This document shows positions 1 to 64,000 of a stretch of DNA of 64,000 nucleotides, piece by piece. Source of the stretch: Massilia sp. H6 (GTDB taxonomy: Bacteria; Pseudomonadota; Gammaproteobacteria; Burkholderiales; Burkholderiaceae_D). Both the position numbers and the translations under genes were made by a program. Positions within the stretch are counted from its first letter, which is position 1; each line of letters starts with the position of its first letter. The stretch covers positions 3,348,001-3,412,000 of the forward strand of contig NZ_CP103371.1 of assembly GCF_024802625.1 (NCBI RefSeq), read 5' to 3'. The notes under the pieces are model-generated. The model saw only the letters and a list, made by a program, of their open reading frames with translations, had not been told where the DNA came from and did not search any database.

Positions 1-2
1 CG

Positions 3-95
3 CTGCAGCGCGGGCCGGAATTTCGCAAGAAAATGCAGAACGCACAAAAGGCGCTGCAAGAGTTCGACATGCAGTTCGATTCGTTTATCGGCTGA
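3..95 (+). CDS. C-terminal tail of an unidentified protein, cut by window edge
   Basis: An open frame runs from the window edge to a TGA at 93-95 and encodes about 30 residues ending DMQFDSFIG. The tail is charged and helix-like (KKMQNAQKALQEFD). I cannot assign a family from so little sequence. It lies 87 bases upstream of the GAF-domain gene on the same strand. That the frame is coding is inferred from its uninterrupted use up to the stop and from GC-rich third positions. Confidence 0.45.
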   Translation: MQRGPEFRKKMQNAQKALQEFDMQFDSFIG

Positions 96-182
96 ATCCG
101 GTGACCCCACCCGGGGCCGCGACAAGAAGCAAACCCGCCACAGGTGTAAAATACCCGGTTTCCAAAGCACCCCGGATACGCC

Positions 183-683
183 ATGCACATCAACCCAGAA
201 CGCAGCGACCGCCCCGACTACGCCTTGCTCGAACGCCAGGTCGAGAGCGTCCTTGAAGGCGAACGCAGCCTGATCGCGAACGCCGCGCAGTTTTCCGCCC
301 TCGTGTACGACACGCTTGCCGACCTGAACTGGGCCGGTTTCTATTTCACCGTAGCGGCCCGCAAGGGCGAAGGCCAGGACCTGCTGGTCGGCCCCTTCCA
401 GGGCAAGCCAGCCTGCGCCCGCATTGCCTTTGGGCGCGGCGTCTGCGGCACTAGCGCCGTCGAGGGCAAGACCATCGTGGTGGCCGACGTGCACGCCTTC
501 CCGGGACACATCGCCTGCGACTCGGCATCGAATTCTGAAATCGTGATCCCGCTCATCAAAGATGGCGCGGTGCTCGGCGTGTTCGATATCGACAGCCCGG
601 TGCTGAACCGGTTTTCGGAAGAAGACCGTGCGGGGCTTGAGCGCATGGTTGCGGCTTTCCTGGACGGTACGGACTTTTCCTGA
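183..683 (+). CDS. msrC: Free methionine-(R)-sulfoxide reductase, GAF domain
   Basis: Reduces free (not protein-bound) methionine-R-sulfoxide in the cytosol, using thioredoxin as electron donor. The 166-residue protein is a single GAF domain, the usual length of the fRMsr family. The three family cysteines are visible at C78, C88 and C112, with the same 10- and 24-residue spacings as in the E. coli enzyme, in the contexts GKPACARIAFGRGVCGTSA and HIACDSASNSE. The core ends IPLIKDGAVLGVFDIDSP, typical of the family. The gene is followed after 30 bases by transaldolase, which supplies pentose-phosphate intermediates, so the pair may be co-transcribed. Start ATG 183 gives the standard N-terminus; no strong ribosome site is obvious. 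Confidence 0.9.
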   Translation: MHINPERSDRPDYALLERQVESVLEGERSLIANAAQFSALVYDTLADLNWAGFYFTVAARKGEGQDLLVGPFQGKPACARIAFGRGVCGTSAVEGKTIVVADVHAFPGHIACDSASNSEIVIPLIKDGAVLGVFDIDSPVLNRFSEEDRAGLERMVAAFLDGTDFS

Positions 684-713
684 TCCTAGCAAACCTTCAC
701 TGTAGATAACGCC

Positions 714-1643
714 ATGAACCAACTCGAACAACTCAAGCAATACACCACCGTGGTCGCCGACACCGGCGACTTCCAGTCGATCAAGGCCTATACGCCGCAG
801 GATGCGACCACCAATCCGTCGCTGATCCTGAAGGCGGTGCAAAAGCCCGAATACCGTCCGCTGCTCGAAAAGGCTATCCTGGACGCGCCGCATGCGAGCA
901 TCGACGACATCGTCGACAACCTCCTGATCGGTTTCGGCGTCGAGATCCTGAAGTTCGTGCCGGGCCGCGTGTCGACCGAGATCGACGCCGCCCTCTCCTT
1001 CGATACCGAAGCCACCGTCGCCAAGGGCCGCGAACTGATCGCCCTGTACGAAAAGGCCGGCGTCGCGCGCGAGCGCGTCTTGATCAAGATCGCCTCGACC
1101 TGGGAAGGCATCCGCGCCGCCGAGATCCTGGAGCAGGAAGGCATCCGCTGCAACCTGACGCTGCTGTTCTCGCTGTGCCAGGCGATCGCCTGCGCCGAGG
1201 CTGGCGTGCAGCTGATTTCTCCGTTCGTCGGCCGCATCTACGACTGGCACAAGAAGTCTACCGGCCTTGAGTACCAGGGCGCCGACGATCCGGGCGTGCA
1301 ATCGGTCAAGCGCATTTACCAGTACTACCGCACCTTCGGCTACCAGACCGAAGTGATGGGCGCGAGCTTCCGCAATACTTCGCAGATCCAGGAACTGGCC
1401 GGCTGCGACCTCTTGACCATTTCGCCGGACCTGCTGCAAAAGCTGGCCGACAGCGATGCGCCGCTCGAACGCAAGCTGGTCGCCGAGGCCCAGGCTGGCC
1501 TGGAGAAGATCACGATGGATGAAAAGACCTTCCGCTTCATGCTCAACGAAGATGCGATGGGCACCGAAAAGCTGGCCGAAGGCATTCGCGCCTTCGTAGC
1601 CGATTCGATCAAGCTCAAGCAGATGATCGGCACGATGCGCTGA
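714..1643 (+). CDS. tal: Transaldolase
   Basis: Transfers a dihydroxyacetone unit from sedoheptulose-7-phosphate to glyceraldehyde-3-phosphate in the non-oxidative pentose phosphate pathway. At 309 residues it matches class I transaldolases of the TalA/TalB type. The Schiff-base lysine is K125 in [15 protein letters not shown], and the family N-terminal motif [10 protein letters not shown] is at residues 30-39. The C-terminal region with SPDLLQKL is intact. The stop at 1641-1643 is followed after 17 bases by a strong stem-loop, so transcription from msrC/tal ends here. Confidence 0.96.
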
Positions 1644-1660
1644 CACTTGCGCAAGCAGTC

Positions 1661-1694
1661 AATACAAAAGCGCGCCTCGGCGCGCTTTTGTATT
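1661..1694. terminator. Bidirectional rho-independent terminator
   Basis: A perfect 16-bp inverted repeat (1661-1676 with 1679-1694) around a two-base centre has a GC-rich core flanked by AAAA/TTTT, giving a U tract on either strand. It sits between the convergent tal and tetR genes and should terminate both. Confidence 0.9.
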
Positions 1695-1737
1695 TCGGGG
1701 TCGGTAGCAGGGCTACTGCGCCCCGCGTGCGACAGGA

Positions 1738-2355
1738 TCAGCAGTTGCGCAGCCCCAGCAGATAGGTATCGACGACCGCCCCGCCCAGCCCGACCAGGTC
1801 GTAGGCATCGGTATCGAACAGCCAGTTGCGGATCAGCCCATCCATGATGATCCACATGCCGTTGGCCACCGCCACCGGATCGAGATCCTGCCTGACGCTA
1901 CCCAGGGACTTGGCCTGCTTCAGACGGGTTTCCACCCGCTGCATCCAGATCAGCTGCTTTTCGCGCCGCCCCGCGCGCATGACGACGGCGTCGGCCACGA
2001 ATTCCATCTTGAGCGTCACGATCTCGAATACGCGGCGCGCTTTCGGATCGCTGGCAGTCACCCGCAATACCGTCATCACATATTCGCGCAAGTCCTGCAT
2101 CGGGTCGCCGCCCTCGTTTGTATCGAGCAGCAGCAGCGCTTCTTCAAGCGGCATCTTGGCCCGATTCATCATCGCCTGCAGCAGCGCACCCTTGTCAAGA
2201 AAGTGCCAATAAATTGCACCGCGAGTTACCCCCGCTTCACTGGCAATATGCTGTAAAGTTGTTCTTGAGACTCCTTGTTCAGCAAACAATTTTTCAGCAG
2301 CGTCCAGGATGCTGTCGCGGGTCGCCGCAGCTTCCGCTTTGGTTTTACGTGCCAT
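1738..2355 (-). CDS. TetR/AcrR-family transcriptional repressor of the adjacent RND pump
   Basis: A 205-residue one-component regulator. The N-terminal TetR helix-turn-helix spans about residues 14-60 (ILDAAEKLFAEQGVSRTT, then GVTRGAIYWHFLDKGALL). The C-terminal half (PLEEALLLL, then SDPKARRVFEIVTLKMEFV) resembles the ligand domain of AcrR/TtgR-type efflux repressors. It is transcribed away from the RND operon across a 140-base gap, the standard layout for a local repressor released by drugs or solvents. Start ATG at 2353-2355 is preceded on its strand by a GGAGGG about ten bases upstream. Which ligand it binds cannot be read from sequence. Confidence 0.88.
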   Translation of the reverse strand: MARKTKAEAAATRDSILDAAEKLFAEQGVSRTTLQHIASEAGVTRGAIYWHFLDKGALLQAMMNRAKMPLEEALLLLDTNEGGDPMQDLREYVMTVLRVTASDPKARRVFEIVTLKMEFVADAVVMRAGRREKQLIWMQRVETRLKQAKSLGSVRQDLDPVAVANGMWIIMDGLIRNWLFDTDAYDLVGLGGAVVDTYLLGLRNC

Positions 2356-2495
2356 TTTTTTCTAGCCCTCCATTTTTAGGGCGTCAGGAACATTAAACAT
2401 ACAGCCGTGATAGTATATAAAAACACTCTCAATAGCCAGTACGTTTCGTAGGTTGGGGTAAATACCCGCTTACGGCAGTTGAATCGAAAATCAGA
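2356..2495. promoter_or_regulatory. Divergent promoter/operator region, tetR - RND operon
   Basis: This AT-rich gap lies between divergent starts. A partial dyad ATAC-N10-GTAT lies at 2399-2416, overlapping an AT-rich TATATAA stretch at 2414-2420 that could be a -10 for the pump operon. A TetR-type operator over the promoter is expected here, but the dyad is imperfect and its identity is inferred. Confidence 0.4.
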
Positions 2496-3701
2496 ATGAA
2501 AGCACAATTAATGCGCTCACAATACTCCGCCACGTCCCTCACACGGATCGCTGCCGCCACCCTGGTGGCGGCAGCGCTGCTGTCGGCTTGCGGCAAGAAA
2601 GACGCCGCCCCTGCCGCGGGCGGCCCCGGCGGCGGCAGGCCGGCCCCGGAAGTCGGTGTCATCACCACCAAGTTCGAGTCGGTCGCGCTGCAGACGGAAT
2701 TGCCGGCCCGCGCCGAACCAGCCCGTACTGCCCAGGTCCGCGCCCGCGTCAACGGCGTGGTGCTCAAGCGCCTGTTCACCGAAGGCAGCGAAGTACGCGA
2801 AGGCCAGTCCTTGTTCCGGATCGACCCGGCCCCTTACCAGGCGCAGGTGGCCGCAGCGCAGGCCGACTTGGGCCGCGCCCAGGCTACCCTGACCCAGGCC
2901 GCGTCGCTGGCCGAGCGCTACAAGCCGCTGGTCGAGGCCAACGCCATCAGCAAGCTGGAATACACCAACGCCGTCGCCGCCCGGAAGCAGGCCGAGGCCG
3001 CGGTGGCCGCGTCGCGCGCCCAGGTCCGCATCGCCCAAATCAACGCCGGCTATGCCGACGTGACCGCGCCGATCTCGGGCCGTATCGGCCGCACGCTGGT
3101 GACCGAAGGCGCGCTGGTGTCGGCAGCCGAAGCAACCCAGATGGCGCTGATCCAGCAGACCAACCCGATGTACCTGAATATCACCCAGTCGGCCTCGGAA
3201 CTGCAGCGCCTGCGCAAGCAGGCCGGGGGCAAGGTCAATGACGCGCCAGTTACCGTGCTGCTCGACGACGGCACCGAGTTGCCGACCCGCGGCCGCCTGC
3301 TGTTCTCGGACGTGACGGTTGATCCGGGCACCGGCCAGGTCACCCTGCGCGCGACGGTGGCCAACCCGGACAACGCCCTGCTGCCGGGCCAGTACGTGCG
3401 GGTGCGCCTGGCGCAAGCCCAGGTCGCGAACGGCATCGTCGTGCCGCAACAGGCCGTCACCCGCGGCGGTGCCCAGGGCGACACCCTGATGGTGGTCGGC
3501 GCCGACAACAAGCCGACCCCGCGTACCGTCAAGATCGGTTCGCAGCAAGGCAATGCCTGGGTCGTCACCGAGGGCCTGAAGGAAGGCGAGCGCGTGATGG
3601 TGGACGGCTTCCAGAAACTGCAGATGCTGCCGCCGGGCACGCCGGTCAAGCCGGTACCGTGGGCGCCAGCCGCCGCCGCCCCGGCCTCTGCTGCACGCTA
3701 A
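2496..3701 (+). CDS. RND efflux periplasmic adaptor (membrane fusion) lipoprotein, AcrA/MexA type
   Basis: Links the inner-membrane RND pump to the outer-membrane channel. The 401-residue protein has a lipoprotein signal with lipobox LLSAC, so the mature N-terminus would be lipidated C32. It then shows the HlyD/AcrA biotin-lipoyl half (VNGVVLKRLFTEGSEVREGQSLFRIDP), a coiled-coil hairpin rich in Ala/Gln, the return lipoyl half (YADVTAPISGRIGRTLVTEG) and a beta-barrel with GQYVRVRLAQ. The C-terminal tail is rich in Pro/Ala. It is the first gene of a three-gene operon; the pump starts 32 bases after the stop. Substrates are not predictable, though HAE1-type systems usually export hydrophobic drugs and solvents. 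Confidence 0.94.
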   Translation: MKAQLMRSQYSATSLTRIAAATLVAAALLSACGKKDAAPAAGGPGGGRPAPEVGVITTKFESVALQTELPARAEPARTAQVRARVNGVVLKRLFTEGSEVREGQSLFRIDPAPYQAQVAAAQADLGRAQATLTQAASLAERYKPLVEANAISKLEYTNAVAARKQAEAAVAASRAQVRIAQINAGYADVTAPISGRIGRTLVTEGALVSAAEATQMALIQQTNPMYLNITQSASELQRLRKQAGGKVNDAPVTVLLDDGTELPTRGRLLFSDVTVDPGTGQVTLRATVANPDNALLPGQYVRVRLAQAQVANGIVVPQQAVTRGGAQGDTLMVVGADNKPTPRTVKIGSQQGNAWVVTEGLKEGERVMVDGFQKLQMLPPGTPVKPVPWAPAAAAPASAAR

Positions 3702-3733
3702 CGCGCCCGCGCGAGCAAAGAACAGGATTTCAC

Positions 3734-6700
3734 ATGGCACGTTTTTTCATCGACCGCCCGATTTTTGCGTGGGTGATCGCATTATTTATCATGGTAATCG
3801 GCGCGGTGTCGATCACCCAGCTGCCGATCGCACAATATCCGAACGTGGCCCCGCCCTCGATCGTGATCAACGCCGCCTACCCGGGCGCATCGGCCCAGAC
3901 CCTCGAAGACGCGGTCATCTCCGTCATTGAACGCGAGATGAACGGCTCCCCCGGCCTGATCTACATGGAATCGAGCAGCTCGGCCAGCGGCAGCGGCTCG
4001 ATCACGCTGACATTTGAAACCGGCACCGATCCGGACCTGGCGCAGGTCGATGTCCAGAACCGCCTGGCACGCGCCACCCCGCGCCTGCCGCAGGCGGTCA
4101 ACCAGCAGGGTGTGCGGGTCGACAAGGTGCGCGCCAACTTTTTGATGTTCACCATTCTGTCGTCAAGCGATCCGAAATGGGACCCGATCGCCCTCGGCGA
4201 CTATGCTTCGCGCACCGTCCTGCCCGAGCTCCAGCGCGTGCCCGGCGTCGGCACCGCGCAGCTGTTCGGTACCGAGCGCGCAATGCGGGTCTGGATCGAC
4301 CCGGCCAAGCTGGTCGGCCTGCGCCTGTCGCCGGCCGATGTCAACAACGCGATCCGCAGCCAGAACGCCCAGGTGGCCTCGGGCACGATCGGCGAACTGC
4401 CGCTGGCCCAAGGCCAGCAAATCACCGCGACCGTGGTTGTCTCCGGCCAGCTCAGTAGCGTCGAACAGTTCGGCAATATCGTGCTGCGCGCGAACCCCGA
4501 CGGCTCGACCGTGCGACTGAAGGACGTGGCCCGCATCGAAATCGGCGGCCAGTCCTACTCCACCTCGGCGCGCCTGAACGGCAAGCCGTCCACCGGTATC
4601 GGCATCCAGCTGGCGCCGTCGGGCAATGCCCTGGAAACGGCGCGCATGGTGCGCGAGCGCGTGGCCGAACTGTCGAAGTTCTTCCCGCCTGGCATGAAGG
4701 CCACGGTACCGTTCGACAGCTCGAAGTTCATCGACATCTCGATCGAGCAGGTGCTCTATACCCTCATCGAAGCGCTGGTGCTGGTGTTCCTGGTGATGTA
4801 CCTGTTCTTGCAGAATTTCCGCTATACGATCATCCCGACCATCGTGGTTCCGATCGCCCTGCTCGGCTCCATCGCCACGCTGCTGGTACTGGGCTATTCG
4901 ATCAACGTGCTGACCATGTTCGGCATGGTGCTGGTGATCGGTATCGTGGTCGACGATGCCATCGTGGTGGTCGAGAACGTCGAGCGCATCATGAGCGAAG
5001 AAGGATTGCCGCCACTGCAAGCCACGCGCAAGGCCATGGGCCAGATCTCGGGCGCCATCATCGGCGTGACCGTGGTGCTGATATCGGTGTTTGTCCCGCT
5101 GGCCTTCTTCGGCGGCGCGGTCGGCAACATCTACCGCCAGTTCGCGGTCGTGATGGTGTCGTCGATCGCCTTCTCGGCCTTCCTGGCGCTGACCCTGACC
5201 CCGGCGCTGTGCGCCCACCTGCTCAAGCCGGTCGAAGCGGGCCACCACCATGAAAAGAAAGGCCTGTTCGGCTGGTTCAACCGCAAGTTCACCGCCACCG
5301 CCAAGGGCTATGAAGGCTGGGTCGGCAAGATTATCCGCAGCTCCGGCCGCGCCTTGATGGTGTTCGTGCTGGTGATCGGCCTGGTCGGCCTGATGTTCAC
5401 GCGCATGCCCAACTCGTTTTTGCCGAACGAAGACCAGGGCTATGTGATCGCCAACATCCAGCTGCCGCCTGGCGCCACGCTCGAGCGCACCAACGAAGTG
5501 ATGCGCACCGCCGAGAACTTCATCATGAAGCAGCCTGAAGTGGCCAACATGGTCAGCGTGCTGGGCTTCTCGTTCTCGGGCGCGGGCCAGAACATGGCGC
5601 TGGCCTTCATTCCCTTGAAAGACTGGGACGAACGCAAGGACGCCAATTCAAGCGCGCAGTCGGTGGCCAACCGCATCATGGGCGGCCTGTCGGGCGTGCG
5701 CGACGCCTTCATCTTTGCCCTGTCGCCGCCGCCGATCCCCGAACTGGGGCGCGGCACCGGCTTCTCGTTCCGCCTGCAGGACCGTGGCGGCAACGGCCAT
5801 GACGCGCTGCTGGCGGCGCGCAACCAGCTGCTGGGCATGGCCGCGCAAAGCCCGGTGCTGTCGGGCGTGCGCCCGGAAGGCCTGGAGGATGCGCCACAGG
5901 TCAGGCTCGACATCGACCGCGACAAGGCGCAGGCCCTGGGCGTGAGTTTTGAAGCGATCAACAGCGCGATCTCGACCGCGCTCGGGTCGTCGTATGTCAA
6001 CGACTTCCCGAACGCCGGGCGCCTGCAGCGCGTCGTGGTGCAGGCCGAGGCCGAGGCCCGCATGCAGCCCGACGACCTGCTCAAGCTGAGCGCCCTCAAT
6101 GCACGGGGCGAACCGGTGCCGCTGTCGTCGTTCGCCTCGACCCGCTGGGTGACCGGACCGATGCAGACCATCCGCTACAACGGCTATTCGGCCATGAGCC
6201 TCTCGGGCGACGCCAAGGCGGGTTATTCGACCGGCGATGCGCTGGCCGAAATGGAACGTCTGGCAGCCCAGCTGCCGCCGGGCTTCGGCTTCGAATGGAC
6301 CGGGCAGTCGCGCGAGGAGAAGCTTTCCGGCGGCACGATGGGCATCCTGATGGCGTTTGCGATGCTGGCGATCTTCCTGGCACTGGCGGCCCTCTACGAG
6401 AGCTGGTCGATCCCGGTGTCGGTGCTGCTGGTGGTGCCGCTCGGTATCCTGGGCGCGATCCTGGCGGCCACGATGCGCGGCTATCCGAACGACGTGTACT
6501 TCAAGATCGGCCTGGTGACCATCATTGGCCTGGCGGCCAAGAACGCCGTGCTGATCGTCGAGTTCGCGAAAGACCTGCAGGCGCAGGGACGCACGCCAAT
6601 GGAAGCGGCGATCGAAGCGGCGCACCTGCGTTTCCGCCCGATCATCATGACGTCGCTGGCCTTCATCCTCGGCGTGCTGCCGCTGGTGATCGCAAGCGGC

Positions 6701-6892
6701 GCCGGCTCGGCATCGCAGCGCGCGATCGGTACCGGCGTGATGGGCGGTATGATTACGGCTACCACGCTGGGAGTGCTGTTCGTCCCAATGTTCTTCGTCG
6801 TCGTGCGCAAGCTGTTCAAGGGCAGCGAGCGCCAGCGCAAGAAATACGCGCACGAAGAACCGGCAGCAACCGCAGTTCACGAAAAAATATAA
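3734..6892 (+). CDS. RND multidrug efflux pump, HAE1 (AcrB/MexB) family
   Basis: Proton-driven inner-membrane transporter of 1,052 residues, close to AcrB length. The chosen start ATG 3734 gives MARFFIDRPIFAWVIA, the family N-terminus, and has AGGA a few bases upstream; an in-frame extension to 3659 overlaps the preceding gene and is unlikely. The proton-relay aspartates are D407 and D408 in GIVVDDAIVVVENVERI, and the relay lysine is K936 in GLAAKNAVLIVEFAKD. Two internally repeated halves, each a large periplasmic loop plus six membrane helices, are evident. The tail is charged. The outer-membrane partner begins five bases after the stop. Confidence 0.96.
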   Translation: MARFFIDRPIFAWVIALFIMVIGAVSITQLPIAQYPNVAPPSIVINAAYPGASAQTLEDAVISVIEREMNGSPGLIYMESSSSASGSGSITLTFETGTDPDLAQVDVQNRLARATPRLPQAVNQQGVRVDKVRANFLMFTILSSSDPKWDPIALGDYASRTVLPELQRVPGVGTAQLFGTERAMRVWIDPAKLVGLRLSPADVNNAIRSQNAQVASGTIGELPLAQGQQITATVVVSGQLSSVEQFGNIVLRANPDGSTVRLKDVARIEIGGQSYSTSARLNGKPSTGIGIQLAPSGNALETARMVRERVAELSKFFPPGMKATVPFDSSKFIDISIEQVLYTLIEALVLVFLVMYLFLQNFRYTIIPTIVVPIALLGSIATLLVLGYSINVLTMFGMVLVIGIVVDDAIVVVENVERIMSEEGLPPLQATRKAMGQISGAIIGVTVVLISVFVPLAFFGGAVGNIYRQFAVVMVSSIAFSAFLALTLTPALCAHLLKPVEAGHHHEKKGLFGWFNRKFTATAKGYEGWVGKIIRSSGRALMVFVLVIGLVGLMFTRMPNSFLPNEDQGYVIANIQLPPGATLERTNEVMRTAENFIMKQPEVANMVSVLGFSFSGAGQNMALAFIPLKDWDERKDANSSAQSVANRIMGGLSGVRDAFIFALSPPPIPELGRGTGFSFRLQDRGGNGHDALLAARNQLLGMAAQSPVLSGVRPEGLEDAPQVRLDIDRDKAQALGVSFEAINSAISTALGSSYVNDFPNAGRLQRVVVQAEAEARMQPDDLLKLSALNARGEPVPLSSFASTRWVTGPMQTIRYNGYSAMSLSGDAKAGYSTGDALAEMERLAAQLPPGFGFEWTGQSREEKLSGGTMGILMAFAMLAIFLALAALYESWSIPVSVLLVVPLGILGAILAATMRGYPNDVYFKIGLVTIIGLAAKNAVLIVEFAKDLQAQGRTPMEAAIEAAHLRFRPIIMTSLAFILGVLPLVIASGAGSASQRAIGTGVMGGMITATTLGVLFVPMFFVVVRKLFKGSERQRKKYAHEEPAATAVHEKI

Positions 6893-6897
6893 TCGCC

Positions 6898-8313
6898 ATG
6901 ATAAAAAAACTCACCTCCCTGGCACCACTGGCGCTGGCAATGACGCTGGCAGGCTGCATGTCGCTGGCACCGAAGTACGAGCGTCCGGCGGCGCCGGTCA
7001 CCCAGGCTTACCCTGAAGTGCCCAAGGCGGCTACCGCACCGACTGGCCCCATGGCCGCCGAGGCCCCGGCCAGCCTGGCCTGGCGGGGCTTCTTTGCCGA
7101 CGACCGCCTGCGCGGCCTGATCGAGCAGGCGCTGGTGAACAACCGCGACCTGCGCATCGCGCTCGCCAACATCGAGCAGGCGCGCGCGCAGTTTCGCATC
7201 ACCCGCGCCGAACGCTTGCCGGTCGTGGGCGTGGCCGTGAGCGGGCAGCGCCAGACCAGCGGCCAGGACCAGCCGATCGACAGCATCTACCAGGCCGGCC
7301 TGGCGGTATCGGCTTTCGAACTCGACCTGTTCGGCCGGGTGCGCAATCTATCCGAAGCCGCGCTGGCCCAATACCTGGCGACCGAAGAGGCGCGCAAGAC
7401 CACCCAGATCGCCCTGGTAGCGTCGGTAGCCAATGCCTACCTGCAGCTGCTGGCCGACGAAGAACTGCTGGCGATTACCCGGCAGGCGCTGGGCACGCGC
7501 CAGGAATCGATGCGCCTGACCCAGCTGCGCTTCGATTACGGTGTGTCGTCGCGGATCGAGTTGCAGCAGGCGCGCTCGCTGGTGGAAACCGCGCTGACCA
7601 CGCTTGCCGCCCAGCAGCGCCAGCGCGCGCAAGACATCAACCTGCTCACGCTGCTGGTGGGCGGCCCGGTCGGCGAGTCGCCGGCTGGCACCACGCTGGC
7701 TGCCACCGAGCTGCCCGACCTCCCGGCCGGCCTGCCATCGGACCTGTTGATCAACCGTCCGGACATCCGTTCGGCCGAGCTGGGCCTGATCGCGGCCAAC
7801 GCCAACATCGGCGCGGCGCGCGCCAACTTCTTCCCGCGCATTACGCTGACCGGCAGCGTCGGCAGCGCCAGTACCGAACTGTCCGGCCTGTTCAAGAGCG
7901 GCTCGTTCGGCTGGACCTTTGCGCCACAGGCGATCCTGCCGATCTTCGACTACGGCCGCAATACCGCGGTGCTGGGCAGCGCCCGCGCCGGACGCGACAT
8001 CGCCGTGGCGCAGTACGAGCGCGCAATCCAGACCGCCTTCCGCGAGGTGGCCGATGCGCTGGCCGGCCAGGCCACGTTCAGCGAACAGCTGCGCGCCCAG
8101 CGCGCAGTGGCCGAAGCCGAAGCCGACCGCTTCAACCTGGCCGACCTGCGCTACAAGAACGGCGCGGCCAGCTACCTCGACCTGCTCGACGCGCAGCGCT
8201 CGCTGTTCCAGGCGCAGCAGGCGGCCGTGCAGGCTAACCTGCTGCGCCTGCAAAACCAGGTGAGCCTGTATCGCGTGCTCGGCGGTGGGTGGAGCGAGCC
8301 GGAGGCGCGCTAA
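6898..8313 (+). CDS. RND efflux outer-membrane channel lipoprotein, OprM/NodT family
   Basis: Trimeric outer-membrane exit duct of the tripartite pump. From ATG 6898 the protein is 471 residues with a lipobox LAGC (C20), then YERPAAPVTQAYPEV, typical of NodT/OprM proteins. Two OEP repeats follow: the first around LIEQALVNNRDLRIALANIEQARAQ and the second around LLINRPDIRSAELGLIAANA. The C-terminal half shows YKNGAASYLDLLDAQRSLF, a hallmark of the family. A much longer in-frame opening runs upstream inside the pump gene, but only the 6898 start gives a signal peptide. Having its own OMF gene means the operon encodes a complete pump. Confidence 0.95.
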   Translation: MIKKLTSLAPLALAMTLAGCMSLAPKYERPAAPVTQAYPEVPKAATAPTGPMAAEAPASLAWRGFFADDRLRGLIEQALVNNRDLRIALANIEQARAQFRITRAERLPVVGVAVSGQRQTSGQDQPIDSIYQAGLAVSAFELDLFGRVRNLSEAALAQYLATEEARKTTQIALVASVANAYLQLLADEELLAITRQALGTRQESMRLTQLRFDYGVSSRIELQQARSLVETALTTLAAQQRQRAQDINLLTLLVGGPVGESPAGTTLAATELPDLPAGLPSDLLINRPDIRSAELGLIAANANIGAARANFFPRITLTGSVGSASTELSGLFKSGSFGWTFAPQAILPIFDYGRNTAVLGSARAGRDIAVAQYERAIQTAFREVADALAGQATFSEQLRAQRAVAEAEADRFNLADLRYKNGAASYLDLLDAQRSLFQAQQAAVQANLLRLQNQVSLYRVLGGGWSEPEAR

Positions 8314-8384
8314 GACGAAGGGTGAGTTGAAGCGCGGAATTGGGGCGCCACGCTTGTGCCGATCTGGCTACACTGGAGGCACCG

Positions 8385-8561
8385 ATGCTCGACCGCGAAA
8401 GCAGGAGTGCCATGCGCAAATTTGCCCGCTCACACTGGAAAACCATCCTTGCGATCTTGCTGGCGATCGCGCTGGCTAGCCTGACACTGGAAACCGATTC
8501 CGCCGTGCCGGTTCCCGGTTCCAGCGCGTGGGTGGGCGAATCAAAGCCAATGCCTCGATGA
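8385..8561 (+). CDS. Small single-pass membrane protein, hypothetical
   Basis: From ATG 8385 the product is 58 residues: a basic N-terminus (KFARSHWK), one hydrophobic helix (TILAILLAIALASLTLE) and a short polar tail. GGAGG at 8375-8379, five bases before the ATG, is a good ribosome site and favours this start over upstream TTG 8340. I do not recognise the family. It lies between the RND operon and the converging hemW gene and could be the last gene of either a small independent unit or the pump operon. Confidence 0.5.
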   Translation: MLDRESRSAMRKFARSHWKTILAILLAIALASLTLETDSAVPVPGSSAWVGESKPMPR

Positions 8562-8592
8562 GCTTGCCCCTCCCCATGGGCCGCAAGCTGCC

Positions 8593-9828
8593 TCACCCCG
8601 CCAGGAACATTTCCTGCAGATCATTCAAGAAGCGCTGACCCAGCTCGGTCGGGCGGATCAGCTTGTGGTCGCGATACAGCAATCCCTTGGCTTCGGCCTC
8701 GTTCAGGGCCTTGCCGATGCTGCCGATATTCATGCCAGTGCGCTCGGCGAACAAATTCGGCTCGAAGCCGTCGACCAGGCGCAGCGTATTGAGCATGAAC
8801 TCGAAGCCCATGTCGGCGCGGGCAATCTCGTGTTCTTCTTGCACCGGATTGCCGCGCCTGGCTGCTTCCATGAACGAGTTCGGCTGCTTGTAGCGGGCCT
8901 GGCGCAGAACGCGGTGCGGGAACGAGATCTTTGAATGCGCGCCGGCGCCGATGCCGAGATAGTCGCCAAAACCCCAATAATTCAGGTTGTGCCTGGACTG
9001 CTTGCCGGCTTGCGCATAGGCCGAGACCTCGTAGTGATGGTAGCCGGCGGCGGCCGTGGCGTCGAGGATCATGTCCTGCATGTCGGCGCTCAGGTCGTCG
9101 TCCGGCAGCGCCGGCGGGTATTTGGCGAACACCGTGTTCGGTTCCATCGTCAGGTGATACATCGACAGGTGTGGCGGCGCAAACGAGAGCGCCGTTTCCA
9201 GGTCGCGCCGCGCTTCGTCGAGCGTCTGCGACGGCAGCGCGAACATCAGGTCGAGGTTGAAGTTATCGAACGTTGTGCGCGCAATCTCCACCGCGCGCAG
9301 GGCTTCGGTGTGGTCGTGGATGCGGCCCAGCGCCTTCAGGTGGGCGCCATTAAAGCTCTGGATGCCGATCGACAGGCGGTTGACGCCGCTGTCGCGGTAG
9401 GACTTGAAGCGCTCGGCCTCGAAGGTGCCGGGATTGGCTTCCATGGTGATCTCGGCGCCGATTTCCAGGGGCAGCAAGGTGCGCACGTCCGACAGCAGGC
9501 GATCGAGCCCGCCGGCTGACATCAGGCTCGGGGTGCCTCCGCCGATGAACACGGTGTGGATCTTGCGGCCCCAGATCATTGGCAGCGATTGTTCCAGGTC
9601 GAGGCGCACGGCGTCGAGATAATCCTTCTCGGGCAGTTCACCCTTGGCTTCGTGCGAATTGAAGTCGCAATACGGGCACTTGCGCACGCACCACGGAAAG
9701 TGAATGTAGAGCGACAGCGGCGGCAAGGCGGTAAGGTTCAGCGCGCCCGGCTGCAGGTATTGCAGGGCCGTGGTGGCGGCGTTACGCGCTTCGCCGGGAA
9801 CGGGACCGGCAACTTTAATCGGGATCAT
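8593..9828 (-). CDS. hemW: Radical SAM protein HemW (heme chaperone, HemN-like)
   Basis: HemW is a radical-SAM protein that carries heme and is linked to heme delivery to respiratory enzymes; it was formerly annotated as coproporphyrinogen III oxidase. The 411-residue protein has the radical-SAM cluster motif CxxxCxxC at C47, C51 and C54 in HFPWCVRKCPYCDFNSHE, followed by FIGGGTPSLMS and the HemN C-terminal domain. It lacks the extra N-terminal region of true HemN. About 35 residues precede the canonical PPLSLYIHFPW start, but the ATG overlaps the rdgB stop by four bases (ATGA), which supports it through translational coupling. Confidence 0.94.
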   Translation of the reverse strand: MIPIKVAGPVPGEARNAATTALQYLQPGALNLTALPPLSLYIHFPWCVRKCPYCDFNSHEAKGELPEKDYLDAVRLDLEQSLPMIWGRKIHTVFIGGGTPSLMSAGGLDRLLSDVRTLLPLEIGAEITMEANPGTFEAERFKSYRDSGVNRLSIGIQSFNGAHLKALGRIHDHTEALRAVEIARTTFDNFNLDLMFALPSQTLDEARRDLETALSFAPPHLSMYHLTMEPNTVFAKYPPALPDDDLSADMQDMILDATAAAGYHHYEVSAYAQAGKQSRHNLNYWGFGDYLGIGAGAHSKISFPHRVLRQARYKQPNSFMEAARRGNPVQEEHEIARADMGFEFMLNTLRLVDGFEPNLFAERTGMNIGSIGKALNEAEAKGLLYRDHKLIRPTELGQRFLNDLQEMFLAG

Positions 9829-10409
9829 CGCAGCTTCTCTACCAGTGCGCGCAGGGCCTGGCCGCGGTGCGAGCGGGCGTTTTTCTCGCTCGGTTCGAGT
9901 TCGGCGGTGGTCTTGCCAAGCGCCGGGATCAGGAAGTGCGGGTCGTAGCCAAAGCCGTTGGCGCCGCGCGGGGTATCGATGATCTCGCCGTGCCAGCAGC
10001 CGTCGGCAATGACGGGCTGCGGGTCGTCGGCATGGCGCACATAGACCAGCACGCAGTAGTAATAGGCCGACTTGTCGCCATGCGGGGCCAGCTCGGCGAT
10101 CAGCTTGGCATTGTTGCGCGCATCCGATTTCGGTTCACCCGCGAAGCGCGCCGAATACACGCCCGGCGCGCCGCCCAGCGCATTGACGCAGACCCCGGAG
10201 TCGTCGGCCAGCGCCGGCAGGCCGGTCAGGCGCGCCGCGTGGCGCGCCTTGGCCAACGCGTTTTCAACAAAAGTGTGAAACGGCTCTTCGGCTTCGGGCA
10301 CGTCGAATTCGCCCTGCGGATGCAGTGCGAAACCGATGGGTGCGAGCAGCTGCGCGAATTCTTGCAGTTTGCCGGCGTTGTTCGAGGCGAGGATCAGGCG
10401 TTGGGTCAT
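9825..10409 (-). CDS. rdgB: dITP/XTP pyrophosphatase (Ham1/RdgB)
   Basis: House-cleaning enzyme that hydrolyses non-canonical purine triphosphates (dITP, XTP) to monophosphates, preventing their incorporation into nucleic acid. At 194 residues it matches the family length. The N-terminal substrate-binding motif is LASNNAGKLQEFAQLL, and the catalytic region ALADDSGVCVNALGG then GVYSARFAG is intact. The HSHRG-like end motif appears as RSHRGQALR. It is upstream of and overlapping hemW, and downstream of rph, an order common in Burkholderiales. Confidence 0.95.
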   Translation of the reverse strand: MTQRLILASNNAGKLQEFAQLLAPIGFALHPQGEFDVPEAEEPFHTFVENALAKARHAARLTGLPALADDSGVCVNALGGAPGVYSARFAGEPKSDARNNAKLIAELAPHGDKSAYYYCVLVYVRHADDPQPVIADGCWHGEIIDTPRGANGFGYDPHFLIPALGKTTAELEPSEKNARSHRGQALRALVEKLR

Positions 10410-10480
10410 GGAAGCTCTGGTGAGGTTTGCTGCGCAGGGGCGGTATTTTAGCGCGTTGGCTTACTGCTTGCGTGCTTAGC

Positions 10481-11215
10481 TTAGCCAACCAGCCCAAGGG
10501 ACCGCTTTTGCAACATGATCAGCTCGGCAATGCCCAGCTGGCCCAGATCGAGCAGCCGGTTCATCCCTGCCCGGTCGAACGCCGCGCCTTCGGCCGTGCC
10601 CTGCACCTCGATGAAATGCCCCTGCTCGTTCATCACCACGTTCATGTCGGTATCGCAGTCCGAATCTTCGATGTAATCCAGGTCGAGCACCGGCGTGCCC
10701 CGGTACACGCCGACCGAGATCGCTGCCACGAAGTGCCTGAGCGGCACCGCCGGGAGCAGGCCCCGCCCCACCAGCACGCTGAACGCATCATGGGCCGCCA
10801 CCATGGCGCCGGTAATCGAGGCGGTACGGGTGCCGCCGTCGGCCTGGATTACGTCGCAGTCGAGGTGCAGGGTGCGCTCGCCGAATGCCTGCAGGTCGAA
10901 GGCGGCGCGCAGCGACCGGCCGATCAGGCGCTGGATCTCTTGCGTGCGGCCGCTTTGCTTGCCGCGCGCGGCTTCGCGGTCCATGCGGGTGTGGGTCGAG
11001 CGCGGCAGCATGCCGTATTCGGCCGTCAGCCAGCCCTGGGCCTTGCCCTTCAGGAAACCCGGCACCTTTTCTTCGATGCTGGCGGTGCAGATCACCTTGG
11101 TATCGCCGCATTCGATCAGCACCGAACCTTCGGCGTGGCGGGTGTACTGGCGGGTCAGGCGGATGCTGCGCAACTGGTCGACGCTACGGCCGCTCGGGCG
11201 TACCTGGAATGTCAT
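10481..11215 (-). CDS. rph: Ribonuclease PH
   Basis: Phosphorolytic 3'-to-5' exoribonuclease that trims tRNA precursors. From the ATG at 11213-11215 the protein is 244 residues starting [17 protein letters not shown], the family N-terminus; the longer open frame to 11596 runs into the phosphatase gene and is discarded. Phosphate-binding and catalytic segments [12 protein letters not shown]-like ([16 protein letters not shown]), [12 protein letters not shown] and [18 protein letters not shown] are present. The C-terminus is full length, unlike the frameshifted rph of E. coli K-12. Confidence 0.96.
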
Positions 11216-11229
11216 GGACTGGCCTTGCT

Positions 11230-12168
11230 TTATTTGAGTAATTGGGAGGATTTTTCGATCGCCTGGCGGATCTCGGCAATCGCTTTCTCGATTTCGTCTT
11301 CGTCGAAGGCATCGACGAAAATGTCGGCGCCCGCGATGCGCGGCTGGCCCGCCGCGATCGTCGAGCTCACTTCGTTTTCGGGCAGCATCCGGGTCGAGAT
11401 CACACCGGGCGCGCCGCTGCCGGCGCTCTCGGCACCCTGCCAGGTAATCGCCAGCGCGGTGGTGTTGTCGCCGCGCGCCCCGCCGATGGCGGCCGACATC
11501 GCCACCATGTCGGGCACCGCCTGCACGATGCTCGAGCTCGATAACCGGTGCACGATTTCGGCTTCCGGCAGCACCGACCACAGGCCGTCCGAGCACAGCA
11601 GCAAGGTGTCGCCCGTCTCCAGGCTGGCCTGCGACGAAATGTCGATCTTCGGGGCCTGGCCGGCGCCCAGGCAGTTATAAAGCTTGTTGCGGTCTGGATG
11701 GGTGTTGCGGTCGGACTCGCGCGCTTTGCCCTTGCCGATCAGGTATTCGAGGTGCGAGTGGTCGCGCGTGCGCGCCAGCACCTGGTTACGGCGCACCCAG
11801 TACAGGCGCGAATCGCCGCAGTGCGCCCACACCGCGCAGTTGTGCTGCACCAGGCAAGCCACGATGGTGGTGCGCGGGGTTTCGGGCATCTTGTTGGCTT
11901 CGGCATAGGCCAGGATGTCCCAGTGCGCCTGCTGCAGCGCGTCGTCGAGAAAGCGTTCGGGCTTCTTGATATAGGGCCGGGCCTGCATGCGGAACATCAT
12001 CGACAGCGTTTGCAGCGCGATGGTCGCGGCAACCTCGCCTGCCAGGTGCCCGCCCATGCCGTCGGCCAGCACCAGCAGCAGCGCGTCGCGCGTGAAGCTG
12101 TAGCCCATGCGGTCCTGGTTGACCTTGCGCCCGCCGATGTGCGATTGCTGGTAGACGGAAAATTGCAT
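11230..12168 (-). CDS. PP2C-family serine/threonine protein phosphatase
   Basis: Metal-dependent cytosolic phosphatase of 312 residues. The PPM motifs are visible: VNQDR (D19), [17 protein letters not shown] (metal-binding D36), [21 protein letters not shown] and [15 protein letters not shown]. About 60 residues follow the catalytic core and are unassigned. It starts 18 bases after the kinase stop, so kinase and phosphatase form an operon and probably act on the same substrates, the phosphatase reversing the kinase. No membrane segment is seen. Confidence 0.92.
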
Positions 12169-12186
12169 GCGTGTTCCTTGGTTGCG

Positions 12187-13179
12187 CTAACTGCGGACTT
12201 TGCGGCCGATGCCGCCCAGGCGTTCGGCCAGCCCGCGCCAGCCGGAGGCCGGCGGCACGTCGTGTGGTTGCGCCCCCTGTTCGTGCGGCGTCAGCTGCGG
12301 GGCCGCCTGCAGCACCTTCTGCATCGCGAACACGCTCTGCAGCCGCGCAAGCGGATCGAGCGCCATGCACGACCCTACCATGTCCACCAGTTCGGGCGAA
12401 TAGCTGCCCGCCAGGCTCGCCAGCTGCGCAGCCGTGCGGTCGTCGTGCTTGCGCGCCTCGACCGGCTGCGGCATGGAGCGCGTCATGCAGGCGTACATGG
12501 CGGCGCCAATGCTGTAGATATCGGTCCAGGGTCCGAGCGCGGCGAGCTTGCTGTACAGCTCCGGCGCGGCAAAGCCCGGCGTGTACATCGGTGCGAGCAT
12601 CGGCGCATCGATGTTGATGGTCTGGCGCGCCGCGCCGAAATCGAGCAGCAGCGGCGAGCCGTCGCCACGCAGGTAGATGTTGGCCGGTTTCAGGTCCAGA
12701 TGCAGCAGCTTGTTGGCGTGTACTTCGCGCACCCCGGCGCACACGCCATTGAACAGCTGGCGAATCGAGGCCTCGCCCATGCGGCTGCCCTTGGCATGCA
12801 GGCGCGCGATATGGTCTTGCAGCGTGTGGCCGGATTCGTAGGCCATCACCATGTACACCGTCTCGTTAGCACGAAAGAAATTTACGACCCGCACCACGTT
12901 CGGATGAACGATGCGCGCCAGGGCCCGCCCTTCTTCGAAAAAGCACTTCAGGCCAATGCGAAATATCGCCAGGTTGGACCTCGATACGGTGGGCGCCAGC
13001 TCACCGGGAGCACGCAAGGCCAGCTGGCTGGGCAGGTATTCCTTGATGGCAACTGCATTGCCTTCAGCATCATATGCCAAATAAACAATACTGAACCCGC
13101 CAGACGCAATTTTCTTTACAATGCGATATCCGGCAATTTCCAGGCCATCGGGCAGTGGTGCGTTGTTCTGTGCGGCCAT
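12187..13179 (-). CDS. Hanks-type serine/threonine protein kinase, non-RD, cytosolic
   Basis: A 330-residue kinase with the eukaryotic-like catalytic core: glycine loop IASGGFSIVYLAYD (residues 24-37), ATP lysine K46 in AIKEYLP, catalytic loop HLDLKPANIYL (H160, D162, K164), DFG at 180-182 and APE within GFAAPELYSK. The catalytic loop reads HLD rather than HRD, so it is a non-RD kinase, a class not usually activated by activation-loop phosphorylation. No membrane helix or PASTA domain is seen. It is divergent from yicC, with a 77-base gap carrying both promoters, and co-directional with the PP2C gene. Targets are unknown. Confidence 0.93.
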   Translation of the reverse strand: MAAQNNAPLPDGLEIAGYRIVKKIASGGFSIVYLAYDAEGNAVAIKEYLPSQLALRAPGELAPTVSRSNLAIFRIGLKCFFEEGRALARIVHPNVVRVVNFFRANETVYMVMAYESGHTLQDHIARLHAKGSRMGEASIRQLFNGVCAGVREVHANKLLHLDLKPANIYLRGDGSPLLLDFGAARQTINIDAPMLAPMYTPGFAAPELYSKLAALGPWTDIYSIGAAMYACMTRSMPQPVEARKHDDRTAAQLASLAGSYSPELVDMVGSCMALDPLARLQSVFAMQKVLQAAPQLTPHEQGAQPHDVPPASGWRGLAERLGGIGRKVRS

Positions 13180-13256
13180 CCAGGAGATCCTTGCTTAACA
13201 GCACGATTGTGTGGGATAAATGTTGGCTTTGTAAAGAATAAAAACCGGGGACTTCA

Positions 13257-14159
13257 TTGAGCATTTCAAGCATGACAGGTTATGCGGTAGCCACCTCCGA
13301 AGGCGCTGCCGGCACCCTCACCATCGAGATCAAGAGCGTCAATTCACGCTTCCTGGATCTGCAGTTCCGCATCAACGACGATTTGCGCGCGCTCGAGCCT
13401 GACCTGCGTGCTGCGATCATGGCCGCCATCACCCGCGGCAAGGTCGAGGTGCGCCTGTCGTTCGGCCGCAAGACCAGCGGCGGCTCGCAGGCGCTCAATG
13501 CCGAACTGCTGGCCGAGCTCGCCCGCTTGCAAACCGAGATCGCGCAGCACTTCGCCGCCGCCCCGCCGATGACCGTGGCCGAGTTGCTGCGCTGGCCCGG
13601 CGTGATCGAGGAATCGACCGTGGGCCAGGAATCGCTCCAGCTCGACGTTGCCTCGCTCACGGCCGTTACCGTCGCCGCCTTCGTCGACAGCCGCCGGCGC
13701 GAAGGCGCGGCGCTGGAAGCGATGCTGCAGTCGCGCATCGAGGCCATGGAAGTCATCGTCAAGCGCATCACCCCGCTGATTCCGCAAGTCATTGCGCAGT
13801 TCCAGCAAAAAGCCATCGAGCGCATGCAGGACGCACTGGGCCTGGCTGGCCATGGCAACCCCGCCACCCTCACGCGCCAGGAAGTGCTCGAGCGCATCCG
13901 CCAGGAAGTGACACTGTACGGCATCCGCATCGACGTGTCCGAAGAGCTCTCGCGCCTGTCGGCCCACCTGAACGAGACGCGCCACATCCTCAAGAAGGGC
14001 GGACAGGTCGGCAAGCGCCTGGACTTCATGATGCAGGAACTCAATCGCGAGGCCAATACGCTGGGCGCCAAGGCCTCGGTCAAGGAACTGGCCGATGCCT
14101 CGATGGAGCTCAAACTGCTGATCGAGCAGATGCGCGAGCAGGTGCAGAACCTCGAATAA
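13257..14159 (+). CDS. yicC: YicC-family protein (RNA-associated endoribonuclease family)
   Basis: YicC proteins are bacterial RNases or RNA-decay factors acting on small RNAs and mRNAs. The 300-residue protein has the conserved N-terminus SMTGYA and the C-terminal DUF1732-like end [22 protein letters not shown]. The TTG at 13257 is preferred as start because GGGGA at 13247-13251 is placed six bases before it and it yields the MxxSMTGYA form usual in the family; the in-frame ATG 13272 would be 20 bases from that site and would cut the motif. It is the first gene of yicC-gmk-rpoZ-spoT. Confidence 0.93.
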
Positions 14160-14166
14160 ATTATTA

Positions 14167-14265
14167 GCAATTGTTGTCGGCCCGCAACAAATTGCAGCCG
14201 ATGATGGAACGCGTGAGCGGGAATTTGCCGCCCCCTGGGGTGGCAAGTTTCTCGCTCACGCGTTC
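14167..14265 (+). promoter_or_regulatory. Two tandem stem-loops in the yicC-gmk gap
   Basis: The 148-base gap holds two inverted repeats. The first pairs 14167-14176 with 14185-14195 with one bulged base. The second pairs 14207-14234 with 14237-14265 as a roughly 28-bp stem with one bulge and G-U pairs. Neither is followed by a U tract, so a simple intrinsic terminator is unlikely. The second stem ends 42 bases before the gmk start. It may be a processing site, a 3'-end stabiliser of yicC mRNA or a gmk leader element; the role is inferred. Confidence 0.5.
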
Positions 14266-14307
14266 GACGTTATGATGACCACCACGGATTACACAAGGAC
14301 TACCACC

Positions 14308-14952
14308 ATGATCACTCCCGCCCTTTCCGGCAGCCTGTTCGTCGTCGCCGCGCCCAGCGGCGCTGGCAAGTCGACCCTGGTCAACGCCCTGCTGAAGCTG
14401 GAACCGGGCATCAAGCTGTCGATCTCGACCACTACCCGGGCGCCGCGCCCTGGCGAGCAGGATGGCCGCGAATACCATTTCACGTCGGCCGAGGATTTCG
14501 TCGCGCGCGCCGACCGCGGCGAGTTTCTGGAATGGGCTGAGGTACACGGCAATTACTACGGCACCAGCCGTGTAACCGTGGAACAGGAAATGAAGCTCGG
14601 GACCGATATTTTGCTGGAGATCGACTGGCAGGGCGCGCGCCAGGTACGCAAGCAGTTCCCGGATGCGGCCGGCATTTTCATCTTGCCACCATCGATCGAG
14701 GCGCTGGAAGAGCGCCTGCACAAGCGCGGCACCGACGAGCCCCACATCATTACCCGCCGCCTGCTGGCCGCCGGAGGGGAGATCGCTCACGCGCCGGACT
14801 TCGAATATGCTATCATCAACGAAGAGTTCAATGTCGCCCTCTCGCAGCTGCAAGCGATTGTCATCGCGACCCGTTGCCGCTTCGCCCAACAGGCCGCGCG
14901 CAACACCGACTTGTTCGCCCAGCTTGGAATCCACGCGCAACAACCAGATTAG
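14308..14952 (+). CDS. gmk: Guanylate kinase
   Basis: Phosphorylates GMP to GDP with ATP, essential for GTP and ppGpp precursor supply. From ATG 14308 the protein is 214 residues, near the usual 207, beginning [18 protein letters not shown]. The P-loop is APSGAGKST; the GMP-binding segments [19 protein letters not shown] and [13 protein letters not shown] are intact. AAGGA at 14295-14299 lies eight bases before this ATG, so the upstream in-frame ATG 14272 is not favoured. It is followed by rpoZ and spoT, a widely conserved order in which GTP synthesis, RNA polymerase omega and the alarmone enzyme are linked. Confidence 0.96.
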
Positions 14953-15014
14953 TATCCCGCAAGTGCGCGGCACCGCAAGGTTGGCCGCAATATCGTCTAT
15001 CTAGGAGTAACCCC

Positions 15015-15218
15015 ATGGCCCGTATCACCATCGAAGATTGCCTCAAAAACATCCCGAACCGCTTCCAGCTGACCCTGGCCGCCACCTACCGCGCACGCCA
15101 GCTGCTGCAGGGCCATACTCCGAAAGTCGAAGCCAAGGACAAGCCGACCGTCGTCGCGCTGCGCGAGATCGCCGCGGGCAAGGTCGGCATCGAGATGCTG
15201 AAAAAAGTGCCGATGTAA
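15015..15218 (+). CDS. rpoZ: DNA-directed RNA polymerase omega subunit
   Basis: Small RNA polymerase subunit that helps assemble beta-prime and forms part of a ppGpp binding site. The 67-residue product starts [19 protein letters not shown] and contains [13 protein letters not shown], both diagnostic. TAGGAG at 15002-15007 is a well-placed ribosome site. It lies 62 bases after gmk and 74 before spoT. Confidence 0.97.
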
Positions 15219-15292
15219 TACCCGATGCGGCTTGAATTCGGGAATCGTTGAATCTGTTATTCTGTGCCTATACTGGCTGATCGATATAACGC

Positions 15293-17536
15293 ATGAAACT
15301 GACTTCCCCGGATTCGACCCATCCAGGCACCACCCCTGCCCGCTCCCGCCGATCGGGCAAACCGCAAGATGCCGAAGCCCCGGCGCCCGCCCCGGGCGTC
15401 GCTTCGGTCACGCAGCTGATCAACAAGCTGTCCGACTACCTCACCCCTGCCGAACTCAAGAAAGTCAAGGAAGCCTACCGCTTCTCGGACGAGATGCACC
15501 TGGGCCAGGTACGCAAGTCGGGCGAGCCGTATATCTCCCATCCGATTGCGGTCGCGGAAATCTGCGCCGAGTGGAAGCTCGACGCCCAGGCCATCATGGC
15601 CGCGCTGCTGCACGACGTGATCGAAGACCAGGACGTAAAAAAGGACGACCTGGTCGAGCGCTTTGGCGCCCAGGTCGCCAACCTGGTCGATGGCTTGTCG
15701 AAACTGGAAAAGATCGAGTTCCAGAGCCAGGTCGAGGCGCAGGCCGAGAACTTCCGCAAGATGCTGCTGGCGATGGCCTCGGACGTGCGTGTCATCCTGA
15801 TCAAGCTGGCCGACCGCCTGCACAACATGCGCACGCTCGGCGTGATGGCCGCGACCAAGAAGCGCCGCATCGCGCGCGAGACGATGGAAGTGTACGTGCC
15901 GATCGCGCACCGCCTCGGCCTGAATAACATCTACCGCGAGCTGCAGGACCTGTCGTTCTCGCACCTGTACCCGCTGCGCTACCAGACCCTGGCCAAGGCC
16001 GTCAAGGCGGCGCGCGGCAATCGCCGCGAAGTGGTCAAGAAGATCCTCGAATCGGTCAAGACCCAGCTGGCGAGCGCCAGCATCACGGCCGAAGTCTACG
16101 GCCGCGAAAAGACCCTGTACGGCATCTATAAAAAGATGCGCAACAAGCATCTGTCGTTCTCGCAGGTGCTCGACGTGTACGGCTTCCGGGTGGTGGTCGA
16201 CACGGTACCGAACTGCTACGTCACGCTCGGCACCCTGCACGCGCTGTACAAGCCGATGCCCGGCAAGTTCAAGGACTACATCGCGATCCGCAAGATCAAC
16301 GGCTACCAGTCGCTGCACACCACCCTGATCGGGCCCTACGGCACCCCGGTGGAATTCCAGATCCGCACCCAGGACATGCACCAGACGGCCGAAAGCGGGG
16401 TCGCCGCGCACTGGCTGTACAAGACCGGCGACTCGAACATGTCGGATCTGCAGCAGCGCACCCACGCCTGGCTGCAGTCGTTGCTGGATATCCAGCAGCA
16501 GACCGGCGATTCGGCCGAATTCCTCGAACACGTCAAGGTCGACTTGTTCCCGGATTCTGTGTATGTGTTCACCCCGAAGTCGAAGATCATCGCGCTGCCG
16601 CGTGGCGCCACCGCGCTCGATTTCGCCTATTCGATCCACACCGGCATCGGCGACCACACGGTCTCGGTCAAGATCAATAACGAAGCGGCGCCGTTGCGCA
16701 ACGAACTGCACAACGGCGACATCGTCGAAATCGTCACCGACCCGGAATCGCGTCCCAGCCCGATCTGGCTCAGTTATGTCCGCACCGGCAAGGCGCGTTC
16801 GGCGATCCGCCACTACCTGCGCACCGTCGACGTGAACGAGTCGGTGGAACTGGGCCAGGAACTGCTGGCCGGGGCGCTGGCCGCGCGCAACATCAACCCG
16901 GAATTGCCACTGGCGGCGATCGACAAGCTGCTGGCCGAATCCTCGGCCAATTCGATGGACGAGCTGTACGCCGACATCGGCATCGGCAAGCGCATGCCGG
17001 CGCTGGTGGCGCGCCACATCTTTGGCCTGATCGAGGCCGACCCGAACCACTCGCCCTCGTCGCAGCCTTCGTCCAACGGCGATATCGACCCGGTCACGAT
17101 CTATGGCAGCGAAGGCGTGTCGGTGCAGCTGGCGCCATGCTGCCTGCCGATCCCGGGCGACCAGATCCTGGGCCAGCTGCGGCGCGACCAGGGCCTGGTG
17201 GTGCACACCGCCGATTGCCTGCCGGCCAAGCGCGTGCGCGCCAAGGAGCCGGACCGCTGGATCGCCGTACAGTGGGGCGAAGAACTGAACCGCCGCTTCG
17301 ACTGCCGCATTCGCCTGCTGATCAACAATGAAAAAGGCATCCTGGCACGGGTTGCAGCCGAGATCGGCGAATCCGACGCCAACATCACCTATGTCGGCAT
17401 GGACGAAGACGACGAACACCTGATGACGCAGCTGCGCTTCACGATCCAGGTGCAAGACCGGGTGCACGTGGCGCAGCTGATCCGCAATCTACGGCGGGTG
17501 ACCGGGGTCAACCGGGTCGAGCGCGAACGGTCGTGA
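15293..17536 (+). CDS. spoT: Bifunctional (p)ppGpp synthetase/hydrolase
   Basis: Makes and degrades the stringent-response alarmone. The 747-residue protein has the long-RSH layout. The HD hydrolase has H83 and the motif H107-D108...E111-D112 in ALLHDVIEDQ. A RelA/SpoT synthetase domain is at about residues 260-385 (TLYGIYKKMRNK, FKDYIAIRKINGYQSLHTT). The TGS domain lies around DSVYVFTPKSKIIALPRGA, and the C-terminal ACT domain includes LINNEKGILARVAAEIGES. The hydrolase motif is intact, so it is SpoT/Rel-like rather than RelA. A poorly conserved, Ala/Pro-rich stretch of about 40 residues precedes the core. Confidence 0.95.
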   Translation: MKLTSPDSTHPGTTPARSRRSGKPQDAEAPAPAPGVASVTQLINKLSDYLTPAELKKVKEAYRFSDEMHLGQVRKSGEPYISHPIAVAEICAEWKLDAQAIMAALLHDVIEDQDVKKDDLVERFGAQVANLVDGLSKLEKIEFQSQVEAQAENFRKMLLAMASDVRVILIKLADRLHNMRTLGVMAATKKRRIARETMEVYVPIAHRLGLNNIYRELQDLSFSHLYPLRYQTLAKAVKAARGNRREVVKKILESVKTQLASASITAEVYGREKTLYGIYKKMRNKHLSFSQVLDVYGFRVVVDTVPNCYVTLGTLHALYKPMPGKFKDYIAIRKINGYQSLHTTLIGPYGTPVEFQIRTQDMHQTAESGVAAHWLYKTGDSNMSDLQQRTHAWLQSLLDIQQQTGDSAEFLEHVKVDLFPDSVYVFTPKSKIIALPRGATALDFAYSIHTGIGDHTVSVKINNEAAPLRNELHNGDIVEIVTDPESRPSPIWLSYVRTGKARSAIRHYLRTVDVNESVELGQELLAGALAARNINPELPLAAIDKLLAESSANSMDELYADIGIGKRMPALVARHIFGLIEADPNHSPSSQPSSNGDIDPVTIYGSEGVSVQLAPCCLPIPGDQILGQLRRDQGLVVHTADCLPAKRVRAKEPDRWIAVQWGEELNRRFDCRIRLLINNEKGILARVAAEIGESDANITYVGMDEDDEHLMTQLRFTIQVQDRVHVAQLIRNLRRVTGVNRVERERS

Positions 17537-17556
17537 GCTGCCCTTTCCTGCAGCCC

Positions 17557-17763
17557 TCAGGCCAGGATCTCCACCGTCGCGCGAATGACGTATCTGCCAG
17601 ACCCGCCAGCTGGTCGGCTTGCGCAATGGCGAGCACAGTGATATTTGGCAGCCAGCAGCTTGCTCTCTGGCCTGGTGATTGCACGGCTGTGGCAAGCGCC
17701 GTCGATCTTGACCTTCACATGACCATCAACTATTGTAGCGATAGAATTTCGCAGCGCAATCAC
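17557..17763 (-). CDS. Doubtful small ORF in the spoT - glycosyltransferase gap
   Basis: The 313-base gap 17537-17849 has no clear gene. The only suggestive frame is this minus-strand one of 68 codons, starting GTG at 17763-17761 with GGAGGA just upstream (two-base spacing, too short for a normal site). The product, containing DGHVKVKIDGACHSRAIT, resembles no family I know. The rest of the gap holds the promoter region for the island glycosyltransferase; no terminator for spoT is evident. Confidence 0.2.
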   Translation of the reverse strand: MIALRNSIATIVDGHVKVKIDGACHSRAITRPESKLLAAKYHCARHCASRPAGGSGRYVIRATVEILA

Positions 17764-17849
17764 ACTCCTCCGGTCTCACCTTCCCTCGCCGGCTATCGCG
17801 CCGGGACCGCTTAATCACCTACCGCCCTGCAGGGGAATGGCCCCCCTTC

Positions 17850-20072
17850 ATGCATGAAGCAATGATGTTACCGCTTAACGAACAGATCCAGCAGGTCACC
17901 GATGAGGCGATGCAGTGTGCGCTGCAAGAAGCCATGGCAGGCCGCATCGAACAGGCAGGAAAGCTGTATCGGGCCATCCTCGAACTCCAACCGGGCCATG
18001 CGGAAGCGCATTTCGGGCTGGCGATGCTTGAGCAATCCGCTGGAAACATGACTGCCGCGATTCCCCATTTTGCTGCAGCGCTTCAGGGGGATCCGGAACG
18101 AGAAAATTACTGGCTGACTTATCTCGACGCCCTCATGTTCGCGCGCCAGTTCAGCACCGCACACGAGCTACTCGGCCTTGGGCGAAGCCATGGCCTGCAA
18201 GGTCACGCGGTCGATGCGATCGAGCAGCGGCTGGTGGCTTCCGGCGCACCTACCGTGCAGGACGTCGATGAGGGTACAGCTCTATTCGCGCAGGGCCGGT
18301 ATGAGGCGGCAGGCGAGGCCGCGCGTCTGCTTACCGAGCGGTTTCCACAACATGGTTCTGGCTGGAAATTGCTCGGCGCGGTCCATTACCTGAAGGGCGA
18401 GATTGTGCAAGCAATGGCCGCGGTGCAAAAGGCAGTCGCTTACGCACCCGACGACGCTGAAACACTTAGCAACCTGGGACTGCTACTGCAGGAAACCGGC
18501 CAGGCCGCCGAAGCCGAACGCGTCCTGCGCCGGTCGATCACACTGCAGCCGCACAGCAGCCATGCGCACAATCACTTGGCGTTGGCGCTACTTGCATCCG
18601 GACGTCTGAAACAAGCACAGGCTAGCGCAAGTACCGCAGTAGCGCTCGATCCCACGCATGCCGAATTTCACAACACACTAGCCATGGCCCTCGACCGTCA
18701 GGGCCGCTCGATTGAGGCGGTCGATGCTTACCGTCGGGCGCTGGAGTTGGCGCCAGAGCGTGCCGACCTGCACAGTAACATGCTGTTATGCATGAGCCGG
18801 ATGGAGAACATGACGCCTTCCGCACTATTCGCCGAACACCTTTCATTCGGTGAGCGTCTGGAACAGCGCATCGGTACGCCACGCGTATGGCCGAATACGC
18901 TGGATCCGAGACGGTGCTTGCGCATCGGCTTTGTCTCGGGCGACCTCCGAAACCATGCGCTCGCCAGTTTTGTCGAACCGATTTTCGAGCGCCTTGCCGG
19001 TCGCCAGGGTCTTGCTTTGCATGCTTACTACACTTTCCCCGTGCACGATGCCGTCACCGAGCGCCTGCGCGGCTACATGGCCCAATGGCGCGACGTTGCC
19101 GCGCTAAGGGACGCGGAGCTGGACGAGTTAATCTGCGCCGATGGTATCGATATTTTGATCGACCTTGCTGGCCACACCGCCTACAATCGATTGCCCCTGT
19201 TCGCACGCAAGCCGGCGCCGCTACAAGCAACCTGGATTGGCTACCCTGGCACCACCGGCCTGCGCGCGGTGGACTATTACCTGACCGACCGCTTCATTCT
19301 GCCGCCGGGACAATACGATCATTTATTTACGGAAAAGCTGGTACACCTCCCGGTGTCGGCGCCATTTGCGCCCGTTGCCGATGGCCCTGAAATTGTAAGC
19401 TTGCCCGCATTGGCAAATGGCTACGTGACCTTCGGCAGTTTTAATCGCGTTGACAAGATTCGCCGCAACGTCGTGGCTCTATGGTGCGTGCTGCTGCGCG
19501 CGCTGCCAGAAGCGCGGATGCTCGTGGCTGGACTGCCGGAAGGGGGCAATTATGAGCAGCTGCAAGCCTGGTTCGCTGAGGAGCGTATCGATGGTGCACG
19601 CGTGCGCTTCCAGGCCCGTACTGGCATTTACGACTATCTCGCGCTGCATAACCAGGTCGATATCAACCTCGATACCTTTCCGTACTCGGGAGGCACTACG
19701 ACCTTGCACGCGATGTGGATGGGCGTGCCGACGCTGACGCTGATAGGCGACACTGCAGCAGGACGGCAGACGGCGTGTATCCTAGAACATAACGGCCTGG
19801 CGCAGTTTGCCAGCCATGACGCCGACGATTTCGTTCGCAAAGGAATAGCCGCCAGCACCGACCTGACCGCATTGTCGGCGTTGAGAGCCACCATGCGTGC
19901 GCATTTTCCGCGGTCTACGTCAGATGACATCACGCGGATCGCCGATGGTGTCGAGAATGCACTGCGAATGATGTGGCGGGGTTGGTGCGCCGCCCTGCCC
20001 GCCGTCAGCTTTGAAGCACCGCAGGTACTCGCGCAAGAGGCATCCATGCGCGGCTTTATTTCTCGCCGCTGA
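17850..20072 (+). CDS. TPR-domain O-GlcNAc-transferase-like glycosyltransferase (GT41, SPINDLY type)
   Basis: Predicted cytosolic transferase that adds a sugar to Ser/Thr of a protein. The 740-residue protein has N-terminal tetratricopeptide repeats over about residues 5-330 (KLYRAILELQPGHAEAHFGL, AVAYAPDDAETLSNLGLLLQ, ALDPTHAEFHNTLAMALD) and a GT41 catalytic half (CLRIGFVSGDLRNHALASF, WIGYPGTTGLRAVDYYLTDR, VDINLDTFPYSGGTTTLHAM, MGVPTLTLIGD). Similar TPR-GT41 proteins glycosylate flagellins and adhesins. The start among ATG 17850, 17862 and 17865 is uncertain, because AGGGGA at 17831 is too far from each. Codon use is less GC-rich than in spoT. Its last 40 bases overlap a DegT remnant in another frame, so its C-terminus probably arose at a recombination joint. 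Confidence 0.9.
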   Translation: MHEAMMLPLNEQIQQVTDEAMQCALQEAMAGRIEQAGKLYRAILELQPGHAEAHFGLAMLEQSAGNMTAAIPHFAAALQGDPERENYWLTYLDALMFARQFSTAHELLGLGRSHGLQGHAVDAIEQRLVASGAPTVQDVDEGTALFAQGRYEAAGEAARLLTERFPQHGSGWKLLGAVHYLKGEIVQAMAAVQKAVAYAPDDAETLSNLGLLLQETGQAAEAERVLRRSITLQPHSSHAHNHLALALLASGRLKQAQASASTAVALDPTHAEFHNTLAMALDRQGRSIEAVDAYRRALELAPERADLHSNMLLCMSRMENMTPSALFAEHLSFGERLEQRIGTPRVWPNTLDPRRCLRIGFVSGDLRNHALASFVEPIFERLAGRQGLALHAYYTFPVHDAVTERLRGYMAQWRDVAALRDAELDELICADGIDILIDLAGHTAYNRLPLFARKPAPLQATWIGYPGTTGLRAVDYYLTDRFILPPGQYDHLFTEKLVHLPVSAPFAPVADGPEIVSLPALANGYVTFGSFNRVDKIRRNVVALWCVLLRALPEARMLVAGLPEGGNYEQLQAWFAEERIDGARVRFQARTGIYDYLALHNQVDINLDTFPYSGGTTTLHAMWMGVPTLTLIGDTAAGRQTACILEHNGLAQFASHDADDFVRKGIAASTDLTALSALRATMRAHFPRSTSDDITRIADGVENALRMMWRGWCAALPAVSFEAPQVLAQEASMRGFISRR

Positions 20073-20239
20073 ACACTGACTTTCCGATGTACGCGGGCGT
20101 CGATTCGGCAGCGCCGGAGCGGCTGCCGGTTAGCAACCGTGTGGCGCGCCAGGTAATCTGCCTGCCGATCTATTCAACGCTTGACCCGGCGCAGGTGGCT
20201 CGCATGGCGGACGTGATCCGCACAAGCGCAATGATCTAA
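20033..20239 (+). pseudogene. 3' remnant of a DegT/DnrJ/EryC1 sugar aminotransferase
   Basis: In the frame one base off that of the glycosyltransferase, translation from about 20033 to TAA 20237-20239 gives GIHARLYFSPLNTDFPMY, then LPVSNRVARQVICLPIY, then LDPAQVARMADVIR. These are the consecutive C-terminal motifs of PLP-dependent nucleotide-sugar aminotransferases (VioA/WecE/ArnB family). No start and no catalytic lysine remain; upstream the frame is closed by a TGA at 20012-20014. The fragment is out of frame with, and overlaps, the end of the glycosyltransferase. It reads as a scar left when an aminotransferase gene was lost or replaced by recombination. Confidence 0.8.
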
Positions 20240-20259
20240 CCCGAACTGATAGGGGCACT

Positions 20260-21444
20260 ATGACATTCCAAACATTTCACCACGCAACGCCAGACGATTT
20301 CAGTGGCCTCTACAAGTATATAGACACCGCTTTCGAGAATCCGAGCGATTTCGATGAGGTCTATTTTCTGGGTGACCACACGGATATCTTCGCGCTACGC
20401 GCTTTTCCGATTGCCCGATCGCTGCCGAATTTCGCTGGACTGGCGGTATTTTCGGTCTCACCCGAAAAGCGCATCCGCATTGCCCAGCAGTTGCCGGTAC
20501 GAGCCAATTGGCGCTTCCTCGACATTGCCGAGCTAATCGCACGAGCTTCCTCGAAACGCATACTGGTGATCGACTTCAACAACAACCTGACGGGAAAGAA
20601 TATCGCCACGCAGCTCACGGGGCATGGCATCGTGGTCCACGACTGCCTGTTCGCTCTGCACCAGCTGGACCTGGAACATACATACCAGCGCGTACGCGAG
20701 GAGCGCGAGCACGTGGCGGCCAACCTGGAAGGCTTTATCGCCCTGGCCGAACGCTTCGGTGACGATTGGTCGCGCACCACCCTACTGGCGCGCCTGCGGG
20801 CCTTGCTCACGCTCGACCGGCGCCCGCTGATCGAGGCCAGCTTCCCGCTCAACGACTTCATGAACAACTTCGCGAGCCAAGCCGGCCTGGTGGTGGGCGA
20901 GGACGACATCTTCGTAGATGCCGGCGCTGCACACGGCGACACGGTTTCAAGTTTCTTCCATCTCGCGCGGGGAAAGTACCGGGCGATTCATGCGTTCGAG
21001 CCGGATTCGTCGAACTTCACGGCGTTAAAGATGCTATGCAGTTATTTGCCGAATGCGCATCCGTATTTCGCCGGCCTCGGGCGAGAGGAAGCTGAAATCG
21101 TCTTCTATGAAAACCCGGCGAACCGTTTCGGCAGCAATTTCTCTGGTGGTGGCCATGAAACCAAGATGAAAATCATGACAATTGATGACACTGTCGGCGA
21201 AGCCACTCTGGTTAAAATCGACGTTGAAGGTTGGGAGGCGCAGGTTCTCGAGGGCAGTGCCCGGACAATTGCGCGCTGCAAGCCGGACATGACCATCTCG
21301 GCCTATCACTATGCAAAAGATATCCCCGAGCTGCTGGCGACGGTGGACGGGATCGCGCACTATAAAAACCTAGCCCTGCGCCACTATTCGTCCAGCCTGT
21401 ACGACACCCAACTGGTATTCTCGGACCGCCAGGATTTCCGCTGA
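20260..21444 (+). CDS. FkbM-family SAM-dependent methyltransferase
   Basis: A 394-residue protein with a C-terminal FkbM methyltransferase domain. SAM-binding motif I is DIFVDAGAAHGDTVSSF, then AIHAFEPDSSNFTALK, and later TLVKIDVEGWEAQVLEGS, all typical of FkbM enzymes that O-methylate sugars and polyketides. About 210 residues precede it (LGDHTDIFALRAFPIARSL, then RILVIDFNNNLTGKNIA). This N-terminal part is not assigned and may be a sugar-recognition domain. AGGGG lies seven bases before ATG 20260. The gene follows the glycosyltransferase on the same strand, so O-methylation of the transferred glycan is the likely role, an inference from context. Confidence 0.85.
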   Translation: MTFQTFHHATPDDFSGLYKYIDTAFENPSDFDEVYFLGDHTDIFALRAFPIARSLPNFAGLAVFSVSPEKRIRIAQQLPVRANWRFLDIAELIARASSKRILVIDFNNNLTGKNIATQLTGHGIVVHDCLFALHQLDLEHTYQRVREEREHVAANLEGFIALAERFGDDWSRTTLLARLRALLTLDRRPLIEASFPLNDFMNNFASQAGLVVGEDDIFVDAGAAHGDTVSSFFHLARGKYRAIHAFEPDSSNFTALKMLCSYLPNAHPYFAGLGREEAEIVFYENPANRFGSNFSGGGHETKMKIMTIDDTVGEATLVKIDVEGWEAQVLEGSARTIARCKPDMTISAYHYAKDIPELLATVDGIAHYKNLALRHYSSSLYDTQLVFSDRQDFR

Positions 21445-21453
21445 GATGTCGGA

Positions 21454-22077
21454 TCAGCCGCCCACGATCACCATCGGGTGCGCATGTGAGCTGTGAATGA
21501 AGGTCTTGGCGGCCACGTCCGCCTCGATTCTTCCAGGCCGGTCGATTACGCACTGCGCGCCGATCGCGACACCGTGGCCGATGCTCACGCCCAGTCCGAG
21601 AGTGGCCTTATTGCCGATCCTGGCGCCATGTCCGACCGTCACGCCGGCATCGATGAAGGCCGACTGGCCAATCTCGACGCTGCCGCCGACGACGGCGCCG
21701 GGCCCGATTACCACGTTGAAGCCGATTCGGCAGCCAGGCTGAATGATGGCGCCCGCGCCAATCCACGTGTTGTGCAGAATTTTTACGTTAGCGCCCACGA
21801 TGGCGCCGCGCTCGACCAGCGGCGGCATCGCAACACCGTGGCCGCGTACGATGCTCATCAGCTCGAGACGGTAAAAATTCAGGAATCGTGCATCGGCGGC
21901 GACGAAGGCCGTCGCCCCGTCCCGGTCGAGTGCGTTGAGCATTGCCTGCAACGCTGCCGGATCGGACGCTGCAGGCAGTTCTACCGGACGCAAGTCGAGG
22001 TCAGGCGCGAGTTCACGCCACGCCGCCATCGCCCGTTGCAGGTCGAGGCCACTGCCTATCACATGCTTACAAGGCAA
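21454..22077 (-). CDS. Hexapeptide-repeat acyltransferase (NeuD/PglD-like)
   Basis: A 207-residue left-handed beta-helix protein. Hexad-like repeats run from about residue 95 (VERGAIVGANVKILHNTWIG, AGAIIQPGCRIGFNVVIG, then SAFIDAGVTVGHGARIGNKA) to a short capping tail. The family transfers acetyl or longer acyl groups from CoA or ACP to sugar amines or hydroxyls. The N-terminal part lacks the GxGG nucleotide-fold motif seen in the other acyltransferase of this operon. The start overlaps the end of the Rieske gene by 11 bases, so it is the last gene of a translationally coupled operon. It converges on the FkbM gene with a nine-base gap. Confidence 0.82.
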   Translation of the reverse strand: MPCKHVIGSGLDLQRAMAAWRELAPDLDLRPVELPAASDPAALQAMLNALDRDGATAFVAADARFLNFYRLELMSIVRGHGVAMPPLVERGAIVGANVKILHNTWIGAGAIIQPGCRIGFNVVIGPGAVVGGSVEIGQSAFIDAGVTVGHGARIGNKATLGLGVSIGHGVAIGAQCVIDRPGRIEADVAAKTFIHSSHAHPMVIVGG

Positions 22078-23215
22078 AGCTCCCCTCCATCAGGTTCAGG
22101 TACCAGTGCTCGATGCCTGCGTTGACAAACTCGTAGTCGCCAAGGTGTGCCGGCCTGGCGCCTTCGTATAGAGTTTGTTGAATCTGCTCCATCACATCGA
22201 TATCCTCGCGCAGCACCTTATCCGCACCCATCATGTGCGCGTGCAACACTGCAGCCGACGCGGAATACGGGCGTTTCTTCTTCGCCGTCACAAAATACAC
22301 CATGAACTCGGTGCGTCCCGGTCCAACCGGGACATGGTGTTCGACGATAAAGGAGTGGCCGCCGTCGGCCGAGGCAATATGCAGGTTCGGGAAAACCAGC
22401 CAGTTGTAATACCAATCCTGGTCGCGGTAACGCTCGACATTGCTATGCCAACGCTCGTTGGGCGCGGCTTGCATCGGCGCGTCGCGCCCGCCGCCGCTGA
22501 AGCTGCGCAGCAGGGCCAGCGCCCGCTCACGGTCTCCGATACCCTGTTCGCGCTGGCGCCGTAGCGCCTCCACGCCGCACTCGTCGATGCTGGCTTCAAA
22601 CCTGACCTCCTGGTACAGCGTGCGCGCATGCAGGTAACGCGGGTGATGTTCGTCGCGCAGGTTTTCATACGCGAGCTTCCAGTTGAAGCGGCCGTCGTAG
22701 GTCGTCATGATGACTTCGCCATCAAACGCGGCTGAGGACGCCGCCAGCGAGGCTAGCATGGCTGCGCCGAACTGGCGCTTGATCGGCAGCGGGTCTGCCG
22801 ACAGGTTCACGAAAACCAGGTTGCCCACCACCTCCAGCGCAAAGCGGCGCAGGCGGATGCAGGCCCGCTCTTCCGGCGCAAACCGGAACAGCGCGTCTTC
22901 ATGAGGAATTCTGGTGCCACCCTCACTGTCGAAACTCCAGCCGTGATAGCTGCAAAATAATGGACGCACGCCATGTGGCTGGACCTGGATCGGATTTTGC
23001 CGGTGCGGGCATATGTTCTCAAAGGCGCGCAGTTCGCCATGAAAGTTTTGCACCACAACCGGAATGCCGAACAAGGTGCGCTTGATGAAAGCATTATTCT
23101 TGTCGAGCATAACTTTCAGGCCGATGAATTGCCACAGCGGCTTGAATAGGAGGTCGCGCTCACGCCCGAACCAGGCTTCGTCGATATACGCTTGCGCAGG
23201 CATATTGGACTGCAT
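22067..23215 (-). CDS. Rieske non-heme iron oxygenase, ring-hydroxylating-type alpha subunit
   Basis: A 382-residue oxygenase. The Rieske [2Fe-2S] ligands are C69-P-H71 and C88-x2-H91 (ENICPHRQNP, LFCSYHGWSF). The catalytic iron motif N-x2-D-x2-H-x4-H is N185, D188, H191 and H196 in ENLRDEHHPRYLHA. The C-terminal domain is full length, so a complete active enzyme is expected. It needs a reductase or ferredoxin, and none is encoded nearby. Its ATG overlaps the stop of the preceding acyltransferase (TAATG). An oxygenase in an acyl-sugar cluster is unusual; oxidation of the sugar or acyl chain is a guess, comparable to CMP-sialic acid hydroxylase, which also uses a Rieske centre. Confidence 0.88.
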   Translation of the reverse strand: MQSNMPAQAYIDEAWFGRERDLLFKPLWQFIGLKVMLDKNNAFIKRTLFGIPVVVQNFHGELRAFENICPHRQNPIQVQPHGVRPLFCSYHGWSFDSEGGTRIPHEDALFRFAPEERACIRLRRFALEVVGNLVFVNLSADPLPIKRQFGAAMLASLAASSAAFDGEVIMTTYDGRFNWKLAYENLRDEHHPRYLHARTLYQEVRFEASIDECGVEALRRQREQGIGDRERALALLRSFSGGGRDAPMQAAPNERWHSNVERYRDQDWYYNWLVFPNLHIASADGGHSFIVEHHVPVGPGRTEFMVYFVTAKKKRPYSASAAVLHAHMMGADKVLREDIDVMEQIQQTLYEGARPAHLGDYEFVNAGIEHWYLNLMEGSFAL

Positions 23216-23874
23216 TATTTAAAGCGAAATACTTTGGCTGGGTTGCCGATCATGGTGACACCGGGAGGCACGTCGGCCATCACCACCGCGCCGGCGCCGA
23301 TAACGGCACCGTCGCCGACAGCCACGCCTGGCAGGATCGTCGCGTGCGGATGAATGACGACGTCGCTCCCTATACGGGCGCGCCCGCCCACGAAGGCGAA
23401 ACTGCCGATGGTTGCGTACGAACCGATTTCCACTTCGTAGCCAATCACGGCGGTAGACATGATGAAGACGAAGTCACCCAGGTGCGTATCGACGCCAACC
23501 CTTACTTCTGGCTCGAATAAGCAGCCCACGCCCATGGTGAGGCCGATCGCCTTGTGCAGTCCCGTAAGCAGGCTCATGAAAGCGGCCCCCTGCGCGAGCA
23601 GCGGGGCGGCGAAGCGGCGGCGCTGGGCAGGGTCGCCCAGCGCACACAGGAACTCCTCATACGGGCGGCAGCGGTAGGTCAGCGGGTCGCCGAGCAACGG
23701 CAAAGGTGCACCTGCTGCAAGCCCGGCACGGTTGTCAAGGAACCCCACAACCCGCCAGTCCACACCATTGGCCACATCGTGCTGCATCATATTGTAGACA
23801 GTACGGCCAAAGCCGCCGGCACTGATAATCAGCGCATTCTTCATTCCGGGCACTTCTTCCATCTTCAGGTCCAT
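23215..23874 (-). CDS. Sugar acyltransferase, NeuD/PglD family
   Basis: A 219-residue two-domain protein. The N-terminal fold has the glycine motif ALIISAGGFGRTVYNMM typical of PglD/NeuD, and the C-terminal left-handed beta-helix runs through VGVDTHLGDFVFIMSTAVIG and IGSDVVIHPHATILPGVAVG to GNPAKVF. PglD N-acetylates a UDP-4-amino sugar, and NeuD O-acetylates sialic acid. Here a longer acyl donor is possible because an ACP and KAS III lie in the same operon. The chosen ATG 23874 has GGAGG six bases upstream and overlaps the preceding SDR by ten bases; internal ATG 23844 (MKNALIISAGG) is the alternative. Confidence 0.87.
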   Translation of the reverse strand: MDLKMEEVPGMKNALIISAGGFGRTVYNMMQHDVANGVDWRVVGFLDNRAGLAAGAPLPLLGDPLTYRCRPYEEFLCALGDPAQRRRFAAPLLAQGAAFMSLLTGLHKAIGLTMGVGCLFEPEVRVGVDTHLGDFVFIMSTAVIGYEVEIGSYATIGSFAFVGGRARIGSDVVIHPHATILPGVAVGDGAVIGAGAVVMADVPPGVTMIGNPAKVFRFK

Positions 23875-24608
23875 GGAATTCCTCCGTCCAGATGCAGCTG
23901 GGTGCCGGTCACCTTGCGGCTGACATCGGCCAGCAAATAGATGGCGGCGTAGGCCACATCTTCCGGCCGGCCCAGCCCGAGCGGGTACATCTTCGCTTTA
24001 TCTTCGAGCCAGGCCCGGTCCTGGTTCACCAGCGGCGTATCTACCAGCCCCGGCGCGAGCGCATTGGCGCGCATCGCGCGTGGTGCAATCTCCAGGGCCA
24101 AGCATCGGATCATGCCCTCGAGGGCCGCCTTGGAAGCCGAGTAGGCTCCGACGCCTACCGTGCCGGTATGGGCGGCGATCGACGAAAGGAACACGATCGA
24201 TGCCCCGTTGCGCAGCGCTTTCTTGTTCAGGAGCCCTGTAGTCAGCATCAGCGGGGCCATCAAGTTGCTGTCCAAGACTTTCTGTACAAAAGAAACACGC
24301 AGCAGGCGCACCGGAGTAACGCCGGGGATGCCCGCCGCATGCACTACGCCGTCGAGTTCGCCGGCTTGTTCCACCAGCCAGGCTAGCTGGGTCGGGTTAG
24401 TCAGGTCCGCTTCCACAGAGAAGTGTCCCTCTCCCTCGAGCATGGCCAGGGTCGCTTTCAGGCGCTCCTGGTCACGTCCGTTAAGAATCAGGCGCGCGCC
24501 GGCACGCGCGCATTCGACGGCGACCGCGCGGCCGATTCCGCTTGAAGCGCCGGTCACCAGCACGGTTTTTCCCCGCAGGTGGAAAGGATGGTGAAAGCGC
24601 TCGCTCAT
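23865..24608 (-). CDS. Short-chain dehydrogenase/reductase (FabG-like)
   Basis: A 247-residue NAD(P)-dependent oxidoreductase. The cofactor motif is TGASSGIGRAVAVE (TGxxxGxG), the structural motif is HAAG, and the catalytic S-Y-K set is in FLSSIAAHTG and YSASKAALEGM. The RxANALAPGLVDT and VTGTQLHLDGG segments are typical of 3-ketoacyl-ACP reductases. Beside KAS III and ACP it would reduce a 3-ketoacyl-ACP to a 3-hydroxyacyl-ACP, although a sugar substrate cannot be excluded. Its ATG overlaps the stop of the second SDR by four bases. Confidence 0.88.
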   Translation of the reverse strand: MSERFHHPFHLRGKTVLVTGASSGIGRAVAVECARAGARLILNGRDQERLKATLAMLEGEGHFSVEADLTNPTQLAWLVEQAGELDGVVHAAGIPGVTPVRLLRVSFVQKVLDSNLMAPLMLTTGLLNKKALRNGASIVFLSSIAAHTGTVGVGAYSASKAALEGMIRCLALEIAPRAMRANALAPGLVDTPLVNQDRAWLEDKAKMYPLGLGRPEDVAYAAIYLLADVSRKVTGTQLHLDGGIPWT

Positions 24609-25351
24609 CGCACGTGCAAGCTAAGGCCGGAGTCGATGACCAGCGAAGTACGCGACACCCAGCGACTGGCAGGCGCGAGCAGCCAAGCGATGCTTGCCGC
24701 GACGTCGCCAGGTTCGATGATGCCTAGCGGCGCCAGGCCGGCCTTTTCATTGGGACTCATGACGCCTTGCAGACCGTCCAGCATCGGGGTGGCGACATAG
24801 CCCGGCGAGACACAGTTGGCGCGCACGCCGTTCTTAGCCTGCTCGACCGCGATGGTGCGCACGGTTGCCGTGAGTGCGGCCTTAGCGCCGGAATAGATTC
24901 CGGTGGCGTTCGGTGCCACGTGTTCGGCGACCGCCGTCACGTAGACCAGGGAAGCCCCCTGTGCGAGCTTGCGCCTGGCCAGCAGGGCCTGGGTCAGCAG
25001 CACCGGGGCGTCGTAGTTCACAGCGAAGATCGTGTCCAGGTGACGCTGCGAGACCAAGCGAATAGGTGCCAGCGCGGCTGCGCCGGCACTAAATACACAT
25101 CCGTCGAGTGCAACCACGGAATCCACCAGGGACTGGCGAGCCGCGGGATCGGTAAGATCACCTGACACGGCCTGATGACCCTCGCCCGTCAGCCCGGCAA
25201 CGACCTGTTCAAGGCGGGCGGTATTGCGTCCACAGGCGACAATGCGCGCACCCATGTCCGCACACAGGCGCGCAGTAGCCTCGCCGATGCCCGACGACGC
25301 CCCCGTCACGAGGATCGACCGTCCTTCGAGGCTAAACGGCGAGGCGCTCAC
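24605..25351 (-). CDS. Short-chain dehydrogenase/reductase (FabG-like), second copy
   Basis: A 248-residue SDR. The cofactor motif is VTGASSGIGEATARL, and the catalytic segment is YVTAVAEHVAPNATGIYSGAK, with Tyr and Lys in YSGAK. The site usually held by the SDR catalytic serine reads LVYVTAVAEHV, with Thr-Ala rather than a clear Ser-Ser, so activity should not be assumed identical to FabG. The C-terminus ends SRTSLVIDSGLSL. It resembles the adjacent SDR in layout and probably arose by duplication. Four-base overlaps on both sides place it firmly in the operon. Confidence 0.85.
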   Translation of the reverse strand: MSASPFSLEGRSILVTGASSGIGEATARLCADMGARIVACGRNTARLEQVVAGLTGEGHQAVSGDLTDPAARQSLVDSVVALDGCVFSAGAAALAPIRLVSQRHLDTIFAVNYDAPVLLTQALLARRKLAQGASLVYVTAVAEHVAPNATGIYSGAKAALTATVRTIAVEQAKNGVRANCVSPGYVATPMLDGLQGVMSPNEKAGLAPLGIIEPGDVAASIAWLLAPASRWVSRTSLVIDSGLSLHVR

Positions 25352-26385
25352 GACTCGATCAATTCAGGAAATACTGCATCTTCGATGTCCACGATGCAAC
25401 CGCCCCAAGACAGGCCGATGCCAAAGCCCGACATCAATACCTTTTTCTTCCCGCCCAGGAGTGCCTCGCGGATGCGCACCGTCATCGTGACTGGAATCGA
25501 GGCGCCGCTGGTGTTGCCGAAATCGTGCAAGGTACAAGGCACCTTATCGGGCTCCAGGCCCAGCTTCTTGCGGATGGTCTCGTTGATCATCTTGTTTGCC
25601 TGATGAAAGATGAAATAGTCGACGTCACCGATAGGGCATTGCGCGAACTCGAGCAAGCTGCGCACCGCCGACGGCACCCGCTGGGTCGAGAAGCTCAATA
25701 CGGCCGGGCCGTCAAGCATCAGCGCCGTCGGGCTGCGCCAGATACCGTCGTCATCTTTTACCGGCACCGCATGCTGCAGCCCAAAGGGCTCACGGTGACC
25801 ACCCGCCGGCAGCATGATGGCCTGGTAACCGCTGCCATCGCTATTGAGGTCGAAATACATCGGCGGCGCGTCCGGATCGTATTCAAGCGCGGTGGCGGTA
25901 CCGGCGTCCGAAAACAGCGGCTCGATCACCGAAGCAGCCTTGTCGCCGACCAGTAGCAGAGCTTTTCCAATGCCGCCCGCTGCCATCATTGAGCCCAGCA
26001 CGTGCAGGCCGAAAGCATAGGCAGAGCAGCCCAGGTTAATGTCGAAAGCGATGGTAGTTGACTTGAGCCCAAGCCGGTCTTGCAGGATGATGGCCGTGGC
26101 AGGAATTAGATAGTCGGGTGATTGGGTGACGACGATCAGCGCGTCGATCTCGTCACGATCCCAATTCAGATCCGCGAGCAGGCGCTCGGCCGCGTCAAAG
26201 GCAAGGTCCGAAAAGTTTTGCCATTCGGAGCAAATGCGGCGCGTTTCAATGCCAATGTTGCGAACAATCCGTTCACGAGCCGAACGGATCTGAGGCGGAC
26301 AATCCTTGAGGTTCGAGAGTATGCGCCGCGGTACACAGGTAGCCATGCCGGCATAACGTACATTGCGAATAATCGCCTGGGCCAT
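25348..26385 (-). CDS. 3-oxoacyl-ACP synthase III family (KAS III/FabH-like)
   Basis: A 345-residue thiolase-fold condensing enzyme. The catalytic triad is visible: C120 in DINLGCSAYAFG, H261 in YFIFHQANK and N291 in DFGNTSGASIPV. Such enzymes condense an acyl-CoA primer with malonyl-ACP. Beside a dedicated ACP and two SDRs it would supply a short 3-hydroxyacyl group, for example 3-hydroxybutyryl, for sugar decoration; a related gene set accompanies flagellin glycosylation in Pseudomonas. It starts three bases downstream of the ACP stop. It is separate from housekeeping fabH, which normally lies in the fab/plsX cluster. Confidence 0.9.
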   Translation of the reverse strand: MAQAIIRNVRYAGMATCVPRRILSNLKDCPPQIRSARERIVRNIGIETRRICSEWQNFSDLAFDAAERLLADLNWDRDEIDALIVVTQSPDYLIPATAIILQDRLGLKSTTIAFDINLGCSAYAFGLHVLGSMMAAGGIGKALLLVGDKAASVIEPLFSDAGTATALEYDPDAPPMYFDLNSDGSGYQAIMLPAGGHREPFGLQHAVPVKDDDGIWRSPTALMLDGPAVLSFSTQRVPSAVRSLLEFAQCPIGDVDYFIFHQANKMINETIRKKLGLEPDKVPCTLHDFGNTSGASIPVTMTVRIREALLGGKKKVLMSGFGIGLSWGGCIVDIEDAVFPELIES

Positions 26386-26388
26386 GGG

Positions 26389-26631
26389 TCAACCAATCAA
26401 TTTGTACACGTCACTGACCAGTTGACATCCCGCTAGGTCCTTACCGGCGATGGCCTTGTCATACTCCATATCAAACATGATGATCACGCCAAGCGCCGCC
26501 AGGGAATCCCACTCAGCAAGCGTCTTTAGGTTGGTGTCGCCGGTGAGTTGAACCTCGTCTTGGAAATCGACGGCGTTTTTAAATTTTTCGACAAATTGCT
26601 CGAGGGTGTCCATTGCTGCCTTCATGATCAA
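26389..26631 (-). CDS. Acyl carrier protein of the island operon
   Basis: An 80-residue acidic protein, first gene of the minus-strand operon. The phosphopantetheine site is S43 in LAEWDSLAALGVI, which matches the DSL motif of ACPs though without the flanking housekeeping sequence. It probably carries the acyl chain made by the adjacent KAS III and SDRs. The start could be ATG 26631, 26625 or 26613 (residues 1, 3 or 7). It is too divergent to be AcpP, so it is a dedicated carrier. Confidence 0.85.
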   Translation of the reverse strand: MIMKAAMDTLEQFVEKFKNAVDFQDEVQLTGDTNLKTLAEWDSLAALGVIIMFDMEYDKAIAGKDLAGCQLVSDVYKLIG

Positions 26632-26970
26632 TATTGCTTACATAACCCGCACGCCAGATGAGAGGGACCGGATGGCGTCGACTAGAGAAGGCACTATAAA
26701 GCAAAACTATATTCCCAGGGAACAGGCATAGATGAATTCGGCATTTTGCAGCGGAGCACGGCGACTGGCTCCATGTATCCGGTGATGGCTCAGTGAAGCC
26801 TGCCCAGGCGCACCGGCATACTATTCTGCGGGTAAGCAGGGTCATGGGTTAACGATGGCAGGACCAACTTCTAGGGAAAGATTGACTCAAGCTTGGCCAC
26901 CATCGTCGACAGTGGCGCGTTGGAAAGATGATTAAGGTCGGACGCGCCATGGACGTGGACTAGTCTCGAT
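26632..26970 (-). promoter_or_regulatory. Intergenic region with candidate promoter of the island operon
   Basis: This AT-richer 339-base gap contains no convincing gene. On the minus strand a sigma-70-like pair can be read: TATAGT (26693-26698) with TTCCCT (26717-26722), 18 bases apart, about 60 bases before the ACP start. The -35 match is poor. I see no terminator for the heme oxygenase gene, whose end lies at the other side, transcribed in the same direction towards this gap. Confidence 0.3.
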
Positions 26971-27603
26971 CTATTTTTTCGGCGCGAGTGCCAGGATACG
27001 GTCGAAGGCCGCGCAGGCACCGGCACAAGCTTCGGCGACCTGTTCCGGGCTGCGCACGTTGGCGCGCAAGGCCAGCATGCAGGCGCGCCAGCGCGGTCCC
27101 GGCCCACCCGCTTCGCCGCGCAGGTAGCGCAGCGGGTGCGGCGCGAAGCGCTCGGCCAGGTTCGCGTGCAGCACGGCGCCGCCCAGTTGCGAGCCCTCGA
27201 TCACATAGACCACGCCCCAGCGGTAGGCTGCACTGGCACCAGTGGGCCAGGCGGCGGTCGGACGCGGCGCCGGCGGCGCCGGCATGCCCGGCTCGCGCAG
27301 GTCGGCGTCGATCAGGGCCAGGCGCCGGGTCGGCGCCAGGCTCGGCTCGGCCTGCGGGCCATCGGCGTAGCCATCGAGCCAGGCTTGCAAGGGCAGCAGC
27401 CAGTCGCGCACCATGGCCAGGTGCTCGGCGTAATCGAGCAGCGAAGGCGCCGGGGCCGCCAGCGGCAGGCCGCTGTCGAGCCGCTCGTGGCGCGAGGCGG
27501 TGGCGGCGCGCAGCGCGGCCAGGATATCGGTGGTAGCGGTGTCGGCCCGCGCGGCTTGGCTGGAAAGGTTCATGAGGGTAGGGCAAAACGGCGAATTGCT
27601 CAT
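26971..27603 (-). CDS. Biliverdin-producing heme oxygenase-like protein
   Basis: Predicted to open heme to biliverdin, iron and CO. The 210-residue protein has the likely proximal heme ligand H39 in LRAATASRHERLDSGLPL, and the distal-helix glycine region appears as YVIEGSQLGGAVLH, which matches bacterial HO (BphO/PigA-like) proteins. A competing frame of similar length overlaps it, but only this frame carries these motifs. The ATG at 27603 lacks a clear ribosome site; ATG 27573 is an alternative. It follows greB by 18 bases. No bacteriophytochrome gene is seen nearby, so a role in iron release is as likely as chromophore supply. Confidence 0.8.
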   Translation of the reverse strand: MSNSPFCPTLMNLSSQAARADTATTDILAALRAATASRHERLDSGLPLAAPAPSLLDYAEHLAMVRDWLLPLQAWLDGYADGPQAEPSLAPTRRLALIDADLREPGMPAPPAPRPTAAWPTGASAAYRWGVVYVIEGSQLGGAVLHANLAERFAPHPLRYLRGEAGGPGPRWRACMLALRANVRSPEQVAEACAGACAAFDRILALAPKK

Positions 27604-27621
27604 CTTACCAGCCCCGCCAAT

Positions 27622-28191
27622 TCACTCGGCGGCTGGCTCGGGGTACTCGACCGACAGAATCTCGAGCTCTTCGGCGCCGAGCGGGGTCTGCAGGGTGATG
27701 GTTTCGCCCTCGCGCGCCTTGGTCAGCGCGCGCGCCACCGGCGAGACCCAGCTGATCTTTCCCTTGAGCGGATCGAGCTCGTCGATACCGACGATGGTGA
27801 CCGTGTGCTCTTCGCCGGCCTTGTTCAGGTAGCAGACGGTGGCGCCAAAATAGATCTGGTCGTTACCATGATGAACCGTCGGATCGACAATGGCGGCCGA
27901 ATCCATGCGCTTGGTGAGAAAGCGGATGCGGCGGTCGATCTCGCGCAGGCGCCGCTTGCCATAGATATAATCGCCATTTTCCGAGCGGTCGCCATTGGAG
28001 GCGGCCCAATGCACGACCCGTACGATTTCGGGCCGGTCGACGTCGATCAGCTGCAGCAGCTCGTCCTTGATGGCCTTGTAGCCGGCCGGCGTAATGTAGT
28101 TCTTGGCCCCGGCCGGAATGGCCTGGGCCAGCGCCAGCGCTTCGCCGTCGTCGTCGTCGTTGTCGGACTCTTTTACAAATGCCTTGTTCAT
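27622..28191 (-). CDS. greB: Transcription elongation factor GreB
   Basis: Rescues backtracked RNA polymerase by stimulating transcript cleavage. The 189-residue protein has the coiled-coil finger with acidic tip residues in ASNGDRSENGDYIYGKRRLRE, followed by the C-terminal FKBP-like domain ending ALTKAREGETITLQTPLG. The KRRLREID segment identifies GreB rather than GreA. A run of five acidic residues, DNDDDD, lies in the N-terminal extension. It precedes the heme oxygenase-like gene. Confidence 0.93.
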   Translation of the reverse strand: MNKAFVKESDNDDDDGEALALAQAIPAGAKNYITPAGYKAIKDELLQLIDVDRPEIVRVVHWAASNGDRSENGDYIYGKRRLREIDRRIRFLTKRMDSAAIVDPTVHHGNDQIYFGATVCYLNKAGEEHTVTIVGIDELDPLKGKISWVSPVARALTKAREGETITLQTPLGAEELEILSVEYPEPAAE

Positions 28192-28249
28192 GGTTCTTAT
28201 TGTAACGGCAGCGGCGCGCGGATGCCCTTGCTTGCCGTATCATGCGTTC

Positions 28250-28528
28250 ATGGACGGAGAAGAAACGCTAGAAAAATCGGAACAACGCGCCGGGCAGGGT
28301 GTGCGGGCAAGCGAACGCCCCCATTCTCTAGCGATGCTGCGTGCCAGAAATCTGTGGCGGCGGACCCGCATAGCGGTGCGTGGCGCGCGCCGCCGCCTGC
28401 GCCGCCTACTGCGCGGCGCAGGCCGCCAGCCCGGCTACCTGGCGCGCGTGCTGCGGCGCTTCAGCGCGCGCGCGCGTGCGCGCGAGCAGGCCCGGCGCAG
28501 GGAAACAACCCATTCCCAACAGCCATGA
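28250..28528 (+). CDS. Arginine-rich small protein, possibly coupled to the sensor kinase
   Basis: A 92-residue frame from ATG 28250 to TGA 28526-28528. The TGA overlaps the kinase ATG at 28525 as ATGA, the usual sign of translational coupling. The product is extremely rich in Arg (RARNLWRRTRIAVRGARRRL) and has no recognisable domain or membrane helix. No ribosome site is visible before ATG 28250, and arginine-rich frames are common by chance in GC-rich DNA, so reality is uncertain. Confidence 0.3.
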   Translation: MDGEETLEKSEQRAGQGVRASERPHSLAMLRARNLWRRTRIAVRGARRRLRRLLRGAGRQPGYLARVLRRFSARARAREQARRRETTHSQQP

Positions 28529-30021
28529 GCCCGAATCCTATCCTGGCCGCCGAAATGCAGGCGGCGGCGTCCGAAATCCTGTTGCTCGACGCTGCTACGC
28601 TGGCCATCGTCGATGCCAACCAGGCCGCGCGCCTGAACCTGGGCTTTGACGCCGCCACACTCGAGTCGATGGACGTATACGCTATTGCGCCGGCGCTCGA
28701 GCGCACCGTGCTGGCAACCCTGCTGGCCGGGCTGGGCGAAGAAATCGGCGCCCAGATCGGCATGCGCACCCACCTGCGGCGGCGTGACCGCAGCAGCTAT
28801 CCGGTCAAGCTCTGTTTCCTGCGCATCGTGCGCGATGGCCGCCGGCTGCTGCTGGCCATTGCCGACGACCTGACGCTGGAACAGGGCGCCGCGCAGGCGC
28901 TGGCGCAGTCGCAGGCGCGCTTCGACGCCATCGTGCGCAATACTCCGGGACTGGTCTTCCAGTTCGTGCATTACCCGGATGGGCGCACCGAGTTTCCTTG
29001 GCTGAGCGACGGCTGCCCCGCCCTGCTCGGCCTGACGGTACTGGACTTGCAGCGCGACGCCAGCCTGTTCGAGGGTCTGATCCTGCCAGACGACCGCAAG
29101 GGCTATCTCGACTGCATGCAGGCCTCGCGCAAGACCCTGGGCGCCTGGAACTGGGAAGGCCGGATCTGGATCGACGCCTGGAACGACGTCAAGTGGATCA
29201 ACCTGCGCGCCACCCCGCACCCGATCGAGGGCGGCGCGGTGCAGTGGGACGGCATCATGACCAATATCAGCGCCAGCAAGCAGGAGCAGCACGAGGTGGT
29301 GCGCTCGCGCTCGCGGCTGGCCGAACTCACCGACCACATCGAGCAGGTAAAGGAGCAGGAGCGCGCCCGCATCGCGCGCGAGATCCACGACGACCTTGGC
29401 GGCAACCTGAGTGCCATCAAGATGGCGCTGGCGATGCTGGCCGCGCGCCTGCCCGAGCAACCGGCGCTACTGGAAAAAGCCAATTACCTCGACGATCTGG
29501 TCGACCGCACCATCGAGGCGGTACACCGGATTTCGCTCGACCTGCGCCCGACCATGCTCGACCTGGGGCTGGTGGCCGCGCTCGAATGGCAGGCGCGCGA
29601 ATTCGAAAAGCAGATGGGAATCGCCTGCCTGTTCCGCTGCGCCAAAGAAGACAAGGACGCCATCGCGCTGGACGACGACCACGCAACCGCCTTGTTCCGG
29701 GTTTTCCAGGAGGCGCTGACGAATATCGCCAAGCACGCTGGCGCCACCCGCGTGACGGTGCTGCTGCGGCGCCAGCGCGCACACCTGACCCTGGTCATCT
29801 GCGACAATGGCCGTGGCATCGAACCGGGCGACCGGCTCAAGCCGCAGTCGTTCGGCCTGCGCGGCATGAGCGAGCGTGCCAAGGCGCTGGGCGGTACGCT
29901 GGTCTTGTCGTCCGCGCCCGGAGGTGGCACGATGGTGACTATCAAGACCAGGCTGGCTGCCCCGCCGACGCCGCGCGCGGCAGCCCCGGTACAGAACCAG
30001 CAAACAGGCCAGCATGAGTGA
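28525..30021 (+). CDS. PAS-domain sensor histidine kinase, NarL/UhpB type (HisKA_3)
   Basis: A 498-residue sensor with no clear membrane segment, so probably cytosolic. Residues 1-120 resemble a PAS fold (LLLDAATLAIVDANQAARLN), and 130-270 a second PAS (FDAIVRNTPGLVFQFVHYP, GIMTNISASKQEQHE). A dimerisation helix with phospho-acceptor H288 follows in RARIAREIHDDLGGNLSA, then the HATPase (EALTNIAKHAGATRVTV, DNGRGIEP, GLRGMSERAKALGG). The response regulator overlaps it by eight bases. The frame stays open far upstream, but ATG 28525 is the plausible start. Confidence 0.9.
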   Translation: MSPNPILAAEMQAAASEILLLDAATLAIVDANQAARLNLGFDAATLESMDVYAIAPALERTVLATLLAGLGEEIGAQIGMRTHLRRRDRSSYPVKLCFLRIVRDGRRLLLAIADDLTLEQGAAQALAQSQARFDAIVRNTPGLVFQFVHYPDGRTEFPWLSDGCPALLGLTVLDLQRDASLFEGLILPDDRKGYLDCMQASRKTLGAWNWEGRIWIDAWNDVKWINLRATPHPIEGGAVQWDGIMTNISASKQEQHEVVRSRSRLAELTDHIEQVKEQERARIAREIHDDLGGNLSAIKMALAMLAARLPEQPALLEKANYLDDLVDRTIEAVHRISLDLRPTMLDLGLVAALEWQAREFEKQMGIACLFRCAKEDKDAIALDDDHATALFRVFQEALTNIAKHAGATRVTVLLRRQRAHLTLVICDNGRGIEPGDRLKPQSFGLRGMSERAKALGGTLVLSSAPGGGTMVTIKTRLAAPPTPRAAAPVQNQQTGQHE

Positions 30022-30661
30022 CAAACCAATCATCCGGGTATTCATCGCCGACGACCATGCCATCGTGCGCGCAGGTCTGAAGCAGATCCTGGCCGAGCAG
30101 GGCGATATCATCGTGGCGGGCGAGGCAGAAACCGGGCTCGACGCCATCAAGCTGGTCGGCAAATCGCGTCCGCACGTCATGCTGCTCGATATTTCCCTGC
30201 CCGACCGCAACGGCATCGAGGTGCTGAAACAGGTGCGCAAGGACCGGCCCGAGCTTGCCGTGCTGATGCTGTCGATGCACCGCGAAGACCAGTACGCGAT
30301 CCGCTCGCTCAAGGCCGGCGCCGCCGGCTACCTGACCAAGCAGAGCGCGCCGCGCGAGCTGGTCACCGCGATCCGCCAGGTCGCGGCCGGCCAGAAATAT
30401 GTCAGCGCGGCCCTGGCTCAGACCCTGGCGGCCCAGGTCGGCGAAGACCATGACGCGCCGCCGCACGATACGCTGTCCGACCGCGAATACCAGACCCTGA
30501 CCATGATTGCTTCCGGCATGTCGGTCAGCGATATCGCCCGCGAGCTGTCGCTATCGGTCAAGACCGTCAGCGAGTACCGGGCCCGGCTACTGGTGAAAAT
30601 GAAGCTCAAGAACAGTGCGGAGTTGACGCATTATGCGATTCGCAACCAGTTGGTGAGCTGA
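30014..30661 (+). CDS. NarL/FixJ-family response regulator
   Basis: A 215-residue partner of the preceding kinase. The receiver domain has the acidic pair in IADDHAIVRAGL and phospho-acceptor D59 in VMLLDISLPDRNGIEV, with K in AGYLTKQSAP. The C-terminal LuxR-type helix-turn-helix is LSDREYQTLTMIASGMSVSD, then SLSVKTVSEYRARLL. The eight-base overlap with the kinase indicates one transcript. Target promoters are unknown. Confidence 0.94.
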   Translation: MSDKPIIRVFIADDHAIVRAGLKQILAEQGDIIVAGEAETGLDAIKLVGKSRPHVMLLDISLPDRNGIEVLKQVRKDRPELAVLMLSMHREDQYAIRSLKAGAAGYLTKQSAPRELVTAIRQVAAGQKYVSAALAQTLAAQVGEDHDAPPHDTLSDREYQTLTMIASGMSVSDIARELSLSVKTVSEYRARLLVKMKLKNSAELTHYAIRNQLVS

Positions 30662-30795
30662 CCGGCAGGCATCGCTCGACTTCACGCCGCGCCCCAATTA
30701 TGTTGCTCAAGAAATTTTTGTCACCGTTTTCTAATTGATGGTTGGCAAGAAAGCTGTCTATCATTACGCCAACCAGCAATTTGCGTCCACACCCC

Positions 30796-32367
30796 ATGTC
30801 CACCACCCCGTCACCCTCCCCCGCCGCTCCCGGCCAGAATCCCGCCGATGTTGCCCGAGAGGCGTTCCGACGGCTGGCAACGCGGCGCATTGCGCCGACG
30901 CCCGATGCCTACCGCGCCATCTACGACGAGATCGCCGGCGTGCCGCCGGTGCCGGCCGCCCCTCCCGGCAACCCTGCGGCCGATGTACTGGAAAGCTTTG
31001 CACGCAAGCTGGCCGATACCCCGGGCGAGGTGTCCGAATACGGTCGCCGCCTGCTGCGCGCCGCCCGAAATGCCGACTGGACCGGCTACGCCGCGGCCTT
31101 GAGCCAGATGTCCGAGCGCCATCTGCGCCGCAATACGCCGGTGATGGCAATGGGCGACGAAGATCCGGACATGCGCCAGCTGCGCGAGATGCTGGGCCGG
31201 TCGCTGGCGTTTGCGCTGGCAACCCTGCTGGCCGGCAGTCCCGCCCTGGTCCTCGAAGCCGAAACGCTGGGTGGCGCGGTCAAGACGGCACGCGGCGAGG
31301 ATGCGCTGGGCGAACTTTCCGGCCGCCTGAAACAGTTGTGCTACCAGATCGAGCTGCACAGCGGCGACCAGGCCGAGCAGCGCGAACTGCTGCTGCGCCT
31401 GTTTCGGCTGCTGCTGGACAATGTCAACGAGCTGCTCGACGACGACAGCTGGATGCGTGGCCAGATCGCCGCCGTGCAGGAGCTGATCTCGGGGCCGCTC
31501 GACAGCCGCTCGCTGGAAGACGCAACCCGCAGCCTGAAAGACGTGATCTTCAAGCAGGGCCAGCTCAGGCACAGCCTGAGCGACGTGCGCGCCACGGTGA
31601 AGAACATGATGATGACCTTTATCGACCGGCTCGGTTCGGTGGCCGCCGCGACCGGCGACTACCATGCCAAGCTGGGTGGGTTCTCGAAGCGCATCAGCGG
31701 CGCCGCCGACATTGACGAACTCAACGACGTGCTGGAAGAAGTGCTGCGTGAAACGCGCCTGGCGCAAGACCAGGCGCTGGCCTCGCGCGACCGCATGCTG
31801 GCGGTCCACCGCGAAGCGCAGGAAGCCGAGGAACGCATCCGCGTGCTGGAAGCGCAATTGCAGCACATGAGCGAGCTGGTGCGCGAAGACCAGCTCACTG
31901 GCAGCCTGAACCGTCGCGGCCTGGACGACGTGTACGAGCGTGAAAGCGCGCGCGCCGACCGCCGTAACACGCCGCTGTGCGTGGCCATGCTCGACCTCGA
32001 CAACTTCAAGAAGCTCAACGACACCTATGGCCACCTGGCCGGTGACGGCGCCCTGAAGCACCTGGTGAAGGTGGTGCGCGACACGCTGCGCTCGATGGAT
32101 GTGATCGCGCGCTTTGGCGGCGAAGAATTCTTGATCCTGCTGCCCGAGACCACGGTCGAGGCGGCGGCAGCGGCAATGGTAAGGGTGCAGCGCGAGCTGA
32201 CCCGCCATTTCTTTATGTACGACAACGAGAAGATGCTAATCACCTTCTCGTGCGGGGTGGCGCTGCGGGTGCCTAACGAAGGCCAAGAAAGCCTGATGGC
32301 GCGCGCGGACCGCGCCATGTACCAGGCCAAGCAGACCGGCAAGAACAGGGTGGTCGTCGCCGTCTGA
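30796..32367 (+). CDS. Diguanylate cyclase with GGEEF and I-site
   Basis: Makes cyclic di-GMP from GTP. The 523-residue protein has a long, mostly helical N-terminal region rich in Leu/Arg (residues 10-370) with a coiled-coil stretch just before the catalytic domain, and a C-terminal GGDEF domain with the active-site signature GGEEF at 441-445 (IARFGGEEFLILLPET). The product-inhibition I-site RxxD is R432-D435. ATG 30796 is chosen; an upstream in-frame TTG at 30742 is less likely. It lies 0.6 kb from flagellin on the opposite side of a small lipoprotein, so a motility role is plausible. Confidence 0.92.
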   Translation: MSTTPSPSPAAPGQNPADVAREAFRRLATRRIAPTPDAYRAIYDEIAGVPPVPAAPPGNPAADVLESFARKLADTPGEVSEYGRRLLRAARNADWTGYAAALSQMSERHLRRNTPVMAMGDEDPDMRQLREMLGRSLAFALATLLAGSPALVLEAETLGGAVKTARGEDALGELSGRLKQLCYQIELHSGDQAEQRELLLRLFRLLLDNVNELLDDDSWMRGQIAAVQELISGPLDSRSLEDATRSLKDVIFKQGQLRHSLSDVRATVKNMMMTFIDRLGSVAAATGDYHAKLGGFSKRISGAADIDELNDVLEEVLRETRLAQDQALASRDRMLAVHREAQEAEERIRVLEAQLQHMSELVREDQLTGSLNRRGLDDVYERESARADRRNTPLCVAMLDLDNFKKLNDTYGHLAGDGALKHLVKVVRDTLRSMDVIARFGGEEFLILLPETTVEAAAAAMVRVQRELTRHFFMYDNEKMLITFSCGVALRVPNEGQESLMARADRAMYQAKQTGKNRVVVAV

Positions 32368-32426
32368 GGCACAGCGGCCAATCATTGACCCCGCGCTGAT
32401 TTGCCCTGCAACAGCAACACCGCTAT

Positions 32427-32681
32427 TTATTGAGCGCTAGCCCCGGTCCGCGGCACATTGCGCAGCTCGTCCTTCGCGCCCTGCGCGCCTACCGTCTTGA
32501 GCATGCGGTCGGTCGAGCTGCGCTTGGCCAGGCGGCTGCCGGTCAGGGCTTGCTCGTCCTGGCCAGCCGTGCCGGCCCCCACCTCTGCCATGGTCGGGCC
32601 CGGGTCTGTGTCCGGCGCCGACGCGCACCCGGTCAAACCCAACACCAGCACCGCGCACACTGCTGCTGCAACTGTCCTCAT
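32427..32681 (-). CDS. Small lipoprotein, hypothetical
   Basis: From the ATG at 32679-32681, preceded by GGAGA, the product is 84 residues. It has a lipoprotein signal (AAAVCAVLVLGLTGCASAP; lipidated C19) and a hydrophilic tail with LAKRSSTDRMLKTVG. I do not recognise the family. It lies between the diguanylate cyclase and the divergent flagellin gene and shares the fliC upstream region. Confidence 0.7.
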   Translation of the reverse strand: MRTVAAAVCAVLVLGLTGCASAPDTDPGPTMAEVGAGTAGQDEQALTGSRLAKRSSTDRMLKTVGAQGAKDELRNVPRTGASAQ

Positions 32682-32789
32682 CTCTGTCTCCGGAAAAGAA
32701 TTGCGATATTTACATGATACCCCGCGCCCTGCAGAGAAAGCAGGGAATTTCGGGCCCGCTTGCGTAGAAAAATAAAACTTTTTTCGCTC

Positions 32790-32816
32790 TAAAGTTCGGT
32801 TTTTTACTGTCGTCAA
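32790..32816 (+). promoter_or_regulatory. Sigma-28 (FliA) promoter of flagellin
   Basis: TAAAGTTC (32790-32797), an 11-base spacer and GTCGTCAA (32809-32816) match the FliA consensus TAAAGTTT-N11-GCCGATAA at 7/8 and 5/8. The start of transcription would be near 32823, giving a leader of about 180 bases before fliC. Confidence 0.75.
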
Positions 32817-33002
32817 GACGCGCCGCCCCCCGCATGCCGGATGAAAAAAACTGAAATTAATTGCATGTTGACCCTCAAGTTCTTGCCGCAAAGCACGTTA
32901 CCAGCAACAACAGCGGTGTGATCGCCACGGAACAGCGTGGCGCACCAAAGTGAACAGGGCAAGGCAGCCCACCCCTAGAAAGACCCAGTCTGGAGAAACA
33001 CC

Positions 33003-34466
33003 ATGGCATCCGTAATCAATACCAACGTCGCATCCCTGAACTCGCAGCGTAACCTGTCGACCTCGAGCGCCTCCCTGAACACCTCGATCCAGCGCCTGTC
33101 GTCGGGCCTGCGCATCAACAGCGCCAAGGACGACGCTGCCGGTCTGGCCATTTCGGACCGCATGAGCTCGCAGATCCGCGGCATGAACCAGGCAACCCGC
33201 AATGCGAACGACGGCGTGTCGATGGCCCAGACGGCCGAAGGCGCCCTGTCGAGCTCGGGCGACATCCTGCAACGTGTCCGCGAACTGGCAGTCCAGTCGT
33301 CGAACTCGTCGAACTCGGCCAGCGACCGCAAAGCCCTGCAGACCGAAGTCACCCAGCTGACCTCGGAACTGAACCGTATCGCCAACACCACTGAATTCAA
33401 CGGCCAAAAGCTGCTGGACGGCTCGATGGGCACCGCGAACTTCCAGGTTGGCGCCAATGCTGGCCAGCTGATTTCGATGACCGGCGCAAACTTCAGCACC
33501 TCGACCTACGGCAACAACCGCCTCGACGCCAGCGCAGTCCAGGCCGGCACCGCGGCAACCAATGGGGTCACTACCGGCGCCATGGCGATTAATGGTTCGG
33601 AAGGTTCGAAAACCATCACCGTGGTCGAGGGCGCCTCCGCCAAAACGACAGCAGCAGCAATCAACAATGCCAGCGGCGAAACCGGCGTCACCGCAACCGC
33701 CAAGACCGAATCCCTGGTGAAGGGCACTGCAAACAAGTCGTTCTCATTCGAGCTGACTTCGGATAACAGCACTGCAGTCACGGTCTCGTTCTCGGTTGGC
33801 AACACCGATGCGAACGGCTATGCCGCTGCCATCAGCGCCTTCAACGCCCAATCTGCCAAGACTGGCGTTACCGCATCGTACGATGCGGATAACAACGGCC
33901 TGAAGCTGACCAACGCCGACGGCAACGACATCAAGCTGAAGAACACCTCGGCCGATGCCGGTTCAGTTGCAACCATGGGAACCTATGACTCAGCCGGCGC
34001 AGCACTCGCTACTCCAGCTGCAACGAACGGCGCAAACGGTGCCACCGCCGTCGGCCGTCTGGTGCTGGACTCGGAGAAGAGCTTCTCGGTGGTTGACGCC
34101 AGCGGCTTCAACCTCGATGGCGGCAGCTCCACCGGTTCGTCGGCCCTGAAGTCGGTCGCCAACCTCGACGTCAGCACCTTCGACGGCGCCCAGTTGGCCA
34201 TCAAGGTTGCCGATGCTGCCCTGGGCGCGGTCAACGGCCAGCGTGCCCAGTACGGCGCACTGCAGTCGCGCTTCGAATCGGCAATTTCGAACCTGGCGTC
34301 GACCACCGAGAACCTGTCGGCATCGCGCAGCCGCATCGTCGACACCGACTTCGCTTCGGAAACCGCAAAGCTGACCCGCGGCCAGATCCTGCAGCAGGCT
34401 GGTACCTCGATGCTGGCCCAGGCCAACTCGCTGCCGAACGGTGTCCTGTCGCTGCTGCGTGGATAA
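33003..34466 (+). CDS. fliC: Flagellin
   Basis: The filament subunit. The 487-residue protein has conserved N-terminal helices ([19 protein letters not shown] through about residue 140) and a C-terminal D0 domain ending [17 protein letters not shown]. The centre (about residues 180-390) is an Ala/Thr/Ser/Gly-rich variable region, including [18 protein letters not shown], with many potential O-glycosylation sites. GGAGAAA seven bases before the ATG is a good ribosome site. It is preceded by a sigma-28 promoter and followed by a strong terminator, so it can be transcribed alone at high level. Confidence 0.97.
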
Positions 34467-34506
34467 TTATCGACGGACTAACTAGTTCATCCGTGCTGTA
34501 AAACGG

Positions 34507-34541
34507 TTCCTCGGCTGAAGAAATTCAGCCGAGGAATTTTT
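34507..34541 (+). terminator. Rho-independent terminator after flagellin
   Basis: A perfect 13-bp stem (34507-34519 with 34524-34536) with loop GAAA is followed by TTTTT. It lies 40 bases after the flagellin stop and immediately before flaG, so flaG transcription is probably partly from readthrough. Confidence 0.93.
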
Positions 34542-34555
34542 GCTAGGGAAGTCAC

Positions 34556-34927
34556 ATGAACATCCAATCTCTTGGTGCACCCGTGGCGTCGCGGCTGGAT
34601 GAGCGCACGCTCCCGGCACTCGAACAGAAAACCCCGCAGCCAGCCATCGCGGCGAAGTCCGCCGAGGCCGTGGAAGCTGCCGAGTCCATGCGCGAGAAGC
34701 CATCGCGCGAACAGGTCGACCTTGCCGTGCGCAAGATTAACGAGGGCATGAAAGCAACTTTGCAAAGCCTCGAATTCGCGATCGACGACGACAGCAAGGA
34801 AATCGTGGTCAAGATCATCGACCAGGGGACCCGCGAAGTGGTACGCCAGATCCCGTCGGTCGAAGCGCTCGAGATCGCCAGGTCGATCGACAAGATGCGC
34901 GGCCTGCTGATCAGCCAGACCGCCTGA
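34556..34927 (+). CDS. flaG: FlaG-family flagellar protein
   Basis: FlaG affects filament length; its exact role is unresolved. The 123-residue protein has a variable N-terminus and the conserved domain with KINEGMKATLQSLEFAIDDD, then EIVVKIIDQGTREVVRQIPS, the hallmark of the family. It stands between flagellin and fliD, its normal place. AGGGAA precedes the ATG. It is separated from fliC by a strong terminator and from fliD by its own sigma-28 promoter. Confidence 0.92.
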   Translation: MNIQSLGAPVASRLDERTLPALEQKTPQPAIAAKSAEAVEAAESMREKPSREQVDLAVRKINEGMKATLQSLEFAIDDDSKEIVVKIIDQGTREVVRQIPSVEALEIARSIDKMRGLLISQTA

Positions 34928-35078
34928 ACCGGCTTTATCGGGATCACCCTGCCGGCGCGCGCACCCTTTGGGGTGGCGCGCTGCGCATTCGCGCCTGCCG
35001 CAGTCCACCGCTCGGCCAAATGATGTCTTCCTGCCATCGCTCATTTTAACTATTTGAATTGGGATACCTTTCCCGCTC

Positions 35079-35105
35079 TTAAGTCCGGTTTGCTTCTGCC
35101 GATAA
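35079..35105 (+). promoter_or_regulatory. Sigma-28 (FliA) promoter of fliD operon
   Basis: TTAAGTCC (35079-35086), an 11-base spacer and a perfect GCCGATAA (35098-35105). Transcription would start near 35112, about 28 bases before the fliD GTG. Confidence 0.85.
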
Positions 35106-35139
35106 TGACTTACATTATCGCTTTCACGGGAGAAACAAA

Positions 35140-37800
35140 GTGGGCATCAGTTCATCCGGCATCGGCTCAGGCCTGGACGTCAGCGGCATCATCGGCAAGC
35201 TGATGCAGGCCGAAGCAGCCCCGCTCGCCAGTTTCGACAAGAAGGCGGCTGTGCTGCAGACGCGCATTGGCGCGCTCGGCAAGGTCAGCGCCGCGGTCGG
35301 CAGCTTCCAGGGCGCCCTCACCTCGCTCAATTCTCCTGCAACCTTCAACGCCCTGAACACCAGTTCGGCGAACAAGGAAGTGCTCGCGGCCAGTGCCGGC
35401 ACCGGCGCCGTCCCGGGCAAATACAACATCAGCGTGTCGCAGCTGGCCTCGGCCCAGAGCCTGAGCACGGCCGGCCGCGCAAGCATGAGCGCCATCATCG
35501 GCACGGCCGCCAAGACTACCCTCACTTTCCAGTTCGGCAGCATCGGCGGCGGCAGCTTCGGCGTGGCCGGCACCGCCCTTGGCGCGTCGACCACCAACGG
35601 CGGCATCAGCAACGGTTCGCTGTCGGTCAATGGCACCGTCATCACCACCAGCGCGGCGACCCGCAGTGCCGCCCAACTGGCCGAGGCAATCAATGCCAAG
35701 AGCGAGACCACGGGCGTGACTGCCAAGGCCGGCGCCGCCACCAGCGCGGCCAACCTGTTTGCCAGTTTCGGCCCGGTCACGACCGCCGCCAGCGCCAGCT
35801 ATACGCTGTCGGTCGGCGGCGTGTCGATCGCCAGCCAGGCCGGCACCGGCGCCACGCTCGACGCCGCGGGGGTCGACGATGCGCTCGCTGGCGGCACTGT
35901 CAGCGCGGCGCTGGCCGCTGCCAATATCACATTTACAGGCAGCGCCGCTGCAGGCGACCTGCAGTTCACGGCAGCCGATGGTTCCAACCTGACCGTGCTG
36001 GAAGCGATCGGCGGCAGCGGCAGCGTTACCGGCGGCATTGGCGGGGCGGGCGTCGACAACACCGGCTCGAGCGTGACGACGACCGCGGGCGTCACCTTGA
36101 ATTCGCGCGATGGCAACCAGATCATGGTGGGCGGCACCAACCCGGCCGCTGCCGGCTTGGTGGCGGGGAGCGCCGGCAGCTACCTGGACGGCGCGGCGTT
36201 TGCCCAGGATGGCGCGCAGTCCAGCGGCACCGTGACGCTCGAGGCCGGCGAGCAGTCGCTGCAGGGCATGCGCGACGCCATCAACAAGGCCAATATCGGC
36301 GTGACCGCCACCATCGTCTCGGATGGCGGCGACAATCCCTATCACCTGGTGCTGACCTCGAACAAGACTGGCGCCAAGTCGTCGATGAAGATAGGCGTCG
36401 ATGGCGCCGACGGCGGAGCACCGAACGCGGCTATCGCCGCCTTGCTCGGTCACGATCCCGGCGGCGTCCAGGGTCTGACCCAGACCAGCGCGGCCCAGGA
36501 CACCCTGCTCAACATGAACGGAATCGATATCCGCAGCAGCGGCACCACCGTCACCGATGCGGTGCAGGGCGTCTCGCTCGACATTACCGGCATCGGCAGC
36601 ACCAGCCTGAACGTGACCCGCGACACCGCGGCGGCGTCCACCGCCGTGAACAACTTCGTCAAGGCGTATAACGAGCTCAACAAGACGATATCGGGCCTGA
36701 CCGGCTACAACGCGGAAACCAAAACGGCAGGTGCATTGCAGGGCGACTCGTCGGTGCGCTCGATCCAGAGCCAGCTGCGGCGCCAGCTCGGCGGCGCGGT
36801 CGAGGGCTTGGGCGGCAAGCTGACCACGCTCGGCCAGGTTGGCATCACGTTCCAGAAAGACGGCAGCCTGGCGGTCGATTCAAGCAAGCTGAACAAAGCG
36901 ATCAACGACAACTACGCCGAAATCGGCGGCCTGTTCGCAGCCGTGGGCAGCGCCACCGACGGCATGGTCAAGTTCGACAAGTCGACCGGCGCGACCAAGC
37001 CGGGCAGCTATGGCGTGAACATCACCAGCCTGGCCACCCAGGGCACGCTGACCGGCGCCGCCGCGCTGGCAGGTCCCACCACGATCGCCCCGAACACGAC
37101 CTGGCGCATCACGTTGAACCAGACCGATCCGGTCAGCGAAAACAAAACCCAGGACATCGCGCTGGCGGCCGGCACCTATACCGATGCGCAGCTGGTGGCG
37201 ATGCTGCGCGCGGCGGTCAATGGCAATACTGTCTTTGCCGGCGCCGGCGACACCGTCGAGACCAAGGTCGACGACAACGGACGCATCTCGATTTCGTCGA
37301 GCAAGTACGGCTCGACCTCGAACCTGGCAGTTGCCAGCCTCAGCGGCAGCGACCCGGGCATCGTGTTCGGCAGCGCCACGCCCGAGGTCGGCAAGGACAT
37401 CGAAGGCACCATCGGCGGCGTCGCCGCCACCGGCAACGGCCAGGCCTTGACGGCTGCGGCCGGCTCGCCAGCCGACGGCATCCAGCTCTCGATCACCGGC
37501 GGCCTGGTTGGCGAACGCGGCACCGTGAATTTCTCCAAGGGTTTTGCGTTCGAGCTGACCAACCTTGCCACCGGCTTCGTCGGCAAGGACAGCCTGCTCT
37601 CTGGCAAGACCGATGGACTGAACATTTCGCTCAAGTCGATCGCGACCGCGCGTAACCAATTCAGTGCGCGCCTGGAAACCATTGAAAAACGTTACCGGGC
37701 CCAGTTCACCGCGCTCGACTCGGCGCTGATGTCGATGCAGTCGACCTCGGCCTATCTGACCCAGCAGCTCGCCACGCTCTCGGCGAACTCACGCTCATAA
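35140..37800 (+). CDS. fliD: Flagellar filament cap (hook-associated protein 2), enlarged
   Basis: Caps the filament tip and promotes flagellin folding. The GTG at 35140, with GGGAGA upstream, gives MGISSSGIGSGLDVSGIIGK, the family N-terminus; the C-terminal coiled coil ends QSTSAYLTQQLATLSANSRS. At 886 residues it is nearly twice the usual 450-480. Extra Ala/Gly/Ser/Thr-rich, beta-rich segments (about residues 130-330 and 610-820) sit between FliD_N and FliD_C. Their repetitive composition suggests added surface domains. The codons are those of neighbouring genes. It is first of fliD-fliS-fliT. Confidence 0.95.
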   Translation: MGISSSGIGSGLDVSGIIGKLMQAEAAPLASFDKKAAVLQTRIGALGKVSAAVGSFQGALTSLNSPATFNALNTSSANKEVLAASAGTGAVPGKYNISVSQLASAQSLSTAGRASMSAIIGTAAKTTLTFQFGSIGGGSFGVAGTALGASTTNGGISNGSLSVNGTVITTSAATRSAAQLAEAINAKSETTGVTAKAGAATSAANLFASFGPVTTAASASYTLSVGGVSIASQAGTGATLDAAGVDDALAGGTVSAALAAANITFTGSAAAGDLQFTAADGSNLTVLEAIGGSGSVTGGIGGAGVDNTGSSVTTTAGVTLNSRDGNQIMVGGTNPAAAGLVAGSAGSYLDGAAFAQDGAQSSGTVTLEAGEQSLQGMRDAINKANIGVTATIVSDGGDNPYHLVLTSNKTGAKSSMKIGVDGADGGAPNAAIAALLGHDPGGVQGLTQTSAAQDTLLNMNGIDIRSSGTTVTDAVQGVSLDITGIGSTSLNVTRDTAAASTAVNNFVKAYNELNKTISGLTGYNAETKTAGALQGDSSVRSIQSQLRRQLGGAVEGLGGKLTTLGQVGITFQKDGSLAVDSSKLNKAINDNYAEIGGLFAAVGSATDGMVKFDKSTGATKPGSYGVNITSLATQGTLTGAAALAGPTTIAPNTTWRITLNQTDPVSENKTQDIALAAGTYTDAQLVAMLRAAVNGNTVFAGAGDTVETKVDDNGRISISSSKYGSTSNLAVASLSGSDPGIVFGSATPEVGKDIEGTIGGVAATGNGQALTAAAGSPADGIQLSITGGLVGERGTVNFSKGFAFELTNLATGFVGKDSLLSGKTDGLNISLKSIATARNQFSARLETIEKRYRAQFTALDSALMSMQSTSAYLTQQLATLSANSRS

Positions 37801-37821
37801 CACCGTATCCGGAGAATCAAC

Positions 37822-38277
37822 ATGTTTGGAACCATGCAACGCGGCGTTGGCGCCTATGCGAAAGTCGGTCTCGAGACCGGCGTCGCGTCGGCGTCGCCGC
37901 ACAAGCTGATCGTGATGCTGTACGACGGCGCCCTGGTGTCGATCCTGAGCGGCATCAGCAACATGAAGACCGGAAACGTCGCCGCCAAGGGCGCCGCCAT
38001 TTCAAAGGCCATCAACATCATCGACAACGGCCTGCGCGCCGCGCTCGACAAGAAGGTGGGCGGCGAGATCGCCCAGAACCTCGACGCCCTATACGAATAC
38101 ATCAGCGCGCGCCTGCTCAAGGCCAACCTGACCAACGATCCGGCGATCCTGGAAGAAGTCCATGCGCTGCTGGCCGACCTGCGCGACGCCTGGAACGCGA
38201 TCGATCCGCTGGCCGCCCAGAACCTGCCGGGCGCCGCCCCCGCGCCGCTGCGCGCACCGACCATGATGAGTGCCTGA
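37822..38277 (+). CDS. fliS: Flagellar export chaperone FliS
   Basis: Binds flagellin's C-terminus in the cytosol and prevents premature polymerisation. The 151-residue protein is helical, with the family features YAKVGLETGVASASPHKLIV, MLYDGAL and KGAAISKAINIIDNGLRAAL. It is 21 bases after fliD and three bases before fliT. Confidence 0.96.
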   Translation: MFGTMQRGVGAYAKVGLETGVASASPHKLIVMLYDGALVSILSGISNMKTGNVAAKGAAISKAINIIDNGLRAALDKKVGGEIAQNLDALYEYISARLLKANLTNDPAILEEVHALLADLRDAWNAIDPLAAQNLPGAAPAPLRAPTMMSA

Positions 38278-38280
38278 ACC

Positions 38281-38610
38281 ATGCAACCGATGACCAGCGA
38301 AGATATCGTCGACACCTACGAGACCATGGCGGTGATCACCGACCAGATGCTGCGCGCCGCCAATGACAACGACTGGGACCGCCTGGCCCAGCTCGAGCAG
38401 CAATGCGCGCTGCACGTGCGCCAGCTCAAAGCCCACGAGCCGCAGCCGCTGGCCGGTGCCGAACGGGTCAAGAAAGTCGACGCGATCCGCCGCATGCTCG
38501 CTGCCGACCGCCAGATCCGCGAACTGAGCGCGCCGTGGATGGCGCGCCTGTCGGCACTGATCAGCAACACCACGACCGAACGCCGGGTCGCCCGCGCCTA
38601 CGGCGTGTGA
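38281..38610 (+). CDS. fliT: FliT-like flagellar export chaperone
   Basis: Chaperone for FliD and, in enterics, regulator of FlhDC. The 109-residue helical protein starts MQPMTSEDIVDTYETMAVIT and has a mid-region WDRLAQLEQQCALHVRQLK typical of FliT-like proteins. Identification rests partly on position after fliS. A GATC-rich short spacer of three bases follows fliS. Confidence 0.78.
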   Translation: MQPMTSEDIVDTYETMAVITDQMLRAANDNDWDRLAQLEQQCALHVRQLKAHEPQPLAGAERVKKVDAIRRMLAADRQIRELSAPWMARLSALISNTTTERRVARAYGV

Positions 38611-38633
38611 CGCCGCACGGCCTGTTGTAGCGC

Positions 38634-39806
38634 ATGCAGCCGCGCGACCTTGTTTCCGCCGTCGTGCGCACCAGCCCGGTCGTCGCGACCGAGCAGCTGG
38701 GCAATCCGCGCGAGCATGCCTTTGCACGCGCCCTTGCCCCGCAACTGGGCAAGGCACTCCATGGCGAAGTGCTGGCCCGGATGAGCGACGGCAGTTTCGT
38801 GGTCAAGGTCGCGAATGTCGCCGCCCGCATGCAGTTGCCGGCTGGCACCCAGGTCGGTGCCGACGTGCCGCTGACGCTGGTGTCGGTGCATCCGCGCCCC
38901 ACTTTCCAGGTCGGCGCGGGCAGCGGCGCCACCGCGCTGTTTTCCGAAGCTGGCCTGCCGCTGCCGGAAGGCGCCGACCCATCCAAAGCCCCGCTCGCCA
39001 TGCGCGAAGGCGGCGCCGCTGCTGGCGTCGGGCGTACCAGCGCTTTGCTGCAGGCTGCGGCAGCTGGTGCCGGCGCCGGCGCCCTGCCCGGCGAAATGCA
39101 AGCCAACGACACCACCCTGAGCCAGGCCGGCAAGACCATCGGCGGGGTGCTGGGCGCCGCGCTCAAGGCCGAGACCCCGATGACCTCGGTGGTGGGCCGC
39201 GTCCCGCTGGTGGCGACGCAGGGGGCCGATGCCATCAGCATTGCCAGGGGCCTGGAACAGGCGGTCGGCAAGAGCGGCCTGTTCTACGAATCGCACGTGG
39301 CCGAATGGGCGCAAGGCGCGCGCGCCATCGCCGAACTGCAGTCCGAACCGCAGCAGCAGCTGGCGCGCGACGGCGTGCGCCAATTGCCCCTCGATCCATC
39401 TACCGCCCAGTTCATCAACCTGCAGCTGAGCACCCAGGAACAGGCCCAGCTCACCTGGCAGGGCAACCTGTGGCCGGGCCAGCCGATGCAGCTGGAAGTG
39501 GCACGCGACACCCGGGAAGGCCACCAAGGCGCCGACGAGGCCGACACGCCCTGGCATGGCCGCCTGCGCCTGCGGTTCCCGCAACTGGGCGAGCTCGACG
39601 CGCGCCTGACGCTCACCGGCGGGCGCCTGCAGGTACAGTTCGCGGCCGGCAGCGAGGCAAGCGCCGAGGTCTTGCGGCGCCACATGGGGAGCCTGGCCGG
39701 CGCGCTCGATGCGGCCGGCACCGAGCTGGCCGGTTTCGAGGTGCGCGCTGGCGGGCTCGAGGCGGCGCCCGGCCCCGCCAGCGCTACGCAAGAGCCGGCC
39801 GGATGA
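38634..39806 (+). CDS. FliK-like hook-length control protein (second copy)
   Basis: A 390-residue protein with an Ala/Gly-rich central region and a C-terminal Flg_hook-like domain (LRLRFPQLGELDARLTLTGG, RLQVQFAAGSEASAEVL) that in FliK switches export specificity. The true fliK of the fliF operon lies at 49985-51259, so this is a separate FliK-like gene, as found beside flhB-like genes in several Betaproteobacteria. Start ATG 38634 has no strong ribosome site. Its end overlaps the next gene by four bases. Confidence 0.75.
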   Translation: MQPRDLVSAVVRTSPVVATEQLGNPREHAFARALAPQLGKALHGEVLARMSDGSFVVKVANVAARMQLPAGTQVGADVPLTLVSVHPRPTFQVGAGSGATALFSEAGLPLPEGADPSKAPLAMREGGAAAGVGRTSALLQAAAAGAGAGALPGEMQANDTTLSQAGKTIGGVLGAALKAETPMTSVVGRVPLVATQGADAISIARGLEQAVGKSGLFYESHVAEWAQGARAIAELQSEPQQQLARDGVRQLPLDPSTAQFINLQLSTQEQAQLTWQGNLWPGQPMQLEVARDTREGHQGADEADTPWHGRLRLRFPQLGELDARLTLTGGRLQVQFAAGSEASAEVLRRHMGSLAGALDAAGTELAGFEVRAGGLEAAPGPASATQEPAG

Positions 39807-40162
39807 GCGGCGGCGGCAACAAGGGGCGCCAGAACGCCGTCGCGATTGCCTATGGCAGCGGCGACGCCGCGCCAAGGGTGGTGGCCAAGGGCCAGGGCCT
39901 GGTGGCCGAGCAGATCATGCGCCGCGCCAATGAGGCCGGGGTGTTCGTGCACGAATCGAAAGAGCTGGTCCAGCTGCTGATGGGGGTGGATCTCGATCGC
40001 GAGATCCCTCCCGCGCTGTATCGGGCAATTGCGGAACTGTTGGCATGGCTATATCATATTGAGTCGGTGCAAACGCCTGGGGCAGAAAAAGCGCCTCCGC
40101 CGGACCCGACGCCCCACCTCAATCTGGACGACGCGTCGAACGCTGGTATCAGTAAAGAATGA
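39803..40162 (+). CDS. FlhB C-terminal-domain homologue without NPTH cleavage site
   Basis: A 119-residue protein homologous to the cytosolic C-terminal domain of FlhB/YscU: AVAIAYGSGDAAPRVVAKGQ, then AEQIMRRANEAGVFVHESKE, REIPPALYRAIAELLAWLY. The autocleavage NPTH motif and the membrane domain are absent; the sequence begins where the cleaved FlhB fragment would. The ATGA overlap with the fliK-like gene shows co-translation. In FlhB this domain interacts with FliK in substrate switching, so the pair may modulate that step. Function is inferred. Confidence 0.85.
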   Translation: MSGGGNKGRQNAVAIAYGSGDAAPRVVAKGQGLVAEQIMRRANEAGVFVHESKELVQLLMGVDLDREIPPALYRAIAELLAWLYHIESVQTPGAEKAPPPDPTPHLNLDDASNAGISKE

Positions 40163-40171
40163 TCGCAGAGA

Positions 40172-40942
40172 ATGATCGCAATGAATAATCAGGAACTCGA
40201 AGACTGGCACGACTACCAGGTCGAGTCGCGCCGTGAAATCGTGGCGCTGCTGCGCCAGATCGGCGAGAAGCGCCAGCTGATCCGGATGCTGGTCAAGGGC
40301 GAGGCCGATGTCTGCGTCACCAGCATTCTCGAGGTCGATCCCGACACTAATACCATGGTGCTCGACCGCTCGATCGAGCCAGCGCAGAACGAGCGTATCC
40401 TCGCGGCCGGAAAGGTGCGCTGCGAAACCTCGCTCGACAAGATCCGTATCCTGTTCAACGCAGGTGAACTGCGTCCCTGCCAGTTCGAGGGCCAGCCGGC
40501 GCTGCGCGCCGACATTGCTCCAAGCCTGATCCGCCTGCAGCGCCGCGAGTGCTACCGGATGGAGACGCCGGTATCGAATCCGGTGCGCGCCATCATCCCG
40601 CTGGCGCCCAAGATGGTCGCCGACACCGGCGTGAGCAGCGGTGTGTTTCCGCTGCACGACATCAGTTGCGGCGGCATCGCCATCCTCGACAACAAGCTCC
40701 AGCTCGGCACCACGATCGGGCAGGCTTTCCCCAACAGCCGCATCGAGTTGCCCGAGATCGGTCCGGTAACGGTCACGCTGCAGCTGCGCAACTCGCTCGA
40801 GGTGAGCATGCTCAACAACAAGAGCCATCAGCGCCTCGGCATGCAATTTGTCGATCTCTCGCGCGGCGGCATGGCGGCAGTGCAACGCTACATCACCAAG
40901 CTCGAACGCGAACGCAATGCCCGCCTGGCGGGGCTGGCCTGA
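40172..40942 (+). CDS. ycgR: PilZ-domain flagellar brake protein (YcgR-like)
   Basis: Binds c-di-GMP and slows the flagellar motor. The 256-residue protein has the YcgR N-terminal domain (about residues 10-115) and the PilZ domain: RLQRRECYRMETP supplies the RxxxR motif, and HDISCGGIAILDN the (D/N)xSxxG motif. Start could be ATG 40172 or 40181, in a short direct repeat (AATGATCGCA). It is last in the fliD operon and lies near a diguanylate cyclase, which fits c-di-GMP control of motility. Confidence 0.9.
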   Translation: MIAMNNQELEDWHDYQVESRREIVALLRQIGEKRQLIRMLVKGEADVCVTSILEVDPDTNTMVLDRSIEPAQNERILAAGKVRCETSLDKIRILFNAGELRPCQFEGQPALRADIAPSLIRLQRRECYRMETPVSNPVRAIIPLAPKMVADTGVSSGVFPLHDISCGGIAILDNKLQLGTTIGQAFPNSRIELPEIGPVTVTLQLRNSLEVSMLNNKSHQRLGMQFVDLSRGGMAAVQRYITKLERERNARLAGLA

Positions 40943-41058
40943 ACCTGCGCTGAACGGGACAATTTTTACCATTTGGCAAAAAAGTTGGGTGCCAATCAGT
41001 TAACAAACTGCATGGCAAACGCGCTACACTTGAGGTGTCACGACATGCTGGTGCCCCG

Positions 41059-41302
41059 ATGCCGCCGCGCGCTTCCACTGCCGATTATTTCTTCACCGCG
41101 TTTGCCGACTCGTCGGTGGGCATGGCCCTGGTTGACTTAAAAGGCAACTGGATCGAGGGCAGTCCGGCCCTACGCTGGCGTCGTTGGCCGCCTCGCAATG
41201 GGCGCCAGCATCGGCGTGGCGCACTACCTGCAGGACAACACGTCCGACACCTTGCTCTCGCGCGCCTTCTTGCGCGATGGGGAATGTGTGGTGAGCAGCT
41301 GA
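41059..41302 (+). pseudogene. Decayed PAS-GGDEF (diguanylate cyclase) remnant
   Basis: Frame 1 from ATG 41059 reads TADYFFTAFADSSVGMALVD, then NWIEGSPAL, a PAS-domain start. After about 41160 the frame shifts; frame 2 gives GRLAMGASIGVAHYLQDNTS, then DTLLSRA and GECVVSS ending at TGA 41300-41302, the tail of a GGDEF domain. The GGEEF core and most of the domain are missing, and DALYRAK is deleted. Together they indicate a collapsed PAS-GGDEF gene with an internal deletion and frameshift. The 40943-41058 stretch before it has a TTGGCA...TGCCAA stem of no clear role. Confidence 0.75.
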
Positions 41303-41386
41303 GCATGCTCAGGCGGACCGGGTGAACGCATTTCTGCCCGACGGTCCCCCGACGCAACAGGACGCATGCGATATACTTGCTTGACC

Positions 41387-41857
41387 ATGCGCCTGACTTC
41401 TTTCACCGATTACACCTTGCGGACCCTGCTCCACCTTGGCGGCAATCCGGGCCGGCTCGTCACCATCCAGGAGATCGCGGACCTGCACACCATCTCCAGG
41501 AACCACCTGATGAAAGTGGTGCACGAGCTGGGCCGTAACGGCGTTATCGAGACCGTGCGCGGGCGCAACGGTGGCTTTCGCTTGGCACACCCTCCCGAAG
41601 ACATCAACATCGGCGCCGTGGTCCGCCAGAGCGAGAGCGATTTCTACATGGCCGAATGCTTCGACCCGAATGGCAACGTGTGCGCCCTGGTCAAGGGCTG
41701 CAGCCTCAGGGGCGTGCTGACCAATGCCACCGCCGCCTATCTTGCCGAACTCGACCGCCACACCCTGGCGATGCTGTTGCCGGAACCGGCGCCGCGCGAC
41801 GCCGGCATCCCGATCAGTTTTCAGCGCAACGAGGCGCAGGCAGACCAGGCTGCCTGA
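41387..41857 (+). CDS. nsrR: Rrf2-family nitric-oxide-sensing repressor NsrR
   Basis: Iron-sulfur repressor that loses DNA binding when NO attacks its cluster. From ATG 41387 the protein is 156 residues beginning MRLTSFTDYTLRTLL, typical of NsrR; the upstream ATG 41366 would add seven residues. The wHTH includes TIQEIADLHTISRNHLMKVV. Cluster cysteines are C91, C99 and C105 in AECFDPNGNVCALVKGCSL, the 8/6 spacing of NsrR. The target genes, usually hmp or norB, are not in this window. Confidence 0.9.
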   Translation: MRLTSFTDYTLRTLLHLGGNPGRLVTIQEIADLHTISRNHLMKVVHELGRNGVIETVRGRNGGFRLAHPPEDINIGAVVRQSESDFYMAECFDPNGNVCALVKGCSLRGVLTNATAAYLAELDRHTLAMLLPEPAPRDAGIPISFQRNEAQADQAA

Positions 41858-41890
41858 CGCGCAACGCCGGCAGAGCGTATTGTCAAGCGC

Positions 41891-42088
41891 TCACGCCAGC
41901 GCTTCCTTGGCGGCCTCCTCGGGCGTGAGTCCATCGTAGAACTGGTCGGTGAACCACTCGACCTGTTCTTCGATATGGTCCTGCGCCTGCTTCATGGTCG
42001 CGCCGCCGGCAACCAAAAAGCCTTCTACCTCGATACACCACTGGATCAGTGCCAGTGTCTCTTCGTCCAGCTCTTCTTTCTTTGCCAT
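41891..42088 (-). CDS. Small conserved acidic protein, hypothetical
   Basis: From the ATG at 42086-42088, which follows AAGGAG with good spacing, the product is 65 residues, starting MAKKEELDEETLALIQWCIE and ending TPEEAAKEALA. It is hydrophilic, helix-prone and has no transmembrane segment. The strong ribosome site and compact acidic composition support a real gene, though I cannot name the family. It converges with nsrR. Confidence 0.75.
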   Translation of the reverse strand: MAKKEELDEETLALIQWCIEVEGFLVAGGATMKQAQDHIEEQVEWFTDQFYDGLTPEEAAKEALA

Positions 42089-42323
42089 GTCGTTCTCCTT
42101 CGCTGCGGCATCATGGGCCAACCCGACGGGCTGGCCTTGTGCTGATTTTACCGTAGCAGATAGCTGGCACCGCTTGCAGGTGCGCGTTCCCCTGGAAGCC
42201 TGCCTCGCCCGCGAACTGCTACCATGTCTGCTCAGACATTGCCATACTGGCGTGCTCGCCGACTTGCCAAGCGGCCGCCTGCCCTGTCGACCTTGCCCAC
42301 CCCGCCTGCCTATTAGGATTTCC

Positions 42324-43454
42324 ATGCGCCTCGCTTCATTCATCCGGGAAAACCTCGAGACCATCTTGCAGGAGTGGGAAGATTTCGCCGGCACCCTCAG
42401 TCCGCTCAGCAATGCCAACACGCACAAGCTGCGTGACCATGCCAAGGAAATGCTGGGCGTGATCTGCATCGATCTCGAAACCTTCCAGGCAGCCCAGCAG
42501 AGCATCGACAAGTCGCGCGGCATGGTGCCGGATGGCGCGGGCCTGACGGCGGCCCAGTCGCATGCGGCCGATCGCCTGAACTCGGGATTTTCCATCGAAG
42601 AGCTGATGGCCGAATACCGGGCCATGCGCGCGAGCGTATTACGGCTTTGGCAAGCCAAGGTAAAGAAAGCCAATGAATTCGACTTGCAGGACATGGTGCG
42701 GTTCAACGAAGCGATCGACCAGTCGCTTACGGAATCGATTGCGCGCTATTCGGACCTGAACCGCGAATCGCAGAACGTGTTCATGGCGATCCTTGGGCAC
42801 GATGTCCGCAACCCGCTGGGGGCGATCAGCATGGGCAGCCAGTTGCTGCTGCAAGACGACCACCTGGCGGGCAGGCACGTGCGGGTCGCGCGGCAGATCC
42901 GGCGCAGCGTCGACCGGGTCAACGACATCGTCTCGGACCTGCTGGATTTTTCGGTCACCCACCTCGGCGGCGGCATTCCCGTCACGCTGCAGCCCTTGAA
43001 TTTCGCAGTCGAGTGCACCGAGATCGTGGACGAACTGCGGATGTTTCATGCGCAAGCCGACATCCGGCTCGAGCTCGAAGGCGACCTGCAGGTGAGCTGG
43101 GATCGCGCGCGCATCAGCCAGGCGCTGTCCAACCTGGTGACCAATGCTGTCCATCACGGCACGCCGCGCGCCAGCATCTGGGTATCGGCCAGCGCCCAGG
43201 GCAACGACATCGTCTGGTCGATCCAGAACGAAGGCGAAACCATCTCCGCCGACGAGCTGCGCTTCATGTTCGACCCGGCCAAGCGGTTCACCGTGCGCAC
43301 CGCCGAGCACCAGAACGTGCGCGGCAACCTGGGCCTGGGCCTGTATATCACCCAGGCCATCGTCGAAGCGCACCAGGGCACGATTCGGGTCAGCTCGACC
43401 GCTGAAGAAGGAACCGTATTTACCGTATCGCTGCCGCGCCGTCCACCCGTCTAG
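42324..43454 (+). CDS. Soluble sensor histidine kinase with N-terminal RsbR-like domain
   Basis: A 376-residue kinase with no membrane segment. Residues 1-140 are helical and resemble the RsbR N-terminal or all-alpha sensor type (LASFIRENLETILQEWEDFA). The HisKA has phospho-acceptor H159 in FMAILGHDVRNPLGAISMGS. The HATPase shows ALSNLVTNAVHHG (N box), IQNEGE, and GNLGLGLYITQAIVEAH. The start is ATG 42324; the frame upstream is open but lacks a plausible start. The gene has no response regulator next to it, an orphan kinase. Signal unknown. Confidence 0.87.
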   Translation: MRLASFIRENLETILQEWEDFAGTLSPLSNANTHKLRDHAKEMLGVICIDLETFQAAQQSIDKSRGMVPDGAGLTAAQSHAADRLNSGFSIEELMAEYRAMRASVLRLWQAKVKKANEFDLQDMVRFNEAIDQSLTESIARYSDLNRESQNVFMAILGHDVRNPLGAISMGSQLLLQDDHLAGRHVRVARQIRRSVDRVNDIVSDLLDFSVTHLGGGIPVTLQPLNFAVECTEIVDELRMFHAQADIRLELEGDLQVSWDRARISQALSNLVTNAVHHGTPRASIWVSASAQGNDIVWSIQNEGETISADELRFMFDPAKRFTVRTAEHQNVRGNLGLGLYITQAIVEAHQGTIRVSSTAEEGTVFTVSLPRRPPV

Positions 43455-43462
43455 CCGCGACC

Positions 43463-43530
43463 AGTCGATTGTGCGCTCTGTTCGGCTCCGTACAGAGCTG
43501 CCGGGCAGACGCGCGCACACTCAATCGACT
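43463..43530. repeat. Interrupted inverted repeat between kinase and eRF1-like gene
   Basis: AGTCGATT (43463-43470) and its complement at 43523-43530 flank GTGCGC and GCGCAC arms; the right arm has a four-base bulge. An inner CTCTG/CAGAG pair (43476-43480, 43493-43497) supports a folded RNA. No U tract follows, so it is only a possible weak terminator of the kinase gene. Confidence 0.4.
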
Positions 43531-43625
43531 CGCTTTCAAGGCAACGGCGCGCCTGCCAGCCTTTCCCTCACTGCCCGCCCGATAATGCGGCCAGCGCAAC
43601 TCTCCCACTCTCAGGAAAAATCACT

Positions 43626-43997
43626 ATGTCGTTTAACCACGCAATCGTCTGGCTCGACCAGGCCGAAGCCCATGTCATTCATTTCAGCCGTAACGACGCC
43701 GAGTCCGAAGTCATCAAGACCACCTCGCAGCACAAAAAAGATGGCGTCACCGGCAACAACCGCGCCGTCGAACCGACCGGCTATCTCGATGAGATCGCCA
43801 CCGCCCTGCTGCCGTCGAAGGAAATCCTGATCGTCGGCCCGGGCCAGGAAAAACTCCTGTTCATCAAGCACCTGAACAAGCACCATGCCGAGATTGCCGA
43901 CAAGGTAGTGAGCGTGGAAACGGTTGACCATCCGAGCGATGCCCAGTTGCTCGAATACGCGCGCACCTATTTCGCCAAAGAAGACATGAGCACCTGA
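43626..43997 (+). CDS. eRF1/Pelota-domain-like translation-associated protein
   Basis: A 123-residue cytosolic protein. The start MSFNHAIVWLDQAEAHVIHF and the middle KEILIVGPGQEKLLFIKHL resemble the central/C-terminal domain of eukaryotic eRF1 and Pelota found in some bacteria (annotated as translational machinery or BaeRF proteins). The full catalytic release-factor domain, including any GGQ motif, is absent. The function is unknown; a ribosome-rescue role is a guess. It has its own start with no strong upstream gene and converges on fliE with a large palindrome between. Confidence 0.7.
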   Translation: MSFNHAIVWLDQAEAHVIHFSRNDAESEVIKTTSQHKKDGVTGNNRAVEPTGYLDEIATALLPSKEILIVGPGQEKLLFIKHLNKHHAEIADKVVSVETVDHPSDAQLLEYARTYFAKEDMST

Positions 43998-44017
43998 TTG
44001 CAGCCTGCGTGCAATTG

Positions 44018-44092
44018 AAAGCGGCCCCATCTGAACTGCCCCCAAATAGTTGGACACCAACTTTTGGGGTTCAGTTCAATCGGGGCCGCTTT
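44018..44092. repeat. 75-base palindrome with IS3-like ends, bidirectional terminator candidate
   Basis: Two 36-base arms (44018-44053, 44057-44092) match at about 31 positions around a three-base loop. The outer AAAGCGGCCCC/GGGGCCGCTTT would act as a terminator stem. Inside, both arms carry TGAACTG...CCCCAAA.AGTTGG, similar to the terminal inverted repeats of some IS3-family elements. No transposase is present. It is either a MITE-like remnant or a mobile terminator. It separates the convergent eRF1-like and fliE genes. Confidence 0.7.
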
Positions 44093-44113
44093 GCGTGGCG
44101 CAGGCTGGCGCGG

Positions 44114-44482
44114 TTACACCTGCATGTTCATGATGTCATGATAAGCCGACACCAGTTTGTTGCGCACTTGCACCGTGCTCTGGAAAGCGATGCTCGACTT
44201 TTGCATGGCGATCATGGTGTCGGACAGACTGACGGTATCATCGCCCATCGCAAAGCGCTGGCCCAGCGCCGCCGAATGCTTCTGGGTGTCGCTCACCCCT
44301 TGCAGCGTGTTCTTGAGCGCGTCGGCGAAATCGAGTTTCGCCACTGCGGGCTTGGCACCCAGATCGCCCAGTGCCGCGGGCGCGAGCGGGCTGGCCGCCG
44401 GCTTGGACGCCGCAGCCTTCAATTGTTCCATCATCGCCTGGATCCGCCCAGGATCGATCCCGCCAATGCCGCCAATACTCAT
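44114..44482 (-). CDS. fliE: Flagellar hook-basal body protein FliE
   Basis: Adapts the MS ring to the rod. From the ATG at 44480-44482, preceded by AGGAGA, the protein is 122 residues (MSIGGIGGIDPGRIQAMMEQ) and ends VQVRNKLVSAYHDIMNMQV, the characteristic C-terminus. The longer frame upstream to 44545 has no ribosome site. It is transcribed away from fliF across 173 bases, the common divergent arrangement. Confidence 0.95.
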   Translation of the reverse strand: MSIGGIGGIDPGRIQAMMEQLKAAASKPAASPLAPAALGDLGAKPAVAKLDFADALKNTLQGVSDTQKHSAALGQRFAMGDDTVSLSDTMIAMQKSSIAFQSTVQVRNKLVSAYHDIMNMQV

Positions 44483-44655
44483 GGTGTTCTCCTGCTGCTC
44501 GGATGCAAGCGCTGTAGTCAGGCTTACACAATACCAGTCCCGCACCCGCGCCCTCGCTCGAAGAAGCGGGCTTTCCTCCCCCTGTTTCGGGGTTTGAATG
44601 TTGCTCTATGGCTTCATAATGCGTTCAATCCCTCGATCCCGGACACCAACCCACC

Positions 44656-46341
44656 ATGGCAGCAGTTGCTGAAGACTTGAACGACCCCCAGGCCGCAGAT
44701 CAGCGCGCGTCTTTTTTCCAGAGCACCATGGGGCGCCGCGTCGCCCTGGGCGGCGGCATCGCGCTGGTGCTCGCCGTCATGGTGGCGCTGTGGATGTGGA
44801 GCCAGGCGCCGGATTATCGCGTGCTGTTCTCGAACTACAGCGACCGCGACGGCGGCGCAATCACCGCCTCGCTCGACCAGATGGGCGTGCCCTACAAGTT
44901 TTCCGAAGGCGGCAGCGCGATCCTGGTCCCGGCCGAGCAGATCCATGACCTGCGCCTGAAGCTGGCCGCGCAAGGCTTGCCCAAAGGCGGCAATGTCGGC
45001 TTCGAGCTGATGGAAAATCAAAAGCTGGGGGTCTCCCAGTTCCTGGAACAGGTCAACTACCAGCGCTCGCTCGAGGGCGAACTGGCGCGCTCGATCCAGT
45101 CGCTCGGTTCGGTCGGCGCGGCGCGCGTTCACCTGGCGCTGCCGAAGCCCTCGGTCTTCGTGCGCGACCAGCAAAAACCGACCGCCTCGGTACTGCTCAA
45201 CCTGCAGCCGGGCCGCGCGCTCGATCCGGGCCAGGTCAGCGCCATCGTCCACCTGGTGGCCTCGAGCGTGCCGGAACTGACGGTCGGCAGCGTTACCGTG
45301 GTCGACCAGAACGGCAATTTGCTGTCGGATACGTCGAACAAGGCCCCCGGCGCCAAGGGCCTGGACGCCACCCAGCTCAAGTATGTCGAGCAGGTGCAGC
45401 AGAACATCATCAAGCAGGTCGAATCGATCATCGCGCCGCTGGTAGGCAAGGGCAATGTACGCGCCGAAGCCACCGCCGAAGTCGATTTCGCCCAGGTCGA
45501 CACCGCCGCCGAGATCTACAAGCCGAATTCGCCGCCGGAGCCGCAGGCGATCCGCAGCCAGCAGACTTCCGAGTCAAGCCAGTCCGGTCCGGGCGCCTCG
45601 GGTATCCCGGGCGCGCTGACCAACCAGCCGCCGGGCGTGGCCACCGCGCCGATCGACCCCCAGGCTCCGAACGGCGCCGCTCCCGCCGCCACCGGCCCGA
45701 CCCGCCGCGACGCCACCACCAACTACGAAGTCGACAAGACCATTCGCTACGAACAGCGGCCCATGGGCGGCATCAAGCGCCTGACGGTGGGCGTGGTGGT
45801 GAACTACCGCCGCACGGTGGACCCGAAGACCGGCAAGGTCATCGTGCGTCCGCTGGCCGCGGCCGAGGTGGCCCAGATTAACGAACTGGTCAAGCAGGCG
45901 ATGGGTTATTCGCAAGTGCGCGGCGACACCCTGAATGTCACCAATGCGCCATTCGACGGCGTCGACCGCCCCGACGACACCGCCCTGCAACTGGACTGGT
46001 GGCGTGACCCGGCCAACCTGCCGCTGGCCAGGGAGATCGGCAAATACCTGCTGCTGTTCGCCGTGCTCGGTTTCCTGTATTACCGTATCCTGCTACCGTT
46101 GATGCGCCCGGCAATCAAGAAGTTCGATGAAGCCACCGCGCCACCGCCAGAACCGGAACCGGTCAGCGAAGAGCAGGCCGAAGCCCAGGCCGACGTGGTC
46201 GAAGAAGAGCTGGAAGAGCAGGAAGTGGAACGCCAGAACCAGGGTTACCGGGCGAACCTGTTAATGGCACAGGAACTGGCGCGCAAGGATCCGCGCATCG
46301 TGGCTAACGTCGTAAAGGCATGGTTGGGTACAAATGAGTGA
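44656..46341 (+). CDS. fliF: Flagellar MS-ring protein FliF
   Basis: Forms the inner-membrane ring that houses the export gate. The 561-residue protein has the two membrane helices (GGGIALVLAVMVALWMWSQA near residue 40; YLLLFAVLGFLYYRILLPLM near 455-475) and the ring-building motifs (YRVLFSNYSDRDGGAI, LARSIQSLGSVGAARVHLAL). A Pro/Gly-rich loop (GASGIPGALTNQPPGV) and an acidic C-terminus that binds FliG complete it. It heads the fliF-R operon and overlaps fliG by eight bases. Confidence 0.96.
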   Translation: MAAVAEDLNDPQAADQRASFFQSTMGRRVALGGGIALVLAVMVALWMWSQAPDYRVLFSNYSDRDGGAITASLDQMGVPYKFSEGGSAILVPAEQIHDLRLKLAAQGLPKGGNVGFELMENQKLGVSQFLEQVNYQRSLEGELARSIQSLGSVGAARVHLALPKPSVFVRDQQKPTASVLLNLQPGRALDPGQVSAIVHLVASSVPELTVGSVTVVDQNGNLLSDTSNKAPGAKGLDATQLKYVEQVQQNIIKQVESIIAPLVGKGNVRAEATAEVDFAQVDTAAEIYKPNSPPEPQAIRSQQTSESSQSGPGASGIPGALTNQPPGVATAPIDPQAPNGAAPAATGPTRRDATTNYEVDKTIRYEQRPMGGIKRLTVGVVVNYRRTVDPKTGKVIVRPLAAAEVAQINELVKQAMGYSQVRGDTLNVTNAPFDGVDRPDDTALQLDWWRDPANLPLAREIGKYLLLFAVLGFLYYRILLPLMRPAIKKFDEATAPPPEPEPVSEEQAEAQADVVEEELEEQEVERQNQGYRANLLMAQELARKDPRIVANVVKAWLGTNE

Positions 46342-47338
46342 CAAGGATAAAGAAGGCATCCAGCAGGCAGCGATCCTGATGCTGGCCCTGGGCGAAGCCG
46401 AAGCTGCCGAAGTGATGCGATTCCTCGGCCCGCGCGAAGTGCTGAAGCTGGGCGGCGCGATGGCGCAGATGAAGGCCGTGCAGCACGGCGAAGTGGTCAA
46501 GGTGCTGGAAGCGTTTGTGGTGGAGACCAACCTGCATTCGACCGTCGGCCTGGACTCGGACGAGTACATCCGCCAGGTGCTGACCAAGGCGCTGGGCGAC
46601 GACAAGGCCGCCGTGCTGCTCAACCGCATCCTGGGCGGCAAGGATGCATCGGGCATCGAAAGCCTGAAGTGGATGGACTCGCCGTCGGTGGCCGAACTGA
46701 TCCGCAACGAGCACCCGCAGATCATCGCCACCATCCTGGTCCACCTCGAGCGCGACCAGGCGTGCGAGATCCTGGCAAACTTCACCGACCGCCTGCGCAA
46801 CGACGTGGTCCTGCGTATCGCCACGCTCGACGGCGTGCAGCCGGCCGCCCTGCGCGAGCTTAACGACGTGCTGACCAAGCTGCTCTCGGGCAACGAGAAC
46901 ATCAAGAAGTCGTCGCTCGGCGGCGTGCGTACCGCTGCCGAGATCCTCAACTTCATGAGCGGCGAGCAGGAGTCGTCCGTCATGGACAACATCAAGAACT
47001 ACGACAACGACATGGCGCAGAAGATCATGGACGAAATGTTCGTGTTCGATAACATCATCGACATCGATGACCGTGGCATCCAGCTGCTGCTGCGCGAAGT
47101 GCAGTCCGAAATGCTCATCATTGCGCTGAAAGGCGCCTCGCAAGACCTGCGCGAGAAGATCTTCAAGAACATGTCGCAGCGTGCCGGCGAAATGATGCGC
47201 GAAGACCTCGACTCGAAAGGGCCGGTGCGCCTGTCCGAAGTCGAATCCCAGCAAAAACAGATCCTGCAGATCGTGCGCCGGCTGGCGGACGAAGGCCAGA
47301 TCGTGCTGGGCGGCAAGGGTGAGGATTCCTTCGTCTGA
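46334..47338 (+). CDS. fliG: Flagellar motor switch protein FliG
   Basis: Torque-generating rotor component. The 334-residue protein contains the N-terminal FliF-binding domain, the middle domain with EHPQI (NEHPQIIATILVHLERDQ) and the C-terminal stator-contact helix with charged residues (EIFKNMSQRAGEMMREDLDS). It overlaps fliF by eight bases and fliH by one, a tight translational chain. Confidence 0.97.
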   Translation: MSDKDKEGIQQAAILMLALGEAEAAEVMRFLGPREVLKLGGAMAQMKAVQHGEVVKVLEAFVVETNLHSTVGLDSDEYIRQVLTKALGDDKAAVLLNRILGGKDASGIESLKWMDSPSVAELIRNEHPQIIATILVHLERDQACEILANFTDRLRNDVVLRIATLDGVQPAALRELNDVLTKLLSGNENIKKSSLGGVRTAAEILNFMSGEQESSVMDNIKNYDNDMAQKIMDEMFVFDNIIDIDDRGIQLLLREVQSEMLIIALKGASQDLREKIFKNMSQRAGEMMREDLDSKGPVRLSEVESQQKQILQIVRRLADEGQIVLGGKGEDSFV

Positions 47339-48063
47339 TGATTCCAAAGGAACAGCAAAGCGCTTACCAGCGCTGGGAAATGACCTCGTTCGGCGACGAA
47401 CGCCCGAGCACGGTCGCGCGCCGCGCGGCGATGGCGCCGCCGGCCGCTCCCGTGGCAACGGCGGCGGGCGTCGACAGCGGCGAGATTGTCCACAACGTGC
47501 CGATGCCCACCGCCGAAGAACTCGAAGCGATCCGCGAGAACGCCCGCACCGAGGGCTATGCCGAAGGCCTGCAAGAGGGCCGCGCCGCCGGCCACGCCGA
47601 GGGCTATGCCGACGGTGCCAGTGCCGGCCAGATCGAAGCAGGTGCCGAACTGGAGCATTTGCGCACGATCGCCGCGACCTTCAGCGATGCCGTGGCGCAG
47701 GCCGACGAGACCATTGCCCACGACGTCATGGAACTGGCGCTGCACCTGGCGCGCGCCATGGTGCGCACCGCACTCGACGTGCGTCCCGAACTGATCCTGC
47801 CGGTGGTGCAGGAAGCGATCGGCTATTTGCCGGTGCTGGCCCAGCCAGCCGTGCTCACGCTCCACCCCCTCGACGCGGAGCTGGTGCGCGGCGCCATGGG
47901 CCAGGTACTGATCAAGGATGGCTGGCGCATCGCCGAAGATGTCGGCATGGCACGCGGCGGCTGCAAGGTCGACACGGCCAGCAACCAGATCGATGCGCAG
48001 GCCGCGGCGCGATGGGCGCGCCTGACCCATTCGTTGCAGAGCAATGTCGACTGGTTGTCATAG
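47338..48063 (+). CDS. fliH: Flagellar assembly protein FliH
   Basis: Regulates the export ATPase FliI. The 241-residue protein has the FliH glycine-zipper-like A/G-rich helix (RTEGYAEGLQEGRAAGHAE) and a conserved C-terminal domain (DVMELALHLARAMVRTAL, LIKDGWRIAEDVGMARGGC). The ATG overlaps the fliG stop by one base (TGATG). fliI starts three bases after the stop. Confidence 0.93.
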   Translation: MIPKEQQSAYQRWEMTSFGDERPSTVARRAAMAPPAAPVATAAGVDSGEIVHNVPMPTAEELEAIRENARTEGYAEGLQEGRAAGHAEGYADGASAGQIEAGAELEHLRTIAATFSDAVAQADETIAHDVMELALHLARAMVRTALDVRPELILPVVQEAIGYLPVLAQPAVLTLHPLDAELVRGAMGQVLIKDGWRIAEDVGMARGGCKVDTASNQIDAQAAARWARLTHSLQSNVDWLS

Positions 48064-48066
48064 CGT

Positions 48067-49464
48067 ATGACGGCCGACCGCCACACCGCCCGCTGGAAAG
48101 CCTTTATCAGGGACTGCGATTCGCTGGTCGGCTTCGCCGAACCGATGCAGGCCTCGGGCCGCATTACGCGCGTGGCCGGGCTGGTGATGGAATGCGTGGG
48201 CCTGAAGCTGGCCGTGGGCAGCGCCTGCACCATCCCGATGCCGAACGGAACCCGGATCGAGGCCGAGGTGGTCGGCTTCGAGAGCGATCGCCTGTTCCTG
48301 ATGCCGCAGAGCGATGTCGAGGGCGTGGTGCCGGGTGCGCGCGTCTATCCGGTGGAATCGGCCCTGCCCAAGCCAGGCAGCGTGCAGCACCCGCGGCGGC
48401 GCCCCAGCGACCGCACGCGCCACCTGCCGGTGGGTGTGCAATTGCTGGGCCGGGTGGTGGACGGCGCCGGCCGCCCGCTCGATGGCAAGGGACCGCTCAG
48501 CAACGACGAAGTAGGCCCGCTCAATGCGCGCCCGATCAATCCGCTCGACCGCGCCCCGATCACCGAGACGCTGGACGTGGGCGTGCGCGCGATCAATGCC
48601 ATGCTGACGGTCGGGCGAGGCCAGCGCCTGGGCCTGTTTGCCGGTACCGGCGTCGGCAAATCGGTCTTGCTGGGCATGATCGCGCGCTATACCACCGCCG
48701 ACGTGATCGTGGTGGGCCTGATCGGCGAACGTGGCCGCGAGGTCAAGGAATTCATCGAGCAGATCCTGGGGCCGGAGGGCCGCGCCCGCTCGGCCGTGGT
48801 GGCCGCGCCGGCCGACTCCCCGCCCCTGCTGCGCCTGCAGGGCGCGGCCTATGCTACCGCCATTGCCGAGCATTTCCGCGACCAGGGCAAGAGTGTCTTG
48901 CTGATCATGGATTCACTGACCCGCTATGCGATGGCGCAGCGCGAGATCGCCCTTGCCATCGGCGAGCCGCCGGCCACCAAGGGCTATCCGCCTTCGGTAT
49001 TTGCCAAGCTGCCGGTGCTGGTGGAACGCGCCGGCAACGGCCTCGAGGGCGGCGGCTCGATCACCGCCTTTTATACCGTGCTGTCCGAGGGCGACGACCA
49101 GCAAGATCCGATCGCCGATGCCGCGCGCGGCATCCTGGACGGTCACATCGTGCTCAACCGCCAGCTGGCCGAAGCCGGCCACTACCCGGCGATCGATATC
49201 GAACAGTCGATCTCGCGCGCCATGCACGGCATTACCAGTCACGAGCACCAGCTGGCCGCGCGCAAGCTCAAGCAGCTGTACTCGCGCTTCCAGCGTTCGC
49301 GCGACCTGATCAGCGTCGGCGCCTATGCCGCCGGCAGCGATCCGGTGCTCGACCAGGCGATCGCCAAGAACGACCAGATCGAACACTTCCTGTGCCAGGA
49401 GATGCATGACAACGCCGGCATGCTCGAGAGCTTGGGGCAATTGACCTCTCTATTCTCAGGATAG
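48067..49464 (+). CDS. fliI: Flagellum-specific ATPase FliI
   Basis: F1-beta-like ATPase powering flagellar type III export. The 465-residue protein has the P-loop AGTGVGKS (192-199) and the Walker B region [19 protein letters not shown], followed by [18 protein letters not shown] typical of type III export ATPases. The gene lies in its usual place between fliH and fliJ. Confidence 0.97.
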
Positions 49465-49510
49465 AAAAATGCCGCGCGGCACTATACTGGGGCATTGATT
49501 GTGAATCCCC

Positions 49511-49954
49511 ATGGCCCAAGCATCCGCCCTCGACACCCTGATCGACCTTGCGCAGCGCGACTCCGACGCGATTGCCAAGCGTCTCGGTGCGGCCCTGAAG
49601 GCGGTCGAAGAAGGCGAGCAGAAGCTGGTGATGCTCGACGGCTACCGCGACGAATACGTGCGCAAGCTCGACAGCGCCCAGATGGCCGGCATCACTCCGT
49701 TTTCTTACCAGAACTTCGTGGCCTTCATCGGCAAGCTCGATAATGCGATACAAGGCCAGCGCGAAGTGATCAAGCATGCGCGCTTCAAGGCCGATGGCGA
49801 GAAGAAGGCCTGGCAGGAAAGCGAGCGCAAGCGATTGTCTTACCGCACCCTGAACGAACGCGCGGCCGCCGAGGCGCTGGCCATCGAGAACAAGCGCGAC
49901 CAGAAACTCATGGACGACCACGCTGCCCGTGGCGCCCGCTACAAACAACGCTGA
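49511..49954 (+). CDS. fliJ: Flagellar export chaperone FliJ
   Basis: Coiled-coil general chaperone that links FliI to the export gate FlhA. The 147-residue protein is predicted to be almost all helical, with heptad-like patterns (LIDLAQRDSDAIAKRLGAAL, KAVEEGEQKLVMLDGYRDEY) and a charged C-terminus. It is 46 bases downstream of fliI and 30 bases before fliK. Confidence 0.92.
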   Translation: MAQASALDTLIDLAQRDSDAIAKRLGAALKAVEEGEQKLVMLDGYRDEYVRKLDSAQMAGITPFSYQNFVAFIGKLDNAIQGQREVIKHARFKADGEKKAWQESERKRLSYRTLNERAAAEALAIENKRDQKLMDDHAARGARYKQR

Positions 49955-49984
49955 ATCCAAGCTGATCCGAGGCTGACAAGCACC

Positions 49985-51259
49985 ATGACGATGCAGACGA
50001 CCCCCTTCCCGTTCCAGGCTTCCGGCGCCAATGCGCTGCAGCAGGCACCCCAGCGCAACGCGGCCGCCGGCGTGCAGGCGCCCGACCCGGGCCAGTTCCG
50101 CTCGACGTTGTCGCGCGAGATGGCCCAGCGCCAGCCTGCTCCGGTCGTGAGCGCCAGCCCACCGCCGGCGCAGTCGCCGGACCCGGCCAGGAAGCCGGTT
50201 GCCGCCAGCAAACCAACGCCTGACAAGGCCGTGGTGGCGGGCCCGAAAGCGCCCGCGCGCGAGCCCGCACGGCAGAAAGAAGCGGCATCCGAGTCCGGTG
50301 CGGCCGCCGCGGTCGCCGAAGGCGCGCAGGATTCCGCAGATGCTGCTCAATCCGCTACTGCCGCGGCCGAGGCCGCGACCACGCCGGTCACCGACATGCT
50401 CGCCTTCATGGCCAGCCTGATGCAGCCGGCCCCGGCCGCCCCGGCCACCCCGGTCCCTGGCGAGGCGCATGCCGCCGCGGGCGCCGACGTCCAGCTTGCC
50501 GCGCTCCAGCGCGCAGCTGCGCCGCTCGACACGGACGCCGCCAGTGCAAGCCTGGCCGGCGCCACCGAAGGCGACCCAGGCGCTTCGCTGGTCTCCGGCG
50601 TGCAGCCAGCAGCCGACGACGCGGCCGGCCTGCGTTCGCTGCCGCAGGGCCAGCAGCCAGCTGTCCAGGCCGATCCGAAAGCGCTGCCGGGCGAGCGCCA
50701 GGCCGGCCTGCCGCTGGCAGCGGCAATCGAGGCGCCGCCTGCTCCCCTGACCCAGTTGCAGGCCCAGGCCAGCAGGCTCGATGCGCTGGCGCCGGCCGGC
50801 GTGCCGGGCGACCGCATCCCGGCCCGGGTCGGCACCCCGGCCTGGGACAACCAGGTCAGCCAGCGCATCGTGTACATGGTCGGCAAGGAACAGGCCGCCA
50901 CGCTAACGCTCAACCCGCCAGACCTCGGGCCGGTACAGGTGGTGCTGAACGTAAGCAACGAAGGAACCAGCGTGGCGTTCTCGTCGGGCGAGATGGAAGT
51001 GCGCCAGGCCCTGGAACATGCGCTTCCGCGCCTGCGCGAGATGATGAGCGAGAGCGGTATCACGCTGGGCAACGCAACCGTGGATGCGGGCACCGGGCAA
51101 CAGCGCCACGCGCAGGATGGCGAGCGCCGCGCCAATGGCAGCGGCCGTGCCGGCCTTGACAATCACGACGGCGCGCCAGGCCTTGATGACGACCTTGCCC
51201 GCCCCGCGACGCGTACCGTGATGCTGGGCGACAGCGGGCTGGTAGATACGTTCGCATAA
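49985..51259 (+). CDS. fliK: Flagellar hook-length control protein FliK
   Basis: Measures hook length and switches export from hook to filament substrates. The 424-residue protein has a long Pro/Ala-rich variable N-terminal half and the C-terminal Flg_hook domain (LTLNPPDLGPVQVVLNVSNE, then VAFSSGEMEVRQALEHALP). A second FliK-like gene is at 38634-39806. The end is followed by a 162-base gap before fliL with a GCCCC/GGGGC stem but no clear promoter. Confidence 0.93.
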   Translation: MTMQTTPFPFQASGANALQQAPQRNAAAGVQAPDPGQFRSTLSREMAQRQPAPVVSASPPPAQSPDPARKPVAASKPTPDKAVVAGPKAPAREPARQKEAASESGAAAAVAEGAQDSADAAQSATAAAEAATTPVTDMLAFMASLMQPAPAAPATPVPGEAHAAAGADVQLAALQRAAAPLDTDAASASLAGATEGDPGASLVSGVQPAADDAAGLRSLPQGQQPAVQADPKALPGERQAGLPLAAAIEAPPAPLTQLQAQASRLDALAPAGVPGDRIPARVGTPAWDNQVSQRIVYMVGKEQAATLTLNPPDLGPVQVVLNVSNEGTSVAFSSGEMEVRQALEHALPRLREMMSESGITLGNATVDAGTGQQRHAQDGERRANGSGRAGLDNHDGAPGLDDDLARPATRTVMLGDSGLVDTFA

Positions 51260-51421
51260 GCAACAATTGCCGGGATTGCCGCCCCTTATCCCCTCTTTTC
51301 GGGGCTTGGCGCCCTAGTCTTCCCGACGATAATGCCATAATGACGCACCCGTTCTGGCGCACTATTTTTTGAGCATTATTCTTTTAAGCAGTAAAGACGC
51401 ATCTTGAAAGCGAATCCGACA

Positions 51422-51940
51422 ATGAAGGCCGACCCGAAAGCAGACGCAGCGGTAGTAGTTCCGGCCGGCTCCAAGAAAAAGCTGGTCATGATCGTTGTGG
51501 CAGCCGTGTTGCTGCTCGGCGGCGGCGGTGCCGCGGGCTGGTATTTCTTGAGCGCCGGCGACGAACCCGGCACCCAGGAGAGCGCCAAGGACGCCAAGAA
51601 AAAGAAGAAGAAAGACTCCGGAGCCAAGCCCGAGTACGTCCCGGTGGAAGCCTTCACCGTCAACCTGCAGCCGGAAAACGGCGAGCAATACCTGCAGGTA
51701 CAGTTCACGCTGCAGGTCGATGGCGCCGAACAAGGCACCCTGATCAAGGACAACATGGCGATCGTACGCAACCGCGTACTCCTGCTCCTGTCCGGCAAGA
51801 AGGCATCGGAAATCAGCAGCGTCGCGGGCAAGCAGCAGCTCGCCGCCGAGATCCAGGCCATCATTCGCGAGCCCTTCCAGAAAGAAGGCGACGAGCAAGA
51901 GGTAACGGACGTACTGTTTACCTCGTTTATCATCCAGTAG
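51422..51940 (+). CDS. fliL: Flagellar basal body-associated protein FliL
   Basis: Inner-membrane protein near the stator, supporting motor function. The 172-residue protein has one membrane helix (KLVMIVVAAVLLLGGGGAAG), a lysine run (KDAKKKKKKDS), and a periplasmic FliL domain (YVPVEAFTVNLQPENGEQYL). ATG 51422 or the in-frame TTG 51404 could be the start; neither has a strong ribosome site. fliM starts 12 bases downstream. Confidence 0.94.
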   Translation: MKADPKADAAVVVPAGSKKKLVMIVVAAVLLLGGGGAAGWYFLSAGDEPGTQESAKDAKKKKKKDSGAKPEYVPVEAFTVNLQPENGEQYLQVQFTLQVDGAEQGTLIKDNMAIVRNRVLLLLSGKKASEISSVAGKQQLAAEIQAIIREPFQKEGDEQEVTDVLFTSFIIQ

Positions 51941-51952
51941 GCTTGACCTCAC

Positions 51953-52936
51953 ATGGCCGATAATTTCCTCTCCCAGGAAGAAGTCGATGCCCTCCTCAAG
52001 GGGGTCAACGGCGACCAGGACGACATCGCGGCGCCTGAAGATACCTCGGGGGTACGCACCTATAACCTGGCCACGCAGGAGCGGATCGTGCGCGGCCGCA
52101 TGCCGACGCTCGAGATCATCAACGAGCGTTTCGCCAGGTATTTGCGGGTTGGCCTGTTCAACTTCTTGCGCCGTAGCGCCGAGGTGTCGGTCGGCTCGGT
52201 GCGGGTCTCGAAATACAGCGAGTTCATCCGCAACCTGGTGGTGCCGACCAACCTGAACCTGATCCACATGAAGCCGCTGCGCGGCACGGCGCTGATGGTG
52301 TTCGACCCGGGCCTGGTGTTCCTGCTGGTGGACAATTTGTTCGGCGGCGACGGCCGCTTCCACACCCGCGTGGAAGGCCGCGATTTTACCCAGACCGAGC
52401 AGCGCATCATCCTGCGCATCCTGGACATCGTGTTCGAAGCCTATGGCAAGTCGTGGGAACCGGTGTTCCCGGTCGAATTCGAGTACATCCGTTCCGAGAT
52501 GAATACCCAGTTCGCCAATATCGCGACCCCGAACGAGGTCGTGGTGTCGTGCACCTTTACCATCGAACTCGGTTCGGTGTCGGGCCAGATTCACTTCTGC
52601 ATGCCCTATTCGATGATCGAGCCGATCCGCGATGCGCTGACCTCGAGCCTGCAGGGCGAAGCACTGGAAGTCGACAAGCGCTGGGTACGCCTGATGACGC
52701 AGCAGATCCAGGTCGCGGAAATCGAGCTGGTCGCCATACTGGGCGAAGGCCGCGCCAATTTCGACGAAATCCTGAACATGAAGATCGGCGACGTCATCCC
52801 GATCACCGTGCCGGAAACCCTGCAGGCGACCGTCGACGGGGTGCCGGTGATGGACTGCTCGTATGGCGTGTTCAACGGCCAGTACGCGCTCAAGGTCGAG
52901 AAACTGCTGGCCAACAGCGACAGCTTCAATAAATAA
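51953..52936 (+). CDS. fliM: Flagellar motor switch protein FliM
   Basis: C-ring protein that binds CheY-P. The 327-residue protein begins MADNFLSQEEVDALLKGVNG, in which LSQEEVDALL is the conserved CheY-binding segment, followed by the middle domain (TLEIINERFARYLRVGLFNF) and a SpoA/FliN-like C-terminus (LVAILGEGRANFDEILNMKI). It is 12 bases after fliL and 87 before fliN. Confidence 0.97.
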   Translation: MADNFLSQEEVDALLKGVNGDQDDIAAPEDTSGVRTYNLATQERIVRGRMPTLEIINERFARYLRVGLFNFLRRSAEVSVGSVRVSKYSEFIRNLVVPTNLNLIHMKPLRGTALMVFDPGLVFLLVDNLFGGDGRFHTRVEGRDFTQTEQRIILRILDIVFEAYGKSWEPVFPVEFEYIRSEMNTQFANIATPNEVVVSCTFTIELGSVSGQIHFCMPYSMIEPIRDALTSSLQGEALEVDKRWVRLMTQQIQVAEIELVAILGEGRANFDEILNMKIGDVIPITVPETLQATVDGVPVMDCSYGVFNGQYALKVEKLLANSDSFNK

Positions 52937-53023
52937 ACCCAGTAATTTCTGCCATCGGTGATGGCTGCAATTAATAACACCAAGCAATGAATTGGCCCAG
53001 CATGGCCGCACAGGAGAGCATCA

Positions 53024-53458
53024 ATGTCTGATACCCAGGACGACCAGGACGGCCTCGACGATTGGGGCGCGGCGATTGCCGAGCAGGCCGCGGCCGAAGC
53101 GGCGGCGCTTGAGCGCCAGCAGCAGGAGGCAGCAGCCGCACCAGCGGCGGCCGTATTCAAGGATTTCTCGAACAAGGGCACCCGCAACGAAACGCCCAAC
53201 GACATCGACTTCATCCTCGATATTCCGGTGCAGCTGACGGTGGAACTGGGCCGCACCAAGATCGCGATCAAGAACCTGCTACAGCTGGCCCAGGGCTCGG
53301 TAGTCGAGCTCGACGGTCTGGCCGGCGAGCCGATGGACGTGCTGGTCAATGGCTGCCTGATCGCCCAGGGCGAGGTGGTCGTCGTGAACGACAAGTTCGG
53401 TATCCGTCTCACTGATATTATTACGCCATCGGAACGGATCAGAAAACTGAATAAATGA
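53024..53458 (+). CDS. fliN: Flagellar motor switch protein FliN
   Basis: C-ring component. The 144-residue protein has a long Ala/Gln-rich N-terminal tail (residues 1-60, including LERQQQEAAAAPAAAVFKD) and the SpoA domain (LDIPVQLTVELGRTKIAIKN, VVNDKFGIRLTDIITPSERI). AGGAG lies about seven bases before the ATG. A small stem GCCATC/GATGGC is in the fliM-fliN gap. The stop overlaps fliO by four bases. Confidence 0.96.
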   Translation: MSDTQDDQDGLDDWGAAIAEQAAAEAAALERQQQEAAAAPAAAVFKDFSNKGTRNETPNDIDFILDIPVQLTVELGRTKIAIKNLLQLAQGSVVELDGLAGEPMDVLVNGCLIAQGEVVVVNDKFGIRLTDIITPSERIRKLNK

Positions 53459-54243
53459 GCTCGCGCAAGGTCGCACATCGCAATCTAGGTTCACGTGTGG
53501 CGCTGCTGATGCTGCCCTTGGCAGCCTGCGCCGCGCCGCCCGTGGCCGACCAGGCGCCGATGGCACAGCAACAGGTGTCCACGCCTGCGCTGCCAAGCGC
53601 CGAGCCGCCGGCCCAGGCCATCCCGGACACGCCTGCGGCCGCCGCAGTTACCCAGGCCGTGCCGCGCGGCGGCGCCACCACGGCGGGGCGCCCGGTCACG
53701 CCCGCGCGCCCTGCCCCGTCAAACCCGGTCTCAACGCCGCTGCAGGCGCCCGGCGCCGCCTCGGGCACCGCGCTCGAGCCGCCCCCTGCGGCCCAGGCGC
53801 CTGCCGCGGCGCCTGCCGCCACCTCCCCGGCCCAGGCCGAGCGTCCGCCGCAAGTGGTCATGCCGGGCTCGGCCACACCGGGCGCGGGCAGCCTGCTGCA
53901 GACCATCCTGGCGCTGGTGCTGGTGCTTGCGCTGCTGCTCGGCCTGGCCTGGGTCATGAAGCGCTTCGGCCCGCGCGGCATGGGCACCAGCGCGAATCTG
54001 CGGCTGGTGGGCGCGCTCAATATTGGCGGGCGTGAACGGATCATGGTGGTCGAAGTGGGCAACCAGTGGATCGTGGTGGGCGCCTCGCCCGGCCGCGTGA
54101 ACGCGCTGGCCACCATGCCGCGCCAGGAAGGCGCGCCCGGACAGGACGCGCAGCTGGCCGCGCAGGGTTCGACCGCGGCGCCATCTGCCGCCAGCTTCGG
54201 CGAGTGGCTTAAGAACACGATCGACAAACGTAATGCGAAATAA
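53455..54243 (+). CDS. fliO: Flagellar biosynthetic protein FliO
   Basis: Assists assembly of FliP in the export gate. The 262-residue protein has a long Pro/Ala-rich periplasmic part ([20 protein letters not shown]), one membrane helix ([20 protein letters not shown]) and a FliO domain with [20 protein letters not shown]. It overlaps fliN by four bases and fliP by 11. The N-terminus ([15 protein letters not shown]) could be a lipoprotein-like signal, unusual for FliO. Confidence 0.88.
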
Positions 54244-54982
54244 ACAACTCCTGCTGTGGCTGGGATTGGCCGCCCTGGCCCTGCTGCCGCTGGCCGCCTT
54301 CGCTCAGTCCGGCATCCCGGCCTTTACCTCGCGCCCGGCCCCGGGCGGCGGCACCACCTTCACGCTGCCGGTCCAGACGCTGATCCTGATGACGGCGCTG
54401 ACCTTCCTGCCGGCGGCGCTGCTGATGATGACCGCGTTTACCCGCATCATCATCGTGCTGTCGCTGCTGCGCCAGGCACTCGGCACGCAAACCGCGCCGC
54501 CGAACCAGGTAATGGTGGGGCTGGCGCTGTTTCTGACCTTGTTCGTGATGGGCCCGACGTTCGACCGTATCTACACCGAGGCTTACCTGCCACTGCAGGA
54601 AAACCGGATGGAGATGGGCGAGGCGCTCGACCGCGGCGTGGTGCCGCTCAAGGAATTCATGATCAAGCAGACCCGCCAGTCCGACCTGGCCCTGTTCGTC
54701 AAGATCTCGCGCTCGCCCGCCCTGCAGGGCCCGGAAGACATCCCGCTGCGCGTGTTGATCCCGGCCTTCGTCACCAGCGAACTCAAGACCGCGTTCCAGA
54801 TCGGCTTCGCGATCTTCATCCCCTTTTTGATCATCGACATGGTGGTGGCCTCGGTACTGATGGCGATGGGTATGATGATGATGTCGCCGGCGGTGATCTC
54901 GCTGCCGTTCAAGCTGATGCTGTTCGTGCTGGTCGACGGCTGGCAATTGCTGCTGGGCTCGCTGTCCCAGAGTTTCTACTAG
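54233..54982 (+). CDS. fliP: Flagellar type III export gate protein FliP
   Basis: Core of the export gate. The 249-residue protein has a cleavable signal ([18 protein letters not shown]), the hallmark [20 protein letters not shown] and four membrane helices. The C-terminal region [20 protein letters not shown] and [20 protein letters not shown] is intact. It overlaps fliO by 11 bases. Confidence 0.97.
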
Positions 54983-54992
54983 GAGGCCTGGC

Positions 54993-55262
54993 ATGACGCC
55001 CGAAACAGTCATGACGATGGGCCGCAACGCCATGGAAGTGACGCTGATGGTGTCCGCTCCGTTGCTGCTGGTGGCACTGATCATCGGCCTGATCGTCAGT
55101 ATCTTCCAGGCCGCCACCCAGATCAACGAAGCGACGCTGTCTTTCATCCCCAAGCTGGTCGGCATCTTTGTCGCGCTGGTGGTGGCCGGCCCCTGGATGC
55201 TGTCGGTCATGCTCGACTACATGCGCCAGGTATTCACCGGCATTCCCGGCATGGTCGGCTAA
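54993..55262 (+). CDS. fliQ: Flagellar type III export gate protein FliQ
   Basis: Small export-gate subunit. The 89-residue protein has two membrane helices (EVTLMVSAPLLLVALIIGLI, LVGIFVALVVAGPWMLSVML) and the family loop QAATQINEATLSFIPKL. AGGAGG is seven bases before the start. It lies between fliP and fliR in the standard order. Confidence 0.97.
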   Translation: MTPETVMTMGRNAMEVTLMVSAPLLLVALIIGLIVSIFQAATQINEATLSFIPKLVGIFVALVVAGPWMLSVMLDYMRQVFTGIPGMVG

Positions 55263-55277
55263 GGGAAGACCGGGCCG

Positions 55278-56114
55278 ATGCTGAGCCTTACCACGGGCGA
55301 AATGAACGCCTGGATCGCTGGCTTTCTGTGGCCGCTCACGCGCATCCTCGGACTGGTGGCCGCGGCGCCGCTGTTTGGCAATGCCGGCGTGCCGATGTCG
55401 ATCAAGGCCGCGCTCGGCGTACTGCTGGCCGCCGTCATCGCGCCCACCATCGCCGACGTCCCTGCCGTGGACCCGGGCTCATGGGCCGGCATCCTGATTT
55501 TGGTAAAGGAACTGCTCATCGGTGCGGCGATGGGGTTTGCGATGCGCATCGTGTTCGCGGCCATCGAATACGCCGGCGAAGTAGCCAGCATGACCATGGG
55601 CCTGGGTTTCGCCACGTTCTTCGACCCGAATTCGCGCGGCCGCTCGGCGGCGGTCGCCCAGTTCCTGGCGCTGGTCGCGACCATGGCCTTCCTGGCCGTG
55701 AACGCCCACCTGGTCCTGCTGGCCGCGCTGGCCGAAAGTTTCGTGACCATGCCGATTTCAACCACGCCGTTCTCGGGTAACGCGCCCCTGGAAATAGCGC
55801 GCTGGGGCGGCCTGATTTTTTCCAGCGGCCTGCAGCTGTCGCTGCCCATCATCGCCGCGCTGCTGGTCACCAACGTCGCCCTTGGCATCCTGACACGCGC
55901 GGCGCCGCAGCTCAATATCTTCGGCATCGGCTTTCCGGTCACGCTGGGCGTGGGTTTCCTGACCCTGAGCCTGCTCATGCCCTATCTCGGCACGCCGATC
56001 GTCAACCTGTTCAACCAGGGTATCGAAGCCGGGCGCGCGGTGCCGCGCGCTGCGGCGCCGCAGCCGGGGCCGGGGCCGGTGGCACCGGTGGCCGCGAGCA
56101 CGGTTCCGGGCTAA
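55278..56114 (+). CDS. fliR: Flagellar type III export gate protein FliR
   Basis: Export gate subunit with six membrane helices. The 278-residue protein has the family pattern MNAWIAGFLWPLTRILGLVA, then PLFGNAGVPMSIKAALGVLL, then GLGFATFFDPNSRGRSAAVA. A Pro-rich C-terminal tail (QPGPGPVAPVAAS) extends slightly. It ends the fliF operon; no strong terminator is seen in the 63-base gap before the rlmI remnant, only a short imperfect stem. Confidence 0.96.
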   Translation: MLSLTTGEMNAWIAGFLWPLTRILGLVAAAPLFGNAGVPMSIKAALGVLLAAVIAPTIADVPAVDPGSWAGILILVKELLIGAAMGFAMRIVFAAIEYAGEVASMTMGLGFATFFDPNSRGRSAAVAQFLALVATMAFLAVNAHLVLLAALAESFVTMPISTTPFSGNAPLEIARWGGLIFSSGLQLSLPIIAALLVTNVALGILTRAAPQLNIFGIGFPVTLGVGFLTLSLLMPYLGTPIVNLFNQGIEAGRAVPRAAAPQPGPGPVAPVAASTVPG

Positions 56115-56177
56115 GCTTGCGAAAAGAAATGCGATCGCTTTCCTGTATCATCCGCTCCTTGAAAACGAAAGCCGCGC

Positions 56178-56813
56178 ATGCTCATCATCACCATCAAACA
56201 GGGCAAGGAAAAAGCCCTACTTTCAGGCGACCCATGGATCTATATCTCGGCCATCGACAAGGTCGAGGGTAAGCCCTCGGAACGCAACAAGCCGGGTGCC
56301 ACGGCGATCGTGCAGTCGTCGGCGCGCCAATTCCTGGCGCGCGCCGCGTATAACGCCAAGTCGCAGATCGCCGCCCGCGTCTGGACCCTGCGCGAGGACG
56401 AACCGGTCGACCACGCCATGATCAAGCGGCGCGTACAGGCCGCTGTCGGGCGGCGCGCGGTGGCGCTCGACATCGCCGATCCGCAGGCGCTGGTGTTGCT
56501 GGTCGATGGAGAAAAGGATGGCTTGCCGGGCTTGCTGGTGCATAGCTATGGCGGCGCCGCGGGCTACCTGGTGTGCCAGTTCAATGCGGGCGGGGTCGAC
56601 CAGTGGAAGGTGCCGGTCGTGCAGGCGCTGCTGAAAGCTACCGCTTGCGCCAACGTGTACGAGCGCTGCGACCCGTTGGTGCGCAAGAGCGAAGGCCTGC
56701 CGGTGACGCCGGGCGCGCTGGCGGGCGACGAGCCGCCGAGCAAGCTGATGGTGCGCGTAGAAAACCGGCTGGTGCCGATGGATATCCGCACCGGCTTTAC
56801 CTATCCGCGCTAA
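56178..56813 (+). pseudogene. rlmI: Truncated RlmI-like 23S rRNA methyltransferase (PUA and linker only)
   Basis: RlmI methylates C1962 of 23S rRNA; family proteins are about 395 residues. This frame encodes 211 residues covering the PUA domain (IKQGKEKALLSGDPWIYISA) and the central region (VDGEKDGLPGLLVHSYGGAA, NVYERCDPLVRKSEGLPVTP). It ends at the start of the catalytic domain (MDIRTGFTYPR), where GHKTGYYLDQR would normally follow, so the SAM-binding half is absent. The following bases run straight into flgL. It is a truncated gene or, less likely, a retained RNA-binding PUA protein. Confidence 0.75.
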
Positions 56814-56852
56814 ACGCTGTAGACAAGCCGCCAGTAACCCCCAGGCCTCGGC

Positions 56853-58082
56853 CTACAGGTAGTTAAACAGCGACATTCCCGACATCGTCTTGAACGACAT
56901 CTGCGCCGCCTGCAGCGTCAACTGGTGCTGGGAGAAGTCGGAGATGGCCTTGACCATGTCCAGGTCTTGCAGATCCGACAGCGTCGCCGTGTACTGGATA
57001 TCGAGGTCGTCGCCGGCGCCGTCGAGGTAATCGAGTTCTTTCATGTGCGCGCCAATCGAGGCATGCACGGTCAGCACGTTGTCGTGCGCCTGCTGCAGGT
57101 TGTCGAGCGCGGTGCTCAGACGGTTGGTCAGCGCCGCCTTGCCGCCGGAGCCGTCGCTGGGCGCGCGCAGCGCAGCGACCAGGTCGCTCACGGTCTTGAA
57201 CACGGACTGCTTCTGGCTCGGTTCCACGGTGAAGCTGTCGCCGTTGGCCGGCACACCCTTGATATCGAAACTCAGGCCGCCGAAGGTAATCGCCTTGCCC
57301 TCCTGGTAGGGCTGGGTGGTCATGCCCGGCACCGCGACCTCGGTGCCGGTGCTGGTGTCGACCACGCTGTAGGTGGTCACGGCCGGTGTGCCGCTGACCT
57401 CGAAGCTCAGTTTATAGTCGCGGCCAGCCTCGGCCAGATTGCGGTCGACCACCGAGCCGGACGAAATCACGGCCGCGCCGGTATTGGTGCTGGCCGCCTG
57501 GGTCTGGAAGGTGCCGTTGCCGGTCCGGTTGTTCTCGAAGATGGCGCTGCCCGAGGCCGACATCGGCATGCGGCGCGAGGCCGCCACCTGCAGCTGGCGC
57601 TGGCCCTGGTCGCCCTGGTAATCGGCGCCGCCAGGGGTCGGCGTGAAAGGCTGGGTGGTCGCCATATAGCCCGAGAACAGGTAGCCGCCGGCGCCGTCGG
57701 TCGAATTGGCCACGCCCAGCAGGTCGGCCAGGCGTCCGTCGAGCTCGGTGGCGAGCAGCTCGCGGTCTTTTGGCAGCATGCTGGCATTACCGGCTTTGAC
57801 GGCCAGTTCCTGGATGTCCTGCAGCAGGTTGCCGGCATTTTGCAGCGTGCCTTCCACGGTGATCAGCGACGAACGTGCGCTGGCGCGGTTGGTTGCGAAC
57901 TGGGCATTCATTTCCTTCGACTGGCTCACTTCGAGCGCGCGCGCCGAGGCCACCGGATCGTCGGCCGGGGTCAGGATGCGGCGCTGGGTCGACAACTGCG
58001 TCTGGGTCCGCGCCAGCGCGTTCTGCAGCGTATTGAGCTGGCTGGTCGCGTTGCTGTAGATCGAAAGGGTACTGATGCGCAT
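56853..58082 (-). CDS. flgL: Flagellar hook-filament junction protein FlgL (HAP3)
   Basis: Connects hook to filament. The 409-residue protein starts MRISTLSIYSNATSQLNTLQ and ends HQLTLQAAQMSFKTMSGMSL, both with flagellin-like terminal helices. The insert between (about residues 120-300) is beta-rich, with Ala/Gly/Thr content. It is 23 bases downstream of flgK, likely co-transcribed from the sigma-28 promoter upstream of flgK. Confidence 0.95.
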   Translation of the reverse strand: MRISTLSIYSNATSQLNTLQNALARTQTQLSTQRRILTPADDPVASARALEVSQSKEMNAQFATNRASARSSLITVEGTLQNAGNLLQDIQELAVKAGNASMLPKDRELLATELDGRLADLLGVANSTDGAGGYLFSGYMATTQPFTPTPGGADYQGDQGQRQLQVAASRRMPMSASGSAIFENNRTGNGTFQTQAASTNTGAAVISSGSVVDRNLAEAGRDYKLSFEVSGTPAVTTYSVVDTSTGTEVAVPGMTTQPYQEGKAITFGGLSFDIKGVPANGDSFTVEPSQKQSVFKTVSDLVAALRAPSDGSGGKAALTNRLSTALDNLQQAHDNVLTVHASIGAHMKELDYLDGAGDDLDIQYTATLSDLQDLDMVKAISDFSQHQLTLQAAQMSFKTMSGMSLFNYL

Positions 58083-58105
58083 GGTGTCCTCGTCCTGTGA
58101 TTCGA

Positions 58106-60049
58106 TTAGCGGCCGATCGACAGCAGCGTGTCGAACAGGGTGCCGGCGATCTGCATGACCTTGCCGGCGGCCTGGTAGGCCTGCTGGTACTTGAGCAGAT
58201 TGGCCGCTTCCTCGTCCAGGTTCACGCCCGATACATCCTGAGCCGCGCCCTGGGCCTGGGTCAGCAGCGCATCGGCGGCACTGCCGTTGACCTGCACTTC
58301 GCGGGTCTTGTTGCCGACCGTGCTCACCAGTTGGGCATACGACGATTGCAGCGTCGCCGTATTGCCGTTAAAAATATTCTTGGTCTGCAGCTCGCCCAGC
58401 AGGCCGATGTTGCGCACGTCGCCCAGGCCGCCACTGTTGCTGCTCACCTTGAACTGGTCCTGGTCGCCCGGTTTGCCGCTCAAGCCGATGCTGATGCCGC
58501 CGAAAGTATAGGTGGCGCCATCGACGAACTTGACGCTGTTCGAGGCGACCGAGGTGGTGCCTTTGCTGTCGGTCACCTGAACCGTGCCGGCTGGAAAACC
58601 GCCCAGCAGGCCGGTGGCCTTGTCATAGGTCAGCGTCAGCGGCAAGCTGGTCGCGCTACCGAGGAAGTTCTTGTCGACCTTGCCTTCGCTGATCTTGGCC
58701 GTGCCGGTATTACTCAATGGCATGCTAGTGGCGATCGGCGCCGCGGCGGCGATGTTCGCGACGTCCTTGACCAGCACATTGAAGTTGGCTGCGCCGCCGA
58801 TGGTCGGCCGCACCAGGAAATTGTCGCCCTTGGCCGCCGCGCCGCTGATCTTGAAATCGACGCCGAAGATGGTCTGGGCCGCGCCCGCGCCGGTGTAGGG
58901 GGTCTTGAAATTATCCGACAGGCGGATCACCTGGTAATCGCTGCCATCGAACTCGACCTTGAAGTCGCTGTCGGACAGCGCCGCCGGGTCGCTGACCACG
59001 GCCTCGACCGCGGTCGTGCTCGACAGGGCGTTGTTGATGTTCTTGCCGACAAAGGCCGGGGCTACGCTAAAGAAGTCGCCGCCGGCCTTGCCGTTCTGGT
59101 CCAGGCCGAGCTTGTGCTGCGCATTGAATTCGAGCGCCAGGCCGATTGCGACCTTGCCCAGCGCACTTTGCGCCGGGTCGAGCGTCTTGCGGCGAAACTC
59201 CATGGCGCCGCCCAGCTGCCCGCCCGACAGCGCACTGTCGGCCAGTACCGCAAGCTTGGAGCCGGTCACATAGCCCACTTCCAGCCGCGACAAATCGGTC
59301 GCCGACTTGGTGGCCGCCAGCGCGAAGGCACGCTGGCCCACGACCAGTGGCTGGCCGCTGCCGATCGAGATCGTCAGGCTGTTGTTGTCGCCCGGCGTCA
59401 CGTTCGCCTTGACCTGGGTGTTCAGTTCCATCACCAGCTGGTCGCGCTTGTCCATCAGGTCGTTCGGCGCGCTTTGCTTGGCCGCGGCGAAGCTGCCGAT
59501 CTTGTCGTTCAGGTCGGCGATCTGGCTGGCATAAGAATTGATTGTCGTAATGCTGCTCTCGATGGTGCTGTTGACGCCCTCGCGGATTTCGCCCAGACGG
59601 CTGTCGAGGGCCTGGAAACGGGTGGCCAGGGTGTCGGCACTGGAGAGCATCGACTGGCGCGACGGCACCGAGGCGCGGTTGGCAGCCATGTCTTGTACGC
59701 CATTGAAAAAGCTCTGCATCGATGGCGACAGGCCGGCGGTCTGGTCGGCCAGCATATTGTCGATCTGGCTGATCTGGCTGTAATAGGAGTCCAGCCCGCT
59801 CTTGCTGGCATTGGCGCTGCGTACCTGGCTGTTGAGGAATTCGTCGCTGTAGCGCTTGATCTGGACGATCTCGGTCCCGGTGCCGATGAAGCCGCCGCTG
59901 GTATTGAGGGCCGGGCCGGTCGCCTGCACCACGCTCTGGCGGTTATACCCGGGCACGTTCGCGTTCGCGATGTTATGGCCGGTCGTGGACAGCCCCGCCT
60001 GCGCTGCGAACAGGGCTGTCTTGCCAATACTGAGGAGGTTGCCGGACAT
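58106..60049 (-). CDS. flgK: Flagellar hook-associated protein FlgK (HAP1)
   Basis: First junction protein above the hook. The 647-residue protein begins MSGNLLSIGKTALFAAQAGL, then GHNIANANVPGYNRQSVV, the rod/hook-family N-terminus, and ends with a helical C-terminus (DEEAANLLKYQQAYQAAGKV). It is transcribed from a sigma-28 promoter at 60077-60103. The ribosome site (AGAAAGA) is weak. Confidence 0.95.
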   Translation of the reverse strand: MSGNLLSIGKTALFAAQAGLSTTGHNIANANVPGYNRQSVVQATGPALNTSGGFIGTGTEIVQIKRYSDEFLNSQVRSANASKSGLDSYYSQISQIDNMLADQTAGLSPSMQSFFNGVQDMAANRASVPSRQSMLSSADTLATRFQALDSRLGEIREGVNSTIESSITTINSYASQIADLNDKIGSFAAAKQSAPNDLMDKRDQLVMELNTQVKANVTPGDNNSLTISIGSGQPLVVGQRAFALAATKSATDLSRLEVGYVTGSKLAVLADSALSGGQLGGAMEFRRKTLDPAQSALGKVAIGLALEFNAQHKLGLDQNGKAGGDFFSVAPAFVGKNINNALSSTTAVEAVVSDPAALSDSDFKVEFDGSDYQVIRLSDNFKTPYTGAGAAQTIFGVDFKISGAAAKGDNFLVRPTIGGAANFNVLVKDVANIAAAAPIATSMPLSNTGTAKISEGKVDKNFLGSATSLPLTLTYDKATGLLGGFPAGTVQVTDSKGTTSVASNSVKFVDGATYTFGGISIGLSGKPGDQDQFKVSSNSGGLGDVRNIGLLGELQTKNIFNGNTATLQSSYAQLVSTVGNKTREVQVNGSAADALLTQAQGAAQDVSGVNLDEEAANLLKYQQAYQAAGKVMQIAGTLFDTLLSIGR

Positions 60050-60076
60050 ATCGTCTTTCTTTCTCTGTGTATCTTA

Positions 60077-60103
60077 TTTACGGCGGCGTCGGGGAAAACT
60101 TGA
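60077..60103 (-). promoter_or_regulatory. Sigma-28 (FliA) promoter of flgKL
   Basis: Read on the minus strand: TCAAGTTT (60103-60096), 11 bases, GCCGTAAA (60084-60077), a 7/8 and 6/8 match to the FliA consensus with exact spacing. The start of transcription lies near 60070, about 20 bases before flgK, and it separates late flgKL from the earlier flgJ operon. Confidence 0.8.
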
Positions 60104-60158
60104 CCGAAGAATGGTGAAACAGCCCACGGACTGCATCGAGCGCCCGCGACTGCGCCCG

Positions 60159-61127
60159 TCAAGCCAGCGAATGCTTGATCACACTGGTGAGCTTGGCGGC
60201 GTAATTCGGGTCGGTGGCATAGCCGGCGCGTTGCAGGCCTTGGGCGAAGGCGGCGGCGTCGCCACCGCTGGCCAGCACTTTTTCGTAGCGCGGATTCTTG
60301 ACCAGCATGTTGGCGTAGTCCTTGAACGAGTCGGCCGGCGTGTCGTAGGCGCGGAACTTTTCTACCCGGGTCTGGGGCTTGCCGTTGACGAATTCGGTGG
60401 TGACGGCGGTGGCGACCTTGCCCTTCCAGCCGGGGCCGGCCTTGATGCCGAACAAATTGTTGCTATTGCTACCGTCGCTATTCCTGATCATGCGCTTGCC
60501 CCAGCCGCTTTCTAGCGCAGCCTGGCCCAGCATGAACTTGGCCGGCACGCCGGTGGCGCGCTCGGCTTCGGCGGCGTGGACGTGCAGCTTTTCCTGGAAG
60601 GCGCGCACGTGCGGCGTCTGGACCCGGCCGCTGGCGGTGGTCAGCGGCAACGGCGCCACGCCGGGGGCGGTGATGCCGGTCTTCAGGATCGTGGCCGCGT
60701 CTTTTCCTGGCGGCATGCCCTGCAGCGGCGCGATGGCCGCGGCGGCAGCGGCGGCCTGGCCGGCGGCGGCGCCATACGCGGCGCCATCGGTGCCGATCGC
60801 CAGCGCCTGGGCGCCGATCTGGTTCGAGTTCAGCTGGCGCGTGAGCATGTCGGCCAGGCCGACGCCGCGCTTGGCCAGGTTCTGGCTCATCTGCTGATCC
60901 AGCATGCCGGTAAACATCTTGGACTGCTGGTTATCCAGCATCCCCTCTTGCGGGGTCGCGTCGCGCATGCTCTTCATCATCATGTTGATGAACATGGCTT
61001 CGAACTGGGTGGCGGCTTCTTTCAGCGCGGCAGGCGAGCCGGCCTTGGCCGATTGCTTGAGTTCGCCCAAGCCCTTGGTGTCGAGGGCGAACTTGCTGGT
61101 CAGGTCGGTAGAGGGGGAGCCGATCAT
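60159..61127 (-). CDS. flgJ: Flagellar rod-cap and peptidoglycan hydrolase FlgJ
   Basis: Two-domain protein: the N-terminal rod-capping half (TQFEAMFINMMMKSMRDATP; residues 40-110) and the C-terminal glucosaminidase (MLGQAALESGWGKRMIRNSD, YANMLVKNPRYEKVLASGG). The catalytic Glu in ALESGWGKR and the usual fold residues are present. The 322-residue length is typical. It starts 11 bases after flgI stop and is last in the flgF-G-H-I-J chain. Confidence 0.94.
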   Translation of the reverse strand: MIGSPSTDLTSKFALDTKGLGELKQSAKAGSPAALKEAATQFEAMFINMMMKSMRDATPQEGMLDNQQSKMFTGMLDQQMSQNLAKRGVGLADMLTRQLNSNQIGAQALAIGTDGAAYGAAAGQAAAAAAAIAPLQGMPPGKDAATILKTGITAPGVAPLPLTTASGRVQTPHVRAFQEKLHVHAAEAERATGVPAKFMLGQAALESGWGKRMIRNSDGSNSNNLFGIKAGPGWKGKVATAVTTEFVNGKPQTRVEKFRAYDTPADSFKDYANMLVKNPRYEKVLASGGDAAAFAQGLQRAGYATDPNYAAKLTSVIKHSLA

Positions 61128-61138
61128 GGTGTGCTTTC

Positions 61139-62242
61139 CTAGATGATCTCGAGTTCGGCGCGCAGCGAGCCGGCCGCCTTCAGCGCCTGCAGGATGGCCA
61201 GCAGGTCTTGCGGGGTGGTGCCGATCGAATTCATCGCCTTGACCACTTCGGCCAGCGAGGCGCCGCCCTTGACGTTCAACACCCGGCCCGGATCTTTCTT
61301 GACCTCGACCGTGTTGGTTTGCGTCACCACCGTGCGCCCGCCCGTCAACGGGGCCGGCTGGCTGACGCTGGTATCGGCGCCGACCGTCACGGTCAGGTTG
61401 CCATGCGAGATCGCGCAGTTTTCCAGCATTACCGACTGGTTCATCACCACCGAACCGGTGCGCGCATTCATGATCACCTTGGCCGAACTCCGCGCCGGGT
61501 TGACATCGATGCTTTCCAGCTGGCCGATGAAGGCCACCCGCTGGTCGCTCGAGGACGGGGTGCGCACGCGGATCACGCGTCCGTCCAGTGCCGTGGCAAT
61601 GCCTGCGCCGAACTGGTCGTTGATGGCCTCGACCACCCGCGCGGCGGTCGAGAAATCGGTGTCTTTCAGTTCCAGGCGGATCTGGTTGTCCGCGCCGAGA
61701 TTCGAGGCCACCGCGCGCTCGACGGTAGCGCCGGCCGAGATCTTGCCTACCGAAAGGTGGTTGACCTGCACCTGCGCCCCGCCCGCCTGGGCGCCGACGC
61801 CGCCGACCAGCACATTGCCCTGGCCGATCGCATACACCTGGCCATCGGCGCCGTGCAACGGGGTCATGAGCAGGGTGCCGCCGCGCAGGCTCTTGGCGTT
61901 GCCGATCGACGACACCGTAATGTCGATGGTCTGGCCGGGCTGGGCAAATGCCGGCAGCGAGCTGGTGACCATGACCGCCGCGACGTTCTTGAGTTGCAGC
62001 TGGGTGCCCGGCGGCAGGTTGACGCCCTTTTGCTGCAGCATCGCCTGGATCGACTGCACCGTGAACGGGGTCTGGCTGGTCTGGTCGCCGGTGCCGTCCA
62101 GGCCCACGACGATGCCATAGCCCGACAACTGGTTCTGGCGCACGCCGGCAATGCTGGCGAGATCTTTCAGGCGTTCGGCCTGGGCGGTAGGGACAGCGCC
62201 CAGCACGGCGGCGCAGAACATGGCGATCGCGGAAATTTTCAT
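61139..62242 (-). CDS. flgI: Flagellar P-ring protein FlgI
   Basis: Forms the periplasmic P ring around the rod. The 367-residue protein has a Sec signal (MFCAAVLGAVPTAQA), then ERLKDLASIAGVRQNQLSGY and the conserved GIVVGLDGTGDQT, and ends ILQALKAAGSLRAELEII, typical of FlgI. It is 14 bases downstream of flgH. Confidence 0.97.
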   Translation of the reverse strand: MKISAIAMFCAAVLGAVPTAQAERLKDLASIAGVRQNQLSGYGIVVGLDGTGDQTSQTPFTVQSIQAMLQQKGVNLPPGTQLQLKNVAAVMVTSSLPAFAQPGQTIDITVSSIGNAKSLRGGTLLMTPLHGADGQVYAIGQGNVLVGGVGAQAGGAQVQVNHLSVGKISAGATVERAVASNLGADNQIRLELKDTDFSTAARVVEAINDQFGAGIATALDGRVIRVRTPSSSDQRVAFIGQLESIDVNPARSSAKVIMNARTGSVVMNQSVMLENCAISHGNLTVTVGADTSVSQPAPLTGGRTVVTQTNTVEVKKDPGRVLNVKGGASLAEVVKAMNSIGTTPQDLLAILQALKAAGSLRAELEII

Positions 62243-62256
62243 GGTATTGGCAATCT

Positions 62257-62907
62257 TCAGAACGGCAGCATCGACTGGAAGAAGCGCGAGAACATATTGC
62301 TCATCTCGGCGCGGTCGACCCGGCTGTTGGTACGGTATTCGACACGGGCGTCGGCCACCAGGGACGAGGCGACCATGTTGCCCGGCTGGATAGTGTCCGG
62401 TGCGACCATGCCCGAGAAGCGGATGTACTCGACGCCCTTGTTCATGGCAAGCTGCTTTTCACCGGCGACGATCAGGTTGCCGTTGGGCAGCACTTCGGTG
62501 ACGGTCACGCCCAGCGTGCCAGAAAAATTGTTCGACGCGCTCTGGGTATCGGCATCAGCGAACTTGTTCGCGCCTTCCAGCGCCACACCGGCGCCAATCT
62601 TGGCCTGCAGGATGCCCGGGGTGGTGAAGCTGGCGCTGCCCGACTTGCTGCCGGTGCTGGCGCCGGACTTGCCGGCCGAGGTACGTTCGCTGATGTTGAT
62701 CGTCAGCAGGTCGCCAATATGACGCGCGCGGCGGTTTTCGAACATCGGGCGGTAGCTGCCGGCACTGTAGATGGCGCCGTCGTTGGCCGGGGCCGCCTGC
62801 ACCAGCATCGGACGGGAAGATAGCGGACCCTGCACGATGCTGCTCGGCGTGCTCGAGCAGCCAGCCAGGGCCAGCAAGCCTGCAACGAGAAAGAAAGACG
62901 ATTTCAT
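62257..62907 (-). CDS. flgH: Flagellar L-ring lipoprotein FlgH
   Basis: Outer-membrane L-ring protein. The 216-residue protein has a lipoprotein signal, lipobox LAGC with lipidated C17 ([13 protein letters not shown]), and the conserved [20 protein letters not shown], then [20 protein letters not shown]. The ATG overlaps the flgG stop by four bases (ATGA). Confidence 0.97.
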
Positions 62908-63686
62908 AACTGGGACAGTTTCTGCAACATCTGGTCGGACGTGGTGATCGCCTTGCTGTTGATCTCGTAGGCGCGCTGGGTCTGGATCATGTTGACCATT
63001 TCCTCGACCACGTTGACGTTGGACGATTCCACATAGCCTTGCATCAGCACGCCGGCACCGTTGGTACCCGGAACGTTCAGGTTCGGGTTGCCCGAAGCGC
63101 CGGTCTCGACGTACAGGTTCTCGCCGCGCGACTCCAGGCCGGCCGGGTTAATGAAAGTGGCCAGTTGCAGCGAGCCGACCTGGGTCGGGGCTGGCGTACC
63201 CGGCAGTTTTACCGACACCACGCCGTCGCGGCCGACGGTAATCGATTCGGCATTGGCCGGAATGGTGATGGCGGGCTGCACCACGAAACCGCTGGACGTG
63301 ACCAGCTGGCCGTTGGCATCGGACTGGAACGAGCCGTCGCGGGTGTAGGCCTGGGTGCCATCCGGCAGCAGCACCGGGAAGAACCCGGAGCCGTTGACCA
63401 TGACGTCCTTCGCATTGCCGGTCAGCTGGGGATTACCCTGGGTGAAGATGCGCTCGGTAGCGACGGTGCGCACACCGGTACCGATCTGCAGGCCCGACGG
63501 CAAATTGGTCTGCTGCGACGACTGCGCACCCGGCTGGCGCACATTCTGGTACAGCAGGTCCTCGAACACCGCACGCGAGCGCTTGAAGCCGTTGGTGCTG
63601 ACGTTGGCGAGGTTGTTGGTGATGACGTCGAGGTTGGTCTGCTGCGCTTCGAGGCCGGTCTTGGCAATAAATAGCGATCGGATCAT
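62904..63686 (-). CDS. flgG: Flagellar distal rod protein FlgG
   Basis: Main distal rod subunit. The 260-residue protein starts [20 protein letters not shown], followed by [20 protein letters not shown], and ends [20 protein letters not shown] plus [18 protein letters not shown] lies six bases before the ATG. It is 64 bases downstream of flgF and has a small stem at 63705-63719 in that gap. Confidence 0.97.
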
Positions 63687-63750
63687 GGAATTCTCCTAAG
63701 TGCAGCGGACACGGTCCGCCACGTACAGGAGAATTATGCTGCAGCAACTA

Positions 63751-64000
63751 TCAATTCAAAGCGAGGATCTGGGTGGCTTTCGCGGCGTTATTCTCGGCGT
63801 TCTTCAACAGGCTCATTTGGGTGTCGAAAGAACGTGCCAGAGCGATCATGTCGACCATCGACTCGACCGCGCTGACGTTGCTGCCTTCGAGCGCGCCGCC
63901 GGCGACGCGCACCGCGGGGTCGGCCGGGGCGGCCGTGCCATCTTTCAGGCGGAACAGGCCATCGTCGCCGCGCACCAGGTCTGCCTCTGGAGGATTGACC
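63751..64000 (-). CDS. flgF: C-terminal part of proximal rod protein FlgF (continues beyond window)
   Basis: The minus-strand frame from the window edge encodes about 82 residues ending in a TGA complementary to 63751-63753. It contains VAGGALEGSNVSAVESMVDM and IALARSFDTQMSLLKNAENN, the conserved C-terminal segment of FlgF. The position directly before flgG matches the standard flgBCDEFGHIJ order. The N-terminal two-thirds lie beyond the window. Confidence 0.92.
   Translation of the reverse strand, partial: VNPPEADLVRGDDGLFRLKDGTAAPADPAVRVAGGALEGSNVSAVESMVDMIALARSFDTQMSLLKNAENNAAKATQILALN

Follow-up and report, generated by a model that had tools for sequence, protein, structure and literature searches.

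The window, a 64,000-nt stretch of Massilia sp. H6 DNA, carries a seven-gene minus-strand operon that faces two plus-strand genes, one for a TPR glycosyltransferase of the GT41 type (OGT) and one for an FkbM-family methyltransferase (Table 1). The operon encodes an acyl carrier protein (ACP), a beta-ketoacyl-ACP synthase III (KAS III), two SDRs, a VioB/NeuD-like acyltransferase (NeuD), a Rieske oxygenase and an LpxD-like hexapeptide protein (Hex2), and its genes abut or overlap, with intergenic spacings of +3 to -11 bp. Checks of coordinates, Pfam and NCBIfam matches confirmed every gene and family named in the initial annotation. The ACP had no Pfam match at E<=0.01 and was identified by its DSL motif, by where it lies and by how its Xanthomonas counterpart is annotated. 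All seven genes recur in identical order at 8/8 other Massilia loci, so the arrangement is not due to chance.

Table 1. Features of the island and the nearby flagellin gene in the window.
Feature	Coordinates	Strand	Evidence and remarks
GT41/SPINDLY-type TPR glycosyltransferase (OGT), proposed flagellin glycosyltransferase	17850..20072	+	PF13844 2.5e-36; PDB SPINDLY 9e-90; truncated form of OGT-DegT fusion
DegT scar, aminotransferase C-terminal remnant	20030..20238	+	Alignment to fused OGT-DegT of relatives; frame differs from OGT
FkbM-family methyltransferase, possible sugar O-methyltransferase	20260..21444	+	PF05050 4e-13; TIGR01444 7e-18
Hex2, LpxD-like left-handed beta-helix protein	21454..22077	-	PF00132 5e-19; best PDB matches LpxD; 11 bp overlap with Rieske gene
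Rieske non-haem iron oxygenase, terminal oxygenase type	22067..23215	-	PF00848, PF00355; full set of metal ligands
NeuD/VioB-like hexapeptide acyltransferase	23215..23874	-	TIGR03570 1e-41 (below cut-off); VioB 7txp 1e-16; Tyr in place of catalytic His
SDR2, 3-oxoacyl-ACP-reductase-like	23865..24608	-	Pfam, NCBIfam, residue alignment; Ser/Tyr/Lys intact
SDR1	24605..25351	-	Pfam, NCBIfam, residue alignment; Ala where catalytic Ser is usual
Beta-ketoacyl-ACP synthase III (KAS III), VioS-like	25348..26385	-	PF08541 6e-27; TIGR00747 1e-52 (below cut-off); Cys/His/Asn intact
Dedicated acyl carrier protein (ACP)	26389..26631	-	DSL motif
fliC, primary flagellin, proposed substrate	33003..34466	+	PF00669, PF00700

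In six of the eight relatives, the OGT is fused to a DegT aminotransferase. Positions 19905-20021 of the window align with residues about 685-727 of these fused proteins, and positions 20030-20227, read in another frame, align with their final residues (about 1040 to the end). This alignment bears out the DegT scar of the initial annotation and shows an internal deletion with a change of frame, which removed about 315 codons from a fused OGT-DegT gene. The aminotransferase suspected lost has gone from the island, but a full-length DegT stands in trans, beside a second OGT at another flagellin locus of the same genome. That protein shares 68% identity with the DegT in the G002 island. DesI is its best PDB match and also its best model, the latter at 314.6 bits against an equivalog cut-off of 650. 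The rmlB gene is also present in the genome, outside the island. The DegT beside the operon in G086, G132, G197, G176 and G193 belongs to a different type (27-34% identity), and these genomes may therefore make another sugar. The window genome has two OGT-type enzymes at E<=1e-10, each of which lies at a flagellin locus, and lone OGTs of the same family occupy the spoT-fliC site in 4/20 other Massilia genomes and also in G002. Island and fliC-site OGTs form one family in the OGT tree, in which the window OGT has no firm placement; the two OGT matches of one further locus (L157) belong to a single reading frame of 978 aa.

For the acyl-chain genes, we compared active-site residues across the aligned loci. 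NeuD belongs to the VioB fold family, with VioB as its best PDB match, and scored 142.8 bits against TIGR03570 (cut-off 160.8); the catalytic His of VioB-like proteins is Tyr in 9/9 Massilia sequences, whereas it is His in all 21 others. SDR1 has Ala instead of the usual catalytic Ser in 7/9 Massilia and 13/16 Xanthomonas sequences, counts that are limited to sound cases because the best matches of SDR1 and SDR2 are the same gene in L051-L054 and that of SDR2 falls on the SDR1 gene in L145 and L146. With the Tyr in NeuD and the Ala in SDR1, these proteins fit poorly with an unmodified VioB/VioR route.

The Rieske gene is a constant part of the operon, being present within it at 8/8 other Massilia and 16/16 Xanthomonas loci, and a Rieske gene lies near this KAS III in all seven carriers among 399 Burkholderiales genomes. 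The CxH..CxxH cluster ligands, the 2-His-1-Asp iron site and the bridging Asp are kept in 30/30 aligned loci. Among solved structures, its best matches are ring-hydroxylating dioxygenases, with carnitine monooxygenase lower down; an AlphaFold model of the protein (six sequences) had a mean pLDDT of 35.5, too low for use of the fold. A literature search found no paper joining a Rieske enzyme with viosamine. Judged by title, a search on Rieske enzymes and flagellin glycosylation returned nothing on the subject, nor, by title and the start of the abstract, did the matches listed in a wider search that added Massilia and Oxalobacteraceae; in a term search, 'Rieske' was absent from the main text of three papers on flagellin glycosylation (PMC7874193, PMC4875605 and PMC3958885).

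The link to flagellin was initially drawn in part from distance. In the window, fliC does start 6.4 kb from the ACP gene, as had been noted, but this closeness is not conserved: the fetched stretches of all eight other Massilia loci (only 10 kb for L035) contain no flagellin, and in two genomes fliC lies on the same contig about 0.70 Mb (G039) and 0.52 Mb (G025) from the operon. Proximity was therefore rejected as the main argument. Scans for flagellar promoters found no site before the operon, with the best sigma-28-like site at 35080. They are uninformative, because fliC also lacks a site and shuffled sequence gave about 4 sigma-28 matches at the cut used; the sigma-54 scan was run without a control. 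The sigma-70 scan gave 6 sites where 2.9 were expected, including two ahead of the OGT gene, and the terminator scan gave 13 against 7.8; neither is decisive. A plasmid search returned 70 records with short partial matches and none covering 80%.

The position of the same genes in relatives offers a firmer link. In 16/16 Xanthomonas loci fetched, the order DegT-ACP-KAS III-SDR-SDR-NeuD-Rieske-Hex2 adjoins fleQ, the Hex2 gene behind the Rieske gene having been found with the Hex2 of the window as query. An FkbM-like match follows the block in 15 of these loci (none in L146) and a glycosyltransferase match is likewise present in 15 (none in L145); in Xanthomonas albilineans, the identity of fleQ, rpoN, fliD, fliC and fliF was checked by Pfam. 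A further Burkholderiales genome, G193, has the genes ACP-KAS III-SDR-FkbM-Rieske divergent to a group made up of fliD, two flagellin genes and an OGT gene. Flagellin is present in 13/13 scanned operon-bearing genomes, a weak argument because flagellin is common; in G113, only part of the operon is visible, on a 3.9 kb contig.

The most likely role of the island, to which we give a probability of about 0.8, is synthesis of an activated N-acylated 4-amino-4,6-dideoxyhexose and its transfer to flagellin. The original suggestion of a flagellin-glycan island for an acylated dideoxy-amino sugar is supported by the Xanthomonas flagellar loci, G193, the DesI-like DegT and the match of NeuD to VioB; the reading rests more on synteny in Xanthomonas and G193 than on the 6.4 kb distance. 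Alternatively, the operon could build an acylated sugar for another Massilia acceptor, such as an O-antigen, a capsule, a surface adhesin or a small glycolipid, the Xanthomonas flagellar position then being a lineage-specific capture. The flagellin-free Massilia stretches would fit such an acceptor, as would the further sugar-type genes that follow the operon in G086 and G132 (read from translations only) and the Rieske-Hex2 pair of G341, a genome that lacks flagellin and where the pair sits in a sugar-nucleotide cluster with neither ACP nor KAS III. It nevertheless seems quite improbable: the sole transferase of the window island is a soluble TPR-GT41 enzyme, its family is represented at flagellin loci of the window genome and of other Massilia, a GT41 OGT lies beside the G193 flagellins and, for what little this adds, every scanned operon genome has flagellin.

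The deletion in the fused gene raises the further idea that the island is decaying in the window genome, producing no amino sugar, with the rest of its genes a remnant. We regard this as unlikely, as the remaining genes are open over their full length, the catalytic residues of the Rieske enzyme, KAS III, ACP and SDR2 are kept, and another flagellin locus encodes a DegT that is complete and of the appropriate type. The Rieske enzyme might also be a catabolic oxygenase with no tie to the pathway, landed in the operon by chance, which would agree with its structural matches and with the lack of a reductase gene in the operon; its constant place in the operon and near KAS III, and the ligands kept throughout, make this highly improbable.

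Under the flagellin-glycan reading, RmlB, encoded elsewhere, would supply dTDP-4-keto-6-deoxyglucose, and a DesI/VioA-like DegT, which is fused to or beside the OGT in relatives, would aminate C4 to give dTDP-viosamine; in the window strain, the full-length DegT beside the other flagellin probably takes over this step. ACP, KAS III and an SDR would together produce a short 3-hydroxyacyl-ACP, probably 3-hydroxybutyryl, from which the VioB/NeuD-like protein would acylate the 4-amino group, despite the Tyr for catalytic His in this clade. The Rieske oxygenase, together with Hex2, whose gene overlaps its own, is predicted to oxygenate the acylated sugar and modify it further. The sugar may also be O-methylated by the FkbM enzyme, and the OGT would move it onto flagellin Ser/Thr residues in the cytoplasm.

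More tentatively, and at somewhat less than even odds, we propose a joint account in which flagellin glycan pathways of a widespread class regularly include an oxygen-dependent step that has been overlooked. The acylated nucleotide sugar would be oxygenated by the Rieske enzyme (with Hex2 in Massilia and Xanthomonas), the rear part of the operon would be an exchanged cassette that sets the glycan type of a strain, and the Massilia VioB-like acyltransferase would work without the catalytic His. Flagellin glycans shape motility and host recognition, and the pathway of Pseudomonas syringae, the best studied of the class, has no oxygenase. The presence of a Rieske gene near KAS III in every carrier examined predicts, for an environmental genus, a shift in glycan mass, for example of one oxygen, on removal of the gene. 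Among Xanthomonas lineages, the SDR-to-Hex2 block is exchanged while the DegT-ACP-KAS III front stays constant, which suggests how strains alter their flagellar sugar.

Work by Yu et al. in 2018 reportedly found that a ten-gene Xanthomonas island, GigX, determines flagellin glycosylation; we infer that GigX corresponds exactly to the genes XCV2000-XCV2013 of the flagellar cluster. The Massilia operon has the gene set and order of the Xanthomonas island, DegT apart: both run ACP, KAS III, SDR, SDR, acetyltransferase, Rieske and hexapeptide protein, in Xanthomonas mostly with a methyltransferase next, and their KAS III proteins are about 70% identical. DegT is a separate gene in Xanthomonas, whereas the window has lost it by deletion and its relatives carry it either fused to the OGT or as a gene of its own. 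The large GT2-type transferase of Xanthomonas (1174 aa in X. albilineans) has no counterpart in the window, which carries the non-homologous GT41 OGT, and the flagellar location in Xanthomonas contrasts with the varied sites of the Massilia operon. The view that the whole composition had not been described as one system is not supported in its strong form, as a printed table lists the same gene set for the Xanthomonas flagellar cluster (PMC3826837).

The viosamine island of P. syringae comprises vioA, vioM, vioT, vioS, vioB, vioR and acp, and its mutants were analysed by mass spectrometry (PMC3927599). Compared by gene description, it shares with Massilia an aminotransferase, a methyltransferase, KAS III, the VioB acyltransferase, a 3-oxoacyl-ACP reductase and an ACP, and its seven described genes include no Rieske, second SDR or Hex2 gene; its VioT, of 1,173 aa, caps a rhamnose chain (PMC3927599). 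A C4 aminotransferase of the viosamine type is absent from the window island, the DesI-like DegT at the other flagellin locus lying below the equivalog cut-off. With the SPINDLY/OGT family (GT41), the window OGT shares its TPR and GT41 domains and its best PDB match; fusion to an aminotransferase, in six of the eight relatives, sets the Massilia enzymes apart, for which donor and acceptor are proposed ones. Distinctive here are an OGT first fused to its aminotransferase and later stripped of it, a Rieske gene near KAS III in all seven Burkholderiales carriers, and a Massilia NeuD with Tyr for His.

Gene calls together with Pfam and NCBIfam models recovered every gene listed in the initial annotation of the window, a stretch of the order Burkholderiales for which a flagellin glycan island with a Rieske step, making an acylated, O-methylated dideoxy-amino sugar, had been proposed. 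The seven operon genes, encoding an ACP, KAS III, two SDRs, a NeuD/VioB-like acyltransferase (NeuD), a Rieske oxygenase and an LpxD-like hexapeptide protein (Hex2), are spaced at +3 to −11 bp, with an 11-bp overlap between the Rieske and Hex2 genes, and a 9-bp gap separates the operon end from the FkbM gene, which runs convergently. For the ACP no Pfam match was found at E ≤ 0.01; it is labelled by its position, a DSL motif and how its Xanthomonas counterpart is annotated. Taken together, the data below indicate, with a probability of roughly 0.8, an acylated-viosamine type of flagellin glycan island.

Coordinates of the island features and of the related loci
Sequence	Positions	Strand	Feature
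Window	17850-20072	+	GT41/SPINDLY-type TPR glycosyltransferase (OGT)
Window	20030-20238		DegT scar
Window	19905-20021		Scar segment, OGT side
Window	20030-20227		Scar segment, DegT side
Window	20260-21444	+	FkbM methyltransferase
Window	21454-26631	−	Seven-gene operon
Window	23215-23874	−	NeuD
Window	24605-25351	−	SDR1
Window	33003-34466	+	fliC
L050 (G000:C1:1401500-1421499), window genome	5388-15291		Second flagellar export cluster with DegT, flagellin and second OGT
L090 (G000:C1:2483000-2502999), window genome			Further flagellin gene
L091 (G000:C1:1369500-1389499), window genome			Further flagellin gene
L036, X. albilineans	10001-11768		Stand-alone Rieske–Hex2 pair near purT
L157 (G193:C52)	2282-13819		978-aa OGT and distant Rieske gene, then sugar-nucleotide-type genes
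L056 (G056:C179)			Second, divergent island

Some Rieske match at E ≤ 0.001 occurs in all 62 Massilia genomes searched, the window genome included, those outside the close-ortholog group being far weaker; a close ortholog (69–80% identity) is present in 7 of the 61 others. KAS III at E ≤ 1e-95 has the same distribution (8/62, counting the window's own). When these seven genomes and one added Massilia MAG were compared, the seven-gene order was identical in all eight loci and the OGT was convergent to the operon in each (truncated at the contig edge in L035), whereas a ninth locus in this comparison, L036 of X. albilineans, yielded Rieske and Hex2 only. The OGT reading frame continues into a DegT aminotransferase in six of the eight (1105–1128 aa), and DegT is a separate gene in two.

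The DegT scar claimed initially is present in the window: one segment aligns with where the OGT portion of the OGT–DegT fusions ends and another, in a different frame, with the last residues of their DegT part, from which we conclude that about 315 codons were lost. The window genome encodes one other close DegT (68% identity to the island DegT of genome G002), which is flanked by flhA and a flagellin gene; a second OGT lies beyond that flagellin. This DegT is a possible supplier in trans of the lost aminotransferase. Its best model is DesI (314.6 bits, under the 650-bit cut-off) and its best PDB match is 2po3; the DesI product is dTDP-4-amino-4,6-dideoxyglucose, and a dTDP-glucose 4,6-dehydratase in the window genome scores above its curated cut-off. 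At E ≤ 1e-10 the genome encodes no OGT besides the island OGT, 12.9 kb from fliC, and this second OGT, 0.2 kb from its flagellin gene. Two more flagellins (L090 and L091) are 90% and 70% identical to that of L050.

Closeness to fliC, an argument of the initial annotation, is weak on its own, as no flagellin was found within the fetched stretch of any of the eight other Massilia loci. The fliC-site order of haem-oxygenase-like gene, greB, kinase, regulator, GGDEF and fliC is common in Massilia, mostly preceded by spoT; the labels were verified in the window, the haem-oxygenase match there being weak at 16.4 bits (cut-off 23). spoT adjoins the haem-oxygenase-like gene there in three island genomes (L066–L068). 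Of 20 other Massilia genomes surveyed (spoT not or only partly seen in two, L109 and L110), four carry a lone island-family OGT at the spoT–fliC site, as does G002. Such lone OGTs group with island OGTs in a tree in which the window OGT has no firm place.

The link to flagellin from outside the genus is stronger than the fliC distance. In X. albilineans, the orthologous operon lies inside the flagellar cluster, between fliF and fleQ–rpoN–fliD–fliC, and its Rieske protein has a match at E ≤ 1e-40 in 18 of 20 Xanthomonas genomes searched. Among 16 flagellar loci (X. albilineans plus 15 of the other 17 genomes, leaving out G826 and G831), all carry DegT–ACP–KAS III–SDR–SDR–NeuD–Rieske–Hex2 adjoining fleQ; an FkbM-like match then follows in 15 (not L146), and a glycosyltransferase match is present in 15 (not L145). 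The flagellar gene table of an X. fuscans paper holds the same list as XCV2000–XCV2013, with XCV2007 named 'Rieske 2Fe-2S family protein' (PMC3826837). In X. oryzae, a review passage places the flagellin-glycosylation genes gigX1–10 under RpoN2/FleQ regulation and cites Yu et al. 2018 for an island of ten genes determining flagellin glycosylation (PMC8657755). Judging by gene number and location, we infer that gigX1–10 are the Xanthomonas operon genes described here.

Across Burkholderiales, KAS III at E ≤ 1e-100 occurs in 7 of 399 genomes, and all seven (the window genome, G025, G086, G132, G197, G176 and G193) have a Rieske-family gene nearby. The G176 and G193 matches are at 24% identity but carry both the Rieske and the catalytic domain by Pfam; the fetched stretches of these two genomes yielded no Hex2. 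In G193, fliD, two flagellins and a GT41 OGT stand divergent to ACP–KAS III–SDR–FkbM–Rieske. A flagellin (PF00669) was found in 13 of 14 genomes searched, a set outside which G176 and G193 fall, and not in G341, whose sugar-nucleotide cluster holds Rieske genes of 30–33% identity and a Hex2-like gene, with no ACP or KAS III match. The second island in G056 has its own KAS III (68%) and Rieske (33%).

Two sets of Xanthomonas loci (n = 11 and n = 5, among L092 and L132–L146) differ sharply in the rear of the operon. Mean identity between them is 83–88% for DegT, ACP and KAS III, but 43–47% for the SDRs and NeuD, 32% for Rieske and 24% for Hex2; the SDR2 figure is lowered because in L145 and L146 its match lands on the SDR1 gene. 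Two alleles of an SDR–SDR–NeuD–Rieske–Hex2 block thus stand behind a conserved front, the back having been replaced as a block. A separate Rieske–Hex2 pair lies near purT in all six Xanthomonas loci examined (L036, L147–L151), with 53–56% (Rieske) and 44–48% (Hex2) identity to the window. The flagellar-island copies resemble the window's Rieske less closely (~32–46%) than this one does. Block replacement, the separate pair and the gene overlap suggest that Rieske and Hex2 act together and that the exchanged block sets the final acyl-sugar form.

Active sites were aligned across 30 loci (9 Massilia, 5 further loci of the order and 16 Xanthomonas), with KAS III and ACP each found in 29. The Rieske cluster and iron ligands are kept in 30/30, the KAS III Cys-His-Asn in 29/29 and the ACP Ser in 29/29. 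Where an SDR usually carries its catalytic Ser, the SDR1 of 7 of 9 Massilia and 13 of 16 Xanthomonas loci carries Ala, SDR1 and SDR2 not being soundly separable in the five further loci; instead of acting as a second reductase, SDR1 may be a partner of SDR2. In NeuD, the position aligned with the VioB His, a residue that serves PglD-type enzymes as catalytic base, is Tyr in all nine Massilia loci (the window, L026–L032 and L035) and His in all 21 others (L051–L054, L056, L092 and L132–L146). As no second NeuD-type protein was found in the window genome at E ≤ 1e-6, the Massilia NeuD must be supposed either to transfer by a Tyr-based or substrate-assisted mechanism or to have changed its role.

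Literature searches, in which coverage of subscription journals was mostly lacking, found no paper on the role of the oxygenase, and its part in the island is still worth testing. The Massilia island represents a variant form of the flagellar island of Xanthomonas. It resembles the viosamine island of P. syringae (PMC3927599), but is distinct in its GT41 transferase, its lost fused aminotransferase and its altered acyltransferase.

Follow-up and report, generated by a model that had tools for sequence, protein, structure and literature searches.

The viosamine island of Pseudomonas syringae pv. tabaci 6605 comprises vioA, vioM, vioT, vioS, vioB, vioR and acp, and it makes a modified viosamine and attaches it to flagellin (PMC3927599). 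The FlmG protein of Caulobacter is a modular soluble flagellin O-glycosyltransferase (PMC7591256). The DNA analysed here, called the window, is the whole stretch of 64,000 nucleotides from Massilia sp. H6. Its gene cluster resembles the viosamine island, in which an aminotransferase, a methyltransferase, a glycosyltransferase, a beta-ketoacyl-ACP synthase III (KAS III), an acyltransferase, a reductase and an acyl carrier protein (ACP) lie together and serve flagellin glycosylation. Of these components the window has all except for an intact aminotransferase, and an intact DegT protein is encoded elsewhere in the genome.

A DegT remnant behind the glycosyltransferase

The glycosyltransferase gene, window 17850..20072 (+), was identified from its open reading frame and Pfam matches. 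It encodes a TPR + GT41 (SPINDLY/OGT-type) protein of 740 aa, matching PF13844 with an E value of 2.5e-36 and several TPR models. On the same strand, window 20033-20239 translates as ARGIHARLYFSPLNTDFPMYAGVDSAAPERLPVSNRVARQVICLPIYSTLDPAQVARMADVIRTSAMI, 68 open residues followed by TAA as the tail's own stop. Residues 2-62 correspond to positions 299-359 of the 360 in Pfam profile PF01041 (34 bits, cut-off 19.8 bits, E 2.4e-8), and the tail was recovered independently by a whole-genome search (E 1.1e-7). The DegT frame is 2 mod 3 and the glycosyltransferase frame 0 mod 3, the two overlapping for 40 bases from 20033. Thus both the translation and the profile match bear out the preliminary description of C-terminal sugar-aminotransferase motifs in a shifted frame, closed by a proper stop. 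The case named there as contrary to this reading, an intact aminotransferase continuing upstream, was not found: read backwards, the DegT frame closes at a TGA at 20012-20014, and the DNA upstream of the tail encodes no aminotransferase, PF01041 positions 1-298 being absent.

The C-terminal small-domain motifs of the family (profile positions 299-359) are present in order, and the alignment with intact DegT proteins of the genus, which had been proposed as a check, placed all of the tail's motifs in that order. The PLP-binding large domain with its catalytic lysine, assigned in the relatives to the SFHATK stretch, is missing. Given that the large domain is absent, the tail is a fragment and not a member enzyme. 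Window 20033-20239 is the C-terminal remnant of a DegT/VioA-type sugar aminotransferase, a pseudogene fragment and not a new kind of system. Peptide-pattern searches of public genome contigs confirmed no occurrence of the tail.

Homology to GT41 proteins stops at ...AVSFEAP (20021), where stand-alone relatives end or nearly so; the first clear similarity to DegT is at GIHAR (20039). The last 11-14 residues of the glycosyltransferase must therefore be aminotransferase DNA read in the wrong frame, close to the 'last dozen' previously suggested. Comparison with relatives places the joint in the 17 bases between FEAP and GIH (20022..20038, +). In six relatives carrying a fused gene this spacer is 945-978 bases long. 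The window is shorter by 928-961 bp, a difference that leaves a remainder of 1 on division by 3 in each of the six comparisons and so explains the frame shift; against the genomes G040, G009 and G039 the missing DNA is 958-961 bp only. The exact joint cannot be placed because the relatives are too diverged. The direct repeats that were to be looked for at the breakpoint were not found: none exceeds 7 bases, and the longest word shared with each fused relative is 6-7 bases, a length given with no shuffled control. No other genome among those searched has the joint, and the window contains no tRNA as a possible insertion site. The interval that separates the GT41 gene from the RelA/SpoT-type gene, 17537-17849, measures 313 bp, compared with 23-45 bp in G007, G044, G042 and G043. 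Gene calling would miss the loss of DegT and misread the C-terminus of the glycosyltransferase.

To judge the condition of the tail, intact clusters were compared in pairs, and DegT-tail identity was fitted against the average identity of five cluster proteins. Among intact clusters the tail follows the cluster. All eight pairs involving the window, which are not independent of each other, fall under the fitted line by 8-25 points, and for the three closest clusters (80-82% identical) the tails are 51-52% identical where ~76% is expected. In the DegT tree the terminal branch of the tail is 0.6 against a median of 0.088, a rough figure as the tail fills 18% of the columns. In a codon-position test for relaxed selection, changes at positions 1+2 were slightly but not significantly in excess: once outlying rows were set aside, most comparisons gave 0.49-0.62, compared with an average of 0.52 (sd 0.06) for intact tails. 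The remnant is so far free of internal stops and is, to judge from these sequence comparisons, decaying.

The fused gene of relatives and a probable deletion in place

In six other species of the genus (G040, G025, G009, G039, G056 and G057; loci L070 to L075 respectively) GT41 and a complete DegT form one in-frame open reading frame of 1105-1120 aa. The G040 protein (G040:C5, L070:5504-8866), for instance, matches both Pfam domains, DegT with E 8e-104. A cluster with the same GT41-to-DegT spacing was also seen in G149 (L133), which belongs to another genus of the family. That an aminotransferase was lost at the joint, as first proposed, agrees with the six relatives, which keep a complete DegT at this position behind the glycosyltransferase. 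The idea that it was a separate gene does not: since the relatives have an in-frame fusion, it was probably a domain of a fused gene that was lost.

The genes that follow were identified by cluster comparison together with Pfam, unless stated otherwise. The gene for an FkbM-type methyltransferase (20260..21444, +) starts ~20 bp past the DegT stop, compared with ~18 bp in G040. The FkbM-type slot is occupied in different loci by two distant types (~25-28% identical), one in L071, L074 and L133 and the other in L070, L072 and L073, a pattern that points to the sugar-modifying step being exchanged as a module. Behind it the genes from hexapeptide protein to ACP are divergent, all on the - strand: a hexapeptide-repeat acyltransferase (21454..22077), a Rieske / ring-hydroxylating oxygenase-like protein (22067..23215), a NeuD/PglD/VioB-like sugar N-acyltransferase (23215..23874; NCBIfam was also used, the best match, TIGR03570, scoring 142.8 bits and thus under its cut-off of 160.8), two short-chain dehydrogenases/reductases (SDR; 23865..24608 and 24605..25351, both from cluster comparison), a KAS III-like protein (25348..26385) and an ACP-like protein (26389..26631), the last having no Pfam match and being assigned from its size, its position adjoining KAS III and its retention in the cluster. 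Behind the fused gene of G040, G009 and G039 come FkbM, hexapeptide, Rieske, NeuD/VioB-like, SDR, SDR, KAS III and ACP, in the order and orientation seen in the window and with protein identities of 57-95%. The suggestion that more of the sugar-synthesis genes had perhaps gone with the aminotransferase is not upheld, as FkbM to ACP are all there in the order of these three genomes. Beyond the cluster, 26971-27603 (-) encodes a conserved 210-aa protein adjoining greA/greB, 65-80% identical in relatives and with no Pfam match. A flagellin N-terminal domain at 33015..33425 (+; G000:C1:3381015-3381425 in the window genome; PF00669, E 6.3e-50) places the cluster at a flagellin locus.

Given that the fused relatives match the window in the tail and its stop, in the short distance to FkbM and in all later genes, and that a single deletion is enough, we favour a deletion within a fused GT41-DegT gene at this locus and consider it the probable, though by no means certain, origin of the remnant. 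On this view the entire fused cluster would have moved to the locus and lost the DegT body there. The ancestor would have carried a DegT/VioA-type domain fused behind a TPR-GT41 flagellin-type glycosyltransferase. Some 0.93-0.96 kb, not a multiple of three, would have been lost from just past the last conserved glycosyltransferase residue to about DegT profile position 299. The glycosyltransferase would since then read about a dozen codons of DegT DNA in the wrong frame before stopping at 20072, and the tail, deprived of its PLP-binding body, would make no enzyme. The catalytic part of the glycosyltransferase is of full length, and the enzyme probably remains active. Against this reconstruction, it draws on species whose cluster proteins are only ~80% identical, the window GT41 falls in no clear group with the fused GT41 proteins, and its identity to that of G040 is 63% compared with 81% for the cluster.

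An intact stand-alone DegT gene (G000:C1:1411002-1412042) also exists in the window genome; it belongs to the same subfamily, shares 68-71% identity with the fused domains and lies 1.8 kb from another flagellin match. With a threshold of E 1e-60 and at least 68% identity, this subfamily was counted in 22 genomes of the genus, the window's included, with one copy each except for two in G042. It is present only in fused form in six of these and as separate genes in the remainder, and no separate copy was found in the six fusion-bearing genomes. A second DegT match of the window genome, C1:2089792, is absent from the matches to the C1:1411002 enzyme at E 1e-60 or better. In a tree, fused and stand-alone DegT form separate groups (support 100/100). 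The tail groups with the fused proteins, although placing it with the stand-alone ones is not rejected (AU p 0.30). In this set, species have either a fused or a stand-alone aminotransferase, never both intact; only the window genome was seen with the stand-alone gene and a fused-type copy, and there the fused-type copy is broken. To judge from this pattern of copies, redundancy probably allowed the loss of DegT. The 4-amino sugar of the pathway is probably supplied by the intact stand-alone enzyme. As a remnant the tail is unremarkable: a redundant enzyme has been partly lost from what looks like a flagellin-glycosylation cluster.

Other possible origins of the joint

The remnant could instead be the ragged edge of an insertion and not the product of a deletion. 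The GT41 gene would then be the resident one of the relA-greA/greB flagellin locus. The incoming cluster, FkbM to ACP, would already have been broken inside DegT when illegitimate recombination joined it to the 3' end of the resident gene. We hold this to be possible but clearly the less probable course. A stand-alone GT41 does occupy the RelA/SpoT-to-greA/greB interval in G007, G044, G042, G043, G002, G045 and G053, the first of these being the closest species (RelA/SpoT 96% identical), and the fused cluster lies elsewhere in its host genomes. It also speaks for this course that the identities of GT41 and cluster are decoupled (59% against 83% for G025-G056, 81% against 73% for G056-G057), an indication that clusters seem to exchange their GT41. 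Against it, the GT41 resident in G007 shares only 63% identity with that of the window, too little for a simple orthologue beside a RelA/SpoT of 96%. The origin of the window GT41 was tested with trees of the whole protein and of residues 1-250, 251-724 and 401-724, with AU tests. Residues 1-250 are nearest the resident type, and their grouping with five cluster GT41 proteins is rejected (AU p 0.007). Residues 401-724, on the other hand, come closest to the fused type. There the six resident proteins group together to the exclusion of the window protein (100/98), though membership of the window protein in that clade is not rejected (AU p 0.24). The N-terminal third therefore leans towards the resident and the C-terminal half towards the fused proteins, neither with full support. 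The window GT41 (17850-20021) may be a chimera, resident-like over 1-250 and fused-like over 401-724, which the statistics do not establish.

An ancestor with adjacent but unfused GT41 and DegT genes, from which a deletion took the intergenic part and most of DegT, appears improbable. Separate adjacent genes do seem to exist in other genera of the family: in G280 and G345 (genus g40) and G250 (g6) the GT41 reading frame stops and the DegT tail lies 0.9-1.0 kb further on. Within the genus, however, every species with DegT behind this GT41 has the fusion, and the sole unfused cluster, that of G002, has DegT upstream of GT41. Removal of the aminotransferase body by an assembly or sequencing error is very improbable, as there is no long repeat at the joint flanks in relatives, the assembly has 3 contigs and 100% completeness, and the lowered conservation of the tail fits a real, old remnant.

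Comparison with known systems

The fused protein of the relatives is a more interesting by-product of this analysis than the fragment itself. Under the search terms used, no paper describing a GT41-DegT fusion was found, and the fusion of a GT41 with a sugar aminotransferase is apparently unreported. We offer only tentatively, as an unlikely extension, the reading that the TPR-GT41-DegT protein is an undescribed bifunctional enzyme which would make an amino sugar and hand it to flagellin, that fused and stand-alone aminotransferases swap across the genus, and that the window captures one species in the course of a return from fused to stand-alone. The window locus resembles the TPR-GT41-DegT loci of the six species in the glycosyltransferase family and the position of the DegT tail, and in downstream gene order for three of the six. 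It differs in that the aminotransferase there is whole and in frame, whereas the window lacks the 928-961 bp and has a broken frame.

Compared with the viosamine island, the window cluster differs in its transferase, which is of the GT41 type, in its broken aminotransferase, and in the presence of two reductases, a Rieske oxygenase and a further hexapeptide protein. FlmG differs in that it uses pseudaminic acid (PMC7591256), but by description it is alike in combining an N-terminal substrate-binding module with a C-terminal glycosyltransferase module in a flagellin context.
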